Source of the DNA: Flagellimonas hymeniacidonis
GTDB taxonomy: Bacteria; Bacteroidota; Bacteroidia; Flavobacteriales; Flavobacteriaceae
NCBI RefSeq assembly: GCF_008040165.1
Contig: NZ_VRUR01000001.1
Span: 1,569,349-1,633,348 of the forward strand
Reading direction: 5' to 3'
Length of the DNA stretch: 64,000 bases
The notes under the pieces are model-generated. The model was not told the DNA's origin. It was given only the letters and a program-made list of their open reading frames with translations, and did not search any database. The position numbers were made by a program, and so were the translations under genes. Numbering within the stretch: the first letter of the stretch is position 1; every line of letters begins with the position of its first letter. Positions 1 through 64,000 of this stretch are shown here, in pieces.

Positions 1-130
1 AGAAAAAAGTTATTAAGAATGATAACTGGTTTCTGTTTAGGTTCATGGTGATATTATAACCGCTTTTTTCTAAAATTATTTTATTCCAATGATTATGCCT
101 AATCTATTTTTTTTAAAGTATTTAACCTTT
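1..130. other. Gene-free edge downstream of truB
   Basis: AT-rich stretch between the window edge and the end of truB. I see no open frame of useful length on either strand, no clear hairpin terminator and no RNA gene. It probably holds the 3' untranslated tail of the minus-strand truB operon, or a spacer to a gene beyond the edge. Confidence 0.4.
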
Positions 131-820
131 TTATGATAGATTTTCCTTGAAAACCATAGGAGTCACAGCATTAATTACGTTGAAATCACCTATTTTGGTT
201 CTTCTAAGGGCTGTTAAATATGCTCCAGATTGTAGTGATTTTCCAAAATCATGTGCCAAAGAACGAATGTATGTTCCTTTGCTGCAAACAACCCTAAAGT
301 GGACTTTGGGCATTGTTATCTGTGTAATTTCAAATTCAAAGATTTCTATTTTCCTAGATTTGATTTCTACTTCTATTCCTTCTCTGGCAAACTCATACAA
401 TCGCTTACCATCTTTTTTCAAAGCGGAAAACACTGGAGGTACCTGTTCAATTTCACCAAGAAACTGCTTTGTGGCAGTTTGAATAAGTTCTTCGGTAATA
501 TGATCCGTTGGAAATGTCTGGTCCACTTCGGTCTCCATATCAAAAGAAGGTGTAGTTGCCCCTAAGGTGAAGCTACCAGTATATTCCTTAACCTGCCCCT
601 GTAGTTCAGGTATTTTTTTTGTGAATTTCCCTGTACAGATAATCAATAACCCAGTAGCCAGAGGATCCAATGTGCCAGCATGGCCTATTTTAAACTTTTT
701 AAGGTCAAATTTTTTCCGAATGCCCCATTTTAAGGCATTAACAGCTTGAAATGAGCTCCATTCCAGTGGTTTGTCTATCAACAGGATTTGTCCGTTTAAA
801 AAATCTTCTTTGGTTTTCAA
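131..820 (-). CDS. truB: tRNA pseudouridine(55) synthase TruB
   Basis: Converts U55 in the T-loop of tRNAs to pseudouridine in the cytoplasm. The N-terminus has the family pattern GQILLIDKPLEWSSFQAV, and the catalytic motif GHAGTLDPLATGLL follows with the catalytic Asp at residue 52. A C-terminal SKGTYIRSLAHDFG segment is also typical. At 229 residues it is short relative to proteobacterial TruB (about 300) because it lacks the extra C-terminal domain, which is normal in Bacteroidota. The start is a TTG at 820-818; the in-frame stop at 835-833 leaves only ATT as an upstream alternative. It is the last gene of a minus-strand run ftsX - DUF3098 - uppP - truB, separated from uppP by about 40 bp. 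Confidence 0.95.
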   Translation of the reverse strand: MKTKEDFLNGQILLIDKPLEWSSFQAVNALKWGIRKKFDLKKFKIGHAGTLDPLATGLLIICTGKFTKKIPELQGQVKEYTGSFTLGATTPSFDMETEVDQTFPTDHITEELIQTATKQFLGEIEQVPPVFSALKKDGKRLYEFAREGIEVEIKSRKIEIFEFEITQITMPKVHFRVVCSKGTYIRSLAHDFGKSLQSGAYLTALRRTKIGDFNVINAVTPMVFKENLS

Positions 821-861
821 GCAGTACGGAATTTAGATTAACAAGGGTTTTTTTAAAGAAA

Positions 862-1656
862 TTACCCCCAGATACTCCAAGCAATAGCAATAAGCCCCAC
901 GATTAAGCAATAAACAGCAAAATACGTAAGCTTGCTTTGGCGTACTATTTTTAGCATCCAAGTACACGCAGCAAGTCCTGCAATAAAGGCTGCTGCGAAT
1001 CCTGCGCCCATAGCAGCAGTTTCTCCACCTTCAAAATTAATATCTCCACTTAGAATGTCTTTTGCAACTTTCCCAATAATTAATGGAACGACCATTAAAA
1101 AGGAAAAACGGGCGGACTTTGTTTTATCTATACCTAATAATACTGCAGTTGATATGGTAGCCCCACTCCTTGAGATACCAGGTAGCATAGCGACTGCTTG
1201 TGCCATTCCAATAACAAAAGCACTTCTATATGAAACACCTTTGTCCGTAGTTTTTGCCAAATCTGCCAAATACAATAAAATAGCCGTAATAATTAGCATA
1301 ATGCCTACAATGACAATTGCCCCATCAAAAAAAACTTCCATAAAATCCTCCAGAAAAAAGCCAATCAACGCAGCGGGAATCATGGAAATAATAATTTTCA
1401 AGGAAAACTGGGTCTGTTCATTCCATTTGAACTGAAAAAGCCCTTTAAAAATATCGAAGACATCCTTTCTAAATACTACAATAGTACTTAAGGCGGTAGC
1501 AAAATGAAGGACCACAGTAAAGAGTAAACTTTCTTCTGGTAATGCATTGCTTCCCAAAATGGCCTTGCCTAATTCTAAATGTCCGCTAGATGATACAGGC
1601 AAAAACTCGGTTAGTCCTTGAATGATTCCAAGGATGATAGCATCTATAATCTCCAA
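862..1656 (-). CDS. uppP: Undecaprenyl-diphosphatase UppP (BacA)
   Basis: Integral membrane phosphatase that recycles undecaprenyl pyrophosphate to the monophosphate carrier for peptidoglycan and O-antigen synthesis; the family can confer bacitracin resistance. Both signatures are visible: GLTEFLPVSSSGH near residue 14 (the glutamate-rich motif) and PGISRSGAT around residue 160. The 264-residue length and repeated hydrophobic segments fit the family. The start is TTG at 1656-1654, one base after the stop codon of the upstream DUF3098 gene, so the two are almost certainly co-transcribed and translationally coupled. Confidence 0.95.
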   Translation of the reverse strand: MEIIDAIILGIIQGLTEFLPVSSSGHLELGKAILGSNALPEESLLFTVVLHFATALSTIVVFRKDVFDIFKGLFQFKWNEQTQFSLKIIISMIPAALIGFFLEDFMEVFFDGAIVIVGIMLIITAILLYLADLAKTTDKGVSYRSAFVIGMAQAVAMLPGISRSGATISTAVLLGIDKTKSARFSFLMVVPLIIGKVAKDILSGDINFEGGETAAMGAGFAAAFIAGLAACTWMLKIVRQSKLTYFAVYCLIVGLIAIAWSIWG

Positions 1657-1657
1657 A

Positions 1658-1921
1658 CTATTGTTTGTTTTTGTTAGGATTCAACAAAATGGCATACACC
1701 TGTATTCCAAGCCCAATAAGCACCAGGGTTGGTGCAAGGCGGATTCTTCTGAAACTGTAGATATCTGGGTTAAATACGTTGGGGTCATCACTTCCACCTC
1801 CGCTCATCAAAATAAATCCGAGAACAATAAATGCCAACCCAATAAAAAGAAATAGATAGTTTTTTCTTTGAAAGATGAATTCTGAAGTCGGTCTTTGAGG
1901 GTTCTTATTTTTCTTACTCAT
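1658..1921 (-). CDS. DUF3098 small membrane protein
   Basis: Protein of 87 residues with a basic N-terminus (SKKNKNPQRPTSEFIFQRKNY). Two transmembrane segments follow (about residues 27-44 and 63-80), separated by a short loop with GGGSDDPNVFNPDIYSFRRI. This is the Bacteroidota family DUF3098. Its function is unknown to me. It sits between ftsX and uppP with almost no spacing, a conserved neighbourhood in this phylum that suggests a role in the envelope or divisome. Confidence 0.85.
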   Translation of the reverse strand: MSKKNKNPQRPTSEFIFQRKNYLFLFIGLAFIVLGFILMSGGGSDDPNVFNPDIYSFRRIRLAPTLVLIGLGIQVYAILLNPNKNKQ

Positions 1922-1930
1922 GGTGTAAAG

Positions 1931-2809
1931 TTAATAATAAAGATCGTCAGTCCTTAAATTCAAGAAACGCTGGGTGGCAATATGGGTGCTGGCCCAAGAA
2001 ATAACCACTCCAAGTCCAAAAACACCTAAGAATAATAGGATAAGGACCATCAAATCTTGAAATATGTTTAATTCAGGGAAATTGGTGTTTACGTAATAAA
2101 GCACAACAGCGAGGGCAATTAGTGCCAAAAAAGCCCCTAGCATTCCCAATTTAATATTTGTCCAAATAAAAGGCCTGCGGATAAACTTCTTGGTGGCTCC
2201 AACCATTTGCATTGTTTTGATAATAAACCGTTTTGAATAGATGGAAAGCCTTATGGAGCTGTTGATCAACAAAACCGCTATCAGCGTGAAGATGGCACTG
2301 GCCACAAGTATCCATAAACTGATTTTGCGAACATTATCATTAAGCAAAGAAATCAAAGGCTTGTCATAACTTACTTCATCCACATAAGTTTTGGCAGCAA
2401 TACTGGATGCTATTTCTTCAATTTGATCTGTAGATACAAAGTCCGCCTTTAAATTTACATCAATGGCGTTTTGAAGTGGATTGTATCCCAAAAATTCCAC
2501 AAAATTCTCACCAATATCCTCACTGTACTGCTCCGCGGCATCCTCTTTGGACAAATAATCTGCGGATTTGGTATAGTCTGCCATGGCCAAACTTTTTTGT
2601 AATTGTTCTATCTCAACTGGTTTGGCATTGTCCTTAAGAAAAACAGAAATGGTGATCTGCTCCTTAAAATGATCTGCTAGTTTTTTAGTGTTCAAGACGA
2701 GAAGGCCAAGTGCGCCAAGTAAAAACAGGACTAAGGCGATACTCAAGACCACTGAAAAATAAGAGGAAATCAGTCTTCTTCTTTGATATCGTTCAATATA
2801 TTGACTCAT
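1931..2809 (-). CDS. ftsX: FtsX-like cell-division permease
   Basis: Inner-membrane protein of the FtsEX type, which couples ATP hydrolysis by FtsE to activation of peptidoglycan hydrolases during division. The sequence shows an N-terminal transmembrane helix (residues about 15-38) and an extracytoplasmic loop of about 130 residues (ITISVFLKDNAKPVEIEQ...). Three C-terminal helices follow, with the FtsX pattern KRFIIKTMQMVGATKKFIRRPF before helix 3. Length 292 matches FtsX. No ftsE lies next to it in this window, which is common in Bacteroidota. First gene of the minus-strand operon leading to truB. Confidence 0.9.
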   Translation of the reverse strand: MSQYIERYQRRRLISSYFSVVLSIALVLFLLGALGLLVLNTKKLADHFKEQITISVFLKDNAKPVEIEQLQKSLAMADYTKSADYLSKEDAAEQYSEDIGENFVEFLGYNPLQNAIDVNLKADFVSTDQIEEIASSIAAKTYVDEVSYDKPLISLLNDNVRKISLWILVASAIFTLIAVLLINSSIRLSIYSKRFIIKTMQMVGATKKFIRRPFIWTNIKLGMLGAFLALIALAVVLYYVNTNFPELNIFQDLMVLILLFLGVFGLGVVISWASTHIATQRFLNLRTDDLYY

Positions 2810-2885
2810 AAAGGAAAATCAGTACGTAAAAATAGAAAAGTAAACTCTAATATTATATTAAACTTATTTTTATGGTTTTTACCAT

Positions 2886-3749
2886 ATGAAAAGATTTTTA
2901 CTGGATTTAAAAATATCCCGACCTGGACTTTGGTTTCCAACCATATGGATTTACCTAGTGCCATTCAGTAATCAAATAGATTTTTGGAAAACTCTTCCAT
3001 TTTGGTTGGGCTTATTATTTGTCACATTTCCTTTGAATTATCTGGTATATGGATTGAACGATTATAACGATGTACAGGCAGATATTATAAATAGAAGAAA
3101 AGGAAACTATTTATTTGGGGCCAAAGCTTCGCAAGAAGAGTTAAATGGTCTCATAGGTCGAATAGCTGTGGTGATAATGCCGTTTATGGTTATTTTTTCT
3201 TTTTTGTCAGGGATAAAAATGCTACTTCTTTTAGTGGCGATGATAGGTGTTAACATCATTTATAATTTTAGACCTTTTCGAATTAAGGAGAGGCCGCCTT
3301 TTGAAATTTTAATTCAAGCCGGATATGTATTGACTGTTTTTTTCGCAATCGAATTAAATAATTTGGAAAGCATACCATGGCAAACCATCATCTACCTCTC
3401 ATTATTTGCTTTCCAAGCCCATATTGCAGGAGAAATCATGGATATAGAACCCGATTTGAAAGCTGGAAAACGTACTACGGCAACTTTGCTAAAACATAAA
3501 AAATCAAAACTGCTAATGTTGGGGCTTTTGCTTTTGGAATCTTTTTTACTTTGGTTCTGGTTCCAAGACTTGGTGTTGGCCATATTTCTTTTGGTGTTTT
3601 CCATTTGGCTGTTACTCGATGTTTTTTTCTTTTTTAAAGACCGGCCATATACATTACCGCAAATGAAGTTATTTGGTTATGCTATTAACATTTCAGCTGC
3701 GTTGTCTATGATTTGGGTTTTGTACAGTGGTAAATTGCTTGTGGTTTAA
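2886..3749 (+). CDS. UbiA-superfamily prenyltransferase
   Basis: Polytopic membrane prenyltransferase of 287 residues. The two Asp-rich motifs that bind Mg-diphosphate are clear: NDYNDVQADIINRRKGN near residue 59 and DIEPDLKAGKRTTAT near residue 187. About eight hydrophobic segments surround them. Candidate acceptors in this superfamily include quinone precursors, heme, chlorophyll and carotenoids (lycopene elongase type); the sequence alone does not decide which. It is transcribed alone, divergent from ftsX, and converges with the T9SS protein 9 bp downstream. Confidence 0.8.
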   Translation: MKRFLLDLKISRPGLWFPTIWIYLVPFSNQIDFWKTLPFWLGLLFVTFPLNYLVYGLNDYNDVQADIINRRKGNYLFGAKASQEELNGLIGRIAVVIMPFMVIFSFLSGIKMLLLLVAMIGVNIIYNFRPFRIKERPPFEILIQAGYVLTVFFAIELNNLESIPWQTIIYLSLFAFQAHIAGEIMDIEPDLKAGKRTTATLLKHKKSKLLMLGLLLLESFLLWFWFQDLVLAIFLLVFSIWLLLDVFFFFKDRPYTLPQMKLFGYAINISAALSMIWVLYSGKLLVV

Positions 3750-3758
3750 TATTGAAGC

Positions 3759-5633
3759 TTAACGTTTCAATGCGAAATGACCTTTGAACAAATTGTCACC
3801 AATCTTGATGGAGTACCAATAATCTGAAGCAGGCAAGGGTCTGCCATTAAATGTGCCATTCCATGAATAGTCTTGACGGTTAGACTGAGCAATCAGTTTT
3901 GAGGTGCGGTCAAAAATGCTAATCTCAAAATCGCCCGAGACTTCAATTCCTTCAAGTATAAAATAATCATTTATACCATCACCATTTGGAGTAAAAAACC
4001 TAGGAATCACTAAATGGACAAACGGAAAGCGTACCGTACCACAAAAGTTCTTTACCCTTACAAAGGCAGTATATGTTCCTCCCAAGAGATTTTGAAATTG
4101 CGGACTGTCCTGATAGAAAAAACCATCTAGGGAATACTCAAAATCACCCGTGTTTTGAGCGACAATAGTTAAATCTCTGTGGTCAGAAACTACACTATCA
4201 ACTACTGGTATATCAATCTGGGATACTTCAATAGCCTTAGAGGCACTACATCCATTAGTATCGGTTACTGTTACGATATAGGTTCCTGGGAGGCTTATGG
4301 TTATTTCCCGAGTGTTTTCTGAAGTATTCCAGGCATAGGAAGCATTAGATAGATCGGCAGATAAAACCAAAGATTCTCCCTCGCATAGAATCAGTGTTTC
4401 GTCTTCCAAAACAGGCAAATCATTATAAATAATAGAGACTGCAGTTCTTGAATCAGAAATACAACCTGCTAATTCAGTTACCACCTCGGCATAATAAGTT
4501 CCACTAACAGAAGTTTCATAAAAGGGACTGCCTGCTTGCAAAAGATTTCCTCCAACAGGGGCATCGTACCAATTTGCAGAGGTTCCATTTGGAATTGAAA
4601 CAGATACTCCACCGACCACATCGGCGCAAAGCGAAACATTTCCCAAGGATACTGGGGGCATCGGCTTTTCTTCAATAACCACTGCAAAAATGTCTGAAAT
4701 AGCGCTACAATTCACATTGGAAAGATTAATGGGATCTTCTGCAACTTTTACTCTATATGATGTTGTGTTCGAAATCAATGGGGAAACAAAGGTTTGATTG
4801 GTCTCGCCTGTAATATCGGTCCAAGTAATACCATCTATACTTTCTTGCCATTGATAGGCATGAGTGCTGTAAATGGAAAAATCCGGAGTAGCGTTAAGAT
4901 CAACCGAGATAGGAGCATTTTCTTCACAGATGGCAATATTTGTATTGTTTGCAGCATCAGCTAAGCTAATCCTATCGCCACAGGTCTTAAAAACGATATC
5001 ATCAATGGCTAGGTCATTGCCACAACCTCCCACACCATTATTTAGCATTTTTAAAATAACAGAGGTTTGACCGGATAATGTTTGAAAAACCAAGCCATAC
5101 TGTTCCCATGTTGCTGAAGACTTACTAAAAATGCTTCCGGTATCTCCAGTGGCCAATAAATTAGTGTCAGTGTTATCCCAAATCTGAAATCTAACATTTA
5201 TAGGAATACCATTTCCACCACAACTGCTGCTAGGGAGCAGATTTATCATCCATGATGAAAACTCGTACGAAGTGTTTTCGCAAAGTCCGCCAATGGTACG
5301 CCTAAAAAATTCTCCTGGCGTAAAACTTGCATTTACAATCAGGGCCTTACCATTTATATCGTTAGGAGTATGATCATTGGTATTGAACCAATCAAAAAAG
5401 TTAGTGCTGCTAGATATCGTATAGTTACCATCAATCGGTTCCAAAGGACCTCCATTAACATAATTATATGTTGTGGTTCCCGCAGGCAAGGGAGGGCCGT
5501 CTTGTACACCTGTCCCAAAAGTTTCTGTAAAAATGGGCTCCCCAGAATTTCCATTGCAAAAACCTAATTGAGCATTTGACTTTTGAAGAAAAAGTATAAT
5601 GAAAGCTAAAGAAAAAAGTAAATGAGTTCGCAA
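3759..5633 (-). CDS. T9SS type B sorting-domain surface protein
   Basis: Secreted protein of about 624 residues. It has a signal peptide (LLFSLAFIILFLQKSNAQ) and a jelly-roll-like region (residues about 30-215, GDRISLADA after it). Ig/PKD-like repeats follow (YQWQESIDGITWTDITGETNQTF; ASYAWNTSENTREITISLPGTYIVTVTDTNGC), which are typical adhesin modules. The C-terminus is the CHU_C / gliding-motility-associated domain: FFTPNGDGINDYF near residue 545, then FDRTSKLI and WNGTFNGRPLPASDYWYSI. That domain directs export by the type IX secretion system and surface attachment. The start appears to be TTG at 5633; no ATG is available in frame upstream. Ligand unknown. Confidence 0.85.
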   Translation of the reverse strand: MRTHLLFSLAFIILFLQKSNAQLGFCNGNSGEPIFTETFGTGVQDGPPLPAGTTTYNYVNGGPLEPIDGNYTISSSTNFFDWFNTNDHTPNDINGKALIVNASFTPGEFFRRTIGGLCENTSYEFSSWMINLLPSSSCGGNGIPINVRFQIWDNTDTNLLATGDTGSIFSKSSATWEQYGLVFQTLSGQTSVILKMLNNGVGGCGNDLAIDDIVFKTCGDRISLADAANNTNIAICEENAPISVDLNATPDFSIYSTHAYQWQESIDGITWTDITGETNQTFVSPLISNTTSYRVKVAEDPINLSNVNCSAISDIFAVVIEEKPMPPVSLGNVSLCADVVGGVSVSIPNGTSANWYDAPVGGNLLQAGSPFYETSVSGTYYAEVVTELAGCISDSRTAVSIIYNDLPVLEDETLILCEGESLVLSADLSNASYAWNTSENTREITISLPGTYIVTVTDTNGCSASKAIEVSQIDIPVVDSVVSDHRDLTIVAQNTGDFEYSLDGFFYQDSPQFQNLLGGTYTAFVRVKNFCGTVRFPFVHLVIPRFFTPNGDGINDYFILEGIEVSGDFEISIFDRTSKLIAQSNRQDYSWNGTFNGRPLPASDYWYSIKIGDNLFKGHFALKR

Positions 5634-5698
5634 TGGATGTAAGTAACATTGGTTTTGAATAGGCTTGCCTAATCTTTTCCGCTTTAAGGGATTAAACC

Positions 5699-5706
5699 TA
5701 TTTTTG
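5699..5706 (+). promoter_or_regulatory. Bacteroidota -7 promoter element before leuS
   Basis: TATTTTTG matches the Bacteroidota TAnnTTTG element and lies 25 bp upstream of the leuS ATG. The expected -33 TTG is only approximated by TTT about 21 bp further upstream. Confidence 0.4.
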
Positions 5707-5731
5707 CCAAATTAAAGAAGTAAGATATAAA

Positions 5732-8716
5732 ATGAACTACAATTTCCGTGAAATTGAGGCCAAATGGCAAAAGTATTGGGCAAACAACGAAACATTTAAG
5801 GCGTCCAATAATTCTGATAGACCTAAATTCTATGCACTTTCCATGTTTCCTTACCCTTCAGGAGCTGGATTGCATGTAGGACATCCACTTGGTTACATAG
5901 CTACGGATATCTATGCACGATACAAAAGACATAAGGGGTTTAATGTATTGCATCCCATGGGATACGATTCCTTTGGATTGCCAGCAGAACAATATGCTAT
6001 CCAAACAGGGCAGCACCCAGCAATTACCACGGAGACCAATATAAAAAGGTATCGAGAGCAGTTGGACCAACTTGGTTTTTCGTTTGATTGGAGTCGCGAA
6101 GTGCGAACCTCTGACCCCAAATATTACAAATGGACGCAATGGGTTTTTATTCAATTGTTCAATTCCTGGTACAATAAAAAATCGGATAAAGCTGAAGCTA
6201 TAGCAGATTTGGTTTCCATTTTTGAAAGAGAAGGAAACGCAGCTGTAGAAGCTACTTCTGATGACGACACGCCAACTTTCAGTGCAGAAGATTGGACTAG
6301 TTTTTCAGAAAAAACCAAACAAGAGCTACTCTTAAAATATAGATTGACGTATTTGGCGGATACCGAAGTAAACTGGTGCCCCGCTTTAGGTACTGTTTTG
6401 GCCAACGATGAAATTGTCAACGGAGTTTCAGAGCGTGGAGGACATCTCGTTATCCGAAAGAAAATGACGCAATGGAGTATGCGTATTACCGCTTACGCCC
6501 AACGCTTGTTAGATGGTTTGGACACTATAGATTGGCCTCTACCATTAAAAGATTCGCAAACCAATTGGATTGGACGCTCCGAAGGAGCATCGGCAATTTT
6601 TAATGTCATTCCAAACAAAGGTGAAGAATCTCAACATCAAATAGAGGTGTTTACAACCCGCCCAGACACTATTTTTGGAGCTAGTTTTATGACCTTGGCG
6701 CCAGAGCATGACTTGGTGGCACAAATCACTACGCCAGAACAAAAAGAAGCTGTGGAGACCTATGTGGAGGCTACGGCAAAGCGCTCGGAGCGTGACCGCA
6801 TGGCAGATGTAAAAACGATATCTGGAGCCTTCACAGGAGCTTATGCAGAACATCCATTTACCAAAGAACCTGTTCCTATTTGGATTGGGGATTATGTTTT
6901 AGCAGGATATGGCACAGGAGCCGTAATGTCCGTTCCCTGTGGTGATCAACGCGATTACGATTTTGCAAAACACTTTAATATTCCTATTCCCAACATTTTT
7001 GAAGGGATAGATATTTCTGAAGAAGCCTTTGCCGATAAAGAAAAAACAATCATTGCCAATTCTGACTTTTTAGATGGATTGCCTTATAAAAAAGCGGTTA
7101 AGCGCGCTATTTTTGAGTTGGAACAACTAGGTCAAGGAGAGGGAAAAATAAATTACCGTTTACGCGATGCTGTTTTTAGTCGCCAAAGGTATTGGGGAGA
7201 ACCCTTTCCGGTGTATTATGTGGATGGAATGCCGCAAATGATTGCTGATGAACATTTGCCTTTGGAATTACCGGAGGTGGAAAAATACCTTCCTACAGAA
7301 ACGGGCGAACCGCCTTTGGGAAATGCTACCGTTTGGGCTTGGGATATAAAACAGTCTTCAGTTGTCAGTAATCAGTTAATAGATAACAAAACGGTGTTTC
7401 CTTTGGAATTAAACACTATGCCCGGCTGGGCCGGGAGTTCCCAATATTTTAATAGGTATATGGATCCACATAATGATGAAGCTATCTATTCCAAAGAGGC
7501 CATTGACTATTGGGAAGATGTGGATTTATACATAGGAGGAAGCGAACATGCAACGGGGCATTTGTTGTATTCCCGTTTTTGGCAGAAGTTTTTGTTTGAT
7601 GTGGGTATTGCTCCAAAAGATGAGTTTGCCAAAAAACTGATCAATCAGGGGATGATTACAGGGACAAGTGCTTTTGTAATTAGGCTCGTTGTTAATATTA
7701 CCAAAAAATGGGAAGAAGGGAAGCCACTTGATAATAGAACTATTGCACAAATTAAGCCTATTGATAGAAATACTTTTATAAGCAATGACTTAATAACTGT
7801 TCCAATAAAAATTAGGGCAGTAAGAGAAAATATCTCTCATTTATTTTCTGATGAAGATAGAGTTTATCTGGATAAAGAAAAGTATAACATAAATTTTAAT
7901 GATATTGAGCTTATCCATACAGACGTCTCTTTTGTAAATGCTTCTGATGAATTGGATATAGAGGGATTCAAAAAATGGCAACCGGAATATAAAGATGCAA
8001 AATTCATTAAATCCGATGGAAAATATATCGTAAGGCGAGAAATCGAAAAAATGTCCAAGTCCAAATACAATGTGGTTAACCCCGATGCCATTTGTGAGGA
8101 ATATGGAGCAGATTCCCTTCGCTTGTATGAAATGTTTTTGGGGCCTTTGGAGCAATCCAAACCTTGGAACACTGCTGGGATTACGGGCGTACATTCCTTC
8201 CTTAAAAAATTATGGAAGTTATATACTACTATTGATGAAGGTTCAGAGCCATCAGCAGAAAATCTAAAAACGCTGCACAAAACCATCAAAAAAGTAGAAG
8301 AGGATATCGAGAACTTCTCGTTCAACACTTCAGTATCCACCTTTATGATTTGTGTAAATGAATTGACCGCTCAAAAATGTACTAGCAAAGCAATTTTAGA
8401 GCCCTTGGCTATATTGGTTTCACCCTATGCACCTCATATTGCCGAGGAGCTGTGGGAAAAGCTAGGGTATTCAACATCCATTGCTGAAGCGTCTTTTCCA
8501 AAATTTGAAGAAAAATATTTGATAGAGAGTAGTAAAGAATACCCAATATCCTTTAATGGTAAAATGCGCTTTACTATGGAATTGCCCTTAGATATGGGCA
8601 AGGACGATATTGAAGCCGCCGTTATGGCCAATGAAAGAACCCAGGCGCAGTTACAAGGGCGCACCCCTAAAAAGGTAATCGTAGTGCCTGGGAAGATTGT
8701 GAATATAGTTGGGTAA
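5732..8716 (+). CDS. leuS: Leucyl-tRNA synthetase, enlarged
   Basis: Class I aminoacyl-tRNA synthetase that charges tRNA-Leu and edits mischarged tRNA. The HIGH-type motif HVGH is at residues 48-51 and KMSKS at 773-777. The CP1 editing domain contains EVFTTRPDTIFGA, the threonine-rich editing signature. At 994 residues it is much longer than the E. coli enzyme (about 860). A Bacteroidota-type insert follows NSWYNKKSDKAEAI. A second low-GC expansion lies roughly at residues 648-730, between GMITGTSAF and IHTDVSFVNASDELDIE. A heptamer repeat at 7358-7378 encodes SSVVSNQL. The catalytic segment reads GWAGSSQYFNRYMDP, with Gln where many LeuRS have Trp. The frame is intact, so the gene is presumably functional and essential. 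Confidence 0.96.
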   Translation: MNYNFREIEAKWQKYWANNETFKASNNSDRPKFYALSMFPYPSGAGLHVGHPLGYIATDIYARYKRHKGFNVLHPMGYDSFGLPAEQYAIQTGQHPAITTETNIKRYREQLDQLGFSFDWSREVRTSDPKYYKWTQWVFIQLFNSWYNKKSDKAEAIADLVSIFEREGNAAVEATSDDDTPTFSAEDWTSFSEKTKQELLLKYRLTYLADTEVNWCPALGTVLANDEIVNGVSERGGHLVIRKKMTQWSMRITAYAQRLLDGLDTIDWPLPLKDSQTNWIGRSEGASAIFNVIPNKGEESQHQIEVFTTRPDTIFGASFMTLAPEHDLVAQITTPEQKEAVETYVEATAKRSERDRMADVKTISGAFTGAYAEHPFTKEPVPIWIGDYVLAGYGTGAVMSVPCGDQRDYDFAKHFNIPIPNIFEGIDISEEAFADKEKTIIANSDFLDGLPYKKAVKRAIFELEQLGQGEGKINYRLRDAVFSRQRYWGEPFPVYYVDGMPQMIADEHLPLELPEVEKYLPTETGEPPLGNATVWAWDIKQSSVVSNQLIDNKTVFPLELNTMPGWAGSSQYFNRYMDPHNDEAIYSKEAIDYWEDVDLYIGGSEHATGHLLYSRFWQKFLFDVGIAPKDEFAKKLINQGMITGTSAFVIRLVVNITKKWEEGKPLDNRTIAQIKPIDRNTFISNDLITVPIKIRAVRENISHLFSDEDRVYLDKEKYNINFNDIELIHTDVSFVNASDELDIEGFKKWQPEYKDAKFIKSDGKYIVRREIEKMSKSKYNVVNPDAICEEYGADSLRLYEMFLGPLEQSKPWNTAGITGVHSFLKKLWKLYTTIDEGSEPSAENLKTLHKTIKKVEEDIENFSFNTSVSTFMICVNELTAQKCTSKAILEPLAILVSPYAPHIAEELWEKLGYSTSIAEASFPKFEEKYLIESSKEYPISFNGKMRFTMELPLDMGKDDIEAAVMANERTQAQLQGRTPKKVIVVPGKIVNIVG
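7358..7378 (+). repeat. Three tandem heptamers inside leuS
   Basis: TCAGTTG, TCAGTAA and TCAGTTA lie in perfect 7-bp register, preceded by a fourth degenerate unit (ACAGTCT, 7351-7357). Twenty-one bases add seven codons without shifting the frame. Heptamers of this TCAGTNN kind are familiar as intergenic short tandem repeats in some bacteria; here the array is coding. Confidence 0.7.
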
Positions 8717-8730
8717 AATAGTTCCAATGC

Positions 8731-8754
8731 CATGCTGAACCTGTCGCAGTATGA
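8731..8754. repeat. Degenerate intergenic palindromic repeat remnant
   Basis: CATGCTGAACCTGTCGCAGTATGA resembles the flavobacterial intergenic repeat whose intact form pairs ATGCTGAAC with GTTCAGCAT. Here the right arm has decayed (GCAGTATGA). It sits in the short gap between leuS and the SemiSWEET gene and could also weakly terminate leuS transcription. Identification is from memory of the motif and not from a search. Confidence 0.35.
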
Positions 8755-8767
8755 CATCATAAAATAA

Positions 8768-9028
8768 ATGACCATGAAAACCTTTGAAATTATAGGTCTT
8801 ATTGCTGCCACCTTGACCACATCCTCCTTTATTCCACAGGTTTATAAAGCATGGAAACATAAATCAACAACCGATATTTCCTTGGTCATGTACCTAATCC
8901 TGTTTATTGGGAGTATGTTATGGTTGTATTATGGACTTATGATTCAAAGTTTGCCTGTAATTTTTGCCAATGGCATTACTGGTACATTGGTAGCCTTTGT
9001 GGTTATTTTAAAATTGAAATATAAATAA
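8768..9028 (+). CDS. SemiSWEET-type sugar transporter
   Basis: Membrane protein of 86 residues (84 if the second ATG at 8774 is used). It has three transmembrane helices and the PQ-loop signature SSFIPQVYKAWKHKST near residue 20. Length and pattern match the bacterial SemiSWEETs, which form homodimers that passively transport sugars by alternating access. The substrate cannot be read from the sequence. It stands alone, 51 bp after leuS and 185 bp before ald. Confidence 0.88.
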   Translation: MTMKTFEIIGLIAATLTTSSFIPQVYKAWKHKSTTDISLVMYLILFIGSMLWLYYGLMIQSLPVIFANGITGTLVAFVVILKLKYK

Positions 9029-9079
9029 TCCCTTTTATGTAAAGGTTAAATAATCAATTTCAATGTTTTTATTTTGACT

Positions 9080-9100
9080 TACCCTATTTTTTATGGGGTA
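9080..9100. promoter_or_regulatory. Dyad in the ald upstream region
   Basis: TACCC at 9080-9084 and GGGTA at 9096-9100 form an inverted repeat with 11 bases between (extending to 6 of 7 matches as TACCCTA/TGGGGTA), about 115 bp upstream of ald. No T-run follows, so an operator or a weak hairpin is more likely than an intrinsic terminator. Role unproven. Confidence 0.25.
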
Positions 9101-9213
9101 TTAATAAAATAAAAGACATTTTTTGACACATCACCCCTAATTTTTATCGATTTTATTTCTGATTTTGTTTTTTTTGTAACACTTTTGAGTTGTAAATCAA
9201 AAAAAGTAACAAA

Positions 9214-10314
9214 ATGATTGTAGGAGTACCTAAAGAAATCAAGAACAATGAGAGCCGAGTTGGAATGACCCCAGCAGGAGTTTTTGAATTGGTAAAGAAC
9301 AACCATACTGTCTACGTGCAGTCTGGAGCGGGTAAAGGAAGTGGTTTTTTCAATCAAGATTATCAGCAGGCCGGGGCTACCATTTTAGATACTATAGGGC
9401 AGGTATACGCAATGAGCGATATGATTGTGAAGGTAAAGGAGCCCATAGCGGAGGAGTATGACCTTATTCAAAAAGGGCAGATAATATTCACCTATTTTCA
9501 CTTTGCATCTAGCGAGGCCTTGACCAAGGCAATGATTGCTAGCAAGTCAATTTGTATTGCCTATGAAACCGTTGAAGATGAAGAAGGAACATTGCCACTT
9601 TTAACACCAATGTCTGAAGTTGCAGGTCGGATGGCTATTCAGCAAGGTGCAAAATATTTGGAGAAACCTGTTAAAGGGAGAGGAGTGCTCTTAGGTGGAG
9701 TTCCTGGTGTAGCGCCGGGAAGGGTTTTGGTATTAGGCGCAGGGACGGTAGGAATACAGGCTGCTAAAATGGCAGCAGGATTGGGGGCACACGTTACTAT
9801 TTTGGATATTAATATGAAGCGACTTCGTTATGTGAATGATGTAATGCCCAGTCATGTAGTTACAGAGTTCTCAAGTGAATTTAATATCAGAAAACATATA
9901 CAGACCCATGATCTAATTATAGGCGGAGTCCTTTTAAAGGGTGCAAAAGCCCCTAATTTGATTACAAGAGATATGCTTAAGGAAATGCGACCGGGAACTG
10001 TAATAGTCGATGTAGCGGTAGATCAAGGGGGTTGCGTGGAAACTACAAAAGCCACTACTCATGAAGACCCGATATACATTATTGATGATGTTGTACATTA
10101 TTGCGTAGCCAATATGCCCGGGGCGGTCCCTTACACCTCTACTGTTGCTTTGACGAACGTAACGCTTCCTTATGTGCTAAAGCTTGCCAATGCAGGGTGG
10201 CGCAGTGCATGTAATCTGGATAAATCCCTCGCCAAGGGATTAAACATAGTTGATGGTGAAGTGGTTTATGAAGAAATCACAGAAGCTTTTAATTGGGAGT
10301 CGGTACTCGCATAA
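9214..10314 (+). CDS. ald: Alanine dehydrogenase
   Basis: NAD-dependent reversible oxidative deamination of L-alanine to pyruvate and ammonium. The N-terminus IVGVPKEIKNNESRVGMTPAGV is diagnostic, and DMIVKVKEP and FTYFHFAS supply the catalytic Lys and His regions. The Rossmann NAD site is VLVLGAGTVGIQAAKMA near residue 170. Length 366 is normal. It is transcribed alone and followed by an intrinsic terminator at 10334-10364. An Lrp/AsnC regulator is encoded 0.8 kb downstream on the other strand; in other bacteria ald is often controlled by such regulators, but that link is inference here. Confidence 0.95.
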   Translation: MIVGVPKEIKNNESRVGMTPAGVFELVKNNHTVYVQSGAGKGSGFFNQDYQQAGATILDTIGQVYAMSDMIVKVKEPIAEEYDLIQKGQIIFTYFHFASSEALTKAMIASKSICIAYETVEDEEGTLPLLTPMSEVAGRMAIQQGAKYLEKPVKGRGVLLGGVPGVAPGRVLVLGAGTVGIQAAKMAAGLGAHVTILDINMKRLRYVNDVMPSHVVTEFSSEFNIRKHIQTHDLIIGGVLLKGAKAPNLITRDMLKEMRPGTVIVDVAVDQGGCVETTKATTHEDPIYIIDDVVHYCVANMPGAVPYTSTVALTNVTLPYVLKLANAGWRSACNLDKSLAKGLNIVDGEVVYEEITEAFNWESVLA

Positions 10315-10333
10315 CATAACATTTTGTCAGTTA

Positions 10334-10364
10334 AAAAGGCCTGCCCAACAATGGCGGGGTTTTT
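10334..10364 (+). terminator. Intrinsic terminator after ald
   Basis: CCTGCC (10340-10345) pairs with GGCGGG (10353-10358), with one G-U pair, around a 7-base loop. A G and TTTTT at 10360-10364 follow. Located 20-50 bp after the ald stop codon. Confidence 0.75.
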
Positions 10365-10407
10365 GCTTTATTGTTGGTATATTTATATCAATTAAAATAC
10401 AAAAGCT

Positions 10408-11103
10408 ATGATGACATATTATATATTAATCGGTGGAATTGCTTTGATCAGTTGGTTGGTCAGTAGCCGATTAAAGAGCAAATTCAAGAAATATTCAAAG
10501 GTTCATCTTCGTAATGGGATGAGTGGTGCAGAAATCGCCCAAAAAATGTTGGATGACCATGGGATTCGGGATGTAAAAGTGATTTCCACAGCGGGAATGC
10601 TTACCGATCATTACAATCCGAAGAATAAAACGGTGAATTTAAGTGAAGGGGTATACAATCAGCGTAATGCATCTGCGGCAGCGGTTGCAGCGCACGAAGT
10701 AGGCCACGCAGTGCAACATGCTCAAGCATACGAGTGGTTGACCATGCGCTCCAAATTAGTGCCCGTAGTAAGTGTTACCTCTGGGATGTCTACTTGGGTC
10801 GTTTTTGGAGGTTTAGTGTTGGGTGCAGCAGCAGGCGTAGGCTTGGGATTTTATATTGCCGTAGCTGGATTGATTATGATGGGGTTTGCTACGCTGTTTA
10901 GTTTTATTACACTACCTGTAGAATATGATGCCAGTAATAGAGCCTTAGCATGGTTAAAGCAGAAGAATGTTGTAAGTCAAGAAGAATATGCAGGGGCCGA
11001 AGATGCCTTAAAGTGGGCAGCCAGAACGTATTTGGTAGCAGCTTTGGGAGCGTTAGCTTCCTTGGCATATTGGGCCTTCCAGATTTTTGGAGGAAGGGAT
11101 TGA
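10408..11103 (+). CDS. Membrane zinc metallopeptidase (YugP-like)
   Basis: Protein of 231 residues. It has an N-terminal transmembrane helix and the zinc-protease motif HEVGH at residues 96-100 (AAAVAAHEVGHAVQHAQAY). Three further hydrophobic segments lie in the C-terminal half, including WVVFGGLVLGAAAGVGLGFYIAVAGLIM. This matches the 'neutral zinc metallopeptidase' / YugP family. Its substrates are not known to me; membrane-protein quality control is a reasonable guess. Monocistronic, closed by a strong terminator at 11121-11158. Confidence 0.85.
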   Translation: MMTYYILIGGIALISWLVSSRLKSKFKKYSKVHLRNGMSGAEIAQKMLDDHGIRDVKVISTAGMLTDHYNPKNKTVNLSEGVYNQRNASAAAVAAHEVGHAVQHAQAYEWLTMRSKLVPVVSVTSGMSTWVVFGGLVLGAAAGVGLGFYIAVAGLIMMGFATLFSFITLPVEYDASNRALAWLKQKNVVSQEEYAGAEDALKWAARTYLVAALGALASLAYWAFQIFGGRD

Positions 11104-11120
11104 TACAATTTTCACAATAT

Positions 11121-11158
11121 AAAAAGAACCTGTTTGGAGCAATCCAAGTAGGTTTTTT
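11121..11158 (+). terminator. Strong intrinsic terminator with GCAA tetraloop
   Basis: Bases 11127-11138 (AACCTGTTTGGA) pair over 12 positions, two of them G-U, with 11143-11154 (TCCAAGTAGGTT). The loop is GCAA, a GNRA tetraloop. The T-run is 11153-11158. It ends the peptidase gene two bases before the stop codon of the convergent Lrp/AsnC gene, and the A-run on the left may let it act on both strands. Confidence 0.85.
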
Positions 11159-11159
11159 G

Positions 11160-11630
11160 TTAGATGGAAATCTGTCGGTCTATCTGCTGATTTAAAGAAA
11201 TAAAGGTTTCAGTTCTGGATACTCCATCTATTTGCTGGATTTTTTTATTCAAAACCATCATTAAATGCTCATTGTCCTTGCATAGAACCTTAATAAGAAT
11301 GGACCAGTTGCCTGTAGTGTAATGACATTCCAGTACTTCTGGAATTTTTCCCAACTCCTTTACTGCTTGTGGATTGGCCATGGCCTTATCCAAAAAAATA
11401 CCGATATAAGCCATGGTGGTATAGCCCAAAACCTTTGGATTGATAATGAATTTTGAACCTGACAACAATCCAGATTTTTCCAGTTTTCGCAAACGCTGAT
11501 GAATCGCTGCTCCAGAAATACCAATGTTTCGAGCAATTTCTAAAATGGGTCTACGAGCATCTTCCATTAAATACCTTAGTATTTTTTTGTCAATACCATC
11601 AATTTTAACCGAATTGTTAGTGGTTTTCAT
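11160..11630 (-). CDS. Lrp/AsnC-family transcriptional regulator
   Basis: Protein of 156 residues with an N-terminal winged helix-turn-helix (KIDGIDKKILRYLMEDARRPILEIARNIGISGAAIHQRLRKLEKSGLLSG) and a C-terminal RAM/ligand-binding domain (ECHYTTGNWSILIKVLCKDNEHLMMVLNKKIQQIDGVSRTETFISL). These regulators bind an amino acid and form octamers on DNA. It follows the saccharopine-dehydrogenase gene on the same strand after 48 bp, so it may sense lysine or a related amino acid and control that gene. The divergent dyad at 13079-13094 is a candidate target. Confidence 0.92.
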   Translation of the reverse strand: MKTTNNSVKIDGIDKKILRYLMEDARRPILEIARNIGISGAAIHQRLRKLEKSGLLSGSKFIINPKVLGYTTMAYIGIFLDKAMANPQAVKELGKIPEVLECHYTTGNWSILIKVLCKDNEHLMMVLNKKIQQIDGVSRTETFISLNQQIDRQISI

Positions 11631-11678
11631 GAGAATGATTCAAAATTGAAGCTAAAGATACCGAAATACAGTATAAAA

Positions 11679-13052
11679 TCAATTTCCAATAGAATCAGGA
11701 TTGTATCCTAAATATGGAACTTCATACTCCTTAAAGTTGATTCCATAAGATTTTAATTCAGCTAGAATTGGACCATAAACTTCACTTTTTATAGGAATTT
11801 GAACACCTGGAGTAGTGATTTTTTTATTGAGGATCTGTAATGTTGCTATGGCCACTGGGAGTCCGACTGTTTTAGACATGGCTGTATGACTTTGGTTCTC
11901 TCCTAGCACCACCATATTGGCATCGATCTGCTTCTTTTTGCCATCGATTTCATAACCAAACTTATGGTACATTACAATCATATCTTTCTCATCTTTTTGC
12001 AAGGTCCAACTATCTTCCAAGATATATTGAAGCATTTGTGCGGGAGTCGCGTCTTTTAGCGGTATTTTTTTTGAGTCGTCAAAAAGATTCAATTCTAATA
12101 ATTTGCCCCAACGTATATCATCTTGGTCAATTTTAAGGTAATGGCGTAATTTCAATTCAACAGAATCCGTAGGAGAATAGGGCAAAAATTGATTTACAAA
12201 TTGACGGTAAGACATTCCTTCGGAATTTTCAATTACATAACTATCATCTGTCATGCCAAGGATTACGAACATTTGCCATGCCTTGGAAAAACCAACTCGG
12301 CGCATGGTGCCTCTGTATAGGGTTAATGCATTTTGAAGACCGTAGGCTTCTCTATATTTTAAAGAGTCCCTATTGGGATAGACTTCGAATGTGCCATAAC
12401 CTTCAATGTCTAAAAGCTCTGTTCGTCTGAACAACTTTTGATAGGGAATATATTTGTAAGTTCCTTCTTGAATAAACTTAGCAGCTCCACCTTGCCCGGC
12501 CACAACTACATTTCTTGGATTCCAAGTAAATTTATAGTTCCAAAGATTAGAGTCATGTGCCGGAGCTACCAACCCCCCTGTAAAAGATTCAAAAAGTAAC
12601 ATTTTGCCACCTTGTTTCCGAATGCGGTCGATAACTTCCATGGCACTCATGTGATCAATACCAGGGTCTAGACCTATTTCGTTCATAAAAATGAGTCCAT
12701 TTTTTTTAGCTTCGTCATCCAAGGCCAGAATTTCTTTGCTCACATAAGAAGCCGTAACGAGATGTTTTTTAAACTGAATACAATCCTCGGCAATTTTAAT
12801 ATGTAACCGTGGAGGTAACATGGAAACCACAATAGAAGAGGATGCAATTAATGCTCTTCGCTCCTCATCGTTAAAAATATCCAAAGCCTTAACACTACAA
12901 TTGGGGTGAGATGAGACCGATTTGGAAATGTTCTCTGGATGTAGGTCGCCAATAACCAAATGCAGCTTTTCCTCATTAGATTTTTCTAGGATATAATCCA
13001 ATAAATATGAGGTAGATTTTCCAGCTCCAAGTACCAAAATAGTGCGGGCCAT
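11679..13052 (-). CDS. Saccharopine dehydrogenase family protein
   Basis: Protein of 457 residues with an N-terminal Rossmann NAD(P) site (ARTILVLGAGKSTSYLLDYIL). The saccharopine-dehydrogenase core has MNEIGLDPGIDHMSAMEVIDRI near residue 123, and a long C-terminal domain follows. The family interconverts saccharopine with glutamate and alpha-aminoadipate semialdehyde, usually in lysine degradation in bacteria. The match to the glutamate-forming (LYS9-like) branch looks good. No lysine-ketoglutarate reductase is adjacent. It heads a likely two-gene unit with the Lrp/AsnC regulator. Confidence 0.88.
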   Translation of the reverse strand: MARTILVLGAGKSTSYLLDYILEKSNEEKLHLVIGDLHPENISKSVSSHPNCSVKALDIFNDEERRALIASSSIVVSMLPPRLHIKIAEDCIQFKKHLVTASYVSKEILALDDEAKKNGLIFMNEIGLDPGIDHMSAMEVIDRIRKQGGKMLLFESFTGGLVAPAHDSNLWNYKFTWNPRNVVVAGQGGAAKFIQEGTYKYIPYQKLFRRTELLDIEGYGTFEVYPNRDSLKYREAYGLQNALTLYRGTMRRVGFSKAWQMFVILGMTDDSYVIENSEGMSYRQFVNQFLPYSPTDSVELKLRHYLKIDQDDIRWGKLLELNLFDDSKKIPLKDATPAQMLQYILEDSWTLQKDEKDMIVMYHKFGYEIDGKKKQIDANMVVLGENQSHTAMSKTVGLPVAIATLQILNKKITTPGVQIPIKSEVYGPILAELKSYGINFKEYEVPYLGYNPDSIGN

Positions 13053-13078
13053 AGGTTTTGTTTACTTTTGATTAAAAC

Positions 13079-13094
13079 GAATACTAAAGTATTC
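13079..13094. promoter_or_regulatory. Perfect dyad in divergent promoter region
   Basis: GAATACT, AA, AGTATTC is a perfect 7-bp-arm inverted repeat in the 79-bp gap between the saccharopine dehydrogenase start (13052) and DUF423 (13132). Size and AT-rich centre fit an Lrp/AsnC-type operator, and such a regulator is encoded in the adjacent operon. Binding is inferred only. Confidence 0.4.
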
Positions 13095-13131
13095 AATTGT
13101 TATATTTATAAAAATAGTTGTAATTAAAGTT

Positions 13132-13524
13132 ATGAACAAAACAATTGTGTTTATGGGTGCAGTATTGGGATTTCTGTCAATTCTGTTTGGCGCCTTCGGT
13201 GCCCATGCACTTGAAAACTTAATAAACGTTGAAGCTATAGGCACTTTTGAAACAGGGGTGCGCTATCAAATGTACCAAGCCTTTTTCTTAATGATATTGG
13301 GAACCTGGAATGGACTAGCAGAAAAACAAACAAAGATTGTATTTCGATTGATTCTTGTTGGTACCATCCTATTTTCTTTTTCCATTTATTTATTGGCAAT
13401 GAATAGTTTAACTACAATTGACTTTAAAAAAATAGGATTCTTAACACCTATTGGAGGAACTCTTCTACTTGCGGGTTGGTTTCTATTTGGGTATAGCATT
13501 TTGACTAAAAAAACGGTGAAATAA
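13132..13524 (+). CDS. DUF423 membrane protein
   Basis: Small integral membrane protein of 130 residues with four hydrophobic helices. It carries the DUF423 signature: GAVLGFLSILFGAFGAHALEN at the N-terminus, then FETGVRYQMYQAFFLMILG and a glycine-rich LTPIGGTLLLAGWFLFGYSIL near the end. The family is widespread and its function is unknown. Divergent from the saccharopine-dehydrogenase gene and 65 bp upstream of pckA, from which it is separated by pckA's own promoter. Confidence 0.85.
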   Translation: MNKTIVFMGAVLGFLSILFGAFGAHALENLINVEAIGTFETGVRYQMYQAFFLMILGTWNGLAEKQTKIVFRLILVGTILFSFSIYLLAMNSLTTIDFKKIGFLTPIGGTLLLAGWFLFGYSILTKKTVK

Positions 13525-13558
13525 TCAATCTTAGTCGAGGTTAAACCTGATATTTTTC

Positions 13559-13566
13559 TAGCTTTG
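13559..13566 (+). promoter_or_regulatory. -7 promoter element of pckA
   Basis: TAGCTTTG fits the Bacteroidota TAnnTTTG consensus and lies 23 bp upstream of the pckA ATG, implying a short leader. No clear -33 TTG is present at the expected distance. Confidence 0.5.
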
Positions 13567-13589
13567 CACCAACTTAAAAAAACTAAACA

Positions 13590-15206
13590 ATGGATGCGTT
13601 TATCCCAACAACGAAAACGATTTCGTTAAAGCGATATGGAATAGAGCATAACAAGATTCACTATCAACTTTCTTCCAAAGAATTACATGATGTAACTATT
13701 GAAATGGACATGGGCAAAGAAGCTTCGTCTGGCTCACTTGCCGTGAATACTGGCGAGTTTACCGGAAGGTCTCCCATGGATCGATTTATTGTTAAAGATG
13801 CCATTACAGAGGACAAGGTTTGGTGGGGGAATATTAATATACCCTTTGAAAGTGAAAAGTTTGACAAGCTTTACGACAAGGTAATTGCATATATGAATGA
13901 AAAAGAACTTTTTGTTCGTGATTGCTATGCTTGTGCCGATGAAGGATACAAATTAAATATTAGGGTCGTAAATGAATATCCTTGGTCCAATATGTTTGCT
14001 TACAATATGTTCCTTAGGCCTACCGAATCCGAATTGGAGGAATTTGAGCCAGAGTGGACCGTAATTAATGCTCCTGGTTTTATGGCAGATGCAGAGGTGG
14101 ACGGTACTAGGCAGCATAACTTTGCCATTCTTAATTTTTCAAGAAAAATTGCACTCATTGGAGGTACCGGATATACAGGTGAGATTAAAAAGGGAATTTT
14201 TTCTGCCTTGAACTTCATCCTTCCTGTATTTAAAAACACACTACCGATGCATTGCTCAGCCAATGTGGGAGATGAGGGTGATACCGCTATTTTCTTTGGA
14301 CTTTCAGGTACTGGAAAGACAACCCTTTCCACGGATCCAAATCGAAAACTTATTGGTGATGATGAACATGGCTGGACAGCAGAAAATACCGTTTTTAATT
14401 TCGAAGGAGGATGTTATGCCAAAGTGATAGATCTTTCCAAGGAAAATGAACCTGAGATTTATGGTGCTATTAAAAAAGGTGCTATTCTGGAAAATGTTAT
14501 TCTGGATGATAAAGGAGCCGTAGATTTTTCCGATACTTCTATTACCCAGAATACTCGGGTTAGTTATCCCATATATCATATCGAAAACATACAGCAACCA
14601 TCCATAGGAAAAAATGTAAAAAATATTTTCTTTTTAACTGCTGATGCATTTGGAGTGTTGCCTCCAATTTCCAAATTAACGCCGGCGCAGGCTGCGTACC
14701 ATTTTATTTCTGGTTACACTGCCAAGGTTGCAGGAACAGAAGCTGGTGTTGTTGAGCCGCAGCCATCATTTTCGGCATGTTTTGGAGCACCTTTTATGCC
14801 CTTGCATCCTGCCAAATATGCAGAAATGTTAAGCAAAAAGATGAAGGAATCAGGAGTAGATGTTTGGTTAATCAATACGGGTTGGACCGGAGGTCCTTAC
14901 GGAGTGGGAACCAGAATGAAGCTAAAGTATACCAGAGCTATGATTAGTGCTGCGCTTAACGGGGAACTGGGGTTATACAGTTATGACAAATACCATATTC
15001 ATTCTGTTTTTGGAGTAGCACAGCCAAGGGAGTGCCCAGGAGTTCCAACAAGTGTATTAAGCCCAAGAGCAACATGGAACAATGATGATGCCTATTATAA
15101 AACGGCATTTAAATTGACCAATGCTTTTAGGGAAAACTTTAAAAAGTTTGAATCTTACGCCAGTGAAGAAATCAGGCGGGGAGGACCACAACGATATGCC
15201 TTTTAA
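13590..15206 (+). CDS. pckA: Phosphoenolpyruvate carboxykinase (ATP)
   Basis: Gluconeogenic enzyme that converts oxaloacetate plus ATP to PEP, CO2 and ADP. It has the substrate region TGEFTGRSPMDRFIV, the kinase-1a P-loop GLSGTGKTTLSTDP (Lys243), the metal-binding IGDDEHGW, and the adenine-binding TRVSYPIYHI. The conserved INTGWTGGPYGVGTRMKL lies near residue 430. Length 538 is standard for the ATP-dependent class. It has its own promoter element and a bidirectional terminator just after the stop. The role fits a heterotroph growing on amino acids, as do the neighbouring alanine and saccharopine dehydrogenases. Confidence 0.97.
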   Translation: MDAFIPTTKTISLKRYGIEHNKIHYQLSSKELHDVTIEMDMGKEASSGSLAVNTGEFTGRSPMDRFIVKDAITEDKVWWGNINIPFESEKFDKLYDKVIAYMNEKELFVRDCYACADEGYKLNIRVVNEYPWSNMFAYNMFLRPTESELEEFEPEWTVINAPGFMADAEVDGTRQHNFAILNFSRKIALIGGTGYTGEIKKGIFSALNFILPVFKNTLPMHCSANVGDEGDTAIFFGLSGTGKTTLSTDPNRKLIGDDEHGWTAENTVFNFEGGCYAKVIDLSKENEPEIYGAIKKGAILENVILDDKGAVDFSDTSITQNTRVSYPIYHIENIQQPSIGKNVKNIFFLTADAFGVLPPISKLTPAQAAYHFISGYTAKVAGTEAGVVEPQPSFSACFGAPFMPLHPAKYAEMLSKKMKESGVDVWLINTGWTGGPYGVGTRMKLKYTRAMISAALNGELGLYSYDKYHIHSVFGVAQPRECPGVPTSVLSPRATWNNDDAYYKTAFKLTNAFRENFKKFESYASEEIRRGGPQRYAF

Positions 15207-15210
15207 AAAT

Positions 15211-15243
15211 AAAAGGGCGGTCCATTTGGACCGCCCTTTTTTT
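15211..15243. terminator. Bidirectional terminator between pckA and hemD
   Basis: AAAAGGGCGGTCC (15211-15223) and GGACCGCCCTTTT (15228-15240) form a perfect 13-bp stem with an ATTT loop. A T-run continues to 15243, and an A-rich left flank serves as the T-run for the opposite strand. It serves both convergent genes. Confidence 0.92.
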
Positions 15244-15261
15244 ATGTTGAGTTAGTTTTTG

Positions 15262-16005
15262 TTATTTGTTTACACTGGTGATGTACTTCTGTAAAGCCAT
15301 GGTCATGGATGGTGTTTCAGGAGTTGGCGCTTGAATATCTATTCGAAGGCCAGCATCGGTAGCTGCTTTTACAGTGCTGTTTCCAAACACCGCTATACGC
15401 GTTCCATTTTGTTCAAAATCTGGGAAGTTTTTCAGAAGCGATTCAATACCAGATGGGCTAAAAAATACCAAAACATCATAAGTTACTTCTCTTAAATCGG
15501 ACAAATCACTAATTACGGTCTTGTAAAAAATACCGCGCTTCCAATCCACTTTTAGTTCGTCAAGTGAATCGGGAACTATTGCCTTAAGGGTGTCTGATGA
15601 AGGTACTAAGAACTTTTCATCCTTATATTTTTTGATAAGCGGAACAAGTTCATTAAATGTTCGCTTGCCAACATAAATTTTTCGTTTACGGTAAACCACA
15701 TATTTCTGCAGATAGTAAGCAACTGCTTCAGACTGACAAAAATATTTCATGGAATCAGGAACTTTAAAGCGCATTTCTTCAGCTATCCTAAAGAAATGGT
15801 CAACAGAATTCCTGCTGGTAAGAATAATCGCGGAAAAATTGTTTAGATCAATTTTTTGCTGTCTTACCGTTTTGGCTTCTACTCCCTCTACGTGAATGAA
15901 AGGCCTAAAATCCACTTTTACCTTTTCTTTCTCAATCAATCGTGAATAAGGGGAATTTTCTATTTTGGGTTCAGGTTGCGAAACCAAAATTGTTTTTACT
16001 TTCAT
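15262..16005 (-). CDS. hemD: Uroporphyrinogen-III synthase
   Basis: Cyclises hydroxymethylbilane to uroporphyrinogen III in heme and siroheme synthesis. The 247-residue protein has the two-lobed HemD pattern. It begins KVKTILVSQPEPKIENSPYSRLIEKEKVKVDFRPFIHVEGV and carries AIILTSRNSVDHFFRIAEEM in lobe 1. VLVFFSPSGIESLLKNFPDF and RIAVFGNSTVKAATDAGLRIDIQAPTPE in lobe 2 are the best family marks. HemD is poorly conserved in general, but this is the typical Bacteroidota form. The DUF4271 gene lies 6 bp upstream, so both are probably one transcript. Confidence 0.88.
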   Translation of the reverse strand: MKVKTILVSQPEPKIENSPYSRLIEKEKVKVDFRPFIHVEGVEAKTVRQQKIDLNNFSAIILTSRNSVDHFFRIAEEMRFKVPDSMKYFCQSEAVAYYLQKYVVYRKRKIYVGKRTFNELVPLIKKYKDEKFLVPSSDTLKAIVPDSLDELKVDWKRGIFYKTVISDLSDLREVTYDVLVFFSPSGIESLLKNFPDFEQNGTRIAVFGNSTVKAATDAGLRIDIQAPTPETPSMTMALQKYITSVNK

Positions 16006-16011
16006 AAGCTT

Positions 16012-16668
16012 TCAATCTTTTAGATAGCTTCCAACTATTACTAAGGGTGCAATTTCGAGTGCGCAAAGGTACAAAATAAAATAGAAAAAATAGGGAATTA
16101 TGGCTTTTTGATAGTTCTTCAATAGCTTTACCAGTCCAATGATATTTATGGAAACAATTAAGATAATCGTCGAATAAATGATGATTCTTGAGTCCTTAAA
16201 GATGTAGGCAAGAAGAACATTGGAGATGAACATGACCAAACTACTATGATTGAGATATGAAATTTTATTAAACTGCAATTCAGAAACTAAGTTTGTGGTG
16301 TTAAATATATATCCCTTAGTAAACTGCAGTAGTAGTTTAATCAATTGAAAAAGAAGTAGTACCCCTGCGATTACAAAAAAGATGAACAAATTAGAGTTGC
16401 TTTGGGCATCAAAAAAAGTCTTTTGAACAAAAAATAGAAATAAGGAAAAATTGATGAGTTGAAATACTGTCAGTAAAATATGAAACCAATTTAACAACCT
16501 TCCCTTCTTATTATACAATACTACATACCTGTTGTTAAAGGGTAATATGATGAAATTCAAGAATTTACTTTGAAAAAGGTATTTGCCCAAAGCTAAAACA
16601 AACATGCTAGCAAAAAGGACTATGGTTATCCAATCTAAAGAAACAACAACTTTATCTATGGGATTCAT
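16012..16668 (-). CDS. DUF4271 membrane protein
   Basis: Polytopic membrane protein of 218 residues with about six hydrophobic segments, recognisable as the Bacteroidota family DUF4271 by context and topology (NRYVVLYNKKGRLLNWFHILLTVFQLINFSLFLFF). Function unknown. It overlaps the glycosyltransferase stop codon region by 4 bp upstream and is 6 bp from hemD downstream, giving a tight order GT39 - DUF4271 - hemD on the minus strand. The pairing with hemD recurs in this phylum, as far as I recall. Confidence 0.75.
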   Translation of the reverse strand: MNPIDKVVVSLDWITIVLFASMFVLALGKYLFQSKFLNFIILPFNNRYVVLYNKKGRLLNWFHILLTVFQLINFSLFLFFVQKTFFDAQSNSNLFIFFVIAGVLLLFQLIKLLLQFTKGYIFNTTNLVSELQFNKISYLNHSSLVMFISNVLLAYIFKDSRIIIYSTIILIVSINIIGLVKLLKNYQKAIIPYFFYFILYLCALEIAPLVIVGSYLKD

Positions 16669-18326
16669 TCGGTTAATTTAATCGGTTTGCCATTGAGTCC
16701 AGGTAATAGGCCATTTTCTGATATTCCAATACGAAAGTACCCAGGACGTTCCATTTGTGGTAATGGTAACTGAAAGTGGTAAAATACAGTATCCTTTGAT
16801 TTTAACAGTACTTGATACAAATCTTCAGCCTCTACTTTTAAGTCTACCAACTCTTTCACCTGTTTATACTTGTTTGAATAGGCTACAGTGTAGGAAAGTG
16901 CATCAATAGGAATATCAAATTCATATGGATTATACACTTTTAGCAGGCGTTTGGTGCCTTCTTGTGGTTGTTCCACAATGCATTGTAAGTTACGATAGGA
17001 TTGAAAATTATCCATAAAAATACCATAAAACACTGTACTATCCGGATAGGTATACTGGATATCACCACTACTCCGATATTTTGAAACATAAAGTACTTTT
17101 TTACCTCTTACCCGCTCTTCAGAATTATCAATCGAGTATTGGTTTTTTCGATACATATGGTTGTTTAATGAGAACGTAGGGATCCCAGAATAGAACTCGT
17201 ACATAGGTGATCTGCGATAAGAGTTTTCGAACACTATAGGAGTGTCTCCGGCCTTTGAGTTTAACTCTGCTACCCATTGCTTGTTTCCGTGGGTTTCAAA
17301 TAATAAAGGAAGCAATGGTTGATGCACTAACCACAATCTCGCATAAAGCAGAATCACCAGACTAACCCATCCTAAGCGATACATCCATTTTCTACTTTGA
17401 GCATTTTGCAATAGATGATTGAAGGCCAATACTGCCATTGGGATTGAAATTACAATAATCCATTGCGTTTGCACCCTTCGGTTAAAACTCGATACAAAAA
17501 AGAAGATAAGTACCCCATAAGTCAGGTACACAAGAGCCTTGGTAAACCTATCGGTTGCCTTGGTTTTGATAAGGGAAAGGTAAACCCAGTAAAAAAGCAA
17601 TCCAAAAATCGCTACTAGATTTATGACGTAACCCAGGGTAAACTTTTCAAAAGAATAGGCTTGGTTCGGACGTTCATATAAATGATACTTTATAGAAACA
17701 AAATCATTTTGGTATAGCCATAAAAAATGTGGAGAATAACATACAAGTGCAATAGCAACCGCTAACCATGCTTTTGGGTTTTTAATAAGGTTGAGGTTAG
17801 AAAGAAAAACAAACAAGATAACCAAGACAGCATGGTATTTACTATACATCAGCGCAGCCATAACTACACCTAAACAAATAATAATCAGTATATTAGACCG
17901 ATTTAAAAAGTTCTTATAAAGTAGTAAGAACAGCGCTGTGAAAAATAAAAGTGGGGTATCTGGCAAGGTAAGAAATCCATATGCATTCACTAAAGTCATG
18001 GAAAAAACAAGAAGAAAAAAGTGCACAACGTACTCTTTCTTCCTTGGGTGGTCAATAAGCAACCATAGTATCAGGTAGGTGCCTACAGAAAGAAGACAAC
18101 TCATAAAACGCACTCCCAATTCACCGCTAAAAAAGAAACTACTTAGTTTAATTAAAAAAGCAACCATTGGGGGGTGATCAAAATACCCCCAGTCCAAGTG
18201 CTGGGCATAGTACCAATAATAAGCCTCATCATAGATTAACTCGGTAAAATAACTCTGAACAAGATTGAGAATAAAAAGGATGCCCAATAAAACAAGAAAA
18301 AGTCTGGGAAACTTTTGTGCCATCAA
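16665..18326 (-). CDS. GT39/ArnT-like membrane glycosyltransferase
   Basis: Inner-membrane protein of 553 residues with about ten N-terminal transmembrane helices and a C-terminal soluble part (residues about 345-553). The first extracytoplasmic loop has the acidic motif LIYDEAYYWYYAQHLDWGYFDHPPMVAFLIKL, the active-site signature of ArnT/PMT-type transferases. These take a sugar from a polyprenyl phosphate donor. A dolichyl-phosphate-mannose-synthase-like gene that could supply such a donor is divergently transcribed about 120 bp away, so the two likely work in one pathway. The acceptor (lipid A, protein or a polysaccharide) is unknown. The start could be either of two adjacent ATGs. Confidence 0.85.
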   Translation of the reverse strand: MMAQKFPRLFLVLLGILFILNLVQSYFTELIYDEAYYWYYAQHLDWGYFDHPPMVAFLIKLSSFFFSGELGVRFMSCLLSVGTYLILWLLIDHPRKKEYVVHFFLLVFSMTLVNAYGFLTLPDTPLLFFTALFLLLYKNFLNRSNILIIICLGVVMAALMYSKYHAVLVILFVFLSNLNLIKNPKAWLAVAIALVCYSPHFLWLYQNDFVSIKYHLYERPNQAYSFEKFTLGYVINLVAIFGLLFYWVYLSLIKTKATDRFTKALVYLTYGVLIFFFVSSFNRRVQTQWIIVISIPMAVLAFNHLLQNAQSRKWMYRLGWVSLVILLYARLWLVHQPLLPLLFETHGNKQWVAELNSKAGDTPIVFENSYRRSPMYEFYSGIPTFSLNNHMYRKNQYSIDNSEERVRGKKVLYVSKYRSSGDIQYTYPDSTVFYGIFMDNFQSYRNLQCIVEQPQEGTKRLLKVYNPYEFDIPIDALSYTVAYSNKYKQVKELVDLKVEAEDLYQVLLKSKDTVFYHFQLPLPQMERPGYFRIGISENGLLPGLNGKPIKLTE

Positions 18327-18393
18327 TTGAATTTTATGTGGGTCAAAGTTACAAATATTGCCTCACAAGATATAAAGCAATACGCAAAGCAAG

Positions 18394-18425
18394 TTGCAAA
18401 CCCAAAGTAGAAAACCTTATTTTTG
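18394..18425 (+). promoter_or_regulatory. Full Bacteroidota promoter for the DPM1-like gene
   Basis: TTG at 18394-18396, a 21-base spacer, then TATTTTTG at 18418-18425, an exact TAnnTTTG element. The ATG at 18444 lies 19 bp downstream. This argues against the in-frame TTG at 18423, which would sit inside the promoter. Confidence 0.6.
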
Positions 18426-18443
18426 CCCTCTAATCTAGTGTTA

Positions 18444-19172
18444 ATGGCAGACGGTTTAGTCATCATACCCACTTTCAATGAAATTGAAAACATTGAAGCC
18501 ATAATAAAAACAGTTTTCGACTTAAAAAAGGACTTCCATGTTCTTGTTGTTGATGATAATTCCCCTGATGGGACTGCTGAAAATGTGGAAGCATTACAAA
18601 AACAATTTCCTGATAGGCTATTTTTAGAAGTTCGAAAGGAGAAATCTGGACTTGGGACAGCATATATTCATGGATTTAAATGGGCTTTAGCAAGAGATTA
18701 TGAATACATCTTTGAAATGGATGCTGATTTTTCTCACCGTCCTGCTGATTTATCCCGTTTGCACAGGGCCTGCCTAAATGAAGCGGACGTTGCTGTGGGA
18801 TCCCGATATAAAAAGGGAGTAAATGTGGTGAATTGGCCTCTTTTTAGAATACTACTTTCTTATGGAGCATCGTTTTACGTTAAAATAATTACAGGTATGC
18901 GAGTTCATGATCCTACGGCAGGTTTTGTGTGCTATAGGAGGAAGGTTTTAGAAAATATAGATTTAGATGCAGTGAGGTTCATTGGCTATGCCTTTCAAAT
19001 TGAAATGAAGTTTAGGGCCTACCTCAAAGGATATAAAATAGAAGAAGTTTCCATAATTTTCACTGATAGAGTAAACGGAAAATCCAAGATGAATTCAGCA
19101 ATAATTCGTGAAGCAATCTTTGGTGTAATCGCTATGAAATTTAGAAGTATATTTTTCAAAAAGAGTTTTTAA
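18444..19172 (+). CDS. Polyprenol-phosphate mannosyltransferase (DPM1-like, GT2)
   Basis: Family-2 glycosyltransferase of 242 residues that probably transfers mannose or a similar sugar from GDP-sugar to a polyprenyl phosphate. Motifs: LVIIPTFNEIENIEAII at the N-terminus, VLVVDDNSPDGTAENV, and the metal-binding EMDADFSHRPADL (DxD type). The DPM-family end reads VRFIGYAFQIEMKFRAYLKGYKIEEVSIIFTDRVNGKSKM. It has no C-terminal membrane helices. The start is set at the ATG at 18444. Its stop codon overlaps the ATG of dihydroorotase by one base. Its product is a plausible donor for the divergent ArnT-like enzyme. Confidence 0.9.
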   Translation: MADGLVIIPTFNEIENIEAIIKTVFDLKKDFHVLVVDDNSPDGTAENVEALQKQFPDRLFLEVRKEKSGLGTAYIHGFKWALARDYEYIFEMDADFSHRPADLSRLHRACLNEADVAVGSRYKKGVNVVNWPLFRILLSYGASFYVKIITGMRVHDPTAGFVCYRRKVLENIDLDAVRFIGYAFQIEMKFRAYLKGYKIEEVSIIFTDRVNGKSKMNSAIIREAIFGVIAMKFRSIFFKKSF

Positions 19173-20509
19173 TGAGCAAAAAAATAGTACTTAAAAATGC
19201 GAAAGTTGTTAATGAGAACAGGATTTTTGAAACCGATTTGCTTTTAGATGGAGAGGTTATTTCACGAATAGATCAAAATATTTCAGATACTACCGCAAAA
19301 GTTATTGACTTAAAGGGGGACTATCTTTTGCCGGGTGTTATTGATGACCAGGTCCACTTTAGGGAACCAGGACTTACTCATAAAGGAAACATTGCATCGG
19401 AGAGTAGAGCAGCATTGGCAGGGGGGATTACTACTTTTATGGAGCAGCCCAATACTAATCCACAAACGACCACAATTAAAAAGCTAGAAGAGAAGTTTTT
19501 AATTGCACAAAAATCGGCATATATAAATTACTCCTTTCTTTTTGGAGGAACCAATGATAATCTTGAGGAGCTGAAAAAATTGGATAAAAATGCTTGCTCA
19601 GGAGTGAAGTTGTTCTTGGGGTCATCTACGGGAAATATGCTTGTTGATGATGAGGTGGTGTTGGAGAAGATTTTTAAAAATACAGAAATGGTTATCTCCA
19701 CCCATTGTGAAGATGAAGGTACAATCAGGGCGAATATGGCCAAATACCAACAACAATATGGAGATGATATTCCTATAAAATACCATCCCCTGATTAGGAG
19801 CGCGGAAGCATGTTACCTATCGTCTTCCAAGGCCATTGCACTTGCTAAAAGAACCGGAGCTCGGTTGCATGTATTTCATTTATCAACAGGTATAGAGACA
19901 GATTTATTTACAAATACTGTTCCTTTGGAAGAAAAGAAAATCACTTCGGAAGTCTGTATTCACCACCTTTGGTTTTCGGATGAAGATTATGAAGAAAAAG
20001 GAACCTTGATCAAGTGGAACCCCGCGGTTAAGACAAAAGAAGATAGGGATAAACTATGGGAGGCATTATTAGACGATAGAATAGATGTTATTGCTACTGA
20101 TCATGCCCCGCATACTATTGCAGAAAAAGACAATCCATATACAAGCGCACCATCTGGTGGCCCACTGGTACAACATGCACTATTGGCAATGTTGCAAAAA
20201 GAGCGGGAAGGAAAAATTAGTTTGGAAAAAATGGTAGAAAAAATGAGCCACAATCCAGCAAAACTTTTTGATATTGACCGTAGAGGATTTATTAGGGAGG
20301 GATACTATGCTGATTTGGTTCAAGTGAATAGAAATTCCCAAAATGAGGTTAAAAAATCCAATATTTTATATAAATGCGGATGGTCTCCATTTGAAGGTGT
20401 TACTTTTGACTCCAAGGTTGTTCGCACTTTTGTAAATGGCCATTTGGCTTTTGATGAAGGAAATTTTGCAGAAAACAGAAATGCGAAGAGACTTACATTC
20501 AATAGATAA
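19172..20509 (+). CDS. pyrC: Dihydroorotase (class I type, Bacteroidota form)
   Basis: Amidohydrolase of 445 residues that cyclises carbamoyl-aspartate to dihydroorotate in pyrimidine synthesis. The motif normally written HxHxREPG reads Q60-V-H62-FREPGLTHKG, so the first metal-ligand His is Gln. Other ligand motifs are present: ISTHCEDEGTI, LHVFHLST and the catalytic Asp in VIATDHAPHT. The carboxylated-Lys region reads SGVKLFLGSSTGNM. I recall the DDQVHFREPG form as usual for Bacteroidota dihydroorotases, so this looks like a lineage trait. It is coupled to the glycosyltransferase upstream and is 3 bp from the DUF4296 gene. Confidence 0.9.
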   Translation: MSKKIVLKNAKVVNENRIFETDLLLDGEVISRIDQNISDTTAKVIDLKGDYLLPGVIDDQVHFREPGLTHKGNIASESRAALAGGITTFMEQPNTNPQTTTIKKLEEKFLIAQKSAYINYSFLFGGTNDNLEELKKLDKNACSGVKLFLGSSTGNMLVDDEVVLEKIFKNTEMVISTHCEDEGTIRANMAKYQQQYGDDIPIKYHPLIRSAEACYLSSSKAIALAKRTGARLHVFHLSTGIETDLFTNTVPLEEKKITSEVCIHHLWFSDEDYEEKGTLIKWNPAVKTKEDRDKLWEALLDDRIDVIATDHAPHTIAEKDNPYTSAPSGGPLVQHALLAMLQKEREGKISLEKMVEKMSHNPAKLFDIDRRGFIREGYYADLVQVNRNSQNEVKKSNILYKCGWSPFEGVTFDSKVVRTFVNGHLAFDEGNFAENRNAKRLTFNR

Positions 20510-20512
20510 GAG

Positions 20513-20947
20513 ATGAAGAAAATCTGGCTGTTCTTTTTTGGATTGATGTTATTATCCTGCTCAGAAAAAGTAGTGGAAAAACCTGAAAACCTAATTCCAA
20601 AGGAGAAAATGGTCGCTATTTTACATGATTTGGCCATTTTAAATTCGGCTAGAACATCTTTTAAAATAGATTTGGAGAAGACCGGGATTGAAGTGATGCC
20701 TTTTATTTATAAAAAACATCAAATAGACAGCGCCCAATTTTCGCAAAGTGATTTGTACTATGCTTCAGTCCCGTTGGAATATCAATCCATATATGAGCAG
20801 GTGGAGTCCATATTAGAACACAGAAAGGATACTTTGGAAGGGCTCACCAAAAAAAGGAATGATAGTATAAGAAAGGCCCAGCAGCAGAAAAAGGAAACGG
20901 GTATAAAAACAAAAAACGATAAAGAGAATGCTCCAGATGCCTCTTAA
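20513..20947 (+). CDS. DUF4296 lipoprotein
   Basis: Lipoprotein of 144 residues. It has a signal peptide with the lipobox LLSC near residue 18 and the DUF4296 core LIPKEKMVAILHDLAILNSARTSF. SDLYYASVPLEYQSIYEQVESILEHRKDTLE follows, then a lysine-rich, disordered tail. The family is confined to Bacteroidota and its function is unknown. It follows dihydroorotase by 3 bp, so it is co-transcribed. Its stop codon shares a TTAA with the stop of the convergent epimerase. Confidence 0.85.
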   Translation: MKKIWLFFFGLMLLSCSEKVVEKPENLIPKEKMVAILHDLAILNSARTSFKIDLEKTGIEVMPFIYKKHQIDSAQFSQSDLYYASVPLEYQSIYEQVESILEHRKDTLEGLTKKRNDSIRKAQQQKKETGIKTKNDKENAPDAS

Positions 20948-21942
20948 GCTTTGAATTTTGCACAACAAAAAGCTATTGTTGCATCCAAATCCCCAAACTT
21001 AAAATCAATTGCATTTTTAAGCTTGTCATTGCTATACAGCTCACGTTTGTAGAACCCTTTGGTCATGTTTTTGGTAAGTTTTCTTCTTTTTCCCAATAGC
21101 TTATTTCTAAGCCAGTCCACTCGCCAAAAACATTCCAGAACCCAAAAAGGAATTTTCTTTGTGGGGGGAACAACATTCAATTTAGAAGCAATTTTTTGGA
21201 ATAGTTCTTCGAAAGTCAAATTTTCATTTACTAGAATGAATCGTTCACGCCCAATGGTGGATTCCATAAGTGAAACCATAGCATTGACCACATCTTCTAC
21301 CGTCACAAAACCTGTCCCTCCTGGAATAAATGATTTTTTCCCTTTGGCCGCATATTTAAAAAAGGTACCACTTCCGGTATGCCAAAACCCAGGTCCTAAA
21401 ACTACTCCGGGGTTTACTATCACGACCGCTAAACCTTCTTGAGAACCACGCCATACTTCCAATTCAGCATCATGTTTTGTAAGTGCATACACAGATGCAT
21501 GCTTAGTACTCCACTCATTATCCTCTTCTGCCTTTTTTCCTTTACTACTGGGGCCTATAGCTGCTATAGAGCTTACATAACACAATTTTTTTATGTTATG
21601 TTCCAAGCACAGGTTTACAATATTGGCCGTGCCTTCAGTATTTGTTTTCACTAGGGCAGGATAGTCGTTGGGATCAAAAGAAATTAAAGCGGCGCAATGG
21701 TAGACATATTTTATACCTTCAAAAAGAGGTGGCAGGGAGCCAATTTCAGTGATATCTGCTTGTACCCATATTATTTTTTCAAGTAAGATTTCTGGTTCAT
21801 TGGTATAGTACCCAAAAACGGTGTTCACCTTATCGATGGCATCTTTAGTTCGATAACTGGCCGTAACGTTTTCTCCATTTTTAGTCAAATGAAAGAGTAA
21901 GTGTGACCCTACCAAACCCGTGCCTCCCGTAACCAAAATCAT
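20944..21942 (-). CDS. NAD-dependent epimerase/dehydratase
   Basis: Extended short-chain dehydrogenase of 332 residues. The nucleotide-binding motif is MILVTGGTGLVGSHLL, the catalytic pair is in SVYALTKHDAELEVWRG (YxxxK), and IVNPGVVLGPGFW matches the SDR_e pattern. Such proteins act on nucleotide sugars, dihydroflavonol-like substrates or steroids; this one resembles the generic 'NAD-dependent epimerase' of Flavobacteriaceae. Substrate unknown. Monocistronic, divergent from tyrS, and convergent with the DUF4296 gene with a 4-base overlap. Confidence 0.85.
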   Translation of the reverse strand: MILVTGGTGLVGSHLLFHLTKNGENVTASYRTKDAIDKVNTVFGYYTNEPEILLEKIIWVQADITEIGSLPPLFEGIKYVYHCAALISFDPNDYPALVKTNTEGTANIVNLCLEHNIKKLCYVSSIAAIGPSSKGKKAEEDNEWSTKHASVYALTKHDAELEVWRGSQEGLAVVIVNPGVVLGPGFWHTGSGTFFKYAAKGKKSFIPGGTGFVTVEDVVNAMVSLMESTIGRERFILVNENLTFEELFQKIASKLNVVPPTKKIPFWVLECFWRVDWLRNKLLGKRRKLTKNMTKGFYKRELYSNDKLKNAIDFKFGDLDATIAFCCAKFKA

Positions 21943-21997
21943 TTCGTAAAAGTACCTATTTGTAATCGATTTATTCAGCGATGTAAGAACTTCATTT

Positions 21998-22005
21998 TAT
22001 ATTTG
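21998..22005 (+). promoter_or_regulatory. -7 promoter element of tyrS
   Basis: TATATTTG matches TAnnTTTG exactly and lies 22 bp upstream of the tyrS ATG. A TTC stands where the -33 TTG is expected (21-base spacer). Confidence 0.5.
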
Positions 22006-22027
22006 CAGCTACGCTAAAAAGAATGCC

Positions 22028-23323
22028 ATGACAAAAAATTTTGTTGAAGAGTTACAGTGGAGAGGAATGGTGCACGATATTATGCCTGGTGCGGAAGAAC
22101 ATCTTATGAAGGAAATGCAGGCAGCTTATGTTGGAATAGATCCAACTGCTGATTCTCTGCACATAGGGCATTTAGTGAGCGTAATGATGTTAAGGCACTT
22201 TCAATTAGCGGGGCATAAGCCTTTTGCATTGGTTGGCGGAGCAACAGGAATGATAGGAGACCCCTCTGGGAAATCGGCTGAACGTAATCTGTTGGATGAG
22301 AAAACGCTTAGACACAACCAAGAAGCTTTGAAAAAGCAATTAGGGCGATTTTTAGATTTTGAAAGCGATGCGGAAAACGCAGCGGTATTGGTGAACAATT
22401 ATGATTGGATGAAGGATTTCTCATTCCTTGATTTTATCAGGGATGTTGGAAAACACATTACCGTTAATTATATGATGGCAAAAGATTCTGTCAAAAAAAG
22501 GCTTTCCTCCGATGCAAAAGAAGGAATGTCCTTTACAGAGTTTACGTATCAGTTGGTGCAGGGATATGATTTCTTGTATCTATACCAGAACCATAATTGT
22601 ACGCTACAAATGGGAGGTAGTGACCAATGGGGAAATATCACAACTGGGACCGAGCTTATTAGAAGAATTGGTGGAGGCAAGGGGTTTGCACTTACGTGCC
22701 CTTTAATCACCAAGGCAGATGGCACTAAATTTGGAAAGACGGAAGGTGGTAATGTTTGGTTAGATGCAGAACGAACTTCACCCTATAAGTTTTATCAGTA
22801 TTGGTTGAATACTTCGGATGAGGATGCGGAGAAGTACATTAAGATTTTTACTTTTCTTACACGAAAGGAAATTGAGGATTTGGTAGCGGCACATAAAGAA
22901 GAGCCGCATCTTAGATTGCTTCAGAAACGATTGGCTGAAGAAATCACCACACAAGTACATTCCAAGACCGATTTGGAAAATGCCATAAAAGCGAGCAATA
23001 TATTGTTTGGAAAATCTACCTCTGATGATTTGAAAACACTGGACGAAAAAACATTCTTGGATATTTTTGAAGGTGTGCCGCAAGCACAGGTTGTGAAACA
23101 AGAGCTAGATTCAGGATTGGATATGATAGGTGCTTTAGCAGCAAAAACAGGTTTTCTGGCATCAAATGGGGAAGCCAGAAGGGAACTGAAACAAAATTCC
23201 ATTTCTGTCAACAAACAAAAGGTAAAAGAAGATTACCAAATTACAGCTTCGGATTTGATTAATGACAAGTTTGTTTTGCTACAACGCGGAAAGAAGAACT
23301 ATTTCGTATTGGTTGTTGCCTAA
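22028..23323 (+). CDS. tyrS: Tyrosyl-tRNA synthetase
   Basis: Class I synthetase of 431 residues that charges tRNA-Tyr. HIGH motif: [14 protein letters not shown] near residue 45. KMSKS-type motif: [13 protein letters not shown]. Tyr-binding region: [11 protein letters not shown]. The C-terminus is an S4 RNA-binding domain ([24 protein letters not shown]). Length is normal for the TyrRS-S type. Expressed from its own promoter, divergent from the epimerase. No T-box is visible, as expected in Bacteroidota. Confidence 0.97.
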
Positions 23324-23375
23324 ATCGCGCAACGTTTACTAGAATTCCCCGTCTAAAAGAAAATCAATTTACAAC

Positions 23376-23765
23376 ATGAAAAAGCTAGGTGTTCTTTTAA
23401 TAACGGTTCTTTTGTTTACCAGTTGTTCTTCTGATGATGACACCGTAGCTGATTCTGGTTTAAATGGGACTTGGACCTTGACTAGGGTAAGCTGTTTTTG
23501 TGGTTTTGCAGACCCTCCAGAATTTGACCTAACCCAACTTACCTTTGATGCTGATACTAATGAAATCATTGTTTTAAATAATGGGGATCAGGTTTATTTT
23601 AGGGAAAATGGAACCTACTCTTATACAGGCAATGGAAGCAGGATTAGACTGGAAGATGGAAAATTTTATGATTTTGAAATTACGGGAGATACATTGTCAT
23701 TGGTATTTGTAGATGAACCCATGATTGCAGACGATGAAGTTTCGTATTCTTTTGTTAGAAACTAA
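23376..23765 (+). CDS. Small lipocalin-like lipoprotein
   Basis: Lipoprotein of 129 residues with signal peptide and lipobox LLFTSC near residue 17. A beta-rich domain begins LNGTWTLTRVSCFCGF and runs through QVYFRENGTYSYTGNGSRIRLEDGKFYDFEITGDTLSLVF, the pattern of bacterial lipocalin-like/META-type domains. No ligand can be assigned. It follows tyrS by 52 bp and converges on the LuxE-like gene 13 bp downstream. Confidence 0.65.
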   Translation: MKKLGVLLITVLLFTSCSSDDDTVADSGLNGTWTLTRVSCFCGFADPPEFDLTQLTFDADTNEIIVLNNGDQVYFRENGTYSYTGNGSRIRLEDGKFYDFEITGDTLSLVFVDEPMIADDEVSYSFVRN

Positions 23766-23778
23766 GTAAAAGAATAAG

Positions 23779-24765
23779 TCATAAAGCCATAAGGTTACAA
23801 CCTCTAACATCAGAGTGGTCAAATCTGCCAAGAATCTCAAAAGTACCATCCTTGTATGCCTTGCCTAAATCTTGCGTGGCAATAAAGGAGCAGGAGTTTA
23901 TGTTGGCCAAGTCTATTACATTAATCCCTCCTGTTTTTCCATGGGATTGAATTGTTAAGGGATCTTCGGTATCTCTGGTAACAACTTTCATCCAAGAAGG
24001 TGTTCTAAACCGTCCATCGCCAACGGAATAGGCTTGGGATAACAACTCGGTCATACCATATTCAGAATGGATTTTTGGCACTCCAAAAGCGTTTTTAAGG
24101 GTGGTGTGCAATTCTTCGCGAATCAATTCTTTACGTCTTCCCTTCATGCCACCGGTTTCCATAATAATGGTATTTTTTAAGCGCATCGGGAACTGTTCCG
24201 CTAAATCTAAAAGGGCATAAGAAACTCCAATCAATATAGTCTTGGTTTGCTTTTGTTTTAGTTGATGTAGCTTTTTATGTAGTGTCTCCAAATCATACAA
24301 ATAAAAGCCACTTTCTGGGTGCTGTGATTTATTGACAAGGTCATTCGCCATATACACTAGCGAAGAACCTTCGCGCTCTAAATAGGAGGGCAATAGTGCC
24401 AAAATGCAATAATCGTTTATTGGACCATAAAAAAGATTAAAGCATTCAAGATAGCTTTGTTCATACAATTGTATGTCCGTTACATAATGTTTGCTGGTGG
24501 TATTTGAAGTTGTACCACTACTTTCAAAAATCACATCTGGATTTTGATTGGATGAGGTAATCCGATGTGTTTTAAAAAATTCAATAGGAAGAAATGGAAT
24601 CTCTTGCTCCTTCAATACATTAGAAGTACTTTTTCCTAAATGGGTACAATAGGAGTTATATGCAGGGTTATTTTCAAACTGAAATCTAAAGATTTCCAAC
24701 GCCAACAATTCAAATGTAGCAGGGTTTGCAATTGAAAAAATTTGTTGAATTCTTGAGGGATCCAT
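23779..24765 (-). CDS. LuxE-like acyl-protein synthetase / acyltransferase
   Basis: Protein of 328 residues related to LuxE (acyl-protein synthetase of the fatty-acid reductase complex) and the adenylate-forming fold. Visible marks are FESSGTTSNTTSKHYV (the Ser/Thr/Gly-rich nucleotide loop), IIMETGGMKGRRKELIREEL and HSEYGMTELLSQAY. There are no lux genes around it. In Bacteroidota this stand-alone form is common and unassigned; it may activate a carboxylic acid. The start is placed at ATG 24765 because an upstream in-frame ATG at 24804 lies inside a transcription terminator. Confidence 0.75.
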   Translation of the reverse strand: MDPSRIQQIFSIANPATFELLALEIFRFQFENNPAYNSYCTHLGKSTSNVLKEQEIPFLPIEFFKTHRITSSNQNPDVIFESSGTTSNTTSKHYVTDIQLYEQSYLECFNLFYGPINDYCILALLPSYLEREGSSLVYMANDLVNKSQHPESGFYLYDLETLHKKLHQLKQKQTKTILIGVSYALLDLAEQFPMRLKNTIIMETGGMKGRRKELIREELHTTLKNAFGVPKIHSEYGMTELLSQAYSVGDGRFRTPSWMKVVTRDTEDPLTIQSHGKTGGINVIDLANINSCSFIATQDLGKAYKDGTFEILGRFDHSDVRGCNLMAL

Positions 24766-24790
24766 TGAGCAACAAAAGTACCTAAAAATA

Positions 24791-24819
24791 AAAAAGCCCT
24801 TCAATTGAAGGGCTTTTTT
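24791..24819 (-). terminator. Terminator between T9SS mini-protein and LuxE-like gene
   Basis: AAAAAGCCCTTC (24791-24802), loop AATT, GAAGGGCTTTTTT (24807-24819): a near-perfect 12-bp stem with T-runs in both directions. It ends the minus-strand T9SS mini-protein gene, whose stop is at 24834. Confidence 0.88.
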
Positions 24820-24833
24820 AAGAGCAACTTTTT

Positions 24834-25157
24834 TTACTTAATGACTAATTTTCTAGTCATTGTTTTTTCCTGCTCGGTTACTTGAAGTACATATACTCCT
24901 GGAACCAATCTGGATATATTTAAGGTATTGGTTGAAATTCTGTCTGTTAACACAACATCGCCAAAAACATCGTAAATTTTTATCTGTTTACTTCCGTTTG
25001 AAGCGGTTGTTACATATACTTCCTCGCCATAGACGGGGTTGGGGTACATTTTAAAACCCTGTAATTCTTGAACCTGCTCAGTATTAACACTGACCAATTC
25101 TTGACCAAAGGTAAATAGGGGTAAAGCCATAATTAGAATAAAGTAGATTTTCTTCAT
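24834..25157 (-). CDS. Signal peptide plus T9SS type A sorting domain only
   Basis: Protein of 107 residues. A signal peptide (MKKIYFILIMALPLFTFGQ) is followed by about 15 residues and then directly by a type A T9SS sorting domain. That domain reads FKMYPNPVYGEEVYVTTASNGSKQIKIYDVFGDVVLT, then LNISRLVPGVYVLQVTEQEKTMTRKLVIK. There is no room for a cargo domain. The family normally sits at the C-terminus of large secreted enzymes and adhesins. A second protein of the same build lies 141 bp upstream on the same strand. Possible roles are a decoy substrate, a surface anchor or a vestige of a larger gene. Confidence 0.8.
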   Translation of the reverse strand: MKKIYFILIMALPLFTFGQELVSVNTEQVQELQGFKMYPNPVYGEEVYVTTASNGSKQIKIYDVFGDVVLTDRISTNTLNISRLVPGVYVLQVTEQEKTMTRKLVIK

Positions 25158-25298
25158 ATATGCTGATTTGGGGTAATAAGCAATATAAAAGTATGGAAAC
25201 CTCTAAAAAAAAGCTATAAAATGTTGTGAAACAAAGAATTATGTAGGTAAAGTTGAAAAAGATGGTATTTTGTCGATGAAAAGCCTAAAATGGAGCAA

Positions 25299-25607
25299 CT
25301 ATTTAATAATCAGCTTTCTGGTAGCAACTTTGTTGTTTTCAAAGACTCTAAGGATGTAAACGCCCTTATCAAGGGTTGAAAGATTTAGTTCTCTGCCAAT
25401 AATAGTGGTTTGGAGTACCTGGGTTCCCAAAACATCGAAAATCAGGATTTGTTTTGGCGCATTTTGGGTAGTTTCTATAAAAACTTTCCCATGCGGTACT
25501 GGATTGGGATACAGCTTAAACCCGTCTATATCTGCTCCTGCTTGGGAATTCTGGGAGAATCCAAGTGAACAAACAAAAAAGAAGAAGACGAGGTAAAGGT
25601 GCTTCAT
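25299..25607 (-). CDS. Second T9SS sorting-domain mini-protein
   Basis: Protein of 102 residues from ATG 25607. Signal peptide MKHLYLVFFFFVCSLGFSQ, a short linker, then a type A sorting domain (FKLYPNPVPHGKVFIETTQNAPKQILIFDVLGTQVLQTTI, LNLSTLDKGVYILRVFENNKVATRKLIIK). It is paralogous to the next gene on the strand, with the same architecture but clearly diverged sequence, so this is not a recent duplication. An upstream in-frame ATG at 25637 falls within the promoter -7 element and is rejected. Function unknown. Confidence 0.8.
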   Translation of the reverse strand: MKHLYLVFFFFVCSLGFSQNSQAGADIDGFKLYPNPVPHGKVFIETTQNAPKQILIFDVLGTQVLQTTIIGRELNLSTLDKGVYILRVFENNKVATRKLIIK

Positions 25608-25634
25608 AAAGTATTGGTCACAAAGGGTATGCCA

Positions 25635-25642
25635 CAAATATA
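25635..25642 (-). promoter_or_regulatory. -7 element upstream of T9SS mini-protein gene
   Basis: On the minus strand this reads TATATTTG, an exact TAnnTTTG match, 27 bp before ATG 25607. It supports the shorter start. Confidence 0.5.
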
Positions 25643-25710
25643 AATAATTTGGGCGCTGATTTAGAATTGGTTACGGAAAAAAGCTACACTTTTCGATGAA
25701 GTGCAAAAAA

Positions 25711-25732
25711 AAAGCCCCTTTAAAGGGGCTTT
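25711..25732 (-). terminator. Terminator of the TBDR/beta-helix operon
   Basis: AAAGCCCCTTTAAAGGGGCTTT is a perfect 22-base palindrome, and on the minus strand it is followed by a long T-run (complement of the A-run at 25705-25713). It lies about 25 bp past the stop of the beta-helix lipoprotein. Confidence 0.88.
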
Positions 25733-25756
25733 CATATGCTATATTAAAATTATTTA

Positions 25757-26956
25757 CTAGTCAATACCTACGGTCCATCCAGCACCCCAAGTAGCAATAT
25801 CTGTACCTGTACCATTGCCAACACCTGATATTACATCAGCTTCATTGAATACTGCACCAGTATCGTTTTTTAAAGTAACAGTAACGTTGTTGAAAGTAAC
25901 ATCTACAATGTTTAAAAGGTCATCAAGTACTCCTTGACCTGTTGGATTGTCTCCTGCATCACCATCAAGATCAAAACCTTCTGCGTAGTTATTGATAACA
26001 ACATTGGTGAAGGTACCTTGTGTACCTGCTCTTAACCTAATAGCTTCATCATCATCGTCTGTACCATCACCGACAATGGTCACGTTGGTCACGGTTGGAG
26101 CAGAAAAATACCCACCTTCATTGCTAAAATCCGTGTTATAGCCATCACACTCAAAAGCTTTATCATGTGCAGTTCCGTGTTGAACATAAACATCAGTAAG
26201 GGTTCCGATAAATCCTTCTGTCCAATCAATAGAATCATCTTCGGCATTAACAACAACCAAGTGACTTGCGCTAACAGTTCCCCCAAAGAATTCGAAACCG
26301 TCATCAGACCCTTCGAAGATTTGAACAAAGTCGATAGTTGTTCCAGTACCAACACCGTAAACAGATAAACCGTTTAATTCTGCATTTCCATCAATAGCAC
26401 CCCCTGCATATTCGATTCTTACATATTCTACATTTCCAGAATTATCTGTAGGAGTATTTCCTCCAAAAGCTAGTGCACCGACCTCTGATGTTGCTATGTC
26501 TTCAGAACCATCAGGGGTTGAATTGATAGGCGCCCGCCCGCATAAAACTAATCCACCCCAATCACCTGAAGAAGGAGAAGTAGCATTTGATGTAAGCACA
26601 ATCGGATTGCTTGAGGTGCCAACAGCATTTATTCTTGCTCCTTGTTGAATGGCAATATATGCATTGACGCCAATGGGCTCAGCTTTAACTGTCATACCAG
26701 CTGGAATTGTCAGAGTAGTACCGCTTGCCATTAGCACGGGTCCTGTAACGATATATTCAATAGCCGAATCCAATGTAAGGTCTGCGGTATACAATCCGTT
26801 AAGATTAACGGTAGTCTCTCCCGGTGTTTCACCACCTGAATTGTTATTAGTTGTTGTAACGCTATTGTCATTAATAACGATGTCTGAGGTATCGTCGCTC
26901 TCACAAGCAATGAATAAAGCGGCGGCTATACCTAAAAATAAAAACTTGTTTTTCAT
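25757..26956 (-). CDS. Beta-helix-like surface lipoprotein paired with TBDR
   Basis: Lipoprotein of 399 residues: signal peptide with lipobox LFIAC (Cys18), a low-complexity linker rich in Asn, Thr, Gly and Glu, then an all-beta repetitive region. Repeats of the type GTTLTIPAGMTVKAEP, GARINAVGTSSNPIVLTS, WGGLVLCG, NVEYVRIEYAGG and VQIFEGSDDGFEFFGGTVSASHLVV suggest a right-handed parallel beta-helix. It has no T9SS domain. It lies 21 bp after the TonB-dependent receptor and ends at a strong terminator, so the two form an operon. Its place is where a SusD-like lipoprotein usually sits, which suggests an accessory role in substrate capture. The substrate is not known; phosphate-related is an inference from the locus. 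Confidence 0.75.
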   Translation of the reverse strand: MKNKFLFLGIAAALFIACESDDTSDIVINDNSVTTTNNNSGGETPGETTVNLNGLYTADLTLDSAIEYIVTGPVLMASGTTLTIPAGMTVKAEPIGVNAYIAIQQGARINAVGTSSNPIVLTSNATSPSSGDWGGLVLCGRAPINSTPDGSEDIATSEVGALAFGGNTPTDNSGNVEYVRIEYAGGAIDGNAELNGLSVYGVGTGTTIDFVQIFEGSDDGFEFFGGTVSASHLVVVNAEDDSIDWTEGFIGTLTDVYVQHGTAHDKAFECDGYNTDFSNEGGYFSAPTVTNVTIVGDGTDDDDEAIRLRAGTQGTFTNVVINNYAEGFDLDGDAGDNPTGQGVLDDLLNIVDVTFNNVTVTLKNDTGAVFNEADVISGVGNGTGTDIATWGAGWTVGID

Positions 26957-26977
26957 TTGTTCTTAGTTTAAAAAAAA

Positions 26978-29803
26978 TTAAAATTTATATTTAAGGGTTA
27001 GCCCAACGTTAACCCCAAGGTTATACTCTCTTATAGTAATATCTCCAATTCCGGTTCCCTCTCTTACAAAAGAGATGTCTGGGTCTAGAATATTTTTGGC
27101 TGAAAGATTTGCTTCAAAATGTTCTCCAAAGGAGTTTTTCCAAACAAAATTCAAAGTAGGAACTGCCTTTTCTACAATGTTTCCAAGACTACCTGATCCT
27201 AATGAGAAAATTCGATCAGAGAAGTATGAGAAAGCAACTGTTGCTTTTGGTTTATAGTTTCCAAAAGCAGGACTATAGTTTACATCTGCGTTTATGATAA
27301 ATGGTGAAGCACCTTCCAGTTCTTCTGAGTCGCGATCAAATGTGGTTCCAAAAGTATTTTCAGTACCACCTGGAATATCTTTAAGGTCTTGATCGGTATT
27401 TGTATATGCAGCATTTAGGCCTACAGACACCACAGCATTATCATCGTTGTCTATTAAAAGGTTCTTTCTTACCTCTAGTTCAACACCATATACGTCTGCT
27501 TGCTCTCCTGTTCTAAAGTAGCGTTGTGTTCCAGTTGCATCTGCTGCCACAACTCGGTTTACAGGATCTTTAATGGTTTTTGCAAAGGCGGCTATAGATA
27601 TGATTTCTCCACGTTCCAAGAACCATTCATACTTAATATCATAGTTAAATATATCTGAATAGGTAGCCCCATTTCCATCCAATCCACCTAATAAATCTGG
27701 GTTACCACCTACACGTTGGGTAACAGATTCATATACAAATGGTGCAACTTCTTTGAATTCTGGAAAAGAAGCAGTTTTGCTAAATCCGAACCTAAGGTTA
27801 GAATCATCATTTAATGCATAACGAACATTTAAACTGGGTAAAAAGATGTTTTCATAAACGTTTCTGAACCCTGGATCTGTAGCACTAATGTTGATTACAT
27901 CATATTCTACCTTTTGGCTATAGGATTCTACCCTGATTCCAGGAATCACACTGATTTTTTCATTTAATTCAAGTTCGGCAGTTCCATAAACTGCATGAAC
28001 ATTTAAATTACCCTTATAGGTGTTTTCTGGAAGACCTGGTCTGTTTCTATTTCCAATATCATTATTTATTGGATTTAGTACCAGTAAATCCCATAACCCC
28101 TCACCATCAGGAATATTAATGTTAGTAACATCAAAAATTGTATTGAAATTATTGACATCGGTTATTGGGGTATTGTCTCTATCCTGAATTTCATAACCAT
28201 AGCGAATACTGTTGAACCTTCTTTCTTTTCTACGCCCGTTGTATCCAAAATTGAATTTTACTTTTTCAGAAGCCTGATACCCTAAGTTTAAGAAGCTGTT
28301 AAGCTCATCATCTTCAATGCTCTGAAAAAACCTTTGATTGTCAAAAGGAATATTTGTGTAGAAAACAGGATTGGTATTTGTATCATTGTCGAGAGATAAT
28401 TGGTAATTCTCTAGGGTAATACGTTTTCTATCTGGCTCATCGGAAAAGACTTTGTTGAATCCGGTTCCCCAATCCAAAGACAGTTTTTCATTAAAAACAT
28501 GTTGACCTGTCAATTGGTTTACAAAAATCATGTCTTGGTTGAACTGAACGTTCATTACAAAAAAACCTTCATCCGTGGTAAGAATGGCATCTCTATTTGT
28601 TCCCAACCCGTTAACTCCGTAAAAACCAACAGCATCAGTGGAACTATTAATGAAGAGCGAACTGTACTTTATTTTATTTTCATTGTCGATTTTATAGGTG
28701 ATGTTGCCTAAGGCAGTTGTTGTGGTTTTATAAGCAAACTCCCTTACGTTGGGAAAATCCACTTTTAATACGTTTGTAAAATCCCTGGCAGGTCCTTCCC
28801 ATAACTCGTAACCATTTCCAAAGCTTGCAGCTCCAAAAAAGCTTAGTCTAGAATCACCATCATTAAAATTAAAAGAGTACCCTCCTTCAATAGCGCCGGA
28901 AATATTTACTGGACTCCATGATTCTTGAGGATCTACACCATGCGATAAAACAATGGCAAATGGATCATTGTCATATCTATTATAAAATCCAAAATCACTA
29001 GGACCTTCGCTTCTTACAAAATTTTCACCTGAAGCATTGCTGTTTATTCCAGAGCCCAGGGAAATTTCAAAATATCCATCACCAGTATATTCCTTAGAAT
29101 CAATGTTAACATTGCCTGCAGCAAAATCTCCATAAAAAGTTGGACTGTATGCTTTGCTTACGGATACGTTTTCAATGATGCTAGAAGAGAAAAGATCAAG
29201 ATTAATATTCTTTTTGTTTACATCATTGGAAGGAAGGGAGAGACCATTCATGGTTGTATTTTGGTAACGATCTCCAAGTCCTCTCACATAAACATTACTT
29301 GAACCTTGTTGTTTAGAAATACCAGAAATTTGAGCTACAGCTGCTGCAGCATCGTCTATGCCTTTAAGTGTTAACGCTTCTGCGCTAATTGCTTCTTGAA
29401 TTACTAGTGCGTTTTTTTGCTGAAGTAACAAAGCTACCTCTGAATCTTTTCTTGCCGATGTAGTCACCACCACCTCATCTAAACCAAAACTACTGGCTCC
29501 AAGACCTGTATTTACTTCCGTTACCTTATCGGCCTCAACCACCACGTTAGGAACCTCAAGTGTTTCATATCCTAAAAAACTTATAACCAAAGTATAAGTT
29601 CCAGGTTCAACATCGGTAATTTCATATAAACCATCAAAATCCGAAGTTGTTCCCATTGTAGTTCCTTTTATAAGAACATTGGCAAAAGGAAGTGGATCAT
29701 CATTAAGCTCTTTATCGGTTAACTTACCCACAATACTGCCGTTCTCTTGAGCAATACTGGCAAGGGTGAATAAGGAAAAGACAAGTATTAAATAAGTTTT
29801 CAT
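26978..29803 (-). CDS. TonB-dependent outer-membrane receptor
   Basis: Protein of 941 residues from ATG 29803 (signal peptide MKTYLILVFSLFTLASIAQ). Domains in order: carboxypeptidase-regulatory-like domain (GSIVGKLTDKELNDDPLPFANVLIKGTTMGTTSDFDGLYEI), then plug (DEVVVTTSARKDSEVALLLQQKNALVIQEAISAE... VYVRGLGDRYQNTTMNG). A TonB-dependent beta-barrel follows and ends in GLTLKYKF with a terminal aromatic residue. It imports a substrate through the outer membrane using TonB energy. It shares a control region with the divergent PhoB/PhoR-like genes and is followed by a beta-helix lipoprotein instead of SusD. Regulation by phosphate is suggested by the half-site ladder at 29861-29911. Confidence 0.9.
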   Translation of the reverse strand: MKTYLILVFSLFTLASIAQENGSIVGKLTDKELNDDPLPFANVLIKGTTMGTTSDFDGLYEITDVEPGTYTLVISFLGYETLEVPNVVVEADKVTEVNTGLGASSFGLDEVVVTTSARKDSEVALLLQQKNALVIQEAISAEALTLKGIDDAAAAVAQISGISKQQGSSNVYVRGLGDRYQNTTMNGLSLPSNDVNKKNINLDLFSSSIIENVSVSKAYSPTFYGDFAAGNVNIDSKEYTGDGYFEISLGSGINSNASGENFVRSEGPSDFGFYNRYDNDPFAIVLSHGVDPQESWSPVNISGAIEGGYSFNFNDGDSRLSFFGAASFGNGYELWEGPARDFTNVLKVDFPNVREFAYKTTTTALGNITYKIDNENKIKYSSLFINSSTDAVGFYGVNGLGTNRDAILTTDEGFFVMNVQFNQDMIFVNQLTGQHVFNEKLSLDWGTGFNKVFSDEPDRKRITLENYQLSLDNDTNTNPVFYTNIPFDNQRFFQSIEDDELNSFLNLGYQASEKVKFNFGYNGRRKERRFNSIRYGYEIQDRDNTPITDVNNFNTIFDVTNINIPDGEGLWDLLVLNPINNDIGNRNRPGLPENTYKGNLNVHAVYGTAELELNEKISVIPGIRVESYSQKVEYDVINISATDPGFRNVYENIFLPSLNVRYALNDDSNLRFGFSKTASFPEFKEVAPFVYESVTQRVGGNPDLLGGLDGNGATYSDIFNYDIKYEWFLERGEIISIAAFAKTIKDPVNRVVAADATGTQRYFRTGEQADVYGVELEVRKNLLIDNDDNAVVSVGLNAAYTNTDQDLKDIPGGTENTFGTTFDRDSEELEGASPFIINADVNYSPAFGNYKPKATVAFSYFSDRIFSLGSGSLGNIVEKAVPTLNFVWKNSFGEHFEANLSAKNILDPDISFVREGTGIGDITIREYNLGVNVGLTLKYKF

Positions 29804-29860
29804 ACGGTATTCTGTTGGATTAGAATTTGGTGGCAAAGAACGCTACGGGTTGTAAAAGCG

Positions 29861-29911
29861 ATGTTAGGCTCGCGTTAAGTGTTTATTTGAAAACTGTTAC
29901 AATAATGTTAT
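29861..29911. promoter_or_regulatory. Pho-box-like ladder of direct repeats
   Basis: Four heptamers have GTTA in the same register: ATGTTAG (29861-29867), GCGTTAA (29872-29878), CTGTTAC (29894-29900) and ATGTTAT (29905-29911). Starts are 11, 22 and 11 bp apart, so all lie on one 11-bp ladder with one rung missing. Two 7-mers with a 4-bp gap is the geometry of the enterobacterial Pho box (CTGTCAT-type units). The ladder sits between the divergent TBDR and PhoB-like genes, upstream of both promoters. Binding by the neighbouring regulator is inference. Confidence 0.55.
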
Positions 29912-29933
29912 GACATTAAATCAATGTTAAGCA

Positions 29934-29965
29934 TTGATGAGGTTATAGTATTATATTTACATTTG
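29934..29965 (+). promoter_or_regulatory. Promoter of the PhoB/PhoR-like operon
   Basis: TTG (29934-29936), 21 bases, then TACATTTG (29958-29965), an exact TAnnTTTG. The ATG at 29993 is 27 bp downstream. An earlier in-frame ATG at 29924 lies upstream of the promoter and is rejected. Confidence 0.5.
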
Positions 29966-29992
29966 GGCGATCAACATAAAAAATACCATCCC

Positions 29993-30679
29993 ATGAAAAC
30001 AAAGGACATTAAGATTCTACTTGTTGATGATGAACCAGATATTCTAGAAATTGTAAGCTATAATCTCTCTTCTGAGGGGTACGAAGTTTTTACCGCAAAA
30101 AACGGAATAGAAGGTGTGGCAAAAGCAAAGAAAAAAACGCCTCATTTGATTATTCTAGATGTTATGATGCCAGAAATGGACGGCATTGAAGCCTGTGAGA
30201 TTATTAGAAGCACTCCAGGACTTGAGAATACCATTATCACTTTTCTTACCGCACGCGGAGAAGATTATTCGCAGGTAGCTGGTTTTGATGCTGGAGCAGA
30301 TGATTACATCACGAAGCCTATTAAGCCCAAGGTTTTGCTGAGCAAAGTAAAAGCACTGCTAAGAAGATTAAAAGAGGATAAAACTGAGGTAGAGGATATT
30401 GTGAAGGTTGGCAATATCGTCATTAACAGAGAAGAATACAAAATTGTCAATAACGGGGAGGAAATTGTACTTCCCAGAAAAGAATTTGAGCTTTTGTCAT
30501 TATTGACCTCCAAACCAAACAAGGTATTTAAAAGAGAAGTTATTTTAGATAAAGTATGGGGTAATGAGGTCGTTGTAGGTGGCCGTACCATAGATGTCCA
30601 CATTAGAAAATTACGGGAAAAAATAGGGGATCACCACTTTAAAACAGTTAAAGGTGTGGGGTATAAGTTTGTATTGTAA
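29993..30679 (+). CDS. PhoB-like OmpR-family response regulator
   Basis: Protein of 228 residues. The receiver domain (KILLVDDEPDILEIV) has the phospho-acceptor Asp56 in LIILDVMMPEMDG, the conserved Thr in TFLTARGED and Lys in DDYITKPI. The C-terminal winged-helix DNA-binding domain reads FELLSLLTSKPNKVFKREVILDKVWGNEVVVGGRTIDVHIRKLREKIGDHHFKTVKGVGYKFVL. The overall pattern is PhoB-like. Its stop overlaps the ATG of the histidine kinase by one base (TAATG). No phoU or pst genes are visible here, so the phosphate assignment rests on similarity and on the half-sites in its control region. Confidence 0.88.
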   Translation: MKTKDIKILLVDDEPDILEIVSYNLSSEGYEVFTAKNGIEGVAKAKKKTPHLIILDVMMPEMDGIEACEIIRSTPGLENTIITFLTARGEDYSQVAGFDAGADDYITKPIKPKVLLSKVKALLRRLKEDKTEVEDIVKVGNIVINREEYKIVNNGEEIVLPRKEFELLSLLTSKPNKVFKREVILDKVWGNEVVVGGRTIDVHIRKLREKIGDHHFKTVKGVGYKFVL

Positions 30680-31734
30680 TGGCAATAAAAATAAGGAAAT
30701 CGTATAAGTTTGCCTTAAGGTCGTCCTTTCTAATTACTGTTTTCCTTGCGGCATTATTTGTTGTATTCCTGTTCTTAAATGACCAGCTAAATTGGCTGCA
30801 CTTCGTTATGTTTACTTTAGTTTGTTTTGGGGTATGTTTTGCCATTATTCAAATTAGGGTCGAGCGGTTTATCTACAGGCGTGTGAAAAAAATATATGAT
30901 GATGTATCCTTGTTGGAATCTTCGTCATTCTCTTCCAAGCCAATTACTACCGACATGAAAACCTTGATCCAGGAAATTGAAAAGTTCGCTGAAGGTAAAA
31001 AAATAGAGATAGACACATTAAAAATTAGAGAAGAATATAGAAAGGATTTTTTAGGAAACGTCTCCCATGAACTAAAGACACCACTTTTTACCGTGCAGGG
31101 GTATATTCTAACACTGTTGGATGGTGCCATGAACGATAAAAAAATCAGGGAAAAGTATTTAACACGGGCCAATAAAGGTGTAGAACGTCTCATTTATATT
31201 GTAAAAGATTTGGATCTAATTACCAAGCTTGAAGCTGGCGAGTTGAAACTAGACCGTGAGGATTTTGATATTGTTGAACTCATTCAAAACGTATTTGACC
31301 TTTTGGAGATGAAAGCTGCCGGAAAGGAAATTACGCTCACTTTTGATATGGAATACACAACACCTGTTTATGTGAATGCAGACAGGGAAAAAATACAGCA
31401 GCTGATCAGTAACCTACTTGTAAATTCAATCAAATACGGTCACCCAGATGGAACAACAGAAGTAAGTGTTGAGAATCTTGTAAAAAACAAGGTTATCATT
31501 CGAGTTACAGATAATGGTGTTGGTATTCCAAAACAACATATTCCAAGGCTTTTTGAACGGTTTTATCGCGTAGATCCAAGTGGTAGTCGTAAAGAAGGAG
31601 GTTCTGGACTGGGGCTATCTATAGTAAAACATATTATTGAAGCCCATGATGAAAAGATTTATGTGGAAAGTGAAGTAGAAATTGGGTCTGAATTTTCCTT
31701 TACTTTAGAAAAAACGAAGAACAGAACTTCATAA
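30679..31734 (+). CDS. PhoR-like sensor histidine kinase
   Basis: Protein of 351 residues with two N-terminal transmembrane helices (about residues 13-32 and 38-56) and almost no periplasmic loop between them. A coiled linker leads to the HisKA domain with His130 in GNVSHELKTPLFTVQGY. The HATPase domain follows: NLLVNSIKYG (N box), VTDNGVGIP (G1), FERFYRVD (F box) and GSGLGLSIVKHIIEAH (G2). The short loop and PhoR-like kinase core suggest intramembrane or partner-mediated sensing, as for PhoR with Pst/PhoU. Translationally coupled to the regulator upstream. Confidence 0.88.
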   Translation: MAIKIRKSYKFALRSSFLITVFLAALFVVFLFLNDQLNWLHFVMFTLVCFGVCFAIIQIRVERFIYRRVKKIYDDVSLLESSSFSSKPITTDMKTLIQEIEKFAEGKKIEIDTLKIREEYRKDFLGNVSHELKTPLFTVQGYILTLLDGAMNDKKIREKYLTRANKGVERLIYIVKDLDLITKLEAGELKLDREDFDIVELIQNVFDLLEMKAAGKEITLTFDMEYTTPVYVNADREKIQQLISNLLVNSIKYGHPDGTTEVSVENLVKNKVIIRVTDNGVGIPKQHIPRLFERFYRVDPSGSRKEGGSGLGLSIVKHIIEAHDEKIYVESEVEIGSEFSFTLEKTKNRTS

Positions 31735-31768
31735 TTAATATCTACTTCAAATTACTTTTGGATTTCCT

Positions 31769-31776
31769 TAGTTTTG
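31769..31776 (+). promoter_or_regulatory. -7 promoter element of trmB operon
   Basis: TAGTTTTG matches TAnnTTTG and lies 36 bp before the GTG start of trmB, in the 78-bp gap after the histidine kinase. Confidence 0.45.
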
Positions 31777-31812
31777 CTAAAACATTAAGTTTTTGCTCAA
31801 TTAAAGAAATAC

Positions 31813-32484
31813 GTGGGAAGTAAGAACAAACTAAAGAGATTTAAGGAGAACGAAACGTTTACAAACGTTATTCAACCCTCAAGAGAGGAGATTTTGGATG
31901 GTTTTAAACTAAAAGGAGACTGGAAGGCCTTTTTTAAAAATGAAAACCCCATTATTTTGGAATTGGGTTGTGGTAAGGGAGAATATACGGTAGAACTTGC
32001 CAAACGTAATCCCAACAAAAATTACATTGGAATTGACATAAAAGGAGCCCGATTTTGGAAAGGGGCCAAAGATGCCCAAGAAAAGGGACTGGGCAATGTA
32101 GCTTTTCTGCGTACACAAATCGAATTAATAGATCTTCTTTTTGGGCAACATGAGGTAGATGATATCTGGATTACCTTTCCCGATCCTCAAATAAAATATA
32201 AGCGTACCAAGCATCGATTAACAAATCCAATTTTTCTAAAAAAATACCAACACATTCTTAAAACAGACGGGGTTGTAAACCTAAAAACGGACAGTGAGTT
32301 CATGCATGGCTACACCCTTGGCCTTTTGCAGGGATTGGGACATGAAATACGGTACTCAAACCATGATGTTTATAAAAATGCAGGCAGCCCGCCTGAAGTT
32401 TTGGAAATTCAAACATTTTATGAAAATCAGTATCTTGAGAAAGGAAAACCAATCACGTACATCCAATTTAGGATCAATAACTAA
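31813..32484 (+). CDS. trmB: tRNA (guanine(46)-N7)-methyltransferase
   Basis: SAM-dependent methyltransferase of 223 residues that forms m7G46 in tRNA variable loops. Motifs: PIILELGCGKGEYTVELAKRNPNKNYIGIDIKGARFW (SAM site), and WITFPDPQIKYKRTKHRLTNP with the catalytic Asp in the PDP region. LKTDSEFMHGYT follows. The start is GTG, and the N-terminus GSKNKLKRFKENETF is the usual flavobacterial form. The stop abuts the ATG of the LysE-family gene, so the three genes trmB - lysE-like - ATL form one transcript. Confidence 0.94.
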   Translation: MGSKNKLKRFKENETFTNVIQPSREEILDGFKLKGDWKAFFKNENPIILELGCGKGEYTVELAKRNPNKNYIGIDIKGARFWKGAKDAQEKGLGNVAFLRTQIELIDLLFGQHEVDDIWITFPDPQIKYKRTKHRLTNPIFLKKYQHILKTDGVVNLKTDSEFMHGYTLGLLQGLGHEIRYSNHDVYKNAGSPPEVLEIQTFYENQYLEKGKPITYIQFRINN

Positions 32485-33111
32485 ATGACGCACCTGCTTA
32501 TTCTTTTTCTTGCTACTTTTTTAGCAGCCTTTGTAGCTTCGGCTCCACCCGGGCTATTAAATGTCAATGCGGCTAAAACAAGCGTTGAGAAAGGTAAAGG
32601 CAATGGGATTATTTTTGGTTTGGGAGTAGCCGTAATGGTAATGCTCCAAACCTATGTCGCAGTAAGAATAGCAAAATACCTTTCAAGAAATCCTGAAGTA
32701 ATTGGTATGCTTTTGCAAATTGCTTTGGTCGTTTTTGCAACTTTGGCAATTTTTTTCTTTTTGAAAGGAAGAAAACAAAACAATCATTCCACTGAATTTG
32801 AGCAAGCTAAAAAGCGAAGTAGTTTTAGCAAGGGACTTTTTTTAGCTGCGATAAACCTTCTAACCATACCTTATTATAGCGGCTTAAATACGTTATTTCA
32901 TGGCCAGGGATTTATGAATTATGAGGTCATTGATGAGGTTATTTTTATTTTGGCTGCAGGTTTTGGCACTTTCTTGGTAATGTACCTTTATGCCTTTTAT
33001 TTTAATAAAATGGAGCAAAAGACCAAACGTTTTTCAAAAAACTCCAATTATATTCTGAGTGTTTTGATGGTTGTTTTATTGATGATAACAGTAATTAAAA
33101 TGTGCTACTAG
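32485..33111 (+). CDS. LysE-family amino-acid exporter
   Basis: Membrane protein of 208 residues with about six hydrophobic helices. The LysE/RhtB N-terminal signature is visible as FLAAFVASAPPGLLNVNAAKTSVEKGKGNGIIFGLG. The family exports amino acids or related small molecules; the substrate is unknown. Its ATG directly follows the trmB stop and its own stop is 3 bp from the ATL gene, giving an operon of mixed function. Confidence 0.82.
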   Translation: MTHLLILFLATFLAAFVASAPPGLLNVNAAKTSVEKGKGNGIIFGLGVAVMVMLQTYVAVRIAKYLSRNPEVIGMLLQIALVVFATLAIFFFLKGRKQNNHSTEFEQAKKRSSFSKGLFLAAINLLTIPYYSGLNTLFHGQGFMNYEVIDEVIFILAAGFGTFLVMYLYAFYFNKMEQKTKRFSKNSNYILSVLMVVLLMITVIKMCY

Positions 33112-33114
33112 TAA

Positions 33115-33441
33115 ATGGAGGAAAAGAATTTTTTTGATAAGGTTTATGAGGTGGCAAAGCTAATTCCATATGGAAGGGTAACTTCATATGGGGCCATAGC
33201 AAAATATTTGGGCGCAGCACGAAGTGCCAGAATGGTGGGTTGGGCCATGAACAACTCAGCAGCAAAAGATGTTCCTGCACACCGCGTTGTCAATAGAATT
33301 GGTGTCCTTACAGGAAAGCATCATTTTGATGGCACTGGTCTTATGCAACAACTTTTGGAAAATGAGGGTGTCAAGATCAAGGATAATCAAATTGTGGATT
33401 TTAAAAAGCACTTTTGGGACCCTTGGAAAGAACTGGGGTAG
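33115..33441 (+). CDS. Alkyltransferase-like (ATL) DNA-damage protein
   Basis: Protein of 108 residues related to the DNA-binding domain of O6-alkylguanine-DNA alkyltransferase: YEVAKLIPYGRVTSYGAIAKYLGAARSARMVGWAMNN with the helix-turn-helix and Arg finger. The active site, normally PCHRV, reads PAHRVVNRIG, so the acceptor Cys is Ala. This marks it as an ATL protein, which binds alkylated guanine without repairing it and hands the lesion to nucleotide excision repair. It ends the trmB operon. A full MGMT is not in this window. Confidence 0.9.
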   Translation: MEEKNFFDKVYEVAKLIPYGRVTSYGAIAKYLGAARSARMVGWAMNNSAAKDVPAHRVVNRIGVLTGKHHFDGTGLMQQLLENEGVKIKDNQIVDFKKHFWDPWKELG

Positions 33442-33509
33442 CATAAACTCCGACTATTCCATCATCTTCATTTTCAATATACAATCTTCATTATCTTAAC
33501 CCAAGGCCG

Positions 33510-33517
33510 TATCTTTG
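33510..33517 (+). promoter_or_regulatory. -7 promoter element of mrp operon
   Basis: TATCTTTG matches TAnnTTTG exactly, 43 bp before the mrp ATG. Confidence 0.5.
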
Positions 33518-33560
33518 TAATTTAGAATCAGTTTAAACGACTGCAATTAAAACAGGATTA

Positions 33561-34700
33561 ATGAAGCTGAACAAAGCAGACATTCTCAAAGCATTAGAAA
33601 ACATATCCGCTCCTGGGGAAGGCCAAAACCTAGTCGAAAGTGGCGCAGTGACCAATGTACAGGTATTTGGAGATGAAGTTGAGGTGGATGTTACCATTAA
33701 AAACCCAACGCTTCAAGCAAAGAAGAAGACAGAAGTGGAGATTTTAAAAATCATCCACAGAGAGGTTTATGAAAAAGCAAAGATTAAGGTCAACCTTAAG
33801 GTTGATGCACCTTCAAAACCTAAAGTAAACCAGATTAAAGGGAATCCAATTCCAGGTATTCAAAATATCATAGCCGTTGCCTCTGGAAAAGGCGGCGTGG
33901 GAAAATCTACCGTTACTGCTAATTTAGCTGTTACACTGGCCAAAATGGGCTTTAAAGTGGGATTGTTAGATACCGATATTTATGGGCCATCCATGCCTAT
34001 TATGTTCGATGTTGCTTTGGAAAAACCATTATCCATCAATGTAGACGGAAAGCCAAAGATGAAACCTGTTGAAAATTATGGGGTCAAATTGCTTTCTATT
34101 GGGTTTTTCACGCAGCCCAATCAAGCTGTAATTTGGAGAGGGCCAATGGCTTCAAAAGCCTTAAATCAAATGATTTTTGATGCGCATTGGGGTGAGCTCG
34201 ACTTTCTTTTACTGGACTTGCCTCCAGGCACTGGAGATATTCATTTAAGTATTATGCAGTCGTTACCGGTTACTGGTGCCGTAGTGGTTAGTACGCCACA
34301 AGAAATTGCGTTGGCAGATGCGAGAAAAGGAGTTGCCATGTTCCAGCAAGAGGCTATTAGCGTTCCTGTGCTGGGCATTGTTGAAAACATGGCCTATTTT
34401 ACACCTGAAGAACTGCCTAACAACAAATACCATATCTTTGGAAAAGGTGGCGCTAAAAATTTAGCAGAAGATTTGGATACACCATTTTTAGGTGAGATTC
34501 CTTTGGTTCAGAGTATTAGAGAAGCGGGTGATGTTGGTAGACCAGCTGCTATGCAAACAGCTACACCCATTGAAGAAGCATTTGAGGAACTGACCAAAAA
34601 TGTAGTTCAGGAATTGGTAAGGAGAAATACAGATTTGCCACCAACTGAAGCAATAAAGATTACAACAATGGCAGGATGTGCTGCCGTTAAAAAGAAATGA
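33561..34700 (+). CDS. mrp: Mrp/ApbC-type Fe-S cluster carrier ATPase
   Basis: P-loop ATPase of 379 residues that carries or delivers Fe-S clusters. An N-terminal MIP18/DUF59 domain (residues about 1-80) is followed by the deviant Walker A ASGKGGVGKSTVTANLAV near residue 110. GLLDTDIYGPSMPIMF and DFLLLDLPPGTGD (Walker B) come next, then VENMAYFTP. The canonical CxxC cluster motif of Mrp proteins is not present; the nearest Cys is in the C-terminal MAGCAAVKK. Its stop overlaps the ATG of nfu (ATGA), and the genes after it are a reductase and a ferredoxin, so this is an Fe-S assembly and electron-transfer cluster. Confidence 0.92.
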   Translation: MKLNKADILKALENISAPGEGQNLVESGAVTNVQVFGDEVEVDVTIKNPTLQAKKKTEVEILKIIHREVYEKAKIKVNLKVDAPSKPKVNQIKGNPIPGIQNIIAVASGKGGVGKSTVTANLAVTLAKMGFKVGLLDTDIYGPSMPIMFDVALEKPLSINVDGKPKMKPVENYGVKLLSIGFFTQPNQAVIWRGPMASKALNQMIFDAHWGELDFLLLDLPPGTGDIHLSIMQSLPVTGAVVVSTPQEIALADARKGVAMFQQEAISVPVLGIVENMAYFTPEELPNNKYHIFGKGGAKNLAEDLDTPFLGEIPLVQSIREAGDVGRPAAMQTATPIEEAFEELTKNVVQELVRRNTDLPPTEAIKITTMAGCAAVKKK

Positions 34701-34942
34701 CAATGACATCAGAAGAGATAAAAACAAATGTAGAAAAAGCCTTGGATGAAATTCGTCCGTTTTTACAAAGTGACGGAGGAGACATTTCATTGATTTCCAT
34801 AGACAATGGAAGTTCGGTCAAGGTTAAACTTGAGGGCAATTGCATTGGTTGCAGTGTTAACCAAATGACCTTAAAAAGTGGTGTTGAAATGACCATTAAG
34901 AAGTACGTTCCCCAAATTGAAGAAGTCATTAACGTAAGCTAG
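34697..34942 (+). CDS. NifU C-terminal domain (Nfu) Fe-S scaffold
   Basis: Protein of 81 residues made only of the NifU C-terminal domain: IRPFLQSDGGDISLISIDNGSSVKVKLEGNCIGCSVNQMTLKSGVEMTIKKYVPQI. The CxxC (CIGC) binds a bridging Fe-S cluster in a dimer and passes it to target proteins. It starts within the mrp stop codon (overlap ATGA), so translation is coupled and the two proteins probably work together. A second in-frame ATG at 34703 is also possible. Confidence 0.93.
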   Translation: MTMTSEEIKTNVEKALDEIRPFLQSDGGDISLISIDNGSSVKVKLEGNCIGCSVNQMTLKSGVEMTIKKYVPQIEEVINVS

Positions 34943-35011
34943 CCTGACAAAAATCATAAAACCTTCCTATAACAAATCTTAAGTTGCGCAGATATCTAAA
35001 TACGATTCTGG

Positions 35012-36070
35012 ATGATTAAAACAGATATACTGATAATTGGAGCGGGCCCTACGGGTCTTTTTGCTGTTTTTGAGGCAGGTTTGCTACAACTAAAATGCCA
35101 TTTAATAGATGCTTTGCCACAACCAGGAGGGCAATGCTCAGAAATATATCCTAAAAAACCCATCTATGACATACCCGGTTTTCCAGAAGTTTTGGCAGGG
35201 GAACTAGTGGATAATTTAATGGAGCAGATAAAGCCATTTCAACCTGGGTTTACTTTGGGAGAACGCGCAGAGAAAATTGAAAAACTGGAAGACGGTTCTT
35301 TTATAGTTACTACGAACAAAGGAACGCAACACCATGCACCAATTATTGCCATTGCAGGTGGTTTGGGGAGTTTTGAACCAAGAAAACCCCTTCTGGCTGA
35401 TCTATCCAAATATGAAGATAATGGTGTTGCCTACATGATCAAGGAACCAGAAATCTATCGGGACAAGAAGGTGCTAATAGCTGGAGGAGGCGATTCTGCT
35501 TTGGATTGGTCCATTTTTCTTGCTGATATAGCTTCAGAAGTGACTTTAGTCCATAGAAGGAACGAGTTTCGTGGAGCTTTGGACTCGGTAGAGAAAGTGC
35601 AACAATTAAAAAATCAAGGAAGAATCAATTTAATAACACCTTCTGAGGTTGTTGGTTTACATGGCGATGAAAAATTGGAAAAGGTTTCCATCAAAAGAAC
35701 AGATACTTCTGAAGAAATTGATTTAGAAGTGGATAATTTTATCCCCTTATTTGGACTTTCCCCAAAATTGGGACCTATTGCTGATTGGGGCTTGGAAATT
35801 GAGAAAAACGCTATAAAGGTGGACAACACCTTGGATTATCAAACCAATATTCCGGGAATCTATGCCATTGGCGATGTGAACACCTATCCAGGAAAATTAA
35901 AACTGATTCTATGCGGTTTTCATGAGGCAACCTTAATGTGCCAGAGTGCATACCAACGTATATTTCCAGATAAGAAATACGTAATGAAGTATACTACTGT
36001 TGGTGGTGTAACTGGATTTGATGGAAGCAAGAAAGAGGCACCGAAGGCTGTGATTAAATCTATTGATTAA
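35012..36070 (+). CDS. Ferredoxin-NADP+ reductase, thioredoxin-reductase-like
   Basis: Flavoprotein of 352 residues of the TrxR-like FNR class. FAD site: TDILIIGAGPTGLFAVFEAGLLQLKCHLIDALPQPGGQCSEIYPKKPIYDIPGFP. NADPH site: KVLIAGGGDSALDWSIFLA with following HRRNEFRG. C-terminal FAD site: GIYAIGDVNTYPGKLKLILCGFHEA. The CxxC redox pair of true thioredoxin reductases is absent. Its natural partner, a [2Fe-2S] ferredoxin, is the next ordinary gene, interrupted by a four-helix-bundle gene. Confidence 0.92.
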   Translation: MIKTDILIIGAGPTGLFAVFEAGLLQLKCHLIDALPQPGGQCSEIYPKKPIYDIPGFPEVLAGELVDNLMEQIKPFQPGFTLGERAEKIEKLEDGSFIVTTNKGTQHHAPIIAIAGGLGSFEPRKPLLADLSKYEDNGVAYMIKEPEIYRDKKVLIAGGGDSALDWSIFLADIASEVTLVHRRNEFRGALDSVEKVQQLKNQGRINLITPSEVVGLHGDEKLEKVSIKRTDTSEEIDLEVDNFIPLFGLSPKLGPIADWGLEIEKNAIKVDNTLDYQTNIPGIYAIGDVNTYPGKLKLILCGFHEATLMCQSAYQRIFPDKKYVMKYTTVGGVTGFDGSKKEAPKAVIKSID

Positions 36071-36081
36071 GTTGGATAGTT

Positions 36082-36096
36082 GGTTAGTGAAATAGT
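36082..36096. repeat. Left arm of inverted repeat flanking the S23-type gene
   Basis: GGTTAGTGAAATAGT ends at the base before the start codon of the four-helix-bundle gene. It pairs with ACTATTTTCACTA at 36492-36504 (12 pairs, one bulged base). A second copy of the outer word (CACTAACC) is at 36483-36490. Confidence 0.6.
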
Positions 36097-36444
36097 ATGA
36101 CAGTACAACGTTTTGAAGATTTGAAAATGTGGCAAAAATCCCAAGACTTGGCTGTTGAGATATACTCGATATTCTCAAAAACCAATGACTTCGGTTTCAG
36201 AGATCAAATTACCAGAGCATCAGTTTCAATTTCAAACAATATAGCTGAAGGTTTTGAGAGACAATCCAATGCTGATTTCAAAAGATTTCTTTATTTCGCA
36301 CTAGCTTCTAACAGCCAAGTTAGATCAATGTCATATTTGTCAGAAAGGTTAGATTATACCGATAAAGACAAATCAAAGATATTGATTGAAAAGACCAATG
36401 AAGTTTCAAAAATGTTGTATGCCTTTATAAAATCTATGAAATGA
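36097..36444 (+). CDS. Four-helix-bundle protein (23S IVS / S23 type)
   Basis: Protein of 115 residues with the family pattern MTVQRFEDLKMWQKSQDLAVEIYSIF and FGFRDQITRASVSISNNIAEGFERQSNADFKRFLYFALASNSQVRSMSYLSERL. In other bacteria this protein is encoded inside intervening sequences of 23S rRNA. Relatives (Avd) bind the reverse transcriptase of diversity-generating retroelements, and free copies also occur. Here it separates a ferredoxin reductase from its ferredoxin and is flanked by inverted repeats, like an inserted cassette. No reverse transcriptase or rRNA is nearby. Function here unknown. Confidence 0.88.
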   Translation: MTVQRFEDLKMWQKSQDLAVEIYSIFSKTNDFGFRDQITRASVSISNNIAEGFERQSNADFKRFLYFALASNSQVRSMSYLSERLDYTDKDKSKILIEKTNEVSKMLYAFIKSMK

Positions 36445-36491
36445 AGCAGAGTTATATTTACTTCATAAATAATTCACTGTTACACTAACCC

Positions 36492-36504
36492 ACTATTTTC
36501 ACTA
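36492..36504. repeat. Right arm of inverted repeat flanking the S23-type gene
   Basis: ACTATTTTCACTA is the near-complement of TAGTGAAATAGT at 36085-36096. Together the arms could form a stem that loops out the whole S23-type cistron, the same arrangement as in 23S intervening sequences. Confidence 0.6.
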
Positions 36505-36511
36505 GATAACT

Positions 36512-36844
36512 ATGTCCGACATTAAAATAAAGATTACCGACCGCGATGGTGTATTGCATGAAGTGGATGCACCGACAGATATGAACATGAACTTGATGGA
36601 GGTGGTTCGTTCTTATGAACTTGCTCCAGAGGGAACAATCGGAATTTGTGGTGGAATGGCCATGTGTGCCTCATGCCAATGTTATATCAAGTCTGATCAT
36701 TCCCTCCCTGAAAAATCTGATGATGAAGAGGCCATGTTGGCCGAAGCCTTCTTTGTTGAAGATAATAGCCGATTAGGTTGCCAAATTCATATGACGGACG
36801 CTTTGGATGGCTTGGAAGTGGAACTGGCTCCAGAAGAAGCTTAA
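36512..36844 (+). CDS. [2Fe-2S] ferredoxin, adrenodoxin type
   Basis: Protein of 110 residues: DIKIKITDRDGVLHEVDAPTDMNMNLMEVVRSYEL, then the cluster loop GICGGMAMCASCQCYI and a distant Cys in SRLGCQIHM. This gives the C-x5-C-x2-C...C spacing of the ISC/adrenodoxin-type ferredoxins. It presumably takes electrons from the FNR-like enzyme upstream to serve Fe-S assembly or other reductions. Its TAA stop shares TTAA with the stop of the convergent ABC transporter. Confidence 0.93.
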   Translation: MSDIKIKITDRDGVLHEVDAPTDMNMNLMEVVRSYELAPEGTIGICGGMAMCASCQCYIKSDHSLPEKSDDEEAMLAEAFFVEDNSRLGCQIHMTDALDGLEVELAPEEA

Positions 36845-38577
36845 ATCCTAGCTTGGTAGGTAAACAGGTTATAATATCTTCCTTCGGCGGCAATTAATTC
36901 ATCATGGGTGCCTTGTTCGGCAATCTTGCCATTTTCAATCACTAAAATTTGATCAGCTTTTCTGATGGTGCTTAAACGGTGAGCAATTACAAAAGTGGTT
37001 CTTCCTTTGGTAAGTTCGGCCAAACTTTTTTGAATCAATGCTTCGGATTCGGTATCAAGACTAGAAGTGGCTTCATCCAAAATAAGAATCTTTGGATCAG
37101 CCAAAACCGCTCTTGCTATAGCTATACGTTGACGTTGTCCTCCAGAGAGTTTTACGCCGCGTTCGCCAATAAGCGTATCTAAACCATCATCAAAACGACT
37201 CGTGAACTCATCTACATATGCAGCTTTAACAGCCTGTAGCAATTTATCTTCAGTAGCATCAGGTCTTGGAAAAAGAATGTTTTCCCGTATAGTCCCTTCA
37301 AATAAGAAATCATCTTGCAACACTACTCCTAAGTGTTGTCTAAAACTGTTTAGATTAACCTTCGACATGTCTTGTCCATCAATGGTAATAACTCCTGAAT
37401 TCGGATTTAGAAAGCTTGCTGCCAAGCCTGCAATTGTCGATTTTCCAGAGCCTGAACTGCCTACTAGAGCAATAACTTCACCTGGCTTTACATCAAAACT
37501 AATATGATGCAAGACCTCTTTGTCTTCCTCATATGAAAAAGAAACATCGGAAAAGCGCATTCGCCCAACAATGGAATCCAAAGTAATGGTTCGTTCCTCT
37601 TCGTTAGATTCAGCAACCATGTTCATTAACTCCTCCGTACGGTCTAAACCCGCTAACGCTTCAGTAAGCTGACTTCCAATATTGCTCATTTGTACAATAG
37701 GGGCAATCATAAGACCTAGAAGCACTGTAAACTCAACAAATTGACCCACAGTAAGGGTCCCTTCTATAATGTTATAACCACCAAACCCCATTACACTAGT
37801 AGTGGCAATCCCTAATAGAAAGATAGAAGAACTGGTCATAAATGCAGTAGTAGTGAGGCTCTTTTTTACGTTTTGGTATAAACGATCCACTCCAAGTTCA
37901 AACACGTGTTGTTCTTGCTGTTCGGCATTAAAGCCTTTGATAACTCGAATTCCGCCCAAAGTCTCTGTTAAGCGCCCTTTTACTTCCGCATTGATTTTAC
38001 CACGATTTCTAAAGATTGGTCGGATAATTTTGAAAGCTTTCAACGCGATTATGGAGAATATAATTAGCGGGATAAACGTAAAAAGTGTCATAAAAACACT
38101 AATGTCCAATAATAGAATCAAGGAAACCACAGCTGTAATAATACCGCCTACCAATTGCACCAAACCAGTTCCTATTAAGTTGCGCACACCCTCAACATCA
38201 GACATAATGCGGGAAACCAAAGCGCCAGATTTGGTATTATCGAAAAAACGAATGGGAAGGGAAAGCACTTTTTTCTGCACCTGTGCCCTTAGTTCTGAGA
38301 TGAGGTATTGCGCCTGTACGCTTAAGATTCTCGTCAATAAAAAAGAAGTGACAGCTTGCACAAAAATGGCTAGCATCACACCGGCAACTAAATATTTGAG
38401 CATGTTGATGTCTTTTTTTACAATTACATCATCAATCAAATACCTAGACGCTATCGGCGTTACAAAACTTGCTGCTTTGCTGATTGCAATAAGCAAAAGA
38501 CCTACGAAGACAATAGTTCTTTTGGGCCAAATAATGGTTTTAAAAGCGTTTAAAATGCTAACTTTTTTCTCTGCCAT
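36841..38577 (-). CDS. ABC exporter, permease-ATPase fusion (MsbA-like)
   Basis: Half-transporter of 578 residues: six transmembrane helices in the first 320 residues, then an ATPase domain. The ATPase shows GSSGSGKST (Walker A), LSGGQRQRIAIARAVL (signature), ILILDEATSSLD (Walker B) and AHRLSTIR (switch His). The homodimer exports lipids, drugs or peptides; it most resembles MsbA-type lipid flippases of Bacteroidota. Monocistronic. Convergent with the ferredoxin gene through a shared TTAA. Confidence 0.92.
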   Translation of the reverse strand: MAEKKVSILNAFKTIIWPKRTIVFVGLLLIAISKAASFVTPIASRYLIDDVIVKKDINMLKYLVAGVMLAIFVQAVTSFLLTRILSVQAQYLISELRAQVQKKVLSLPIRFFDNTKSGALVSRIMSDVEGVRNLIGTGLVQLVGGIITAVVSLILLLDISVFMTLFTFIPLIIFSIIALKAFKIIRPIFRNRGKINAEVKGRLTETLGGIRVIKGFNAEQQEQHVFELGVDRLYQNVKKSLTTTAFMTSSSIFLLGIATTSVMGFGGYNIIEGTLTVGQFVEFTVLLGLMIAPIVQMSNIGSQLTEALAGLDRTEELMNMVAESNEEERTITLDSIVGRMRFSDVSFSYEEDKEVLHHISFDVKPGEVIALVGSSGSGKSTIAGLAASFLNPNSGVITIDGQDMSKVNLNSFRQHLGVVLQDDFLFEGTIRENILFPRPDATEDKLLQAVKAAYVDEFTSRFDDGLDTLIGERGVKLSGGQRQRIAIARAVLADPKILILDEATSSLDTESEALIQKSLAELTKGRTTFVIAHRLSTIRKADQILVIENGKIAEQGTHDELIAAEGRYYNLFTYQARI

Positions 38578-38710
38578 AGGATCTCTTCAAAAGAGTCTGC
38601 AAGTTACTTGAAATTATATGGAGATAAAACCATAAACCAAGTAGGTCAAATCAGATGCCCAAGACTAAGCAACAAATAGTATATTTAGGTGTTTTTCAGT
38701 ATTGAAGTGT

Positions 38711-39757
38711 ATGAGTAAGAATTCACTTTTTTGTTTTTTATTCCTGATTTCATCTTTGTGTATGTCACAAAATCGTTATTTGGAGTTAAGAGAAATAGTG
38801 ACTGATAGTTCAAAAATATTTTCTGCTCAAGAACTGGAAATTCTAAAAACAAAACTCACCAATTTTGAAAAAGAAACCACCAATCAATTGGTGATTCTTA
38901 CCATAAATGCACTTGATGGTGAAACTATTGAGACATATGCTAACGGTACATTTAATCAAAATGGAATAGGGCAGCAGGAAAAGGATAACGGAATCCTTAT
39001 TCTTTTTGTAAAAGACGATAGGGAAGTCCGTATTGAGGTGGGGTATGGCCTAGAACCCTATATTACGGATGCCGTAGCGTCCAGAATTATTAGGAATACT
39101 ATGATTCCTGAATTCAAAGAGGCGAATTATTTTCAGGGATTGGACTTAGCTACGGACCAACTTATTGAATTTCTAAATAACCCTGAGGCATTGGAAGAAT
39201 TCAAGAATGAAATAGCGGCTGAGGGTGAAATGGGGCTTGGAATCAAGATTTTTATACTACTGTTCCTGTCCATTTTTGTTGCGGCAGGTAGCTTTATCTT
39301 TTACAAAGCATATTCCAGTGTGGTCGAGATTTTCAGAGGAATGTTCATTGGAAAACTTGGAATTTTGCAAGGAGTGTTTATGATGTTGTTTGGTTTTATT
39401 CCAGTGTTGTTTTCATTGGTTTTTATCCTAATGCCCTTATTCTTTGCAACTATGATTTTTGAGCTGGGAATAGATTATGATCATTTGTTGAACAGCGACA
39501 CATGGATATATGTAGTTCTGGTCAGCTTTTTTGCATTTACCATGCTCTTGGCGGTGTTGAAAATCCTGATTAAAGGGAAGGATGATTTTAAGCTTTCCCT
39601 CTATAAAAATGATAAAACCTATATGCGTAAAACTTTTTCATCTACAGGAAGCCATTCCTTTGGCTCAAGCTCAGGTTCTTCATTTGGAAGTAGTTCAGGT
39701 GGATTTTCCGGTGGAGGGGGAAGCTCTGGAGGAGGAGGTTCCAGTGGCAGTTGGTAA
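38711..39757 (+). CDS. TPM-domain membrane protein (YgcG-like)
   Basis: Protein of 348 residues from ATG 38711; a TTG three codons earlier is less likely. Signal peptide, then a TPM domain (VTDSSKIFSAQELEILKTKLTNFEKETTNQLVILTI... QQEKDNGILILFVKDDREVRIEVGYGLEPYITDAVASRII). Three transmembrane segments follow (about residues 170-290). The tail is rich in Gly and Ser (SFGSSSGSSFGSSSGGFSGGGGSSGGGGSSGSW). TPM proteins have been linked to photosystem repair in plants and have phosphatase-like activity; the bacterial role is unclear. Confidence 0.85.
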   Translation: MSKNSLFCFLFLISSLCMSQNRYLELREIVTDSSKIFSAQELEILKTKLTNFEKETTNQLVILTINALDGETIETYANGTFNQNGIGQQEKDNGILILFVKDDREVRIEVGYGLEPYITDAVASRIIRNTMIPEFKEANYFQGLDLATDQLIEFLNNPEALEEFKNEIAAEGEMGLGIKIFILLFLSIFVAAGSFIFYKAYSSVVEIFRGMFIGKLGILQGVFMMLFGFIPVLFSLVFILMPLFFATMIFELGIDYDHLLNSDTWIYVVLVSFFAFTMLLAVLKILIKGKDDFKLSLYKNDKTYMRKTFSSTGSHSFGSSSGSSFGSSSGGFSGGGGSSGGGGSSGSW

Positions 39758-39854
39758 AACAGAAGAAAACAAATAATATTCCATCCAACTTCATAAATAA
39801 AGCATTAGCAATTCAATTCTAATTCCTGTATTTTCACTCCTTCAAAGATGAACT

Positions 39855-40064
39855 ATGGAGACAAAGGACAGCAATGGAAACCTTCTGGAAGATGGTGATA
39901 ACGTGCATGTAACCAAAGATTTAAAGATCAAGGGAATGTCCAAAACCCTTAAAAGAGGTAATGTGATCAAAAATATTCGCCTAACAAACAACTCCCAAGA
40001 GGTGGAGTGTAGGGTTGGGAAATCTCAAATTGTATTAAAAACCCAGTTTTTGAAAAAAGCTTAA
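39855..40064 (+). CDS. PhnA C-terminal domain protein
   Basis: Protein of 69 residues that equals only the C-terminal domain of PhnA/YjdM: KDSNGNLLEDGDNVHVTKDLKIKGMSKTLKRGNVIKNIRLTNNSQEVECRVGKSQIVLKTQFLKKA. The N-terminal zinc-ribbon of full-length PhnA is missing, and no remnant is visible upstream. Despite the family name, a role in phosphonate use is not established. It lies 10 bp upstream of the acylase gene and may be co-transcribed with it. Confidence 0.85.
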   Translation: METKDSNGNLLEDGDNVHVTKDLKIKGMSKTLKRGNVIKNIRLTNNSQEVECRVGKSQIVLKTQFLKKA

Positions 40065-40074
40065 ATAAACTACC

Positions 40075-42237
40075 ATGCGAATACTATCCTTACTTGTGTT
40101 GCTGGTCATCACATCATGCGCACAAAAGCCTAAAACAGAAGTTGAGAAATGGCAAGCTCAAGCTGAGAATATTACCATTATCCGTGACGATTTTGGAGTG
40201 CCCCATATTTATGGAAAATCTGATGCAGATGCTGTCTTTGGATTATTGTATGCCCAATGTGAGGACGATTTTAATCGCGTAGAGCAAAACTACATTTGGG
40301 CTACGGGAAGGTTGGCAGAGGTCGAAGGAGAAGATGCATTGTATAGTGATCTAAGGGCAAGACTTTTTATGAGCGAAGATGAAGCAAAAGCCAATTATGA
40401 AAAAAGCCCCGAATGGCTTAAGGAACTTTGTAATGCTTTTGCTGATGGCATCAATTATTATTTGCATACCCATCCCGAAGTGAAACCCAGACTGCTTACC
40501 CGATTTGAACCATGGATGCCCATGTATTTTAGTGAGGGTTCCATAGGCGGGGATATTGAACGAATTTCAGTAAGAAAGATAAAAGCTTTCTATGAAAGCG
40601 GAATGGAAATTCCAGAGATGGAAGCATTGAAAATGAAAAAAGAAGAAGAAATGGCAGAACCGCAAGGATCTAATGGAATTGCTATTTCAGGAAAGTTGAC
40701 GGAGTCTGGTAATGCTATGTTGTTGATAAATCCTCATACTTCTTTCTATTTTAGAGGAGAAGTACATGTGGTTTCAGAAGAAGGTCTGAATGCCTATGGA
40801 GCTGTGACTTGGGGACAGTTTTTTGTCTACCAGGGTTTCAATGAAAAAACAGGATGGATGCATACATCAACATATACGGATGTGATGGATGAGTTCAAAG
40901 AAGTCATTGTGAAGAACGATGGAAAATTGTTTTATCAGTACGGAGAAGAACTTCGACCTGTGGAAGTATCAGAAGTGACCTTAACATATAAAGAAGGCGA
41001 AGCTTTAAAAGAAAAAACCTTTCCCATGTACCATACGCATCATGGACCTATAACGCATGCTGTGGATGGTCAATGGACTGCTTCTGCGATGATGTGGGAG
41101 CCTGTAAAAGCGTTGGAGCAATCCCATATTAGAACCAAGCAAGATGGCTATAAAGGGTTTCGGGAAATGATGGATATCCGAACCAATTCATCTAACAATA
41201 CGGTCTATGCAGATGCTGAAGGGAATATTGCCTATTTCCACGGCAATTTTATTCCAAAGCGAGATACTATTTTTGATTATGCGGAACCTGTAGATGGAAG
41301 CAATCCCAAAACAGATTGGCAAGGCCTTCATACAGTAGATGAAAATATATTGGTGCTTAATCCAGGAAATGGTTGGATTCAGAATTGCAATTCCACTCCG
41401 TATACATCCGCTCTTGAATTCAGTCCAAAGAGAGAAAATTATCCAAATTATATGTCGATAGATCGTGAGAACTTTCGTGGGGTACATGCGATTGAACTCC
41501 TTACGGATAGGAGCGGATATACACTGGATAGTTTAATTGCATTAGCACATGACACCTACTTACCAGCTTTTGAAGCATTGATTCCAGGGTTGATTAAGGC
41601 ATATGATGAAAATCCAATATCAAAATTAAAGGAACCGATAGCGGTTTTAAGAAATTGGGACTACAGAACTTCAAAAGAAGCTATTGCAATGACTCTTGCG
41701 CATTACTATGGAACTAAAAGTTATAGAAATGCCGAAAGACCTGAAGGGATGACACCAATGCAATTAATAGCATATTGGGGTAGTGAATCACCTCAAAAGG
41801 AAAAACTAACACTTTTTGAAGAAGTAATCGACCAATTGGAGGCAGATTTTGGCACATGGCAAATGCCTTGGGGCGAAGTTCATAGGTATCAAAGGCTTAA
41901 TGGGGATATTCGTCAACCATTTGATGATGCCAAGCCAAGTATTCCCATAGGGTTCGCTAGTGGCCGTTGGGGTGCCTTAGCTGCATATGGAGAACGTTAC
42001 AATAACGGAACCAAAAAAATCTATGGTACCAGAGGTAACAGTTTTGTTGCTGCCGTAGAGTTTGGAGAAAAAGTAAAAGCGAAAACAATTTTGGCAGGGG
42101 GGCAAAGTGGAAATCCAGATTCACCACATTTTGATGACCAAATTCAAATGTATGCAGATGTTAAATGGAAAGATGCAGCGTACTACAAGGAAGATGTGCT
42201 AAAAAGAGCGGTGAAGACCTATAAACCAGGGGAATAA
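40075..42237 (+). CDS. Penicillin-acylase family lipoprotein
   Basis: N-terminal-nucleophile hydrolase of 720 residues, lipid-anchored (lipobox VITSC, Cys15). The alpha-chain region begins NITIIRDDFGVPHIYGKSDADAVFGLLYAQCEDDFNRVEQNYIWATGRLAEVEG. The processing site with the nucleophile Ser is in EPQGSNGIAISGKLTESGNAMLLINPH (near residue 203). AVTWGQFFVYQGFNEKTGWMHTST and an Asn-rich RTNSSNNTVYAD follow. Relatives cleave acyl side chains from beta-lactams or acyl-homoserine lactones (quorum quenching); the physiological substrate here is unknown. The stop is one base from that of the convergent gene. Confidence 0.9.
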   Translation: MRILSLLVLLVITSCAQKPKTEVEKWQAQAENITIIRDDFGVPHIYGKSDADAVFGLLYAQCEDDFNRVEQNYIWATGRLAEVEGEDALYSDLRARLFMSEDEAKANYEKSPEWLKELCNAFADGINYYLHTHPEVKPRLLTRFEPWMPMYFSEGSIGGDIERISVRKIKAFYESGMEIPEMEALKMKKEEEMAEPQGSNGIAISGKLTESGNAMLLINPHTSFYFRGEVHVVSEEGLNAYGAVTWGQFFVYQGFNEKTGWMHTSTYTDVMDEFKEVIVKNDGKLFYQYGEELRPVEVSEVTLTYKEGEALKEKTFPMYHTHHGPITHAVDGQWTASAMMWEPVKALEQSHIRTKQDGYKGFREMMDIRTNSSNNTVYADAEGNIAYFHGNFIPKRDTIFDYAEPVDGSNPKTDWQGLHTVDENILVLNPGNGWIQNCNSTPYTSALEFSPKRENYPNYMSIDRENFRGVHAIELLTDRSGYTLDSLIALAHDTYLPAFEALIPGLIKAYDENPISKLKEPIAVLRNWDYRTSKEAIAMTLAHYYGTKSYRNAERPEGMTPMQLIAYWGSESPQKEKLTLFEEVIDQLEADFGTWQMPWGEVHRYQRLNGDIRQPFDDAKPSIPIGFASGRWGALAAYGERYNNGTKKIYGTRGNSFVAAVEFGEKVKAKTILAGGQSGNPDSPHFDDQIQMYADVKWKDAAYYKEDVLKRAVKTYKPGE

Positions 42238-42238
42238 T

Positions 42239-42880
42239 TTATTCCTCTTCTTTAACTACAATAAGACTCGCTTTGGAACCTGTAGAAAGATTCCAACGGT
42301 TATTGTGTATGACCTGGCCTTTTTCATCAGCTATTACAACTTGTGCTGTATTGGGACCAGATGATCCTTGGTTCAAAGCTTCAAAATCGAGACGGTTAAA
42401 TCCTTTTACTAAATCAATATTAACCCCTTTAAAGGACCCGGACAGTAACATATTGTGCTCAATAACCTCTCCGTTGAGATATATTTTTACACGATCTCCA
42501 TCTACATATTCATGATCTCTACAAACAATACCCACAAATTTGGCGGTAGTTTTTATATCACCTAAATATTGATCACCAAAATGTTCCTTGGAACCTTTTT
42601 TCTCTTTTTCTCCAACTTTGGGGTCTATTACCAAATCGTGACCAGCTTGTAGCAATTCTCTATCCGGTAGCATTTTTACACCTGGCTTATTATTTTTTGA
42701 AGTTAAATTCTCATCAATAACCGAAGGTATACGAAGTGAAGTCCCTTGATTTGAAGGTTTAATATCCAAGTTGTTCCGCTCTCCAACCTTAAGAGGTCTG
42801 GTAGTAGGGATATCGCCCTGGGCATTTATGTTTGAAAGTCCCAGCACAAAGCAGGAAAATAGAAAAACCAATTTTTTCAT
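42239..42880 (-). CDS. Secreted protein of unknown function
   Basis: Protein of 213 residues from ATG 42880, with signal peptide MKKLVFLFSCFVLGLSNINAQ. The mature part starts with a disordered stretch (PTTRPLKVGERNNLDIKPSNQGTSLRIPSVIDENLTSKNNKPGV). It ends in a compact beta domain containing YVDGDRVKIYLNGEVIEHNMLLSGSFKGVNIDLVKGFNRLDFEALNQGSSGPNTAQVVI. I do not recognise a named family. The type is common in Flavobacteriaceae genomes as a conserved periplasmic or surface protein. Confidence 0.65.
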   Translation of the reverse strand: MKKLVFLFSCFVLGLSNINAQGDIPTTRPLKVGERNNLDIKPSNQGTSLRIPSVIDENLTSKNNKPGVKMLPDRELLQAGHDLVIDPKVGEKEKKGSKEHFGDQYLGDIKTTAKFVGIVCRDHEYVDGDRVKIYLNGEVIEHNMLLSGSFKGVNIDLVKGFNRLDFEALNQGSSGPNTAQVVIADEKGQVIHNNRWNLSTGSKASLIVVKEEE

Positions 42881-42979
42881 AGCAACTTGGTCGATTTGTT
42901 GTCCTAAAGTTAACAAATACCTTGCCAAGCATCTTATAAAACACTGTTAAATACCAGCTTATGGCTAAATGAAGGGATG

Positions 42980-43876
42980 TTAGTTATCTATGTAATCCAC
43001 CAGTTTTTCAGGACCTTCCAACAAAATCCGGACTATTTGAAGTGTGCCATCTGGTTTTGTGGCGATTTGCCATTTGATCAATGAAATCTTACCATTTTCC
43101 ACCTCAATACCTGTAATACTCCTTGGATGCACGCAACTGCCATCATTGAAAAATGGAATCTCACCAGGTTCTGGAAACCTCGGTCTATGGGTGTGCCCAG
43201 CTATTGTAATACGCAGGTTGTTCCCAACAATCCAGCGTTTAATTCGTCTTTCAATACGGATAAGTTCCTTATAATTTTTAGCTGGACTTGTTGGGTCGGC
43301 TATACCCACAACTTGCAATGGTTTCCATAGCACACGAACCAAAAAACGCCCAATACGCCAGCAAACGTAGTTCCACCAATCTGCTTGGTGTCCGTGCGTA
43401 CAAAATAGTTCTTGGCCTGTATCACGATGCTTTAGTATGAGTGCTTCATGATAGGTAATGCCTTCAAAAAGCTCTTTGTCCGAATCGTCAATAGGTTCAA
43501 AATAACTGGAGAGGTGTTTGTCTACATAAGACTGGTCTCTATAAACCATATCATGGTTTCCCCATACCATGTAAAGCCTGTTTTCTAGATGAAATTGACT
43601 TAAAAGCTGATAAACGTTTTTATGGGCTTCAAAAATTGATTCGAAACTAAGATTTTCCCATAATTCATCGCCATCACCTAGTTCGCAATAGCGAAACCCC
43701 TCTCTATAGTAGTGATTTAGGGCATGGAAGTAAATGTTTCGGTTGTTGGCAAAATCATCTGCAAAGCTATTATCTCCTCGGTGGCAGTCGCTGAAAAATA
43801 TGAACTTGTCCCTATCATCAAAAGCAACAATTCTTGCATTTTTGTAGGCACGATCTAGCCTGGTACGGGATGACAT
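42980..43876 (-). CDS. Calcineurin-type metallophosphoesterase
   Basis: Cytoplasmic phosphoesterase of 298 residues with the full motif series: FFSDCHRGDNSFADDF, CELGDGDELWEN, MVWGNHDMVY, LFCTHGHQADWW and ITIAGHTHRPRFP. The GDGDELWE form and length recall UDP-2,3-diacylglucosamine hydrolase (LpxH)-like enzymes, but the substrate is not settled. No signal peptide. Monocistronic, 100 bp downstream in gene order from the divergent GAF-domain gene. Confidence 0.88.
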   Translation of the reverse strand: MSSRTRLDRAYKNARIVAFDDRDKFIFFSDCHRGDNSFADDFANNRNIYFHALNHYYREGFRYCELGDGDELWENLSFESIFEAHKNVYQLLSQFHLENRLYMVWGNHDMVYRDQSYVDKHLSSYFEPIDDSDKELFEGITYHEALILKHRDTGQELFCTHGHQADWWNYVCWRIGRFLVRVLWKPLQVVGIADPTSPAKNYKELIRIERRIKRWIVGNNLRITIAGHTHRPRFPEPGEIPFFNDGSCVHPRSITGIEVENGKISLIKWQIATKPDGTLQIVRILLEGPEKLVDYIDN

Positions 43877-43991
43877 ACTTCAAATTTTACCCAATATCCA
43901 AAAAATGCAGGTAAATCCATAAAGATTCTCTTAACAACTGTGCATTTTTTCTTTTTGTAACTTTACAGGCTCAACCTCGACTAAAATTTAT

Positions 43992-46367
43992 ATGAAGGAG
44001 AACGCCAATGCGGAAAGTCCTATGCTTCAATTTGTAAGTTTCAATAAATTATTGCAACATTATGATGAGCAGTTAAAAAGTAAGGACAAATATCTATCGG
44101 ACAGAGCAAAATTTGTTTTGGATGCCGTCGCTCCTTTCCCAGAACTGAGAGAGGGTTTTAACGATGTTGAATTGTTAGAGAAGCACAAGGATGTTATTGG
44201 TATTATCTTGGCTGATACTTTTGCTCCAGTACTTACAAAGAACGAAATAAAGACGGCTTCCACTCCTTTTGAAAACTTGGTTTTTAATTCTTCAGAACGT
44301 TTTCAGAATATTTTAAAGGCAGCAGGCAAAGGATTTGAATTGGAAATCCGGAATATGCCTATGGATCTTAACTATATTATGAAGTGTACCGTAGTGCTAA
44401 GCTTTTACTACGGATTTAAAATGGACTTTAAACGTCCGCTTTTCTATGATATACCAGACGCCAATGGCGTAATGAGGCACTATAGAATCCTGTATAATGC
44501 AGATTTTATGGAGATTATACCCACAGAAAAGGCCAAGGAACTTACACAGGATGATGTTGATGAGCTTTTGGAAAATTTTGATAATCTAGACTTATGGAAG
44601 GAGAAAATTCCTCCAAACAGTTTTCTATCAAAAGGTTTCGTTATCTCCAATATGTTCGATGTTACTGCGGAGCATTCCATTTCTGGGATAAAATCTACAT
44701 TAATTGGGAGCAATAAAAGAGGCACTGAAAATTTCATGGACAATTTTCAAGACACTTTCAGGTCACTTTTTAACCTTAAGAAAATAAACGTTGGTTTTAC
44801 AGGATATGATGCCAATGCCAATAGGTTTTTAAAGATTTATGGAAAGGGTATAGAGAGTCATATTCTAAAGGGCAAAGAAACGGAATCCTGTGATGCCATG
44901 CTTTGCGGCTATTCTTATGATAAGTTGTTTAAGGACAATACCTATTTTGCCATTTCCAATGTAGAAAAATACTTTAAGAAATCTGAGGGCAAACAACAGC
45001 CCTATAAAAACCTACATGAGCAGGGCATAAAAAGTGCCATCTTAGCACCAATTGCCGATAATGGAGTATTGCTTGGTGTTTTAGAATTGGTCTCTGGGAC
45101 AGTGAATGAACTTAACAGCGTCAATGCCAATAAGCTTGATGATGTGATGCCATTTATCGTTTCTGCAGTGCTAAGATCTATCGAGGAGGAGGAAAATCTT
45201 GTAGATGCTATTATCCAACATGAGTGCACCACGGTTCATTCATCAGTTTATTGGAAATTCCAAGAAGAAGCAAAGCGCTTTATGGCTGATGAATTGGTTG
45301 GAAATCATCCTGTTTTTAAAGAGATTGTATTTAAAGATGTCTATCCGCTGTATGGTCAAATAGACATAAAAGATTCTTCCAAAGAGCGCAATTTATCTAT
45401 ACAGCGAGACCTCATGATTCAGCTTTCTGAAATTAATGGTGTCTTGGAAGTTGCCGTAAAAAAATATAAACTCCCCATTTATGAGGAGCTTATGTTTAGG
45501 GTGAACGCCTATCTTGAAGAGGTAAGGGATGCACTGTATACCCATACGGAGCAAGCTGTTTTCGATTTTGTAAAAGAAGAAATTACACCGGTTTTCAATC
45601 ATTTAAAAAAGGAAGATACTAAGCTTAAAGCATTGGTTGAGACCTATGAAGCTCAAATAGATCCTAGCACAGAATCTTACTATGACCATCGTCGCAATTA
45701 TGATCAAAGTGTAATGGAAGCAAATATGGAACTGGCTGCTTTGTTGGACAAAAAACAAGTGGATGCCCAAGAAATGTTCCCACATTATTTTGAGCGTTAC
45801 AAAACCGATGGCGTGGAACACAATATGTACATAGGGAGTTCTATTGCCAACGATAGAAACTTTGATGAACTTTACTTAAGTAATTTAAGATTGTGGCAGC
45901 TTCAGGTAATGTGCGATATGGAGAATAAGTATTATGCCCTTAAGCCCAAATTACCGGTTAAATTAGATGTAGCTTCTTTAGTTTTGGTGTATAGTACCTC
46001 TTTGGCAATTCGTTTTAGAATGGATGAAAAGCGATTCGATGTGGATGGCACTTACAATGCCAGATATGAAATTATTAAAAAACGCATCGATAAGTCATAC
46101 ATAAAAGGAACTAACGAAAGATTAACGCAGAAAGGAAAATTGGCCATTGTATACTCTCAAAGAAAGGATGAGAAAGAGTATATGCGTTATATAAAGTTCT
46201 TAAAAGCAAAGGGTTACTTTACCAACAATATTGAAATAGTTGAGCTCGAAGGGCTTCAGGGAGTGACCGGACTTAAAGCTATTAGAGCAGAAATTTTGTA
46301 CAGGAAAGACACAAAATCTGAACGGACTTATACCTATGAGGATTTAATGGAAGAATTGAAGTCTTAA
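43992..46367 (+). CDS. Large GAF-domain protein
   Basis: Cytoplasmic protein of 791 residues. A GAF-like sensory domain occupies roughly residues 240-400: INVGFTGYDANANRFLKIYGKGIESHILKGKE..., IKSAILAPIADNGVLLGVLELVSGTVNELNSVNANKLDDVMPFIVSAVLRSIEE. The N- and C-terminal thirds are helical and unlike any family I know; the C-terminal part includes QRKDEKEYMRYIKFLKAKGYFTNNIEIVELEGLQGVTGLKAIRAEIL. No kinase, cyclase or HTH is present. GAF domains bind cyclic nucleotides or other small ligands. It converges on the HD-PycTM gene with a 10-bp gap, but co-function is only a hypothesis. Confidence 0.7.
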   Translation: MKENANAESPMLQFVSFNKLLQHYDEQLKSKDKYLSDRAKFVLDAVAPFPELREGFNDVELLEKHKDVIGIILADTFAPVLTKNEIKTASTPFENLVFNSSERFQNILKAAGKGFELEIRNMPMDLNYIMKCTVVLSFYYGFKMDFKRPLFYDIPDANGVMRHYRILYNADFMEIIPTEKAKELTQDDVDELLENFDNLDLWKEKIPPNSFLSKGFVISNMFDVTAEHSISGIKSTLIGSNKRGTENFMDNFQDTFRSLFNLKKINVGFTGYDANANRFLKIYGKGIESHILKGKETESCDAMLCGYSYDKLFKDNTYFAISNVEKYFKKSEGKQQPYKNLHEQGIKSAILAPIADNGVLLGVLELVSGTVNELNSVNANKLDDVMPFIVSAVLRSIEEEENLVDAIIQHECTTVHSSVYWKFQEEAKRFMADELVGNHPVFKEIVFKDVYPLYGQIDIKDSSKERNLSIQRDLMIQLSEINGVLEVAVKKYKLPIYEELMFRVNAYLEEVRDALYTHTEQAVFDFVKEEITPVFNHLKKEDTKLKALVETYEAQIDPSTESYYDHRRNYDQSVMEANMELAALLDKKQVDAQEMFPHYFERYKTDGVEHNMYIGSSIANDRNFDELYLSNLRLWQLQVMCDMENKYYALKPKLPVKLDVASLVLVYSTSLAIRFRMDEKRFDVDGTYNARYEIIKKRIDKSYIKGTNERLTQKGKLAIVYSQRKDEKEYMRYIKFLKAKGYFTNNIEIVELEGLQGVTGLKAIRAEILYRKDTKSERTYTYEDLMEELKS

Positions 46368-46377
46368 CTTAGGGATG

Positions 46378-47568
46378 TTACAATCTAGCTGATCCCCCCA
46401 AAAAGTGAAATGATATTCCAAATGCAAGTACGGAAATTACAATACCCACAATAAAAATGGTGTAAGTCAACCGTAATATCTTGTATTTTCTATTCAAGAC
46501 AAGTCCCAAAAAGTAAAGATCTTTTGTAAGTGAAGAATAGATATATTGGTTGTCCTTAATCAATTCTTGAATGGCCCATTCATAATCGTTTAAACTCATT
46601 TTGTGAAAGTTACCAAAAAACAAAAGGTTCACTTTTTTGTCTTCTACATCTTTTTTGGTAAACTGCCCGCTAGTAACGTTTGGCCTCGTTGCAAGTACCG
46701 CCAAAACCATGGATATCACACTAAAAGTTATAAATATAACCGTGGGGTAAATTAAATATGTGTTGGATGGATTGTCCAATTTTGGAATTAGGTTGGACAA
46801 TGCCACAGAAATAATAATAGCATTTACCGATAATAGGATGTTGGCTTTGGTATCGGCAATATCACTCAGGGTCAAGTGGTTCTTTAGGGTTACCCTAAAA
46901 AGTGTCTGGATTCCCCGGTCTGGACTTTCACTTTTGTATTTAGCTTTTAACGCCTCTTTTTTGGCAATCTTCTTTTCCGTCTTTTTTTCTTTGACCAGTT
47001 GTTTTAGATTGCGCTCTTTGCCCTCATTCCAGTTTTCTTTGGCATAATCAGAATAATACTGGTGCTCGTCCCTAAACATTTTAATATTCTCATCTCGCCA
47101 AGCTTTGTTGGAAAAGTTTGCAATATTGAGAAGCTCAAGCTCTTCTTTCAAAAAATCTGTGGTCTCCCAATAACTTTTTTGCGCAAAGTGCGAAGCGTCT
47201 GCATCTCTTATAATTTGCTCTTTTAAGTCAACAGGTTCATGGTATCTTTTAGTGGCCAAAATACAAGAGCATATATCTTTAATAGCCTCAGGGGCATAGT
47301 TGTTTTTAGTAAGAAAATCTGAGGCTATTTTGCAACTATTCTCCTCATGGTCTTCTACTCCCTTTGTATAGCCTACATCATGAAACCAGGCCGAAAGCAA
47401 TAACTTCTCATTTTCCAAATCTTCAAGATTATAAAAATTGAGCAATTCTTTAGTACTTTTAACCACACGTTGGGTATGCCGTAAATTGTGATATAAAAAC
47501 TTTGGATCTAATTTATTTTCCAAAAGTTCTGTGACAAAATGTTCAGTTTTTTCAACAATTTCCGACAT
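46378..47568 (-). CDS. HD phosphohydrolase fused to Pycsar-effector-like membrane domain
   Basis: Protein of 396 residues from ATG 47568. Residues 1-190: HD domain with metal ligands His31, His63-Asp64 (LLLSAWFHDVGYTKG), His74 and Asp122/124 (IIRDADASHF). Residues 190-230: a highly charged helix with many Lys and Glu. Residues 235-396: membrane domain with HLTLSDIADTKANILLSVNAIIISVAL, a second helix (YLIYPTVIFITFSVISMVLAVLA), NLLFFGNFHKMSLNDYEWAIQEL, and a last helix near the C-terminus. That pattern matches the Pycsar TM effector family (DUF5706/PycTM). No nucleotide cyclase is next to it. It may hydrolyse a nucleotide signal that gates its own membrane part. Confidence 0.82.
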   Translation of the reverse strand: MSEIVEKTEHFVTELLENKLDPKFLYHNLRHTQRVVKSTKELLNFYNLEDLENEKLLLSAWFHDVGYTKGVEDHEENSCKIASDFLTKNNYAPEAIKDICSCILATKRYHEPVDLKEQIIRDADASHFAQKSYWETTDFLKEELELLNIANFSNKAWRDENIKMFRDEHQYYSDYAKENWNEGKERNLKQLVKEKKTEKKIAKKEALKAKYKSESPDRGIQTLFRVTLKNHLTLSDIADTKANILLSVNAIIISVALSNLIPKLDNPSNTYLIYPTVIFITFSVISMVLAVLATRPNVTSGQFTKKDVEDKKVNLLFFGNFHKMSLNDYEWAIQELIKDNQYIYSSLTKDLYFLGLVLNRKYKILRLTYTIFIVGIVISVLAFGISFHFLGGSARL

Positions 47569-47585
47569 AATATTACTTTGAATCT

Positions 47586-47604
47586 CCAAAATACAAAATT
47601 TTGG
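47586..47604. promoter_or_regulatory. Dyad in the divergent promoter region
   Basis: CCAAAAT (47586-47592), five bases, ATTTTGG (47598-47604): a perfect inverted repeat in the 52-bp gap between the HD-PycTM gene and the phosphatase-barrel gene. It could be an operator controlling both. Confidence 0.35.
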
Positions 47605-47620
47605 AATCAACCTCATTGAT

Positions 47621-50600
47621 ATGAAAAAACATTACCTGTCAATCCTTTTATTGGTCATGGTTTCAAGCTGTGCCACATATGAAGCAAAGTATGATATCCC
47701 CTTTAATGGAAATACGGCATTGAACAACGAAGAAATTGAACATACCTTCTATCTTATTGGAGATGCGGGAAAATCTCCAATGGGAGACATGAATCCTGCA
47801 CTTAAAAAATTTAAATCAAGATTGGAGGGTGCTAACAAAAACAGTACCGCTATTTTTTTAGGAGATAATATCTATCCAGCAGGTTTACCAGATAAGAAGG
47901 ATTCTACCATAGCCTATATCAATGCAAAAAATGATTTGAACGCGCAATTAAAAACGTTGGTAGGGTTTCCTGGAAAAACTGTATTTATTCCTGGAAACCA
48001 TGATTGGTATAATGAAGGATTAAAAGGACTTAAAAGACAAGAAGAATATATAGAGAAAGAACTGGATAGCAAGGAAGTTTTTTTTCCTGAAAATGGCTGC
48101 CCTTTGGAAAAAATTGAAATAACGGAGAACATAGTTGTTATTGCAATAGACACAGAATGGTATTTGGTCAACTGGGATAAGCACCCCACAATTAATGATG
48201 ATTGCGAAATAAAAGATAGGGAAAGATTTTTTGAAGAATTAGAAAGTTTAATTAAGAAAAACAGGGATAAAACCGTAATTCTAGCAATGCATCACCCTAT
48301 GTTTACCTATGGATCTCATGGGGGACAATTTTCATTTAGACAGCATATGTATCCAAGGTCTACGGGTAAAATACCCCTTCCAGGCCTTGGTTCTGTGATC
48401 AACCTTTTAAGGAAAACATCTGGAGCATCATTTGAGGATCAGTCAAATAAGATATACAATCGATTGAAAAATAGGATTGTAACACTTGCACAGTATTCAG
48501 AAAATGTAATTTTTACATCTGGACATGAGCATACACTGCAGTATATTGTAGAAAGGGGTATTCCCCAAATTGTTAGTGGTTCTGGGGCAAAAAAGGGAGC
48601 AACTCGATTATTGAACGGAAGTAAATTTTCTACTGGCCAAATGGGTTATGCCATTTTAAAGGTATATAAAGATGGTTCTTCTGGAGTGGATTTTTATGGG
48701 CTTGATGATAATGGAGCTGAAGATTTACTATATAGCTCAGTAGTGTTGACTTCAGATAAAAAGAAAGTAAGCCGCAATTACAGTGATACATTTCCTGCTG
48801 AAATGGAAGCGTCTATCTACACAGATGAAGAGATAGATAGAAGTGGTTTTTATAAATGGCTTTGGGGTGAGCGCTATAGAAAATATTATGCTACAAAAGT
48901 AAAAGCGCCAACAGTACGTTTGGACACTCTGTTTGGGGGGCTCAGCGTAGTAAGAAAAGGTGGGGGAAACCAATCCAACTCTTTAAGGCTTGAACATAAG
49001 GATGGTAGACAATTTGTAATGCGAGCACTTAGAAAAAGTGCAGAACGATATTTACAGGCAATCGCTTTTCAAGAACAATATATTATTGGGGATTTTGAGG
49101 ATTCCTACACGGAAAAACTACTCATGGATTTTTATACTGGAGCCCATCCATATGCTCCTTTCACCATTGGGCCACTTTCTGATGCAGTGGGGATATATCA
49201 TACCAATCCAAAATTGTATTACATCCCAAAACAAAATGCACTTGGAGATTATAATAGCGATTTTGGTGGCGAACTTTATATGATTGAAGAACATGTATCT
49301 GAAGGTCATGGTGCACTAGCAAGTTTTGGATACTCAAATAAGATTGAAAGCACGTATGATTTAATCAATAAATTGAGAGAGGATGAAGAGTATAGCATTG
49401 ATAAAAATGAATACGCAAAAGCTCGCTTGTTTGATATGTTGATTGGCGATTGGGACCGACACGTAGATCAATGGCGTTGGTTGGAGTATGAAGATGCATC
49501 TGGCAAAAAGATTTTTAAACCATTTCCAAGAGATAGAGATCAGGCTTTTTCAATATGGGGAGATGGGGCATTAATGGCTTTTGCATCAAGAGCAGTTCCT
49601 TCTTTGCGGATTTTTGAAGGATTCAATGATGAGATACGAAGTGTAAAAGGGTTTAACTCATCACCGAGAACTTTTGCCTTGGATATGGCATTGCTTTCTG
49701 AAGCAGATATGGATGTATGGATAGAACAGGCAAAATTTATTCAGGAAAAAATAAATGAAGATGTTATTGACGAAGCGTTTTCCTCCTTCCCTGAAGAGGT
49801 AAATGATGAGACTATTTCCAACTTTAAAAAGACATTACTAAAAAGAAAACAAAACCTTGTGAATACAGCACAAGAGTACTTTAAGGTTATAAATAAATAT
49901 AGTGTAGTTACCGGTACGGACAAGGATGATTATTTTAGTATCAATTCAGGGGGGAACGGAGGCGTACAAGTAAGAGGGTACCGAATAAAAGGTGGAGAAA
50001 AGAAGGATTTATTTTTTGAAAGAACTTATGATCCAGAATTTACAAAAGAAGTCTGGGTATACGGTTTAGATGATGATGATGTTTTTGATGTGAATGCAGA
50101 ATCTTCTAAAATCAAAGTTAGAATTGTAGGCGGTCAAAATAATGACATATATAAGATTGCCGAAAAGTCCAAAAAAGTGCACACCTATGATTTTAAGACT
50201 AAAAAGAACACCTATGATGAAGCTTTTGGAGGGACTGTACATAACATAAATGATTACGATACCAATACCTATGAATTTCTCAAAATAAAAGCAAGTAACA
50301 ATCAGTTTTTGCCAACCATAGGTTTTAATCCAGACGATGGTTTAAGAATAGGATTTACAAATACCTATACTTTTAATGGTTTCAGGCAAAATCCGTTTAC
50401 GCAACAACATACCATTAATGCTGCCTATTACTTTGCCACTAATGGTTTTGATTTAGGGTATAATGGTGAGTTTGCCAATGTTTTCGAGAATGTCAATTTG
50501 GAGTTAAACGCGCACTTTACCAGCCCTAACTTTAGTATTAACTTTTTTGGCCTTGGTAACGAAACCCCAAATAACGACGATGAGCTTGAATTAGACTTTA

Positions 50601-51334
50601 ACCGAGTGAAAATAGAGACGATTAAGTTTGCACCTTCTTTGGTATGGAGGGGATATTTAGGTTCAAAATTTCGATTGGGAGTGTCTTATGAAAACTATGA
50701 TGTAGAAGAAACGGAAGGGCGTTTTATAGAAGGGTTTTTTACCGATGCTGGAAGGGATACCCAACAAGATTTCTTTGGAGTTGATGCAGAATATGGATAT
50801 TCAAACACGGATAACGAGGCTTTTCCGACCATGGGGATGAGCTTTTCATTGCATGGTGGTTACAAAACAAATCTACAGGATTCAGATAGGGCGTTTGGAT
50901 TTATTATTCCTAGCCTATCCATTGACCATCAGTTATGCTCCAATGGTAGATTGGTTTTGGCCACAAAACTAAAAGGGCATTTTAATATTGGAGACGATTT
51001 TGAATTTTATCAAGGAGCAAGTATAGGCGCAAACAATGGATTGAGAGGGTTTCGTTTCCAACGATTTACAGGAAAAACTGCGTATTTTCAAAACACAGAT
51101 TTACGCTACAGCTTTAGAAAAAGACAAACAGGATTGTTGCCGGTTACCCCTGGTATTTTTGGAGGATTTGATTACGGACGCGTTTGGCTACCACAAGATT
51201 CTTCAGATATATGGCACACTTCCTATGGCGGCGGGTTTTTCTTGAATGGAGCAGATATTCTCTCGGCTAATTTTGGGTTCTTCAATAGTTCAGATGGACC
51301 CCGGTTTGCTTTTGGAGTAGGCTTTGGATTTTAA
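47621..51334 (+). CDS. Phosphatase - CotH-like kinase region - outer-membrane barrel fusion
   Basis: Lipoprotein of 1237 residues (lipobox MVSSC, Cys17). Residues about 40-380: calcineurin-type phosphatase with GDAG (Asp48), FLGDNIYPAG, IPGNHDWYNEG, MHHPMF and SGHEHT. Residues about 440-760: a region with FVMRALRKSAERYLQAIAFQE, GGELYMIEEHVSEGHG, LIGDWDRHVDQWRWLEYED (Asp612-Arg-His614) and PFPRDRDQAFSIWGD (Asp638, Asp640). These are spaced as in CotH/Fam20/HipA-type kinases. Residues about 900-1237: beta-barrel with alternating strands, GLRGFRFQRFTGKTAYFQNTDLRY and final FAFGVGFGF, like surface-antigen/BamA-type barrels. The combination suggests phosphoryl transfer at the outer membrane. The kinase call is my inference. 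Confidence 0.8.
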   Translation: MKKHYLSILLLVMVSSCATYEAKYDIPFNGNTALNNEEIEHTFYLIGDAGKSPMGDMNPALKKFKSRLEGANKNSTAIFLGDNIYPAGLPDKKDSTIAYINAKNDLNAQLKTLVGFPGKTVFIPGNHDWYNEGLKGLKRQEEYIEKELDSKEVFFPENGCPLEKIEITENIVVIAIDTEWYLVNWDKHPTINDDCEIKDRERFFEELESLIKKNRDKTVILAMHHPMFTYGSHGGQFSFRQHMYPRSTGKIPLPGLGSVINLLRKTSGASFEDQSNKIYNRLKNRIVTLAQYSENVIFTSGHEHTLQYIVERGIPQIVSGSGAKKGATRLLNGSKFSTGQMGYAILKVYKDGSSGVDFYGLDDNGAEDLLYSSVVLTSDKKKVSRNYSDTFPAEMEASIYTDEEIDRSGFYKWLWGERYRKYYATKVKAPTVRLDTLFGGLSVVRKGGGNQSNSLRLEHKDGRQFVMRALRKSAERYLQAIAFQEQYIIGDFEDSYTEKLLMDFYTGAHPYAPFTIGPLSDAVGIYHTNPKLYYIPKQNALGDYNSDFGGELYMIEEHVSEGHGALASFGYSNKIESTYDLINKLREDEEYSIDKNEYAKARLFDMLIGDWDRHVDQWRWLEYEDASGKKIFKPFPRDRDQAFSIWGDGALMAFASRAVPSLRIFEGFNDEIRSVKGFNSSPRTFALDMALLSEADMDVWIEQAKFIQEKINEDVIDEAFSSFPEEVNDETISNFKKTLLKRKQNLVNTAQEYFKVINKYSVVTGTDKDDYFSINSGGNGGVQVRGYRIKGGEKKDLFFERTYDPEFTKEVWVYGLDDDDVFDVNAESSKIKVRIVGGQNNDIYKIAEKSKKVHTYDFKTKKNTYDEAFGGTVHNINDYDTNTYEFLKIKASNNQFLPTIGFNPDDGLRIGFTNTYTFNGFRQNPFTQQHTINAAYYFATNGFDLGYNGEFANVFENVNLELNAHFTSPNFSINFFGLGNETPNNDDELELDFNRVKIETIKFAPSLVWRGYLGSKFRLGVSYENYDVEETEGRFIEGFFTDAGRDTQQDFFGVDAEYGYSNTDNEAFPTMGMSFSLHGGYKTNLQDSDRAFGFIIPSLSIDHQLCSNGRLVLATKLKGHFNIGDDFEFYQGASIGANNGLRGFRFQRFTGKTAYFQNTDLRYSFRKRQTGLLPVTPGIFGGFDYGRVWLPQDSSDIWHTSYGGGFFLNGADILSANFGFFNSSDGPRFAFGVGFGF

Positions 51335-52191
51335 TCTAAAGTATACGAATACAGGTTTCGACCTTTTGTTTTTGATTGTTCATCAATAATCAATACCGTA
51401 TTATTATCCACAAAACAAATGGATTCTTGTTGAGTTCTATGCTTTACATCAATGGAACGAAGTGTTCCTTTGGTAAAATCATCTCCAGTAAAATCAGTGA
51501 ACAGCCATATATAACCAGAACCTAAAAGCACTACCTTTTTACCATCGGGAGAGATGTCAGCGGCAGTAATGGAACAGGACTGTGGGTCTAAGCATGAAAC
51601 GAACTTCCCTACCAGTTTTGCCGTATGTGACCCTTCTAGAGCAGGGATTTTATAAATAAAAGCCTTACCAGTATAAGGTCTAGTTCTATTTTTAGTAATG
51701 AGATAGAGGAATCCGTTTTGATAAAAGAATGCCTCACAATCGAACATTAATTTGGATTTTTTGGGAGGGAATTTTTTTTGTTCAGGATAGTGAAATGTTA
51801 TTTTTTCTGCTTCAATTTTCTTTCCTGTTTCATTGTTTGGATTAGGAAGTTTATAGATTGAAAGATTTTTTCTGTCATTTGCATTATTGCCAAAATTTCC
51901 AATATAGATATTCCCTTTATCGTCGTTAGCCAAATCTTCCCAGTCGTCGTTTTTGGCATTTTTAACCTTGAATTCCTTGATTAATTTTCCCTCATTATTA
52001 ATGGCATAAATATGGTCTTTGTTACCATTATCCTCAATTACCCATGATATTATGCTGTCCATGGAAGCAATTCCAGAAACTTCGCTGAGTTTTGATGGGA
52101 GCTTCCCCAAGTAAGTCAAATCCCCATAATAGGGCTTTTGGGCACAGCCTTGAAGAAAAATCAGAAGAAGTAAAAGTGTAACCCTACTCAT
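51331..52191 (-). CDS. SdiA-regulated-like beta-propeller lipoprotein
   Basis: Lipoprotein of 286 residues with lipobox IFLQGC (Cys15). The mature protein has propeller-like repeats: LSEVSGIASMDSIISWVIEDNGNKDHIYAINNEGKLIKEFKV, DWEDLANDDKGNIYIGNFGNNANDRKNLSIYKL, ITAADISPDGKKVVLLGSGYIWLF and QESICFVDNNTVLIIDEQ. This resembles the SdiA-regulated/esterase-like phytase-type propeller families, without a firm catalytic assignment. Its ATG overlaps the end of the SRPBCC/GyrI gene by 8 bp, so both are one transcript. The stop shares TTAA with the convergent phosphatase-barrel gene. Confidence 0.65.
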   Translation of the reverse strand: MSRVTLLLLLIFLQGCAQKPYYGDLTYLGKLPSKLSEVSGIASMDSIISWVIEDNGNKDHIYAINNEGKLIKEFKVKNAKNDDWEDLANDDKGNIYIGNFGNNANDRKNLSIYKLPNPNNETGKKIEAEKITFHYPEQKKFPPKKSKLMFDCEAFFYQNGFLYLITKNRTRPYTGKAFIYKIPALEGSHTAKLVGKFVSCLDPQSCSITAADISPDGKKVVLLGSGYIWLFTDFTGDDFTKGTLRSIDVKHRTQQESICFVDNNTVLIIDEQSKTKGRNLYSYTLD

Positions 52192-53086
52192 CAGTGTTTT
52201 TTAGGGGCATAAATATTTCTGCTTTCCATTCCAGTTCATTTCCACCCATACTAGGGTTGTCATAAAACAATTCCACCGGCTTGTTTTCAAGTTCAATATT
52301 GTGCTTGCCCGCATAGTCCATTAATTTGTACCAAGCACGATCTGAGGTCATATAATTTCCATTGTATATTGCTTTTAAAGCTTTCATTCCACCGAATTCT
52401 TTGTACTTAATCTCGGTATGAAAGGGTAAAGAATCTGTTTTAACAATGGGGTAGCAAAAGTCATATACAATACTATCATTAGTCCGATTCCATTTTTTTA
52501 TTTCAACAAAGGGTGTACCATTTACTTTTAGGTTATGTTGCTTTACAAAACCACTTAAAAATGGAAATTCCCGTATCATACCAAAAGCCTTTTCAGATTG
52601 AAGACCTTCAATGGTCAAATAAGCACAGTGAGTTGGCTTAAGCTCATCTTCACCAACAACTTTGACCTTAAACTTGTTAATATGGTCGTTTAAAAGGTGA
52701 TTGAAATTTATAAGATTCTTTTTAGAACGTTTTTCTAACACCGTAGAAGTAAAAGGAATCATGATTTTGTTCATGAGACTGTGGCTTACATCCTTAATGC
52801 TCACTTTAACTTTTGAAGTAGAATCAGTGATTGGAATAATAGTCCAATTATAGTGTATTAAACTATCACCAAATTTAAGTTCTTGTTCTAGTTCTAAAAG
52901 GTTTTTCTGTTTAATAGATGTGTTAACCCCCATGCGCTTGTCCCAGTTTTTAATGGTTTGGTTTATGGCTCCTGGAAATGTATTGGCTGTAAAGGACACT
53001 AAATAGTCATTCGGCTTAATAAATAGATACCATACTAGCGCAATCGCTACTATTGGAATAACTACCAAAGAAATTTTCCGTTTCAT
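52184..53086 (-). CDS. SRPBCC / GyrI-like effector-binding protein
   Basis: Protein of 300 residues with an N-terminal membrane anchor (KISLVVIPIVAIALVWYLF), a polyketide-cyclase-like SRPBCC region (residues about 30-140) and a C-terminal GyrI-like effector-binding domain. The latter reads VNGTPFVEIKKWNRTNDSIVYDFCYPIVKTD, FGGMKALKAIYNGNYMTSDRAWYKLMDYAGKHNIELENKPVELFYDNP. Such domains bind hydrophobic small molecules. Ligand unknown. It overlaps the lipoprotein gene downstream and is 33 bp from the haloperoxidase gene upstream. Confidence 0.75.
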   Translation of the reverse strand: MKRKISLVVIPIVAIALVWYLFIKPNDYLVSFTANTFPGAINQTIKNWDKRMGVNTSIKQKNLLELEQELKFGDSLIHYNWTIIPITDSTSKVKVSIKDVSHSLMNKIMIPFTSTVLEKRSKKNLINFNHLLNDHINKFKVKVVGEDELKPTHCAYLTIEGLQSEKAFGMIREFPFLSGFVKQHNLKVNGTPFVEIKKWNRTNDSIVYDFCYPIVKTDSLPFHTEIKYKEFGGMKALKAIYNGNYMTSDRAWYKLMDYAGKHNIELENKPVELFYDNPSMGGNELEWKAEIFMPLKNTDE

Positions 53087-53118
53087 CAGTATTCAAATAT
53101 TATTTTAGGATTAAAGAA

Positions 53119-54447
53119 TTATTGAACCATTTTTAGGTTATCCACCACAAACGCACCTAAACTTCGCCCTTGGTTTACACCAATGTCCACTGCGGCGCGA
53201 TAATGTATCCCGCCATACATTCTGCTAATAGCAGCTTCATCCGATGCTTGGGTAAAAGAGGTGAACGAACGAACCGGCAACCCGTAAGGAACCTCGGTAT
53301 TATCATCAAATGCAAAATTGTCTCCAAAAATGTCTGTTAAAACAGTAGCGGCAGCTCCTGAAACTACACTGTGGCCACTAGTATATTCTGGAAATGGAGG
53401 TGTTTGCAGTATTGGAGTCCAATTTTCATCAATATGCTCATTTATAAGCGTTTCTGGACGAATAAGATTACTTCTATATTTTTCATCCCAACAACTTATG
53501 AAAGCATCAGCCATGGCAATTGATGCTTTGGTATAGGCATAAATGGTTTTGTTGACATCTGCATTGGACTTTCTGCTTGCAATTTTCGTAATTCCAATCC
53601 AATGAGCGCCTGGGGTAATCTTTTTTGTAGCAAACATTAAATGACCTCTGGTAACCGAAACATAAGGGTTGCAGTCCCAAAACTGTGCAATTTCAACTTC
53701 TTCAGAGGTATCGCCTGCAGCTGTAATTTTGTTACTGATATCGTACACTTCTTGCAATTCTTTATAAAAATCGGAATCTTTTTCCATTGAAAATGGCGGA
53801 GGAGGAGTAGGTTTAAATTGACTGGCGGAATCAATCACAAAAGGTCTTATTTTGCTCCAATGTGGTTCTATTCCGGCCATATACGCTGGAGGGGTAGGTT
53901 GCCATCTAGACGGATTATCCGTATCCACGGTAAACTTGGGCATGGTTCGGGTTTGATTGTAGTTGTCCCCATTCATCCATTCCGTAATGTGCTCAGCAAC
54001 TTCAAGACCGTAGGTCTTGGATTCCATGAATTCCTGCTCATTTTTTTCTTCCCAAAGGGTATAGAGGCTATCTCTATAGGCCTCAATTCTATCTTCGGAA
54101 AAAATTAGCCGTTTGCTTACTTCCATATGTGCAATCAATGCTGCCAATTCATGGTTTATTTTCTTTCCCTCAGCCAGAGCGGGAATAGGTTTTAAATCTT
54201 TTACCTGATTTGCCAAGGATAGGTATTCATTTTCTTGCGAAGCTATAATTTCGTACGCTGCCACATTTGGATAAGCAAAAATTCTACTGGCCACTGGCGG
54301 CGAAAAAATATCATGGATCATGACTTCCGTTACTTTATCTATGGCATTATGGAAGTCATCAGGAGAAATTGTTATAGGTTCATTTTCCTTTGCACAGGAA
54401 ACAAATAGCACTGCAGATAGGAACAGTAAGCCGATACGTGCTTTCAT
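53119..54447 (-). CDS. Vanadium haloperoxidase / PAP2-family lipoprotein
   Basis: Lipoprotein of 442 residues (lipobox VLFVSC). Three PAP2 motifs are present: KYRSNLIRP (K-x6-RP), PEYTSGHSVVSGAA (SGH) and SRMYGGIHYRAAVDIG (SR-x5-H). This superfamily holds vanadium-dependent haloperoxidases and acid phosphatases; the spacing and 440-residue length fit the bacterial haloperoxidase-like branch. Halogenating activity would suit a marine bacterium, but many such homologues may be phosphatases, and I cannot choose from sequence. It lies 12 bp after the first VCBS giant gene and likely belongs to the same operon. Confidence 0.85.
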   Translation of the reverse strand: MKARIGLLFLSAVLFVSCAKENEPITISPDDFHNAIDKVTEVMIHDIFSPPVASRIFAYPNVAAYEIIASQENEYLSLANQVKDLKPIPALAEGKKINHELAALIAHMEVSKRLIFSEDRIEAYRDSLYTLWEEKNEQEFMESKTYGLEVAEHITEWMNGDNYNQTRTMPKFTVDTDNPSRWQPTPPAYMAGIEPHWSKIRPFVIDSASQFKPTPPPPFSMEKDSDFYKELQEVYDISNKITAAGDTSEEVEIAQFWDCNPYVSVTRGHLMFATKKITPGAHWIGITKIASRKSNADVNKTIYAYTKASIAMADAFISCWDEKYRSNLIRPETLINEHIDENWTPILQTPPFPEYTSGHSVVSGAAATVLTDIFGDNFAFDDNTEVPYGLPVRSFTSFTQASDEAAISRMYGGIHYRAAVDIGVNQGRSLGAFVVDNLKMVQ

Positions 54448-54459
54448 TAGTTTGTAGTT

Positions 54460-57400
54460 TTAATTCAGTATTCTATAGGTTTGGGCTTTATCGTTATTTA
54501 GTGTTACCAGAAGATAAGTAGCTTTATCCAGCGTAATTACATTAAGATGTCGTACAGATTTCTGAGTAAGCTCTAAGCCCAAATCATCACCCAAAATTAT
54601 ACTATTTTGATTGTTTATCAATGCTCCTGGGAAAGAATCGAACCTGCCATGAAATGGAGTTACTCCAAAGTAATTCCCAGCTGCCAAAACTTCGTTGTCA
54701 GAATCACCATCAAAGTCATAAGATAAAAAAGAAGTTATTGGTGAAACCTGTAGTTGTGCGTTGAAGGGGACAAAAGTGTACTTTCCGTCCTCTTGTTGCA
54801 AATAGCCTGAGTGAAGTTCATGCACGGTCAATATTTCTGCCTTTTCCAGTGTTTTTTTATCAAAAAGTGCATCCATGGGTTTTCCAGCAAAATCCTTATA
54901 TGCATTGAATTTTTTACGAAGCGAAACTAGCTGCCCAGAAAGTTCATCGAGGCCTAAAAGCGGATAATATTTTCCATTTTTTTCTGTGGTAACGATGGTT
55001 TCCGTGCTGCCATTGCCATCAAAATCCATAAAATATAACTTCATGGGGCTTTTTTGGGAGGCCCTAAACTTGGAATTGACGCCCCAATTACCCAGAAGGT
55101 AATCCGTATCTCCATCCCCATCAATGTCAAAAGGTTGAATTGCCTGCCAAAGTCCATTCAAATCATGGTGAAGTAGTCTAACCTCTTCAAAGCCAGTGTC
55201 GGAATTTTTATAGAATTTGGGTGACATCCATTCTCCAATAATAATTAAATCATCAGCACCGTCGTTGTCAAAATCGGTCCAAACGGCATCCGTAACCATT
55301 CCGGCATTTTGGAAAGGGGTATGCTCTACTATGGAAAAGTTGCCTCCATCATTTTTTAGCAAATAGGAATTAGGCGTTTCTCCAAACCTTGAAGTGACCA
55401 CATTACCTCCAACAAAAAGGTCAATATCGCCATCTTTATCATAATCGTTTGCCTTGACCACAGAGGCATTTTCAAAATATTCAGGAAGATTGGATTTTAT
55501 AAATGATGAATCTTTTTGCACAAAATAACCATCTAACAACCGATTAGATTTTCCATAGAAATCAGCACCTCCAGAGCCCAAAAATATGTCGTTCTTTCCG
55601 TCGCCATTAAAATCTTTTATCAATGCAATTATGTCTTCTTTAACGGAGTCGTTATGAATCGAATTGATCTTGCGTTCTACAAAAGAGGTGTCTTGTTGCA
55701 TATAAATTTTAGATGGGTGGTATTTAGATCCGCCAAAGATTACATCTTCTTTTCCATCTCCGTTTAAATCCCCTGTAGCCGCAGCCGGACCTCTGTCTGA
55801 AACGCGATATGGAATGAGTTTCTCTCTGTTGAAATCAATATAATTGTCTTCAACATGCGTAAAATCCAAACCTAAATTGTCCTCTACGCTCTTAAAAAGT
55901 GGTTTTGTCTTGGGTTTGATGGATTGATAATCAAACAAAACGGGATTCGTTGGTTCAATTTTTAAGGTTTGATTTACAACAACATTTTTTACAGTTTGAA
56001 AGGACTTATCTGGCCAAATAATTTTTAAGGAGTCTATGGTTTGGGTCTTCCCATACCCAAAATGTAACATAGGCTCAGAACTTGATTGAAACCCTCTACT
56101 AGGATAAAGTTCCTTAAATTGTAAGGTGCCTTGATGATAGGAATAAACTTTTGTTCCAAGTCCAAAAGGGTTTTTCCCTTTATATTTAAATCGTATTTTT
56201 AGGTAATTGGATGTTTCATTGGTCTTGTTTTCATAAATAGTTGTTGGTCTATTTATATTATTGGTCACAATATCTAAATCTCCATCATTATCCAAATCCC
56301 CATATGCTGTAGCTCCAGAAATCAAGGTATCTTTAGTAATCCAGGTGGCTGATTTATTTTCAAATTGAAGGTCGTTGTTTCCTTTGAAGATGACATTGTT
56401 AATGGCTCCCGAAGGCATTAAGTCTAATGCTTTTTGATCCACCAATTTAGTATTGTCCAATTTTTTTTGAATCTGCTCATTGGATATAAAACGGATGTAG
56501 TCCAAATCATTTGGTCGCTTCGGAATTCCATTGGAAATGAACAAATCTTGTTCTCCATCTTGATTATAATCTCCAAAGAGAGCGCTCCAACTCCAGTCTG
56601 TGGCGGCAACACCACTCATTAAAGCAGTTTCCAAGTAATTACCACTAGGCTGATTTACATAGAGCATGTTACGGGTAAATTGGTAATGGTACCCATAACG
56701 CTGCGTTCGTAATCGCTGTACTTGAATGTTATCATCCCCTTCAGATGATTTTAGAGGAATCTCTTCTTCTGGAAGCATATCCAAGGAGATCAAATCAGGG
56801 AGTCCATCATGATTGATGTCTGCAACATCGCTACCCATTGAAAATCTGCTTGTATGGCCAAAATATTTTCGTAGGCTTTCGGTAAACGTACCGTCTCCAT
56901 TGTTCAAATAATAGTAATCATCCTCGTGGAAGTCATTTCCAACATAAAGATCCGGATAGCCATCCAAATTAAAATCAGAAACAGCAATTCCCAACCCATA
57001 CCCATTGATTCCTCCATAGATGCCCGCCTCGTCACTTACATCTGTAAATGTGTTTCCATCATTGCGTAAGAGCTTGTCACCGGTTTCATAATTTCTGGTA
57101 TAGCGCAAGTCTACTCTGCCAAAGGATTCTTGGGTATGCACTGCATGATTAAGGAGGTAAAGGTCTAGATCGCCATCAAGGTCATAATCTAAAAATGTTG
57201 CAGAAGAACTATAGGAATCAAAATCCAGTCCATATTTAGAGGCACTTTCTGTAAAAGTACTATCTCCATTGTTGATGTAGAGTTCGTTAGCACCTTCAAA
57301 TCCGTTAATGCCCACCACGGCACAAACATAAATATCCAAAAAGCCATCTCCGTTTATGTCCCCCATAACAGCTCCCGTGTTCCATGTGCTGTTTCCTTGA

Positions 57401-57708
57401 ACTCCAGATTTTTCAGAGATATCCTCAAACTTCATCTCACCTTTGTTTAGGTATAGCGCATTTTTTACTTGATTTCCCGACAAGAAAATGTCTGGAAGAC
57501 CATCGTTATTAATATCTCCGATGGAAACTCCTCCACCATTATAAAAATAGAGGTAGTCCAATATGTTCAAGTTATCTGACTCTGTAATTGTATTGGTGAA
57601 TGAAATCCCTGTATCCTCGGCCAACGGGTTGGAAAAAAGCTCGCCTTCCTTTTTCCCACAACTGAAAAGAAGGAAACAGAAGAGGTATGATAAAATACGG
57701 TTAGTCAT
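54460..57708 (-). CDS. Giant VCBS/FG-GAP lipoprotein with ASPIC/UnbV domain (copy 1)
   Basis: Lipoprotein of 1082 residues from ATG 57708 (signal MTNRILSYLFCFLLFSC). It carries many FG-GAP/VCBS repeats with the Ca-binding pattern DINNDGLPDIFLSGN, DINGDGFLDIYVC, DYDLDGDLDLYLLNH and DFNLDGYPDLYVGNDF, forming beta-propeller blades in both halves. In the middle is an ASPIC/UnbV domain (KNPFGLGTKVYSYHQGTLQFKELYPSRGFQSSSEPMLHFGYG). Its start overlaps the stop of copy 2 by 8 bp, so the pair is translationally coupled. In Bacteroidota such proteins accompany polysaccharide and surface-binding loci; the ligand is unknown. Confidence 0.88.
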   Translation of the reverse strand: MTNRILSYLFCFLLFSCGKKEGELFSNPLAEDTGISFTNTITESDNLNILDYLYFYNGGGVSIGDINNDGLPDIFLSGNQVKNALYLNKGEMKFEDISEKSGVQGNSTWNTGAVMGDINGDGFLDIYVCAVVGINGFEGANELYINNGDSTFTESASKYGLDFDSYSSSATFLDYDLDGDLDLYLLNHAVHTQESFGRVDLRYTRNYETGDKLLRNDGNTFTDVSDEAGIYGGINGYGLGIAVSDFNLDGYPDLYVGNDFHEDDYYYLNNGDGTFTESLRKYFGHTSRFSMGSDVADINHDGLPDLISLDMLPEEEIPLKSSEGDDNIQVQRLRTQRYGYHYQFTRNMLYVNQPSGNYLETALMSGVAATDWSWSALFGDYNQDGEQDLFISNGIPKRPNDLDYIRFISNEQIQKKLDNTKLVDQKALDLMPSGAINNVIFKGNNDLQFENKSATWITKDTLISGATAYGDLDNDGDLDIVTNNINRPTTIYENKTNETSNYLKIRFKYKGKNPFGLGTKVYSYHQGTLQFKELYPSRGFQSSSEPMLHFGYGKTQTIDSLKIIWPDKSFQTVKNVVVNQTLKIEPTNPVLFDYQSIKPKTKPLFKSVEDNLGLDFTHVEDNYIDFNREKLIPYRVSDRGPAAATGDLNGDGKEDVIFGGSKYHPSKIYMQQDTSFVERKINSIHNDSVKEDIIALIKDFNGDGKNDIFLGSGGADFYGKSNRLLDGYFVQKDSSFIKSNLPEYFENASVVKANDYDKDGDIDLFVGGNVVTSRFGETPNSYLLKNDGGNFSIVEHTPFQNAGMVTDAVWTDFDNDGADDLIIIGEWMSPKFYKNSDTGFEEVRLLHHDLNGLWQAIQPFDIDGDGDTDYLLGNWGVNSKFRASQKSPMKLYFMDFDGNGSTETIVTTEKNGKYYPLLGLDELSGQLVSLRKKFNAYKDFAGKPMDALFDKKTLEKAEILTVHELHSGYLQQEDGKYTFVPFNAQLQVSPITSFLSYDFDGDSDNEVLAAGNYFGVTPFHGRFDSFPGALINNQNSIILGDDLGLELTQKSVRHLNVITLDKATYLLVTLNNDKAQTYRILN

Positions 57709-60700
57709 TTTCAATTTTTTCAAAAAATAAAGGAGAGGAATTGTTGATGCCAACAATGTAATGGTCCTGTTTGTTTATTATTATTTTTTCAATACTTCGT
57801 GCTGGTCCGGGAATGTTAATCTCAAAATCGTTATTCCATTGAAATCCATTCTCGACAAAACGCAAAAGTATGCCATGTGATGCGTCCATCCTACCTAACT
57901 GTGTGCTAATTTCATAGTTGTTGCCAACGGCAAGGATATCCAATAGCCCGTCATTATCAAAATCATCTACTAACATATCGTTAATGGTAGAAACCTGAGC
58001 CATCTGGGGTAATCTTATCTTTTTGAAAGTATTATTTCCTGTATTCTCAAAATAGCAGCTGGCAAGTTCATAAACCTTTTTTTGATTAGCTTCTTTAAGT
58101 TTTTCCGAGCCAAAGAGTTCCTCTAAAGAGGCTTGGGCAAAACTTTTATAAGAAAGGAATTCCTTGTTTAGAAATGGCATTTGCTTCACCAGTTCGTCTT
58201 TAGAAAGGAATGGGGTTTCCTTTTCATCGTAAAAATAGGTGACCAAGGGTTCAATGGCCCCATTATTGTCAAAGTCTTGATTGTAAAGTGTGATGGGTCC
58301 CTTTAGCGAAGCCTTAAGCTTGCTGTTTGTGCCCCAATTGCCGGCAACCAAATCCAAATCTCCATCTTTATCAAAATCCTCGGCAATTACCGAATTCCAA
58401 AATCCATGTGTTTGGTCCAGACCATTATCCGAAATCAAATTCAAGGTTTTTCCATTGTTCATGAAGATAGAAATAGGCATCCAGTCTCCTACTACGATAA
58501 GATCTTCGAATCCATTTTTATCCAGGTCCTTCCAGAGCATGTCTTTTACATTACCTAAGGATTTAAGCGCTAAACAGAACGTTGAGGTAACGTCCTTGAA
58601 ATCACCTTTTCCATTATTTTGAAAAAGGTATTGTTCGGAGGTGGCTCCAAATTGTTGTGGAATTTGGTCAGATGCAATACTGATATCCATGTCCCCGTCA
58701 TTATCAAAATCCACTACTTTAACTTTTGAAGCATTAAGTTCCAATCCTTTAAAAGCTTCTGGATTAAATGTAAACTTCCCATTTATGTTAAGGTAAAGTC
58801 TGGGTTGTATTCTATTGGAATTTTTAAACTCATTTCCGGCACTAACCACGATTAAATCTTGGAAACCGCTTCCATTAGCGTCAAAAAAAACATGGGACAC
58901 ATCTTCATTAAATGAATGGTCAGAAAACACGGCATCCTGTTCCCTTACAAATGTCCCATCAGGGTTTTGTACGAAAAGCTGTGATGCTTGGCCCTTTGCT
59001 CCAGAGATAAAAATATCTTGAAGGCTGTCGTTGTTGATGTCGGTCACCGAGATGGAAGGCCCCTCATTGGTATTGGCAAAGGGAACCAAAGGATTTCTAT
59101 CGAATTCTACGGTTGGTTGCTCCTTATGTCTAAAGTGGATTATACTGTCTTTTTGAATAAAAAGCGTCGGTTTGCTTCCAATTCTGTCGGTGTAAAAATT
59201 GCCATTGGAATTCTGTACATCGACTTCAATTTTTCCCTTATCCACGGTTTTTAGCACTTGATATTTACCTCCTGGCCATATCACGATAAGGGAGTCTAAA
59301 ATGGAATCTTTGCCAATTCCTAAATGCATTTTATTGGACACTGCGGATAAATAACCTTTGGTGGCAAATTGTTCCTGGGTAAAGGTTTTTTTTGCCGAAT
59401 GTGCAATTATTTTGGCACCTATACCAAAAGGATTGTTCTTAGCCCCTTTAAAGCTTACCGTAATAGCGTTTTGATTAGGATTCTGTGAAGAAAGGGTATT
59501 TTCGAGAATAAAAGCTTCGGTGTTAACGTTGTTCACTACAAGGTCTAGATCCCCATCATTGTCCAAATCTGCATATGCGCACCCATTGCTATATGAATTT
59601 TCTTTTTGCAACCATGAATCCGTAACATTTTGAAAAGAAAGGTCTCCATTATTTTTGAAGAAATAGTTGGGCACTTTCTTTTCTGGAAGCTCTTTTATAA
59701 ATGCCATTTCTTTTTGGGACATTCCTTCCTCAATTTGTTTTTGGATTTTGTCGTTCGCAATAAAACTGATAAAATCCATGTCATTTGTAGCCCCTTTTAT
59801 GCCATTGGAAATAAACACATCTTTAAGACCGTCGTTATCAAAATCAGCTAAAAGAGTCCCCCAAGACCATTCTGATGCCGAAATACCACTCAAGGAGGCT
59901 ATTTCACTAAAATGAGCATTCCCCAAGTTCAAGTGCAGCGTGTTCTGCATATATTGTGGGGCAAATCCGTTTTTCAAGTATTGTTGATATACTGGATATG
60001 GATATTCCAAGCCAGAAGTTTTGTAGGTCTCAAGATTTTCGGGCAACATATCTAAAGAAATAATATCTGTAAGCCCATCATTGTTGATGTCTGCAATATC
60101 GTTACCCATAGAAAAATGGGAGGTATGGCCTAAACTGGAATCATCTTTCGAAATAATTTCATTGAACGTTCCATCTTTTTGGTTGATGTAGAGATAATCA
60201 TTTTCAAAAAAATCATTGCCTACATATATGTCGGGATAACCGTCATTGTTTACGTCACTTATTGCCAACCCTAGGCCATATCCTATGGAGCCTTGAAAAA
60301 TCCCAGCTTCAGCTGAAGCATTAACAAAGTTTCCAGCATCATTTCTGAATAAAATATCGCCAGACAAAGAATCTTTTTGCATTCTTTTTATACCCTTTCC
60401 GTAGGATCTATTGGGATTTACGGAATGATTGAGCAGGTACATATCCAGATCACCGTCAAGATCATAATCAAAAAAAGCTGCCTGTGTTGAAAATCCTGAA
60501 AAATTAAGATTGTACTTTGATGCTTCCTCCTTAAAGCTTGGTATTCCTTCTTTGCTTACTCCTTGATTAACATAGAGCAAGTTCGCTCCTTTTAAGCTTT
60601 TGTAGTTTCCAACTTTGCAGACGTATATATCCAGTAACCCATCATTGTTGATATCCACATGGGTTACTCCCGTAGTCCATCCATCGGCGTTATCGATCTT

Positions 60701-61009
60701 GGCTGTTTCGGTAATATCTTTAAAAGTAAAATTTCCTTTGTTCAAGTAAAGTTTGTCTGGCCCTTGATTTGCTGTAAAATAAAGATCTACCAACCCATCA
60801 CCGCTAAAATCGGCAGAGGCTACACCAGCGCCGTTGTAATAATACAAATAGGTTAAAATGTTAAGTTCTGGAGTATCCTTAAGTTCATTTTTAAAGCTTA
60901 TGCCTGTACGTGTCGCAGCATGTTTTATAAAAAGACTTTCCGCATTATTTTTTGTACAACCAGCAGTAAGTAGAATAACTCCAAAGAAAATCTTGTAGAT
61001 GCTTCTCAT
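57701..61009 (-). CDS. Giant VCBS/FG-GAP lipoprotein with ASPIC/UnbV domain (copy 2)
   Basis: Lipoprotein of 1102 residues from ATG 61009 (signal MRSIYKIFFGVILLTAGC). Same architecture as the gene that follows: N-terminal FG-GAP repeats (DFSGDGLVDLYFTANQG, DINNDGLLDIYVCKVG, DYDLDGDLDMYLLNH, DVNNDGYPDIYVGNDFF), an ASPIC/UnbV domain (NNPFGIGAKIIAHSAKKTFTQEQFATKGYLSAVSNKMHLGIGK), then more repeats. The two are diverged tandem paralogues. A 166-bp gap separates it from the cytochrome gene, where its own promoter may lie. Confidence 0.88.
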   Translation of the reverse strand: MRSIYKIFFGVILLTAGCTKNNAESLFIKHAATRTGISFKNELKDTPELNILTYLYYYNGAGVASADFSGDGLVDLYFTANQGPDKLYLNKGNFTFKDITETAKIDNADGWTTGVTHVDINNDGLLDIYVCKVGNYKSLKGANLLYVNQGVSKEGIPSFKEEASKYNLNFSGFSTQAAFFDYDLDGDLDMYLLNHSVNPNRSYGKGIKRMQKDSLSGDILFRNDAGNFVNASAEAGIFQGSIGYGLGLAISDVNNDGYPDIYVGNDFFENDYLYINQKDGTFNEIISKDDSSLGHTSHFSMGNDIADINNDGLTDIISLDMLPENLETYKTSGLEYPYPVYQQYLKNGFAPQYMQNTLHLNLGNAHFSEIASLSGISASEWSWGTLLADFDNDGLKDVFISNGIKGATNDMDFISFIANDKIQKQIEEGMSQKEMAFIKELPEKKVPNYFFKNNGDLSFQNVTDSWLQKENSYSNGCAYADLDNDGDLDLVVNNVNTEAFILENTLSSQNPNQNAITVSFKGAKNNPFGIGAKIIAHSAKKTFTQEQFATKGYLSAVSNKMHLGIGKDSILDSLIVIWPGGKYQVLKTVDKGKIEVDVQNSNGNFYTDRIGSKPTLFIQKDSIIHFRHKEQPTVEFDRNPLVPFANTNEGPSISVTDINNDSLQDIFISGAKGQASQLFVQNPDGTFVREQDAVFSDHSFNEDVSHVFFDANGSGFQDLIVVSAGNEFKNSNRIQPRLYLNINGKFTFNPEAFKGLELNASKVKVVDFDNDGDMDISIASDQIPQQFGATSEQYLFQNNGKGDFKDVTSTFCLALKSLGNVKDMLWKDLDKNGFEDLIVVGDWMPISIFMNNGKTLNLISDNGLDQTHGFWNSVIAEDFDKDGDLDLVAGNWGTNSKLKASLKGPITLYNQDFDNNGAIEPLVTYFYDEKETPFLSKDELVKQMPFLNKEFLSYKSFAQASLEELFGSEKLKEANQKKVYELASCYFENTGNNTFKKIRLPQMAQVSTINDMLVDDFDNDGLLDILAVGNNYEISTQLGRMDASHGILLRFVENGFQWNNDFEINIPGPARSIEKIIINKQDHYIVGINNSSPLFFEKIEND

Positions 61010-61175
61010 TTCATCAAAATAGGGGGAAAGATAACCATTCCCATAAAAACAATAAAAGCACAATTAGTTAATGTTTTACCGAAAAACATGCATCACATTT
61101 TATGAATTCCATAGTAAGATGTTGATTGTTGTATCGGCAAACAAACCAATGTATTTATGTTCAAAAATCCCGCAG

Positions 61176-61646
61176 CTAATTAGCAGGTAAGGTGTACCAC
61201 TCAATGTCTGTCAAAACCTCACGCCTACCTTTTTTCTGAGGAGCATAATTTGTGGCAAGGTAATTTACAATTAACTCTTCTTGGTCTCCTAGATCCCATA
61301 AATTCTGGGTCTCTTGCATCCATCTAATTGTTGCTACCCAACCTTCCTCGGTCATCCTATTTTGTGTGACCAATTTGGCTGAATGACAATTTGTGCAATT
61401 CTGAATGACTTCGGTTAATCCTTCTCCATCCACAAAACCGGTAGCCAGATGAATCCCATTTTCAATTTTACCATCAACTTCTGGAACGGCAATGATTGAA
61501 GTTTCTTCTGGGCTGTTTTTGAAAGCGGATGGATGTAAAGCAATGTATATAAAGAGAAAAACAGAAATAGTAATGATGCCAAAAGCTGCTATCAACTTAT
61601 GGTAAAGTTTTCGAACCTGTTGCTTGAATTCTTTTTGGGAAGACAT
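61176..61646 (-). CDS. Membrane-anchored monoheme cytochrome c (SorB-like)
   Basis: Protein of 156 residues with an N-terminal membrane anchor (LIAAFGIITISVFLFIYIAL) and one heme-binding site C84-x-x-C87-H88 (QNCTNCHSAKLV). A helical region with NRMTEEGWVATIRWMQETQNLWDL follows, which may supply the axial Met. It begins 2 bp after the molybdopterin enzyme, an arrangement like SorA-SorB sulfite dehydrogenases, where the cytochrome takes electrons from the Mo centre toward the respiratory chain. Confidence 0.85.
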   Translation of the reverse strand: MSSQKEFKQQVRKLYHKLIAAFGIITISVFLFIYIALHPSAFKNSPEETSIIAVPEVDGKIENGIHLATGFVDGEGLTEVIQNCTNCHSAKLVTQNRMTEEGWVATIRWMQETQNLWDLGDQEELIVNYLATNYAPQKKGRREVLTDIEWYTLPAN

Positions 61647-61648
61647 GA

Positions 61649-62872
61649 CTAAACAACCTTAATTGCGATGCGGTGGCAGGCATTATTCAGATATCCTTTT
61701 GGGTTCCATCCCGGTAAAAGCATGGGTTGGCCTGTACCTTTTGAGTCGGTAGCCCTTGCCCAAACCTCATAATAGCCTTTTTTTGGAAAATCACTGATTT
61801 TAGCTGTGAAATGCTGCCAAGCTAGTCGATTGACAGGTTTTTCAACTGGACATGCTGTCCATGTAGCTCCAAAATCTATGGAGTATTCCATTTTTGAAAC
61901 CTCCAATTCACCTGCCCACGCATGCCCTCTAATATTCAAAGACTGTCCTTCTTTGATCATAGCACCAGATTTTGGATAGGTAATCAGGGATTTTACAGGC
62001 ATAGATTCTATAATGCACATATTCTCATCCGCAACTTTTTCTCCCGGGGCGACTGGTTCACAGGGAACACGGTACGAAGTGCCAGTCATTTTTGCGCCAT
62101 CGTGAACTTTGTTTCTGATGCTGATTCTATTTATCCATTTTCCCGAAGTGGATGCTGGCCAACCGCCAGAAACTAATCTTAGCGGATATCCATGGGCCAC
62201 TGGAATATCTTCACCATTCATTTTAAATGCCAATAGTGTTTCATCTTGCAAGGCTTTCGCCATGGGAACCCCTCTGGAGATTGGTTCCTTTTCAGGATTT
62301 CTGCTTAAATGTATGTCAGCCGCATGATAGCCAATGTAGACTGCATCACTTTTAATACCGGCATCTTTTAGCACATCTTTTAATCTAACTCCTGTCCAAT
62401 TGGCACAAGATACGGCACCAATTGTCCATTGATTTCCCTTTGCGGGAGGATTGAATTCACTACGGCCATTTCCTCCGCATTCCAATGTAAGTTGATAGGT
62501 ATATTGTTGAAATTTGGATTTTAATTCGGATAAAGAGTAGGTTTTACTTTTTTGCACGGATTCGCCATCAATGGTCAACGACCAATTACTTGCATCTAAA
62601 TTCTCTGGAATGAGTCCGTTATTTCTAATAAACATGAATTTATTAGGGGTGACTTTATCATCTAAGAGGTGTGCCTTAGCCTCGATATTCCAAGGTTTGG
62701 TATTAAGCACCGTCATCCCCGTGTCTTTATTAAAAAGCTTAAAAGGATCTGGGTCTTGAAGTGCTAAGGGTTGGTATCCTGAAGGAATCCTATGGCCAAA
62801 GACTATTTCGGTTCCTAGTAAAGCACTAAAAGTACCCAAGGTTCCCTTACTAATGAAACTACGTCTTTTCAT
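61649..62872 (-). CDS. Sulfite-oxidase-like molybdopterin oxidoreductase
   Basis: Periplasmic enzyme of 407 residues. The N-terminus KRRSFISKGTLGTFSALLG is a twin-arginine signal. The molybdopterin domain has the Mo-ligand Cys132 in TLECGGNGRSEF, then IGAVSCANWTGVRLKDVLKDAG and PLRLVSGGWPASTSGKWINRISI. The C-terminal Mo-co dimerisation domain reads SLNIRGHAWAGELEVSKMEYSIDFGATWT. Known relatives oxidise sulfite or reduce methionine sulfoxide; pairing with a cytochrome c favours the oxidase direction. It sits 8 bp after the symporter gene, so transport and oxidation may be coupled functionally, but the substrate is not proven. Confidence 0.9.
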   Translation of the reverse strand: MKRRSFISKGTLGTFSALLGTEIVFGHRIPSGYQPLALQDPDPFKLFNKDTGMTVLNTKPWNIEAKAHLLDDKVTPNKFMFIRNNGLIPENLDASNWSLTIDGESVQKSKTYSLSELKSKFQQYTYQLTLECGGNGRSEFNPPAKGNQWTIGAVSCANWTGVRLKDVLKDAGIKSDAVYIGYHAADIHLSRNPEKEPISRGVPMAKALQDETLLAFKMNGEDIPVAHGYPLRLVSGGWPASTSGKWINRISIRNKVHDGAKMTGTSYRVPCEPVAPGEKVADENMCIIESMPVKSLITYPKSGAMIKEGQSLNIRGHAWAGELEVSKMEYSIDFGATWTACPVEKPVNRLAWQHFTAKISDFPKKGYYEVWARATDSKGTGQPMLLPGWNPKGYLNNACHRIAIKVV

Positions 62873-62880
62873 TATCTATT

Positions 62881-64000
62881 TTAGTGAAATATAATGTGTA
62901 AAGCAACTAATGACAATGCCATACCAATACCTGCTTTGGCCAACATGGGGGACGCGGGTTCTGGCTTTAATTTGTCTTTTATGAAACCGGTTCGTGATCC
63001 TAACCAGATAATTACGAATCCGATAATAATAACCCACATGGCTCTAACAAAGTAGTTCATCTCTGGGAAATATTCTAAAAAGAAAAATTGTAATGGAATC
63101 GTGGCTGCAAATCCGAGCAAAGCAACACGATGTTTTGGAAAAGCAAGAAAGGCTGCAGCACTAATCAATACCACAATACCACAATTAATAAAATACCTTA
63201 ATTGATTAAGCTGATGTGTAAAGGCTGCTCCTGGATCTTGGAACTTCAAGTAAAGCAATACAACACCTATGATTGAACCAGAAATAAAGGCTATTAAAAT
63301 CGCCCTTTTTCCAGATTTAACAACTTGCTGATCAGATGCATTTTTATTTACATATACTCTATAGATATCAATAGACCATAAAGTAGCTAACGAGTTAAAT
63401 GTAGAATCCACAGTACTCATCAATGAGGCAAATAAAGCACATAAAATAAGGCCTTTAACGCCAACTGGAAGATATGTATTTACTAAATATGGAAAAGCAG
63501 CATCTGGCTCTGGCAACCCATTTTCTCCTAAAATACCTACTAATGCTATACCCGGAAGTATGATGATAGCAGCCATAAAATACTTCATTAATCCACCAAC
63601 CATTAGACCAATTTGAACATCTTTTAAACTTTTTGCGGCCAGAGAGCGCTGCACTACGGACTGGTTTGCACACCAATAATTGATATTCAATAAGAAAGCG
63701 CCAAAAATATGTGTCCATGGCAATGTATCATGGTCTGCAGGTAAATGCAAGTGCATCAAGTCGCCAGTTTTTGTGTATAACTCAGACCAACCTCCAAGAT
63801 GATGAATCGCAATAAATAAGACGACAACACCACCAGTTAGAAGAATTGCAAACTGAATCACATCGGTTCGTACCACAGCTGCCAACCCACCAAAATAGGT
63901 GTAGGTAGCTGAGAAAAGGCCTAGAAAAACAATTAGAATTGCTATTCTCATCAATCGGTCCTGGTGAATAAAGGAGAGGAAATCCCCAAAGACCAAATCT
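62881..64000 (-). CDS. Sodium:solute symporter, SGLT type (5' truncated)
   Basis: At least 372 C-terminal residues of an SSS-family symporter; the frame runs off the window edge, so the start is outside. The apparent start at 63996 is only an internal Leu codon. Features: FSATYTYFGGLAAVVRTDVIQFAILLTGGVVVLFIA, INYWCANQSVVQRSLAAKSLKDVQ and FASLMSTVDSTFNSLATLWSIDIYR. All are typical of SGLT-like sodium/sugar carriers, with about nine helices in the visible part. It is the first visible gene of a minus-strand run with the molybdoenzyme and cytochrome. Confidence 0.88.
   Translation of the reverse strand, partial: DLVFGDFLSFIHQDRLMRIAILIVFLGLFSATYTYFGGLAAVVRTDVIQFAILLTGGVVVLFIAIHHLGGWSELYTKTGDLMHLHLPADHDTLPWTHIFGAFLLNINYWCANQSVVQRSLAAKSLKDVQIGLMVGGLMKYFMAAIIILPGIALVGILGENGLPEPDAAFPYLVNTYLPVGVKGLILCALFASLMSTVDSTFNSLATLWSIDIYRVYVNKNASDQQVVKSGKRAILIAFISGSIIGVVLLYLKFQDPGAAFTHQLNQLRYFINCGIVVLISAAAFLAFPKHRVALLGFAATIPLQFFFLEYFPEMNYFVRAMWVIIIGFVIIWLGSRTGFIKDKLKPEPASPMLAKAGIGMALSLVALHIIFH

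Follow-up and report, generated by a model that had tools for sequence, protein, structure and literature searches.

A predicted kinase-like domain in an Omp85-type lipoprotein of Bacteroidota and its genetic linkage to HD-PycTM

Heinz and Lithgow (2014; PMC4104836) distinguished a 'Metallo' subfamily of Omp85 proteins, in which a PF00149 domain lies ahead of the barrel. In the available text of that paper the domain goes under the name of a metalloprotease, no partner gene is named for the subfamily, and 'kinase' is nowhere mentioned. The open-licence PMC literature, represented mostly by titles and the openings of abstracts, describes neither an Omp85 protein with a kinase-like domain nor an HD-PycTM partner. 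The first-pass annotation of the present DNA had known of no description of such a protein, which holds, within that literature, for the kinase-like domain but not for the phosphoesterase-Omp85 fusion, already described in 2014. A paper on the Riemerella protein OMP76 was set aside; so far as available, it concerns a TonB-receptor-like protein.

The gene considered here is a single open frame with an ATG start, taken from a marine flavobacterium, and its product has one match within its own genome. Coordinates refer to the window, the whole stretch of 64,000 nucleotides that was analysed.

47621..51334 (+): whole gene, encoding a predicted outer-membrane lipoprotein of 1237 aa (phosphoesterase, kinase-like domain, linker, Omp85 barrel)
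47621..47671 (+): lipoprotein signal peptide, read by eye from the sequence; lipobox VSSC, Cys17
47747..48658 (+): calcineurin-like metallophosphoesterase domain spanning roughly aa 43-346, its end set by eye; Pfam PF00149 covers aa 43-239 (E 6e-10)
48842..49972 (+): kinase-like domain, modelled over aa 408-784 (AlphaFold2 model and Foldseek); about 408-760 in a shorter delimitation
48935..48973 (+): Gly-rich stretch (GGLSVVRKGGGNQ), aa 439-451; first strand and following turn, placed from the AlphaFold2 model
49022..49036 (+): Arg468 (third predicted strand) and Lys472, conserved in 92% and 98% of 84 copies
49433..49474 (+): catalytic-loop region, aa 605-618, with D605, D610, D612 and H614; lines up with the HipA and CotH profiles
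49526..49549 (+): DxD motif PRDRDQAF, aa 636-643, with D638 and D640; aligns with the DxD of the CotH set
49928..50245 (+): beta-rich linker, aa 770-875, with GTDKDD / GLDDDD / GGQNND repeats and nine short predicted strands
50291..51325 (+): Omp85-type beta-barrel, aa 891-1235, 16 predicted strands
51041..51052 (+): LRGF motif, aa 1141-1144; lies in the long loop that joins strands 11 and 12, where the model's confidence falls under 50

The calcineurin-type N-terminus that had been read in this lipoprotein has its motifs complete, and the Pfam match and the metal motifs both place it in PF00149. Across 78 aligned N-terminal domains, the window's own included, every motif residue (D48, D82, N126, H127, H224, H225, H302 and H304) is retained in at least 71 and at most 78. 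These 78 belong to what I will call the phosphoesterase class, defined by more than 370 aa ahead of the kinase-like domain.

The other end of the protein is likewise as first described, a barrel closing on an aromatic residue, here Phe. Its best PDB structure matches are to BamA, and these matches make it of the BamA/TamA type (model pLDDT 69.9), while the NCBIfam Omp85_fam model reaches 48.8 of 200 bits, well under its cut-off. I take LRGF to be the equivalent of the Omp85 L6 VRGF/Y motif. The alignment of barrels leaves out L095, which is truncated at a contig end. The repeats of the linker resemble RTX units by eye. Where the topology of an Omp85 protein is known, the region ahead of the barrel faces the periplasm, and for this reason a surface location, as might be read from the surface proteins or lipids that the first-pass annotation named as possible substrates, was not adopted; the two phosphoryl-transfer modules most likely lie on the periplasmic side. 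No POTRA domain appears in the protein at E ≤ 1 in Pfam or NCBIfam, and the available text of PMC4104836 notes their absence from some Omp85 groups. The N-terminal domains might replace POTRA and merely position substrates for an Omp85 assembly factor, with any enzymatic activity secondary, a reading to which the barrel type lends itself and which recalls the assembly roles that Heinz and Lithgow propose for new Omp85 groups (PMC4104836, as far as available). I consider it improbable, given that 13 aligned copies of the kinase-like domain have no barrel, 11 of them with D612, D638 and D640.

Pfam and NCBIfam give the middle domain no name, a direct search of the whole protein against PDB sequences likewise leaves it unnamed, and the sole match in a scan of PHROGs is to an undescribed family (9e-4). 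Structure prediction is more informative. The AlphaFold2 model of aa 408-784 (pLDDT 86.2, pTM 0.88) has strands and helices in kinase order, and the best 50 of its 472 Foldseek matches in the PDB (E ≤ 10) are all to kinase-like folds, a few of them presumed to be so. The top match is CtkA (5.1e-6), followed by RIO2, HipA and PI4KII, and ten matches have E ≤ 1e-3. TM-scores against the ten best are modest (0.31-0.49, with rmsd 8-12 Angstrom). The region is thus predicted to adopt a two-lobed protein-kinase-like fold, where a fold unrelated to kinases would have spoken against the original suggestion.

Profiles were also compared. A profile of the HipA set aligns with that of the domain at an hhalign score of 42.9 and the catalytic loop in register, as against at most 19.1 in 20 column shuffles; a comparison of the N-lobe alone with the HipA profile failed. 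The CotH profile brings the catalytic-loop Asp and the DxD into register, at a score (32.7) that exceeds that of an unrelated barrel control (28.8) by a narrow margin. The PADLOC model PDC-M03A, which carries no description, matches aa 573-751 (E 1.8e-6). Searched against PDB sequences, the profile of the kinase-like domain found five matches, none significant (E 0.15 to 1.6), with CtkA second (0.19) behind an unrelated match at 0.15. A Pfam scan of 113 members of the domain gave matches to 65 families, including HipA_C, CotH and Fam20C below threshold; these are not relied on, because unrelated families reach 0.0015-0.004. Ten barrel-less copies, when scanned, gave chance-like matches only and no kinase family.

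The residues expected of a kinase were assessed in an alignment of 84 divergent Bacteroidota copies, which leaves out the window genome's own copies (L001 and L002) and domain matches shorter than 300 aa (L181 and the first ORF of L164, both examined separately). The motif IGDWDRHVDQW is present as had been noted, although it spans residues 608-618 rather than 608-617, and PRDRDQAF lies at 636-643 as given. The four residues that had been singled out are kept well beyond close homologues: D612 in 92% of the copies, H614 in 87%, and D638 and D640 in 92% each. D605 (100%) and D610 (99%) are more constant still, and G439, G440, G447, G448 and Q451 of the Gly-rich stretch are found in 88-96%. The catalytic motifs are conserved in copies only 24-65% identical to the window's domain, so that they cannot be put down to chance. 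The domain content, the kinase fold, the conservation of catalytic residues and the barrel type are in this way supported by computation, and the kinase-like domain is previously unrecognised.

The proposal that the middle region is an atypical kinase thus stands as regards predicted fold and conserved residues, but the position of the beta-3 lysine is occupied, in an alignment by hand, by Arg468, with Lys472 four residues later. This apparent substitution suits a pseudokinase, a protein that has retained the fold, perhaps along with a site for nucleotide or phosphate, and serves as a noncatalytic sensor or scaffold regulating the phosphoesterase or the barrel. So does the setting, since the periplasm is not known to contain ATP. 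Furthermore, 8 of the 33 aligned copies consisting of domain and barrel have lost at least one of D612, D638 and D640, as have three further divergent copies, which indicates that the family tolerates such loss. In the phosphoesterase class, however, all 147 aligned copies keep both D638 and D640, and 145 keep D612. A pseudokinase is on this account unlikely for the protein of the window, and a comparison of genomes with and without its neighbor, described below, weighs on the same side.

The surroundings of the gene are as follows, with neighbors called by greedy picking of open reading frames, not by a gene finder.

46378..47616 (-): partner gene, HD phosphohydrolase plus PycTM membrane domain, divergent from 47621..51334; Pfam PF18967 E 1e-36, HD E 4e-7; possible true start Met17
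51331..52191 (-): possible SdiA-regulated-like beta-propeller lipoprotein, convergent with a 4-base overlap; Pfam SdiA-regulated at 0.038 only
43992..46367 (+): 791-aa protein, part of the conserved block; sub-threshold GAF match, 0.036

The partner, the strongest functional clue at the locus, was absent from the first-pass annotation. Its product has three hydrophobic segments and conserved HD metal residues; strong-scoring PycTM is often fused to an HD phosphohydrolase. I examined 296 Bacteroidota genomes for the two genes. The kinase-like domain occurs in 111 and a strong PycTM match in 95, 93 of which also have the domain, leaving 18 of the 111 without strong PycTM (the cut defining strong, E ≤ 1e-28, was picked after the list had been inspected). 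Permutation within families, the one statistic here that allows for phylogeny (at family level), gave a mean of 58.6 joint genomes and a maximum of 68, compared to 82 observed (0/20000); its family map leaves out single-genome families and 9 unlisted genomes. Of the 96 genomes that have the domain and any PycTM, 81 have the two no more than 20 kb apart, and 79 of 80 close loci have HD-PycTM directly beside the gene. Two genomes (G042 and G119) have an HD-PycTM homolog and lack the kinase-like domain in the stretch examined. The kinase-like domain and HD-PycTM therefore co-occur and are co-located. Among the genomes examined, the triad D612/D638/D640 is intact in all 78 that have the strong partner, which argues against a pseudokinase, as compared to 5 of 15 without it (20 of the 111 genomes, having no aligned locus, were left out, and G014 and G124 were then added back). 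Catalytic residues are lost, then, in most genomes missing HD-PycTM.

The other neighbors are kept in differing degrees. The SdiA-regulated-like gene is present in 78 of the 80 close loci and adjacent in 68, and the 791-aa protein is found in 72, versus 9 of 80 wider loci (about 12 kb). Clusters in the wider loci, each labeled from one representative, include PPK1 (16), SixA-like (9), PAP2 (9) and cyclase-TPR (17). Since HD-PycTM matches the PycTM and 2TM effector models, and the cyclase-TPR gene, with a weak PycC match (3.8e-5), is adjacent in 15 of the 80 wider loci, one may ask whether the locus is a Pycsar-like anti-phage defense, in which HD-PycTM would be an effector gated by cyclic nucleotides, and the outer-membrane protein would sense phage or act as a regulator. 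This is very improbable. A scan of 26 window proteins found no cyclase, pyrimidine cyclase (PycC) included, and of the two Guanylate_cyc genes of the genome one lies some 300 kb off and the other on a different contig. Of 30 genomes in the family to which the window belongs, 27 have the pair, and this, with the adjacency in close loci, is unlike patchy defense islands. Finally, the kinase-like domain is missing from 14 of the 17 genomes whose PycTM matches are all of the weaker-scoring kind, for the most part short frames.

The wider loci also bear on whether the domain acts on nucleotides, lipids or polyphosphate instead of protein, turning over a small envelope phosphomolecule together with the calcineurin domain and the HD partner. 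The four clusters just listed would fit, as would PI4KII among the fold matches, and nucleotides are frequent substrates of HD and calcineurin families. Against this, no PPK1 turned up in the scan of 26 window proteins (the window has 42 ORFs of at least 200 aa), its presence in 267 of the 296 genomes makes mere co-occurrence uninformative (it was dropped as evidence), and the closest folds are those of protein kinases (CtkA, RIO2, HipA). I regard such an enzyme as rather unlikely, if the least so of the alternatives.

The reading that I prefer, to which I would give about an even chance, is that an Omp85 barrel anchors a kinase and a phosphatase in the periplasm and that the two work with HD-PycTM in envelope phospho-signaling. 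The BamA-type barrel and the N-terminal lipid anchor would hold the protein in the outer membrane. The middle domain would be an atypical kinase that forms a new family within the HipA/CtkA-Fam20-CotH region of the kinase-like fold, adding phosphate (or nucleotide) to an envelope substrate, and the calcineurin-like domain would remove phosphate or cleave phosphodiesters. HD-PycTM, the usual partner, would sit in the inner membrane and probably couple the state of the envelope to its cytosolic HD phosphohydrolase. That the predicted activities are exercised and oppose each other, and that the protein and HD-PycTM make contact, I infer, and nucleotides or polyphosphate may be the phosphate donor. 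A more specific version, trans-envelope phospho-signaling in Bacteroidota that takes its phosphate not from cytosolic ATP but from imported nucleotide or from polyphosphate, with HD-PycTM as the receiver turning envelope state into a cytosolic HD output, is speculative and on balance doubtful. Nonetheless, that relatives are usually accompanied by HD-PycTM hints at an undescribed phosphate-based system of envelope signaling. If the domain, which 111 of the 296 genomes have, is active, then one outer-membrane protein would combine kinase and phosphatase in a compartment not known to contain ATP, which raises the question of the phosphate donor beyond the inner membrane. HD-PycTM proteins and the Omp85 proteins of the 'Metallo' group would gain a shared function open to testing.

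How does the locus compare with systems already known? CtkA and HipA (PF07804) are the best fold matches, and the catalytic loop of HipA is in register with that of the domain. These kinases are cytosolic, however, whereas the present protein is predicted to be exported and is fused to a phosphoesterase and a barrel; it lacks a Pfam HipA_C match, found in only 3 of the 113 members (best E 0.19), and no HipB-type antitoxin lies beside the gene among ORFs of at least 120 aa, the adjacent genes being HD-PycTM and the propeller-like protein. CotH (PF08757) shares the aligned catalytic-loop Asp and DxD, but the window protein does not match it, 2 of the 113 members do (best 0.013), and CotH has 0 matches in the genome. 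Fam20C (PF06702) kinases are also extracytoplasmic; 4kqb is among the fold matches (E 0.011), one of the 113 members matches in Pfam (7e-4), though not the window protein, and I take FDxLxGDxDRH to resemble a Fam20C stretch and the D-x-D to differ from the Fam20 metal motif. With Pycsar (PycC and PycTM) the locus shares the PycTM membrane domain of the neighbor, differing in the fusion to HD, in having no adjacent pyrimidine cyclase that could be found, and in its conserved gene order. The 'Metallo' Omp85 proteins are probably the same proteins as that described here, likened by domain content. The phosphoesterase-Omp85 fusion is known, and the new result is the genetic linkage of the kinase-like domain with PycTM.

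Of 450 candidate stretches from the genome collection, 429 encode a relative, and the best 80 of the 429 (domain identity 58-88%) make up what I will call the close loci. The gene studied here and its neighbours are as follows, with counts among those loci.

42980-43876, second phosphoesterase (present in 68 of 80)
43992-46367, GAF-like protein (72 of 80)
46378-47616, divergent, HD phosphohydrolase with PycTM membrane domain, HD-PycTM, by Pfam (79 of 80, adjacent in 79)
47621..51334, + strand, open reading frame for the 1237-aa protein
51331-52191, propeller-like protein (78 of 80, adjacent in 68)
53119-54447, PAP2 protein (72 of 80)

Further on, at 54460-61063, come two FG-GAP/ASPIC-UnbV proteins in succession, each about 1100 aa long, the first with a relative in 60 of the 80 close loci.

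The 1237-aa protein gave a single match when used to search its own genome. Read by eye, its N-terminus resembles a lipoprotein signal (lipobox VSSC, Cys17). Pfam places Metallophos at aa 43-239, the other Pfam row being at chance level (0.16), and the phosphoesterase motif residues are kept in 71-78 of 78 aligned N-terminal domains. The Omp85 model of NCBIfam matches aa 1060-1233, far under its cut-off. The region between received no name from Pfam, NCBIfam or PDB sequence searches; the first-pass annotation had proposed a CotH/Fam20-like kinase here from two motifs, both of which are indeed present, at aa 608-618 and 636-643. PADLOC's candidate defence model PDC-M03A, itself undescribed, matches aa 573-751 (E 1.8e-6).

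Judging from a structural model, the middle domain almost certainly has a kinase fold. The model of aa 408-784, built from the alignment of the window with the 80 close loci (mean pLDDT 86.2, pTM 0.88), runs in the order three strands, helices, two strands, hinge, helices, catalytic loop, two strands, DxD and helical C-lobe. Foldseek found 472 PDB matches at E <= 10 and ten at E <= 1e-3: six CtkA chains, RIO2, two HipA and PI4KII-alpha. The best 50 of the 472 are all kinase-like folds, mostly by title; the few others taken to be such are MSMEG_1954, YihE, two pre-40S chains and an 'mdt protein' entry. Fam20 (4kqb) also appears, at E 0.011. Since TM-scores of the first ten are modest (0.31 to 0.49, rmsd 8-12 Angstrom), the likeness concerns the fold rather than close family membership. 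Profile comparison scored 42.9 with a HipA set (E 6.6e-5) and 32.7 with a CotH set (E 1.7e-3), on a scale where CotH against HipA gives 42.2; the maxima of 20 column shuffles per set were 19.1 and 18.3, respectively. Unrelated profiles reached 20.4 (phosphoesterase) and 28.8 (barrel, 33 columns), the latter making the CotH result weak by itself. In the CotH alignment, D612 falls on the catalytic-loop Asp of CotH, and D638/D640 coincide with its DxD. Comparison of the N-lobe only was unsuccessful, and a profile search of PDB sequences met CtkA over the catalytic loop without significance (E 0.19).

The model of aa 765-1237 is less confident (mean pLDDT 69.9, pTM 0.64), with nine short strands followed by 16 barrel strands. 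Its best 50 structural matches in PDB are BamA, TamA or CdiB chains or BAM complexes, presumably including 5ayw. LRGF (aa 1141-1144) lies in a long low-confidence loop joining strands 11 and 12, the position occupied by the VRGF/Y motif of BamA. By homology with the BamA-type barrel, the enzymatic domains would be periplasmic. The linker (window 49928-50245) contains three D/N-rich GxDxDD-like repeats, kept among close relatives and by eye resembling calcium-binding RTX units.

The middle region (aa 411-780) is matched in 111 of 296 sampled Bacteroidota genomes. I sorted 193 aligned copies, window counted, by length before the domain and by tail: 147 form a phosphoesterase class (the domain preceded by over 370 aa and followed by a tail of barrel length), 33 have domain and barrel, and 13, of 423-570 aa, are barrel-less. 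A simple lipobox pattern fits 88 of 144 in the phosphoesterase class and does not fit 56. Among 25 N-termini in the other two classes, inspection by eye suggests a signal peptide, a lipoprotein signal or a membrane anchor for most, and so the kinase-like domain seems, from its sequences, to be exported. Barrel-less versions of 423-425 aa at five loci (L144, L154, L157, L159, L160) have a hydrophobic N-terminal anchor and, directly preceding the final residue, C-F-(D/E)-C. Four loci (L128, L129, L130, L164) carry two or three kinase-like genes, and one of the two copies in L164 is degenerate.

Across 84 divergent sequences, window included, conservation is 99% for G416 and R420, 92% for R468, 98% for K472 and E556, 100% for D605, 99% for D610, 92% for D612, D638 and D640, 87% for H614, and 100% for G649 and R742. 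D612, D638 and D640 occur together in the window (1/1), in 80/80 close and 64/66 wide copies of the phosphoesterase class, in 25/33 copies with domain and barrel, and in 11/13 barrel-less copies. The domain is probably catalytically active, the main caution being Arg468 at the apparent beta-3 Lys position, as placed by hand comparison with the PKA pattern.

In 80 wider loci, where clusters were named from one representative apiece, the HD/PycTM cluster occurs in 30 (of its 32 members, 22 have the length needed for the fusion and 10 are short), a propeller family in 26 (adjacent in 25, with only two members matched by the window's propeller-like protein), a cyclase-TPR cluster in 17 (15 adjacent), PPK1 in 16, and PAP2 and SixA-like genes in 9 each. 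The cyclase-TPR cluster, with adenylate/guanylate cyclase and TPR in its representative, is seen at L185:7777-9741 and 16 other loci; 11 of the 17 members are full length at about 600-650 aa. These genes usually lie downstream of the kinase-like gene on the same strand and match PycC weakly; together with PycTM they recall Pycsar parts. PPK1 stands near the kinase-like gene across several taxonomic families (e.g., L129:922-3012, L133, L158, L168), sometimes with a SixA-like gene, a possible link to polyphosphate. In two genomes (G070:C10, G019:C15) the kinase-like gene has a CotH gene, scoring above the Pfam cut-off, no more than about 4 kb away.

The pairing was also tested genome by genome. 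PycTM (PF18967) was found in 112 of the 296; 96 have both it and the kinase-like domain and 169 neither (Fisher 7e-44, phylogeny ignored), and where both occur they lie within 5 kb in 65/96 and within 20 kb in 81/96. With a strong match (E <= 1e-28, a cut picked after the list was known), 93 of 95 PycTM genomes have the domain. Permutation confined to the 15 variable taxonomic families (20000 shuffles) averaged 58.6 joint genomes and never exceeded 68; the observed number is 82. Counting against partnership are the 18 of 111 domain genomes without strong PycTM, and two other genomes (G042, G119) whose fetched stretch has an HD-PycTM homologue but no kinase-like domain. Among the 18, four (L175, L176, L177, L180), of one genus and with a domain lacking DxD, have a small HD-domain-cluster gene directly downstream; in another, G124, an HD/PycTM-cluster homologue and SixA lie beside the kinase-like gene.

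The strongest case for the aspartates doing chemistry linked to HD-PycTM is that they are intact with a strong partner and mostly lost without one. Among 91 genomes having a locus in the alignment, D612/D638/D640 are intact in at least one copy in 78/78 with strong PycTM versus 5/13 without (Fisher 1.5e-8, phylogeny ignored); adding G014 and G124, two genomes without strong PycTM whose copies were outside the alignment and which also lack the triad, makes the latter 5/15, and three of the 18 (G205, G217, G240) fall outside this count. The ten degenerate genomes span six taxonomic families, four of the ten belonging to one genus. In G066 a degenerate second copy accompanies an intact one. A functional pathway shared with HD-PycTM is very likely. 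Chances are about even for the full mechanism, in which a periplasmic kinase/phosphatase pair on an Omp85 barrel would work with HD-PycTM in envelope phospho-signalling.

Membership in HipA, CotH or Fam20C was rejected, the window protein falling below those Pfam models. According to PMC11224242, cyclic-pyrimidine signalling in Pycsar leads PycTM to form pores. Beside the window's pair of kinase-like gene and HD-PycTM no cyclase was found, and the genome's two Guanylate_cyc genes are located away from it, so I do not class the pair as Pycsar. No account of the kinase-like domain in 'Metallo' Omp85 proteins, or of the pairing with HD-PycTM, was found in the open-licence literature, mostly at title and abstract level. 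Going by Heinz and Lithgow 2014, which describes a 'Metallo' Omp85 group bearing PF00149, the phosphoesterase-Omp85 fusion is already known in outline. The kinase-like domain it carries here most likely works like one of HipA, CotH or Fam20C.
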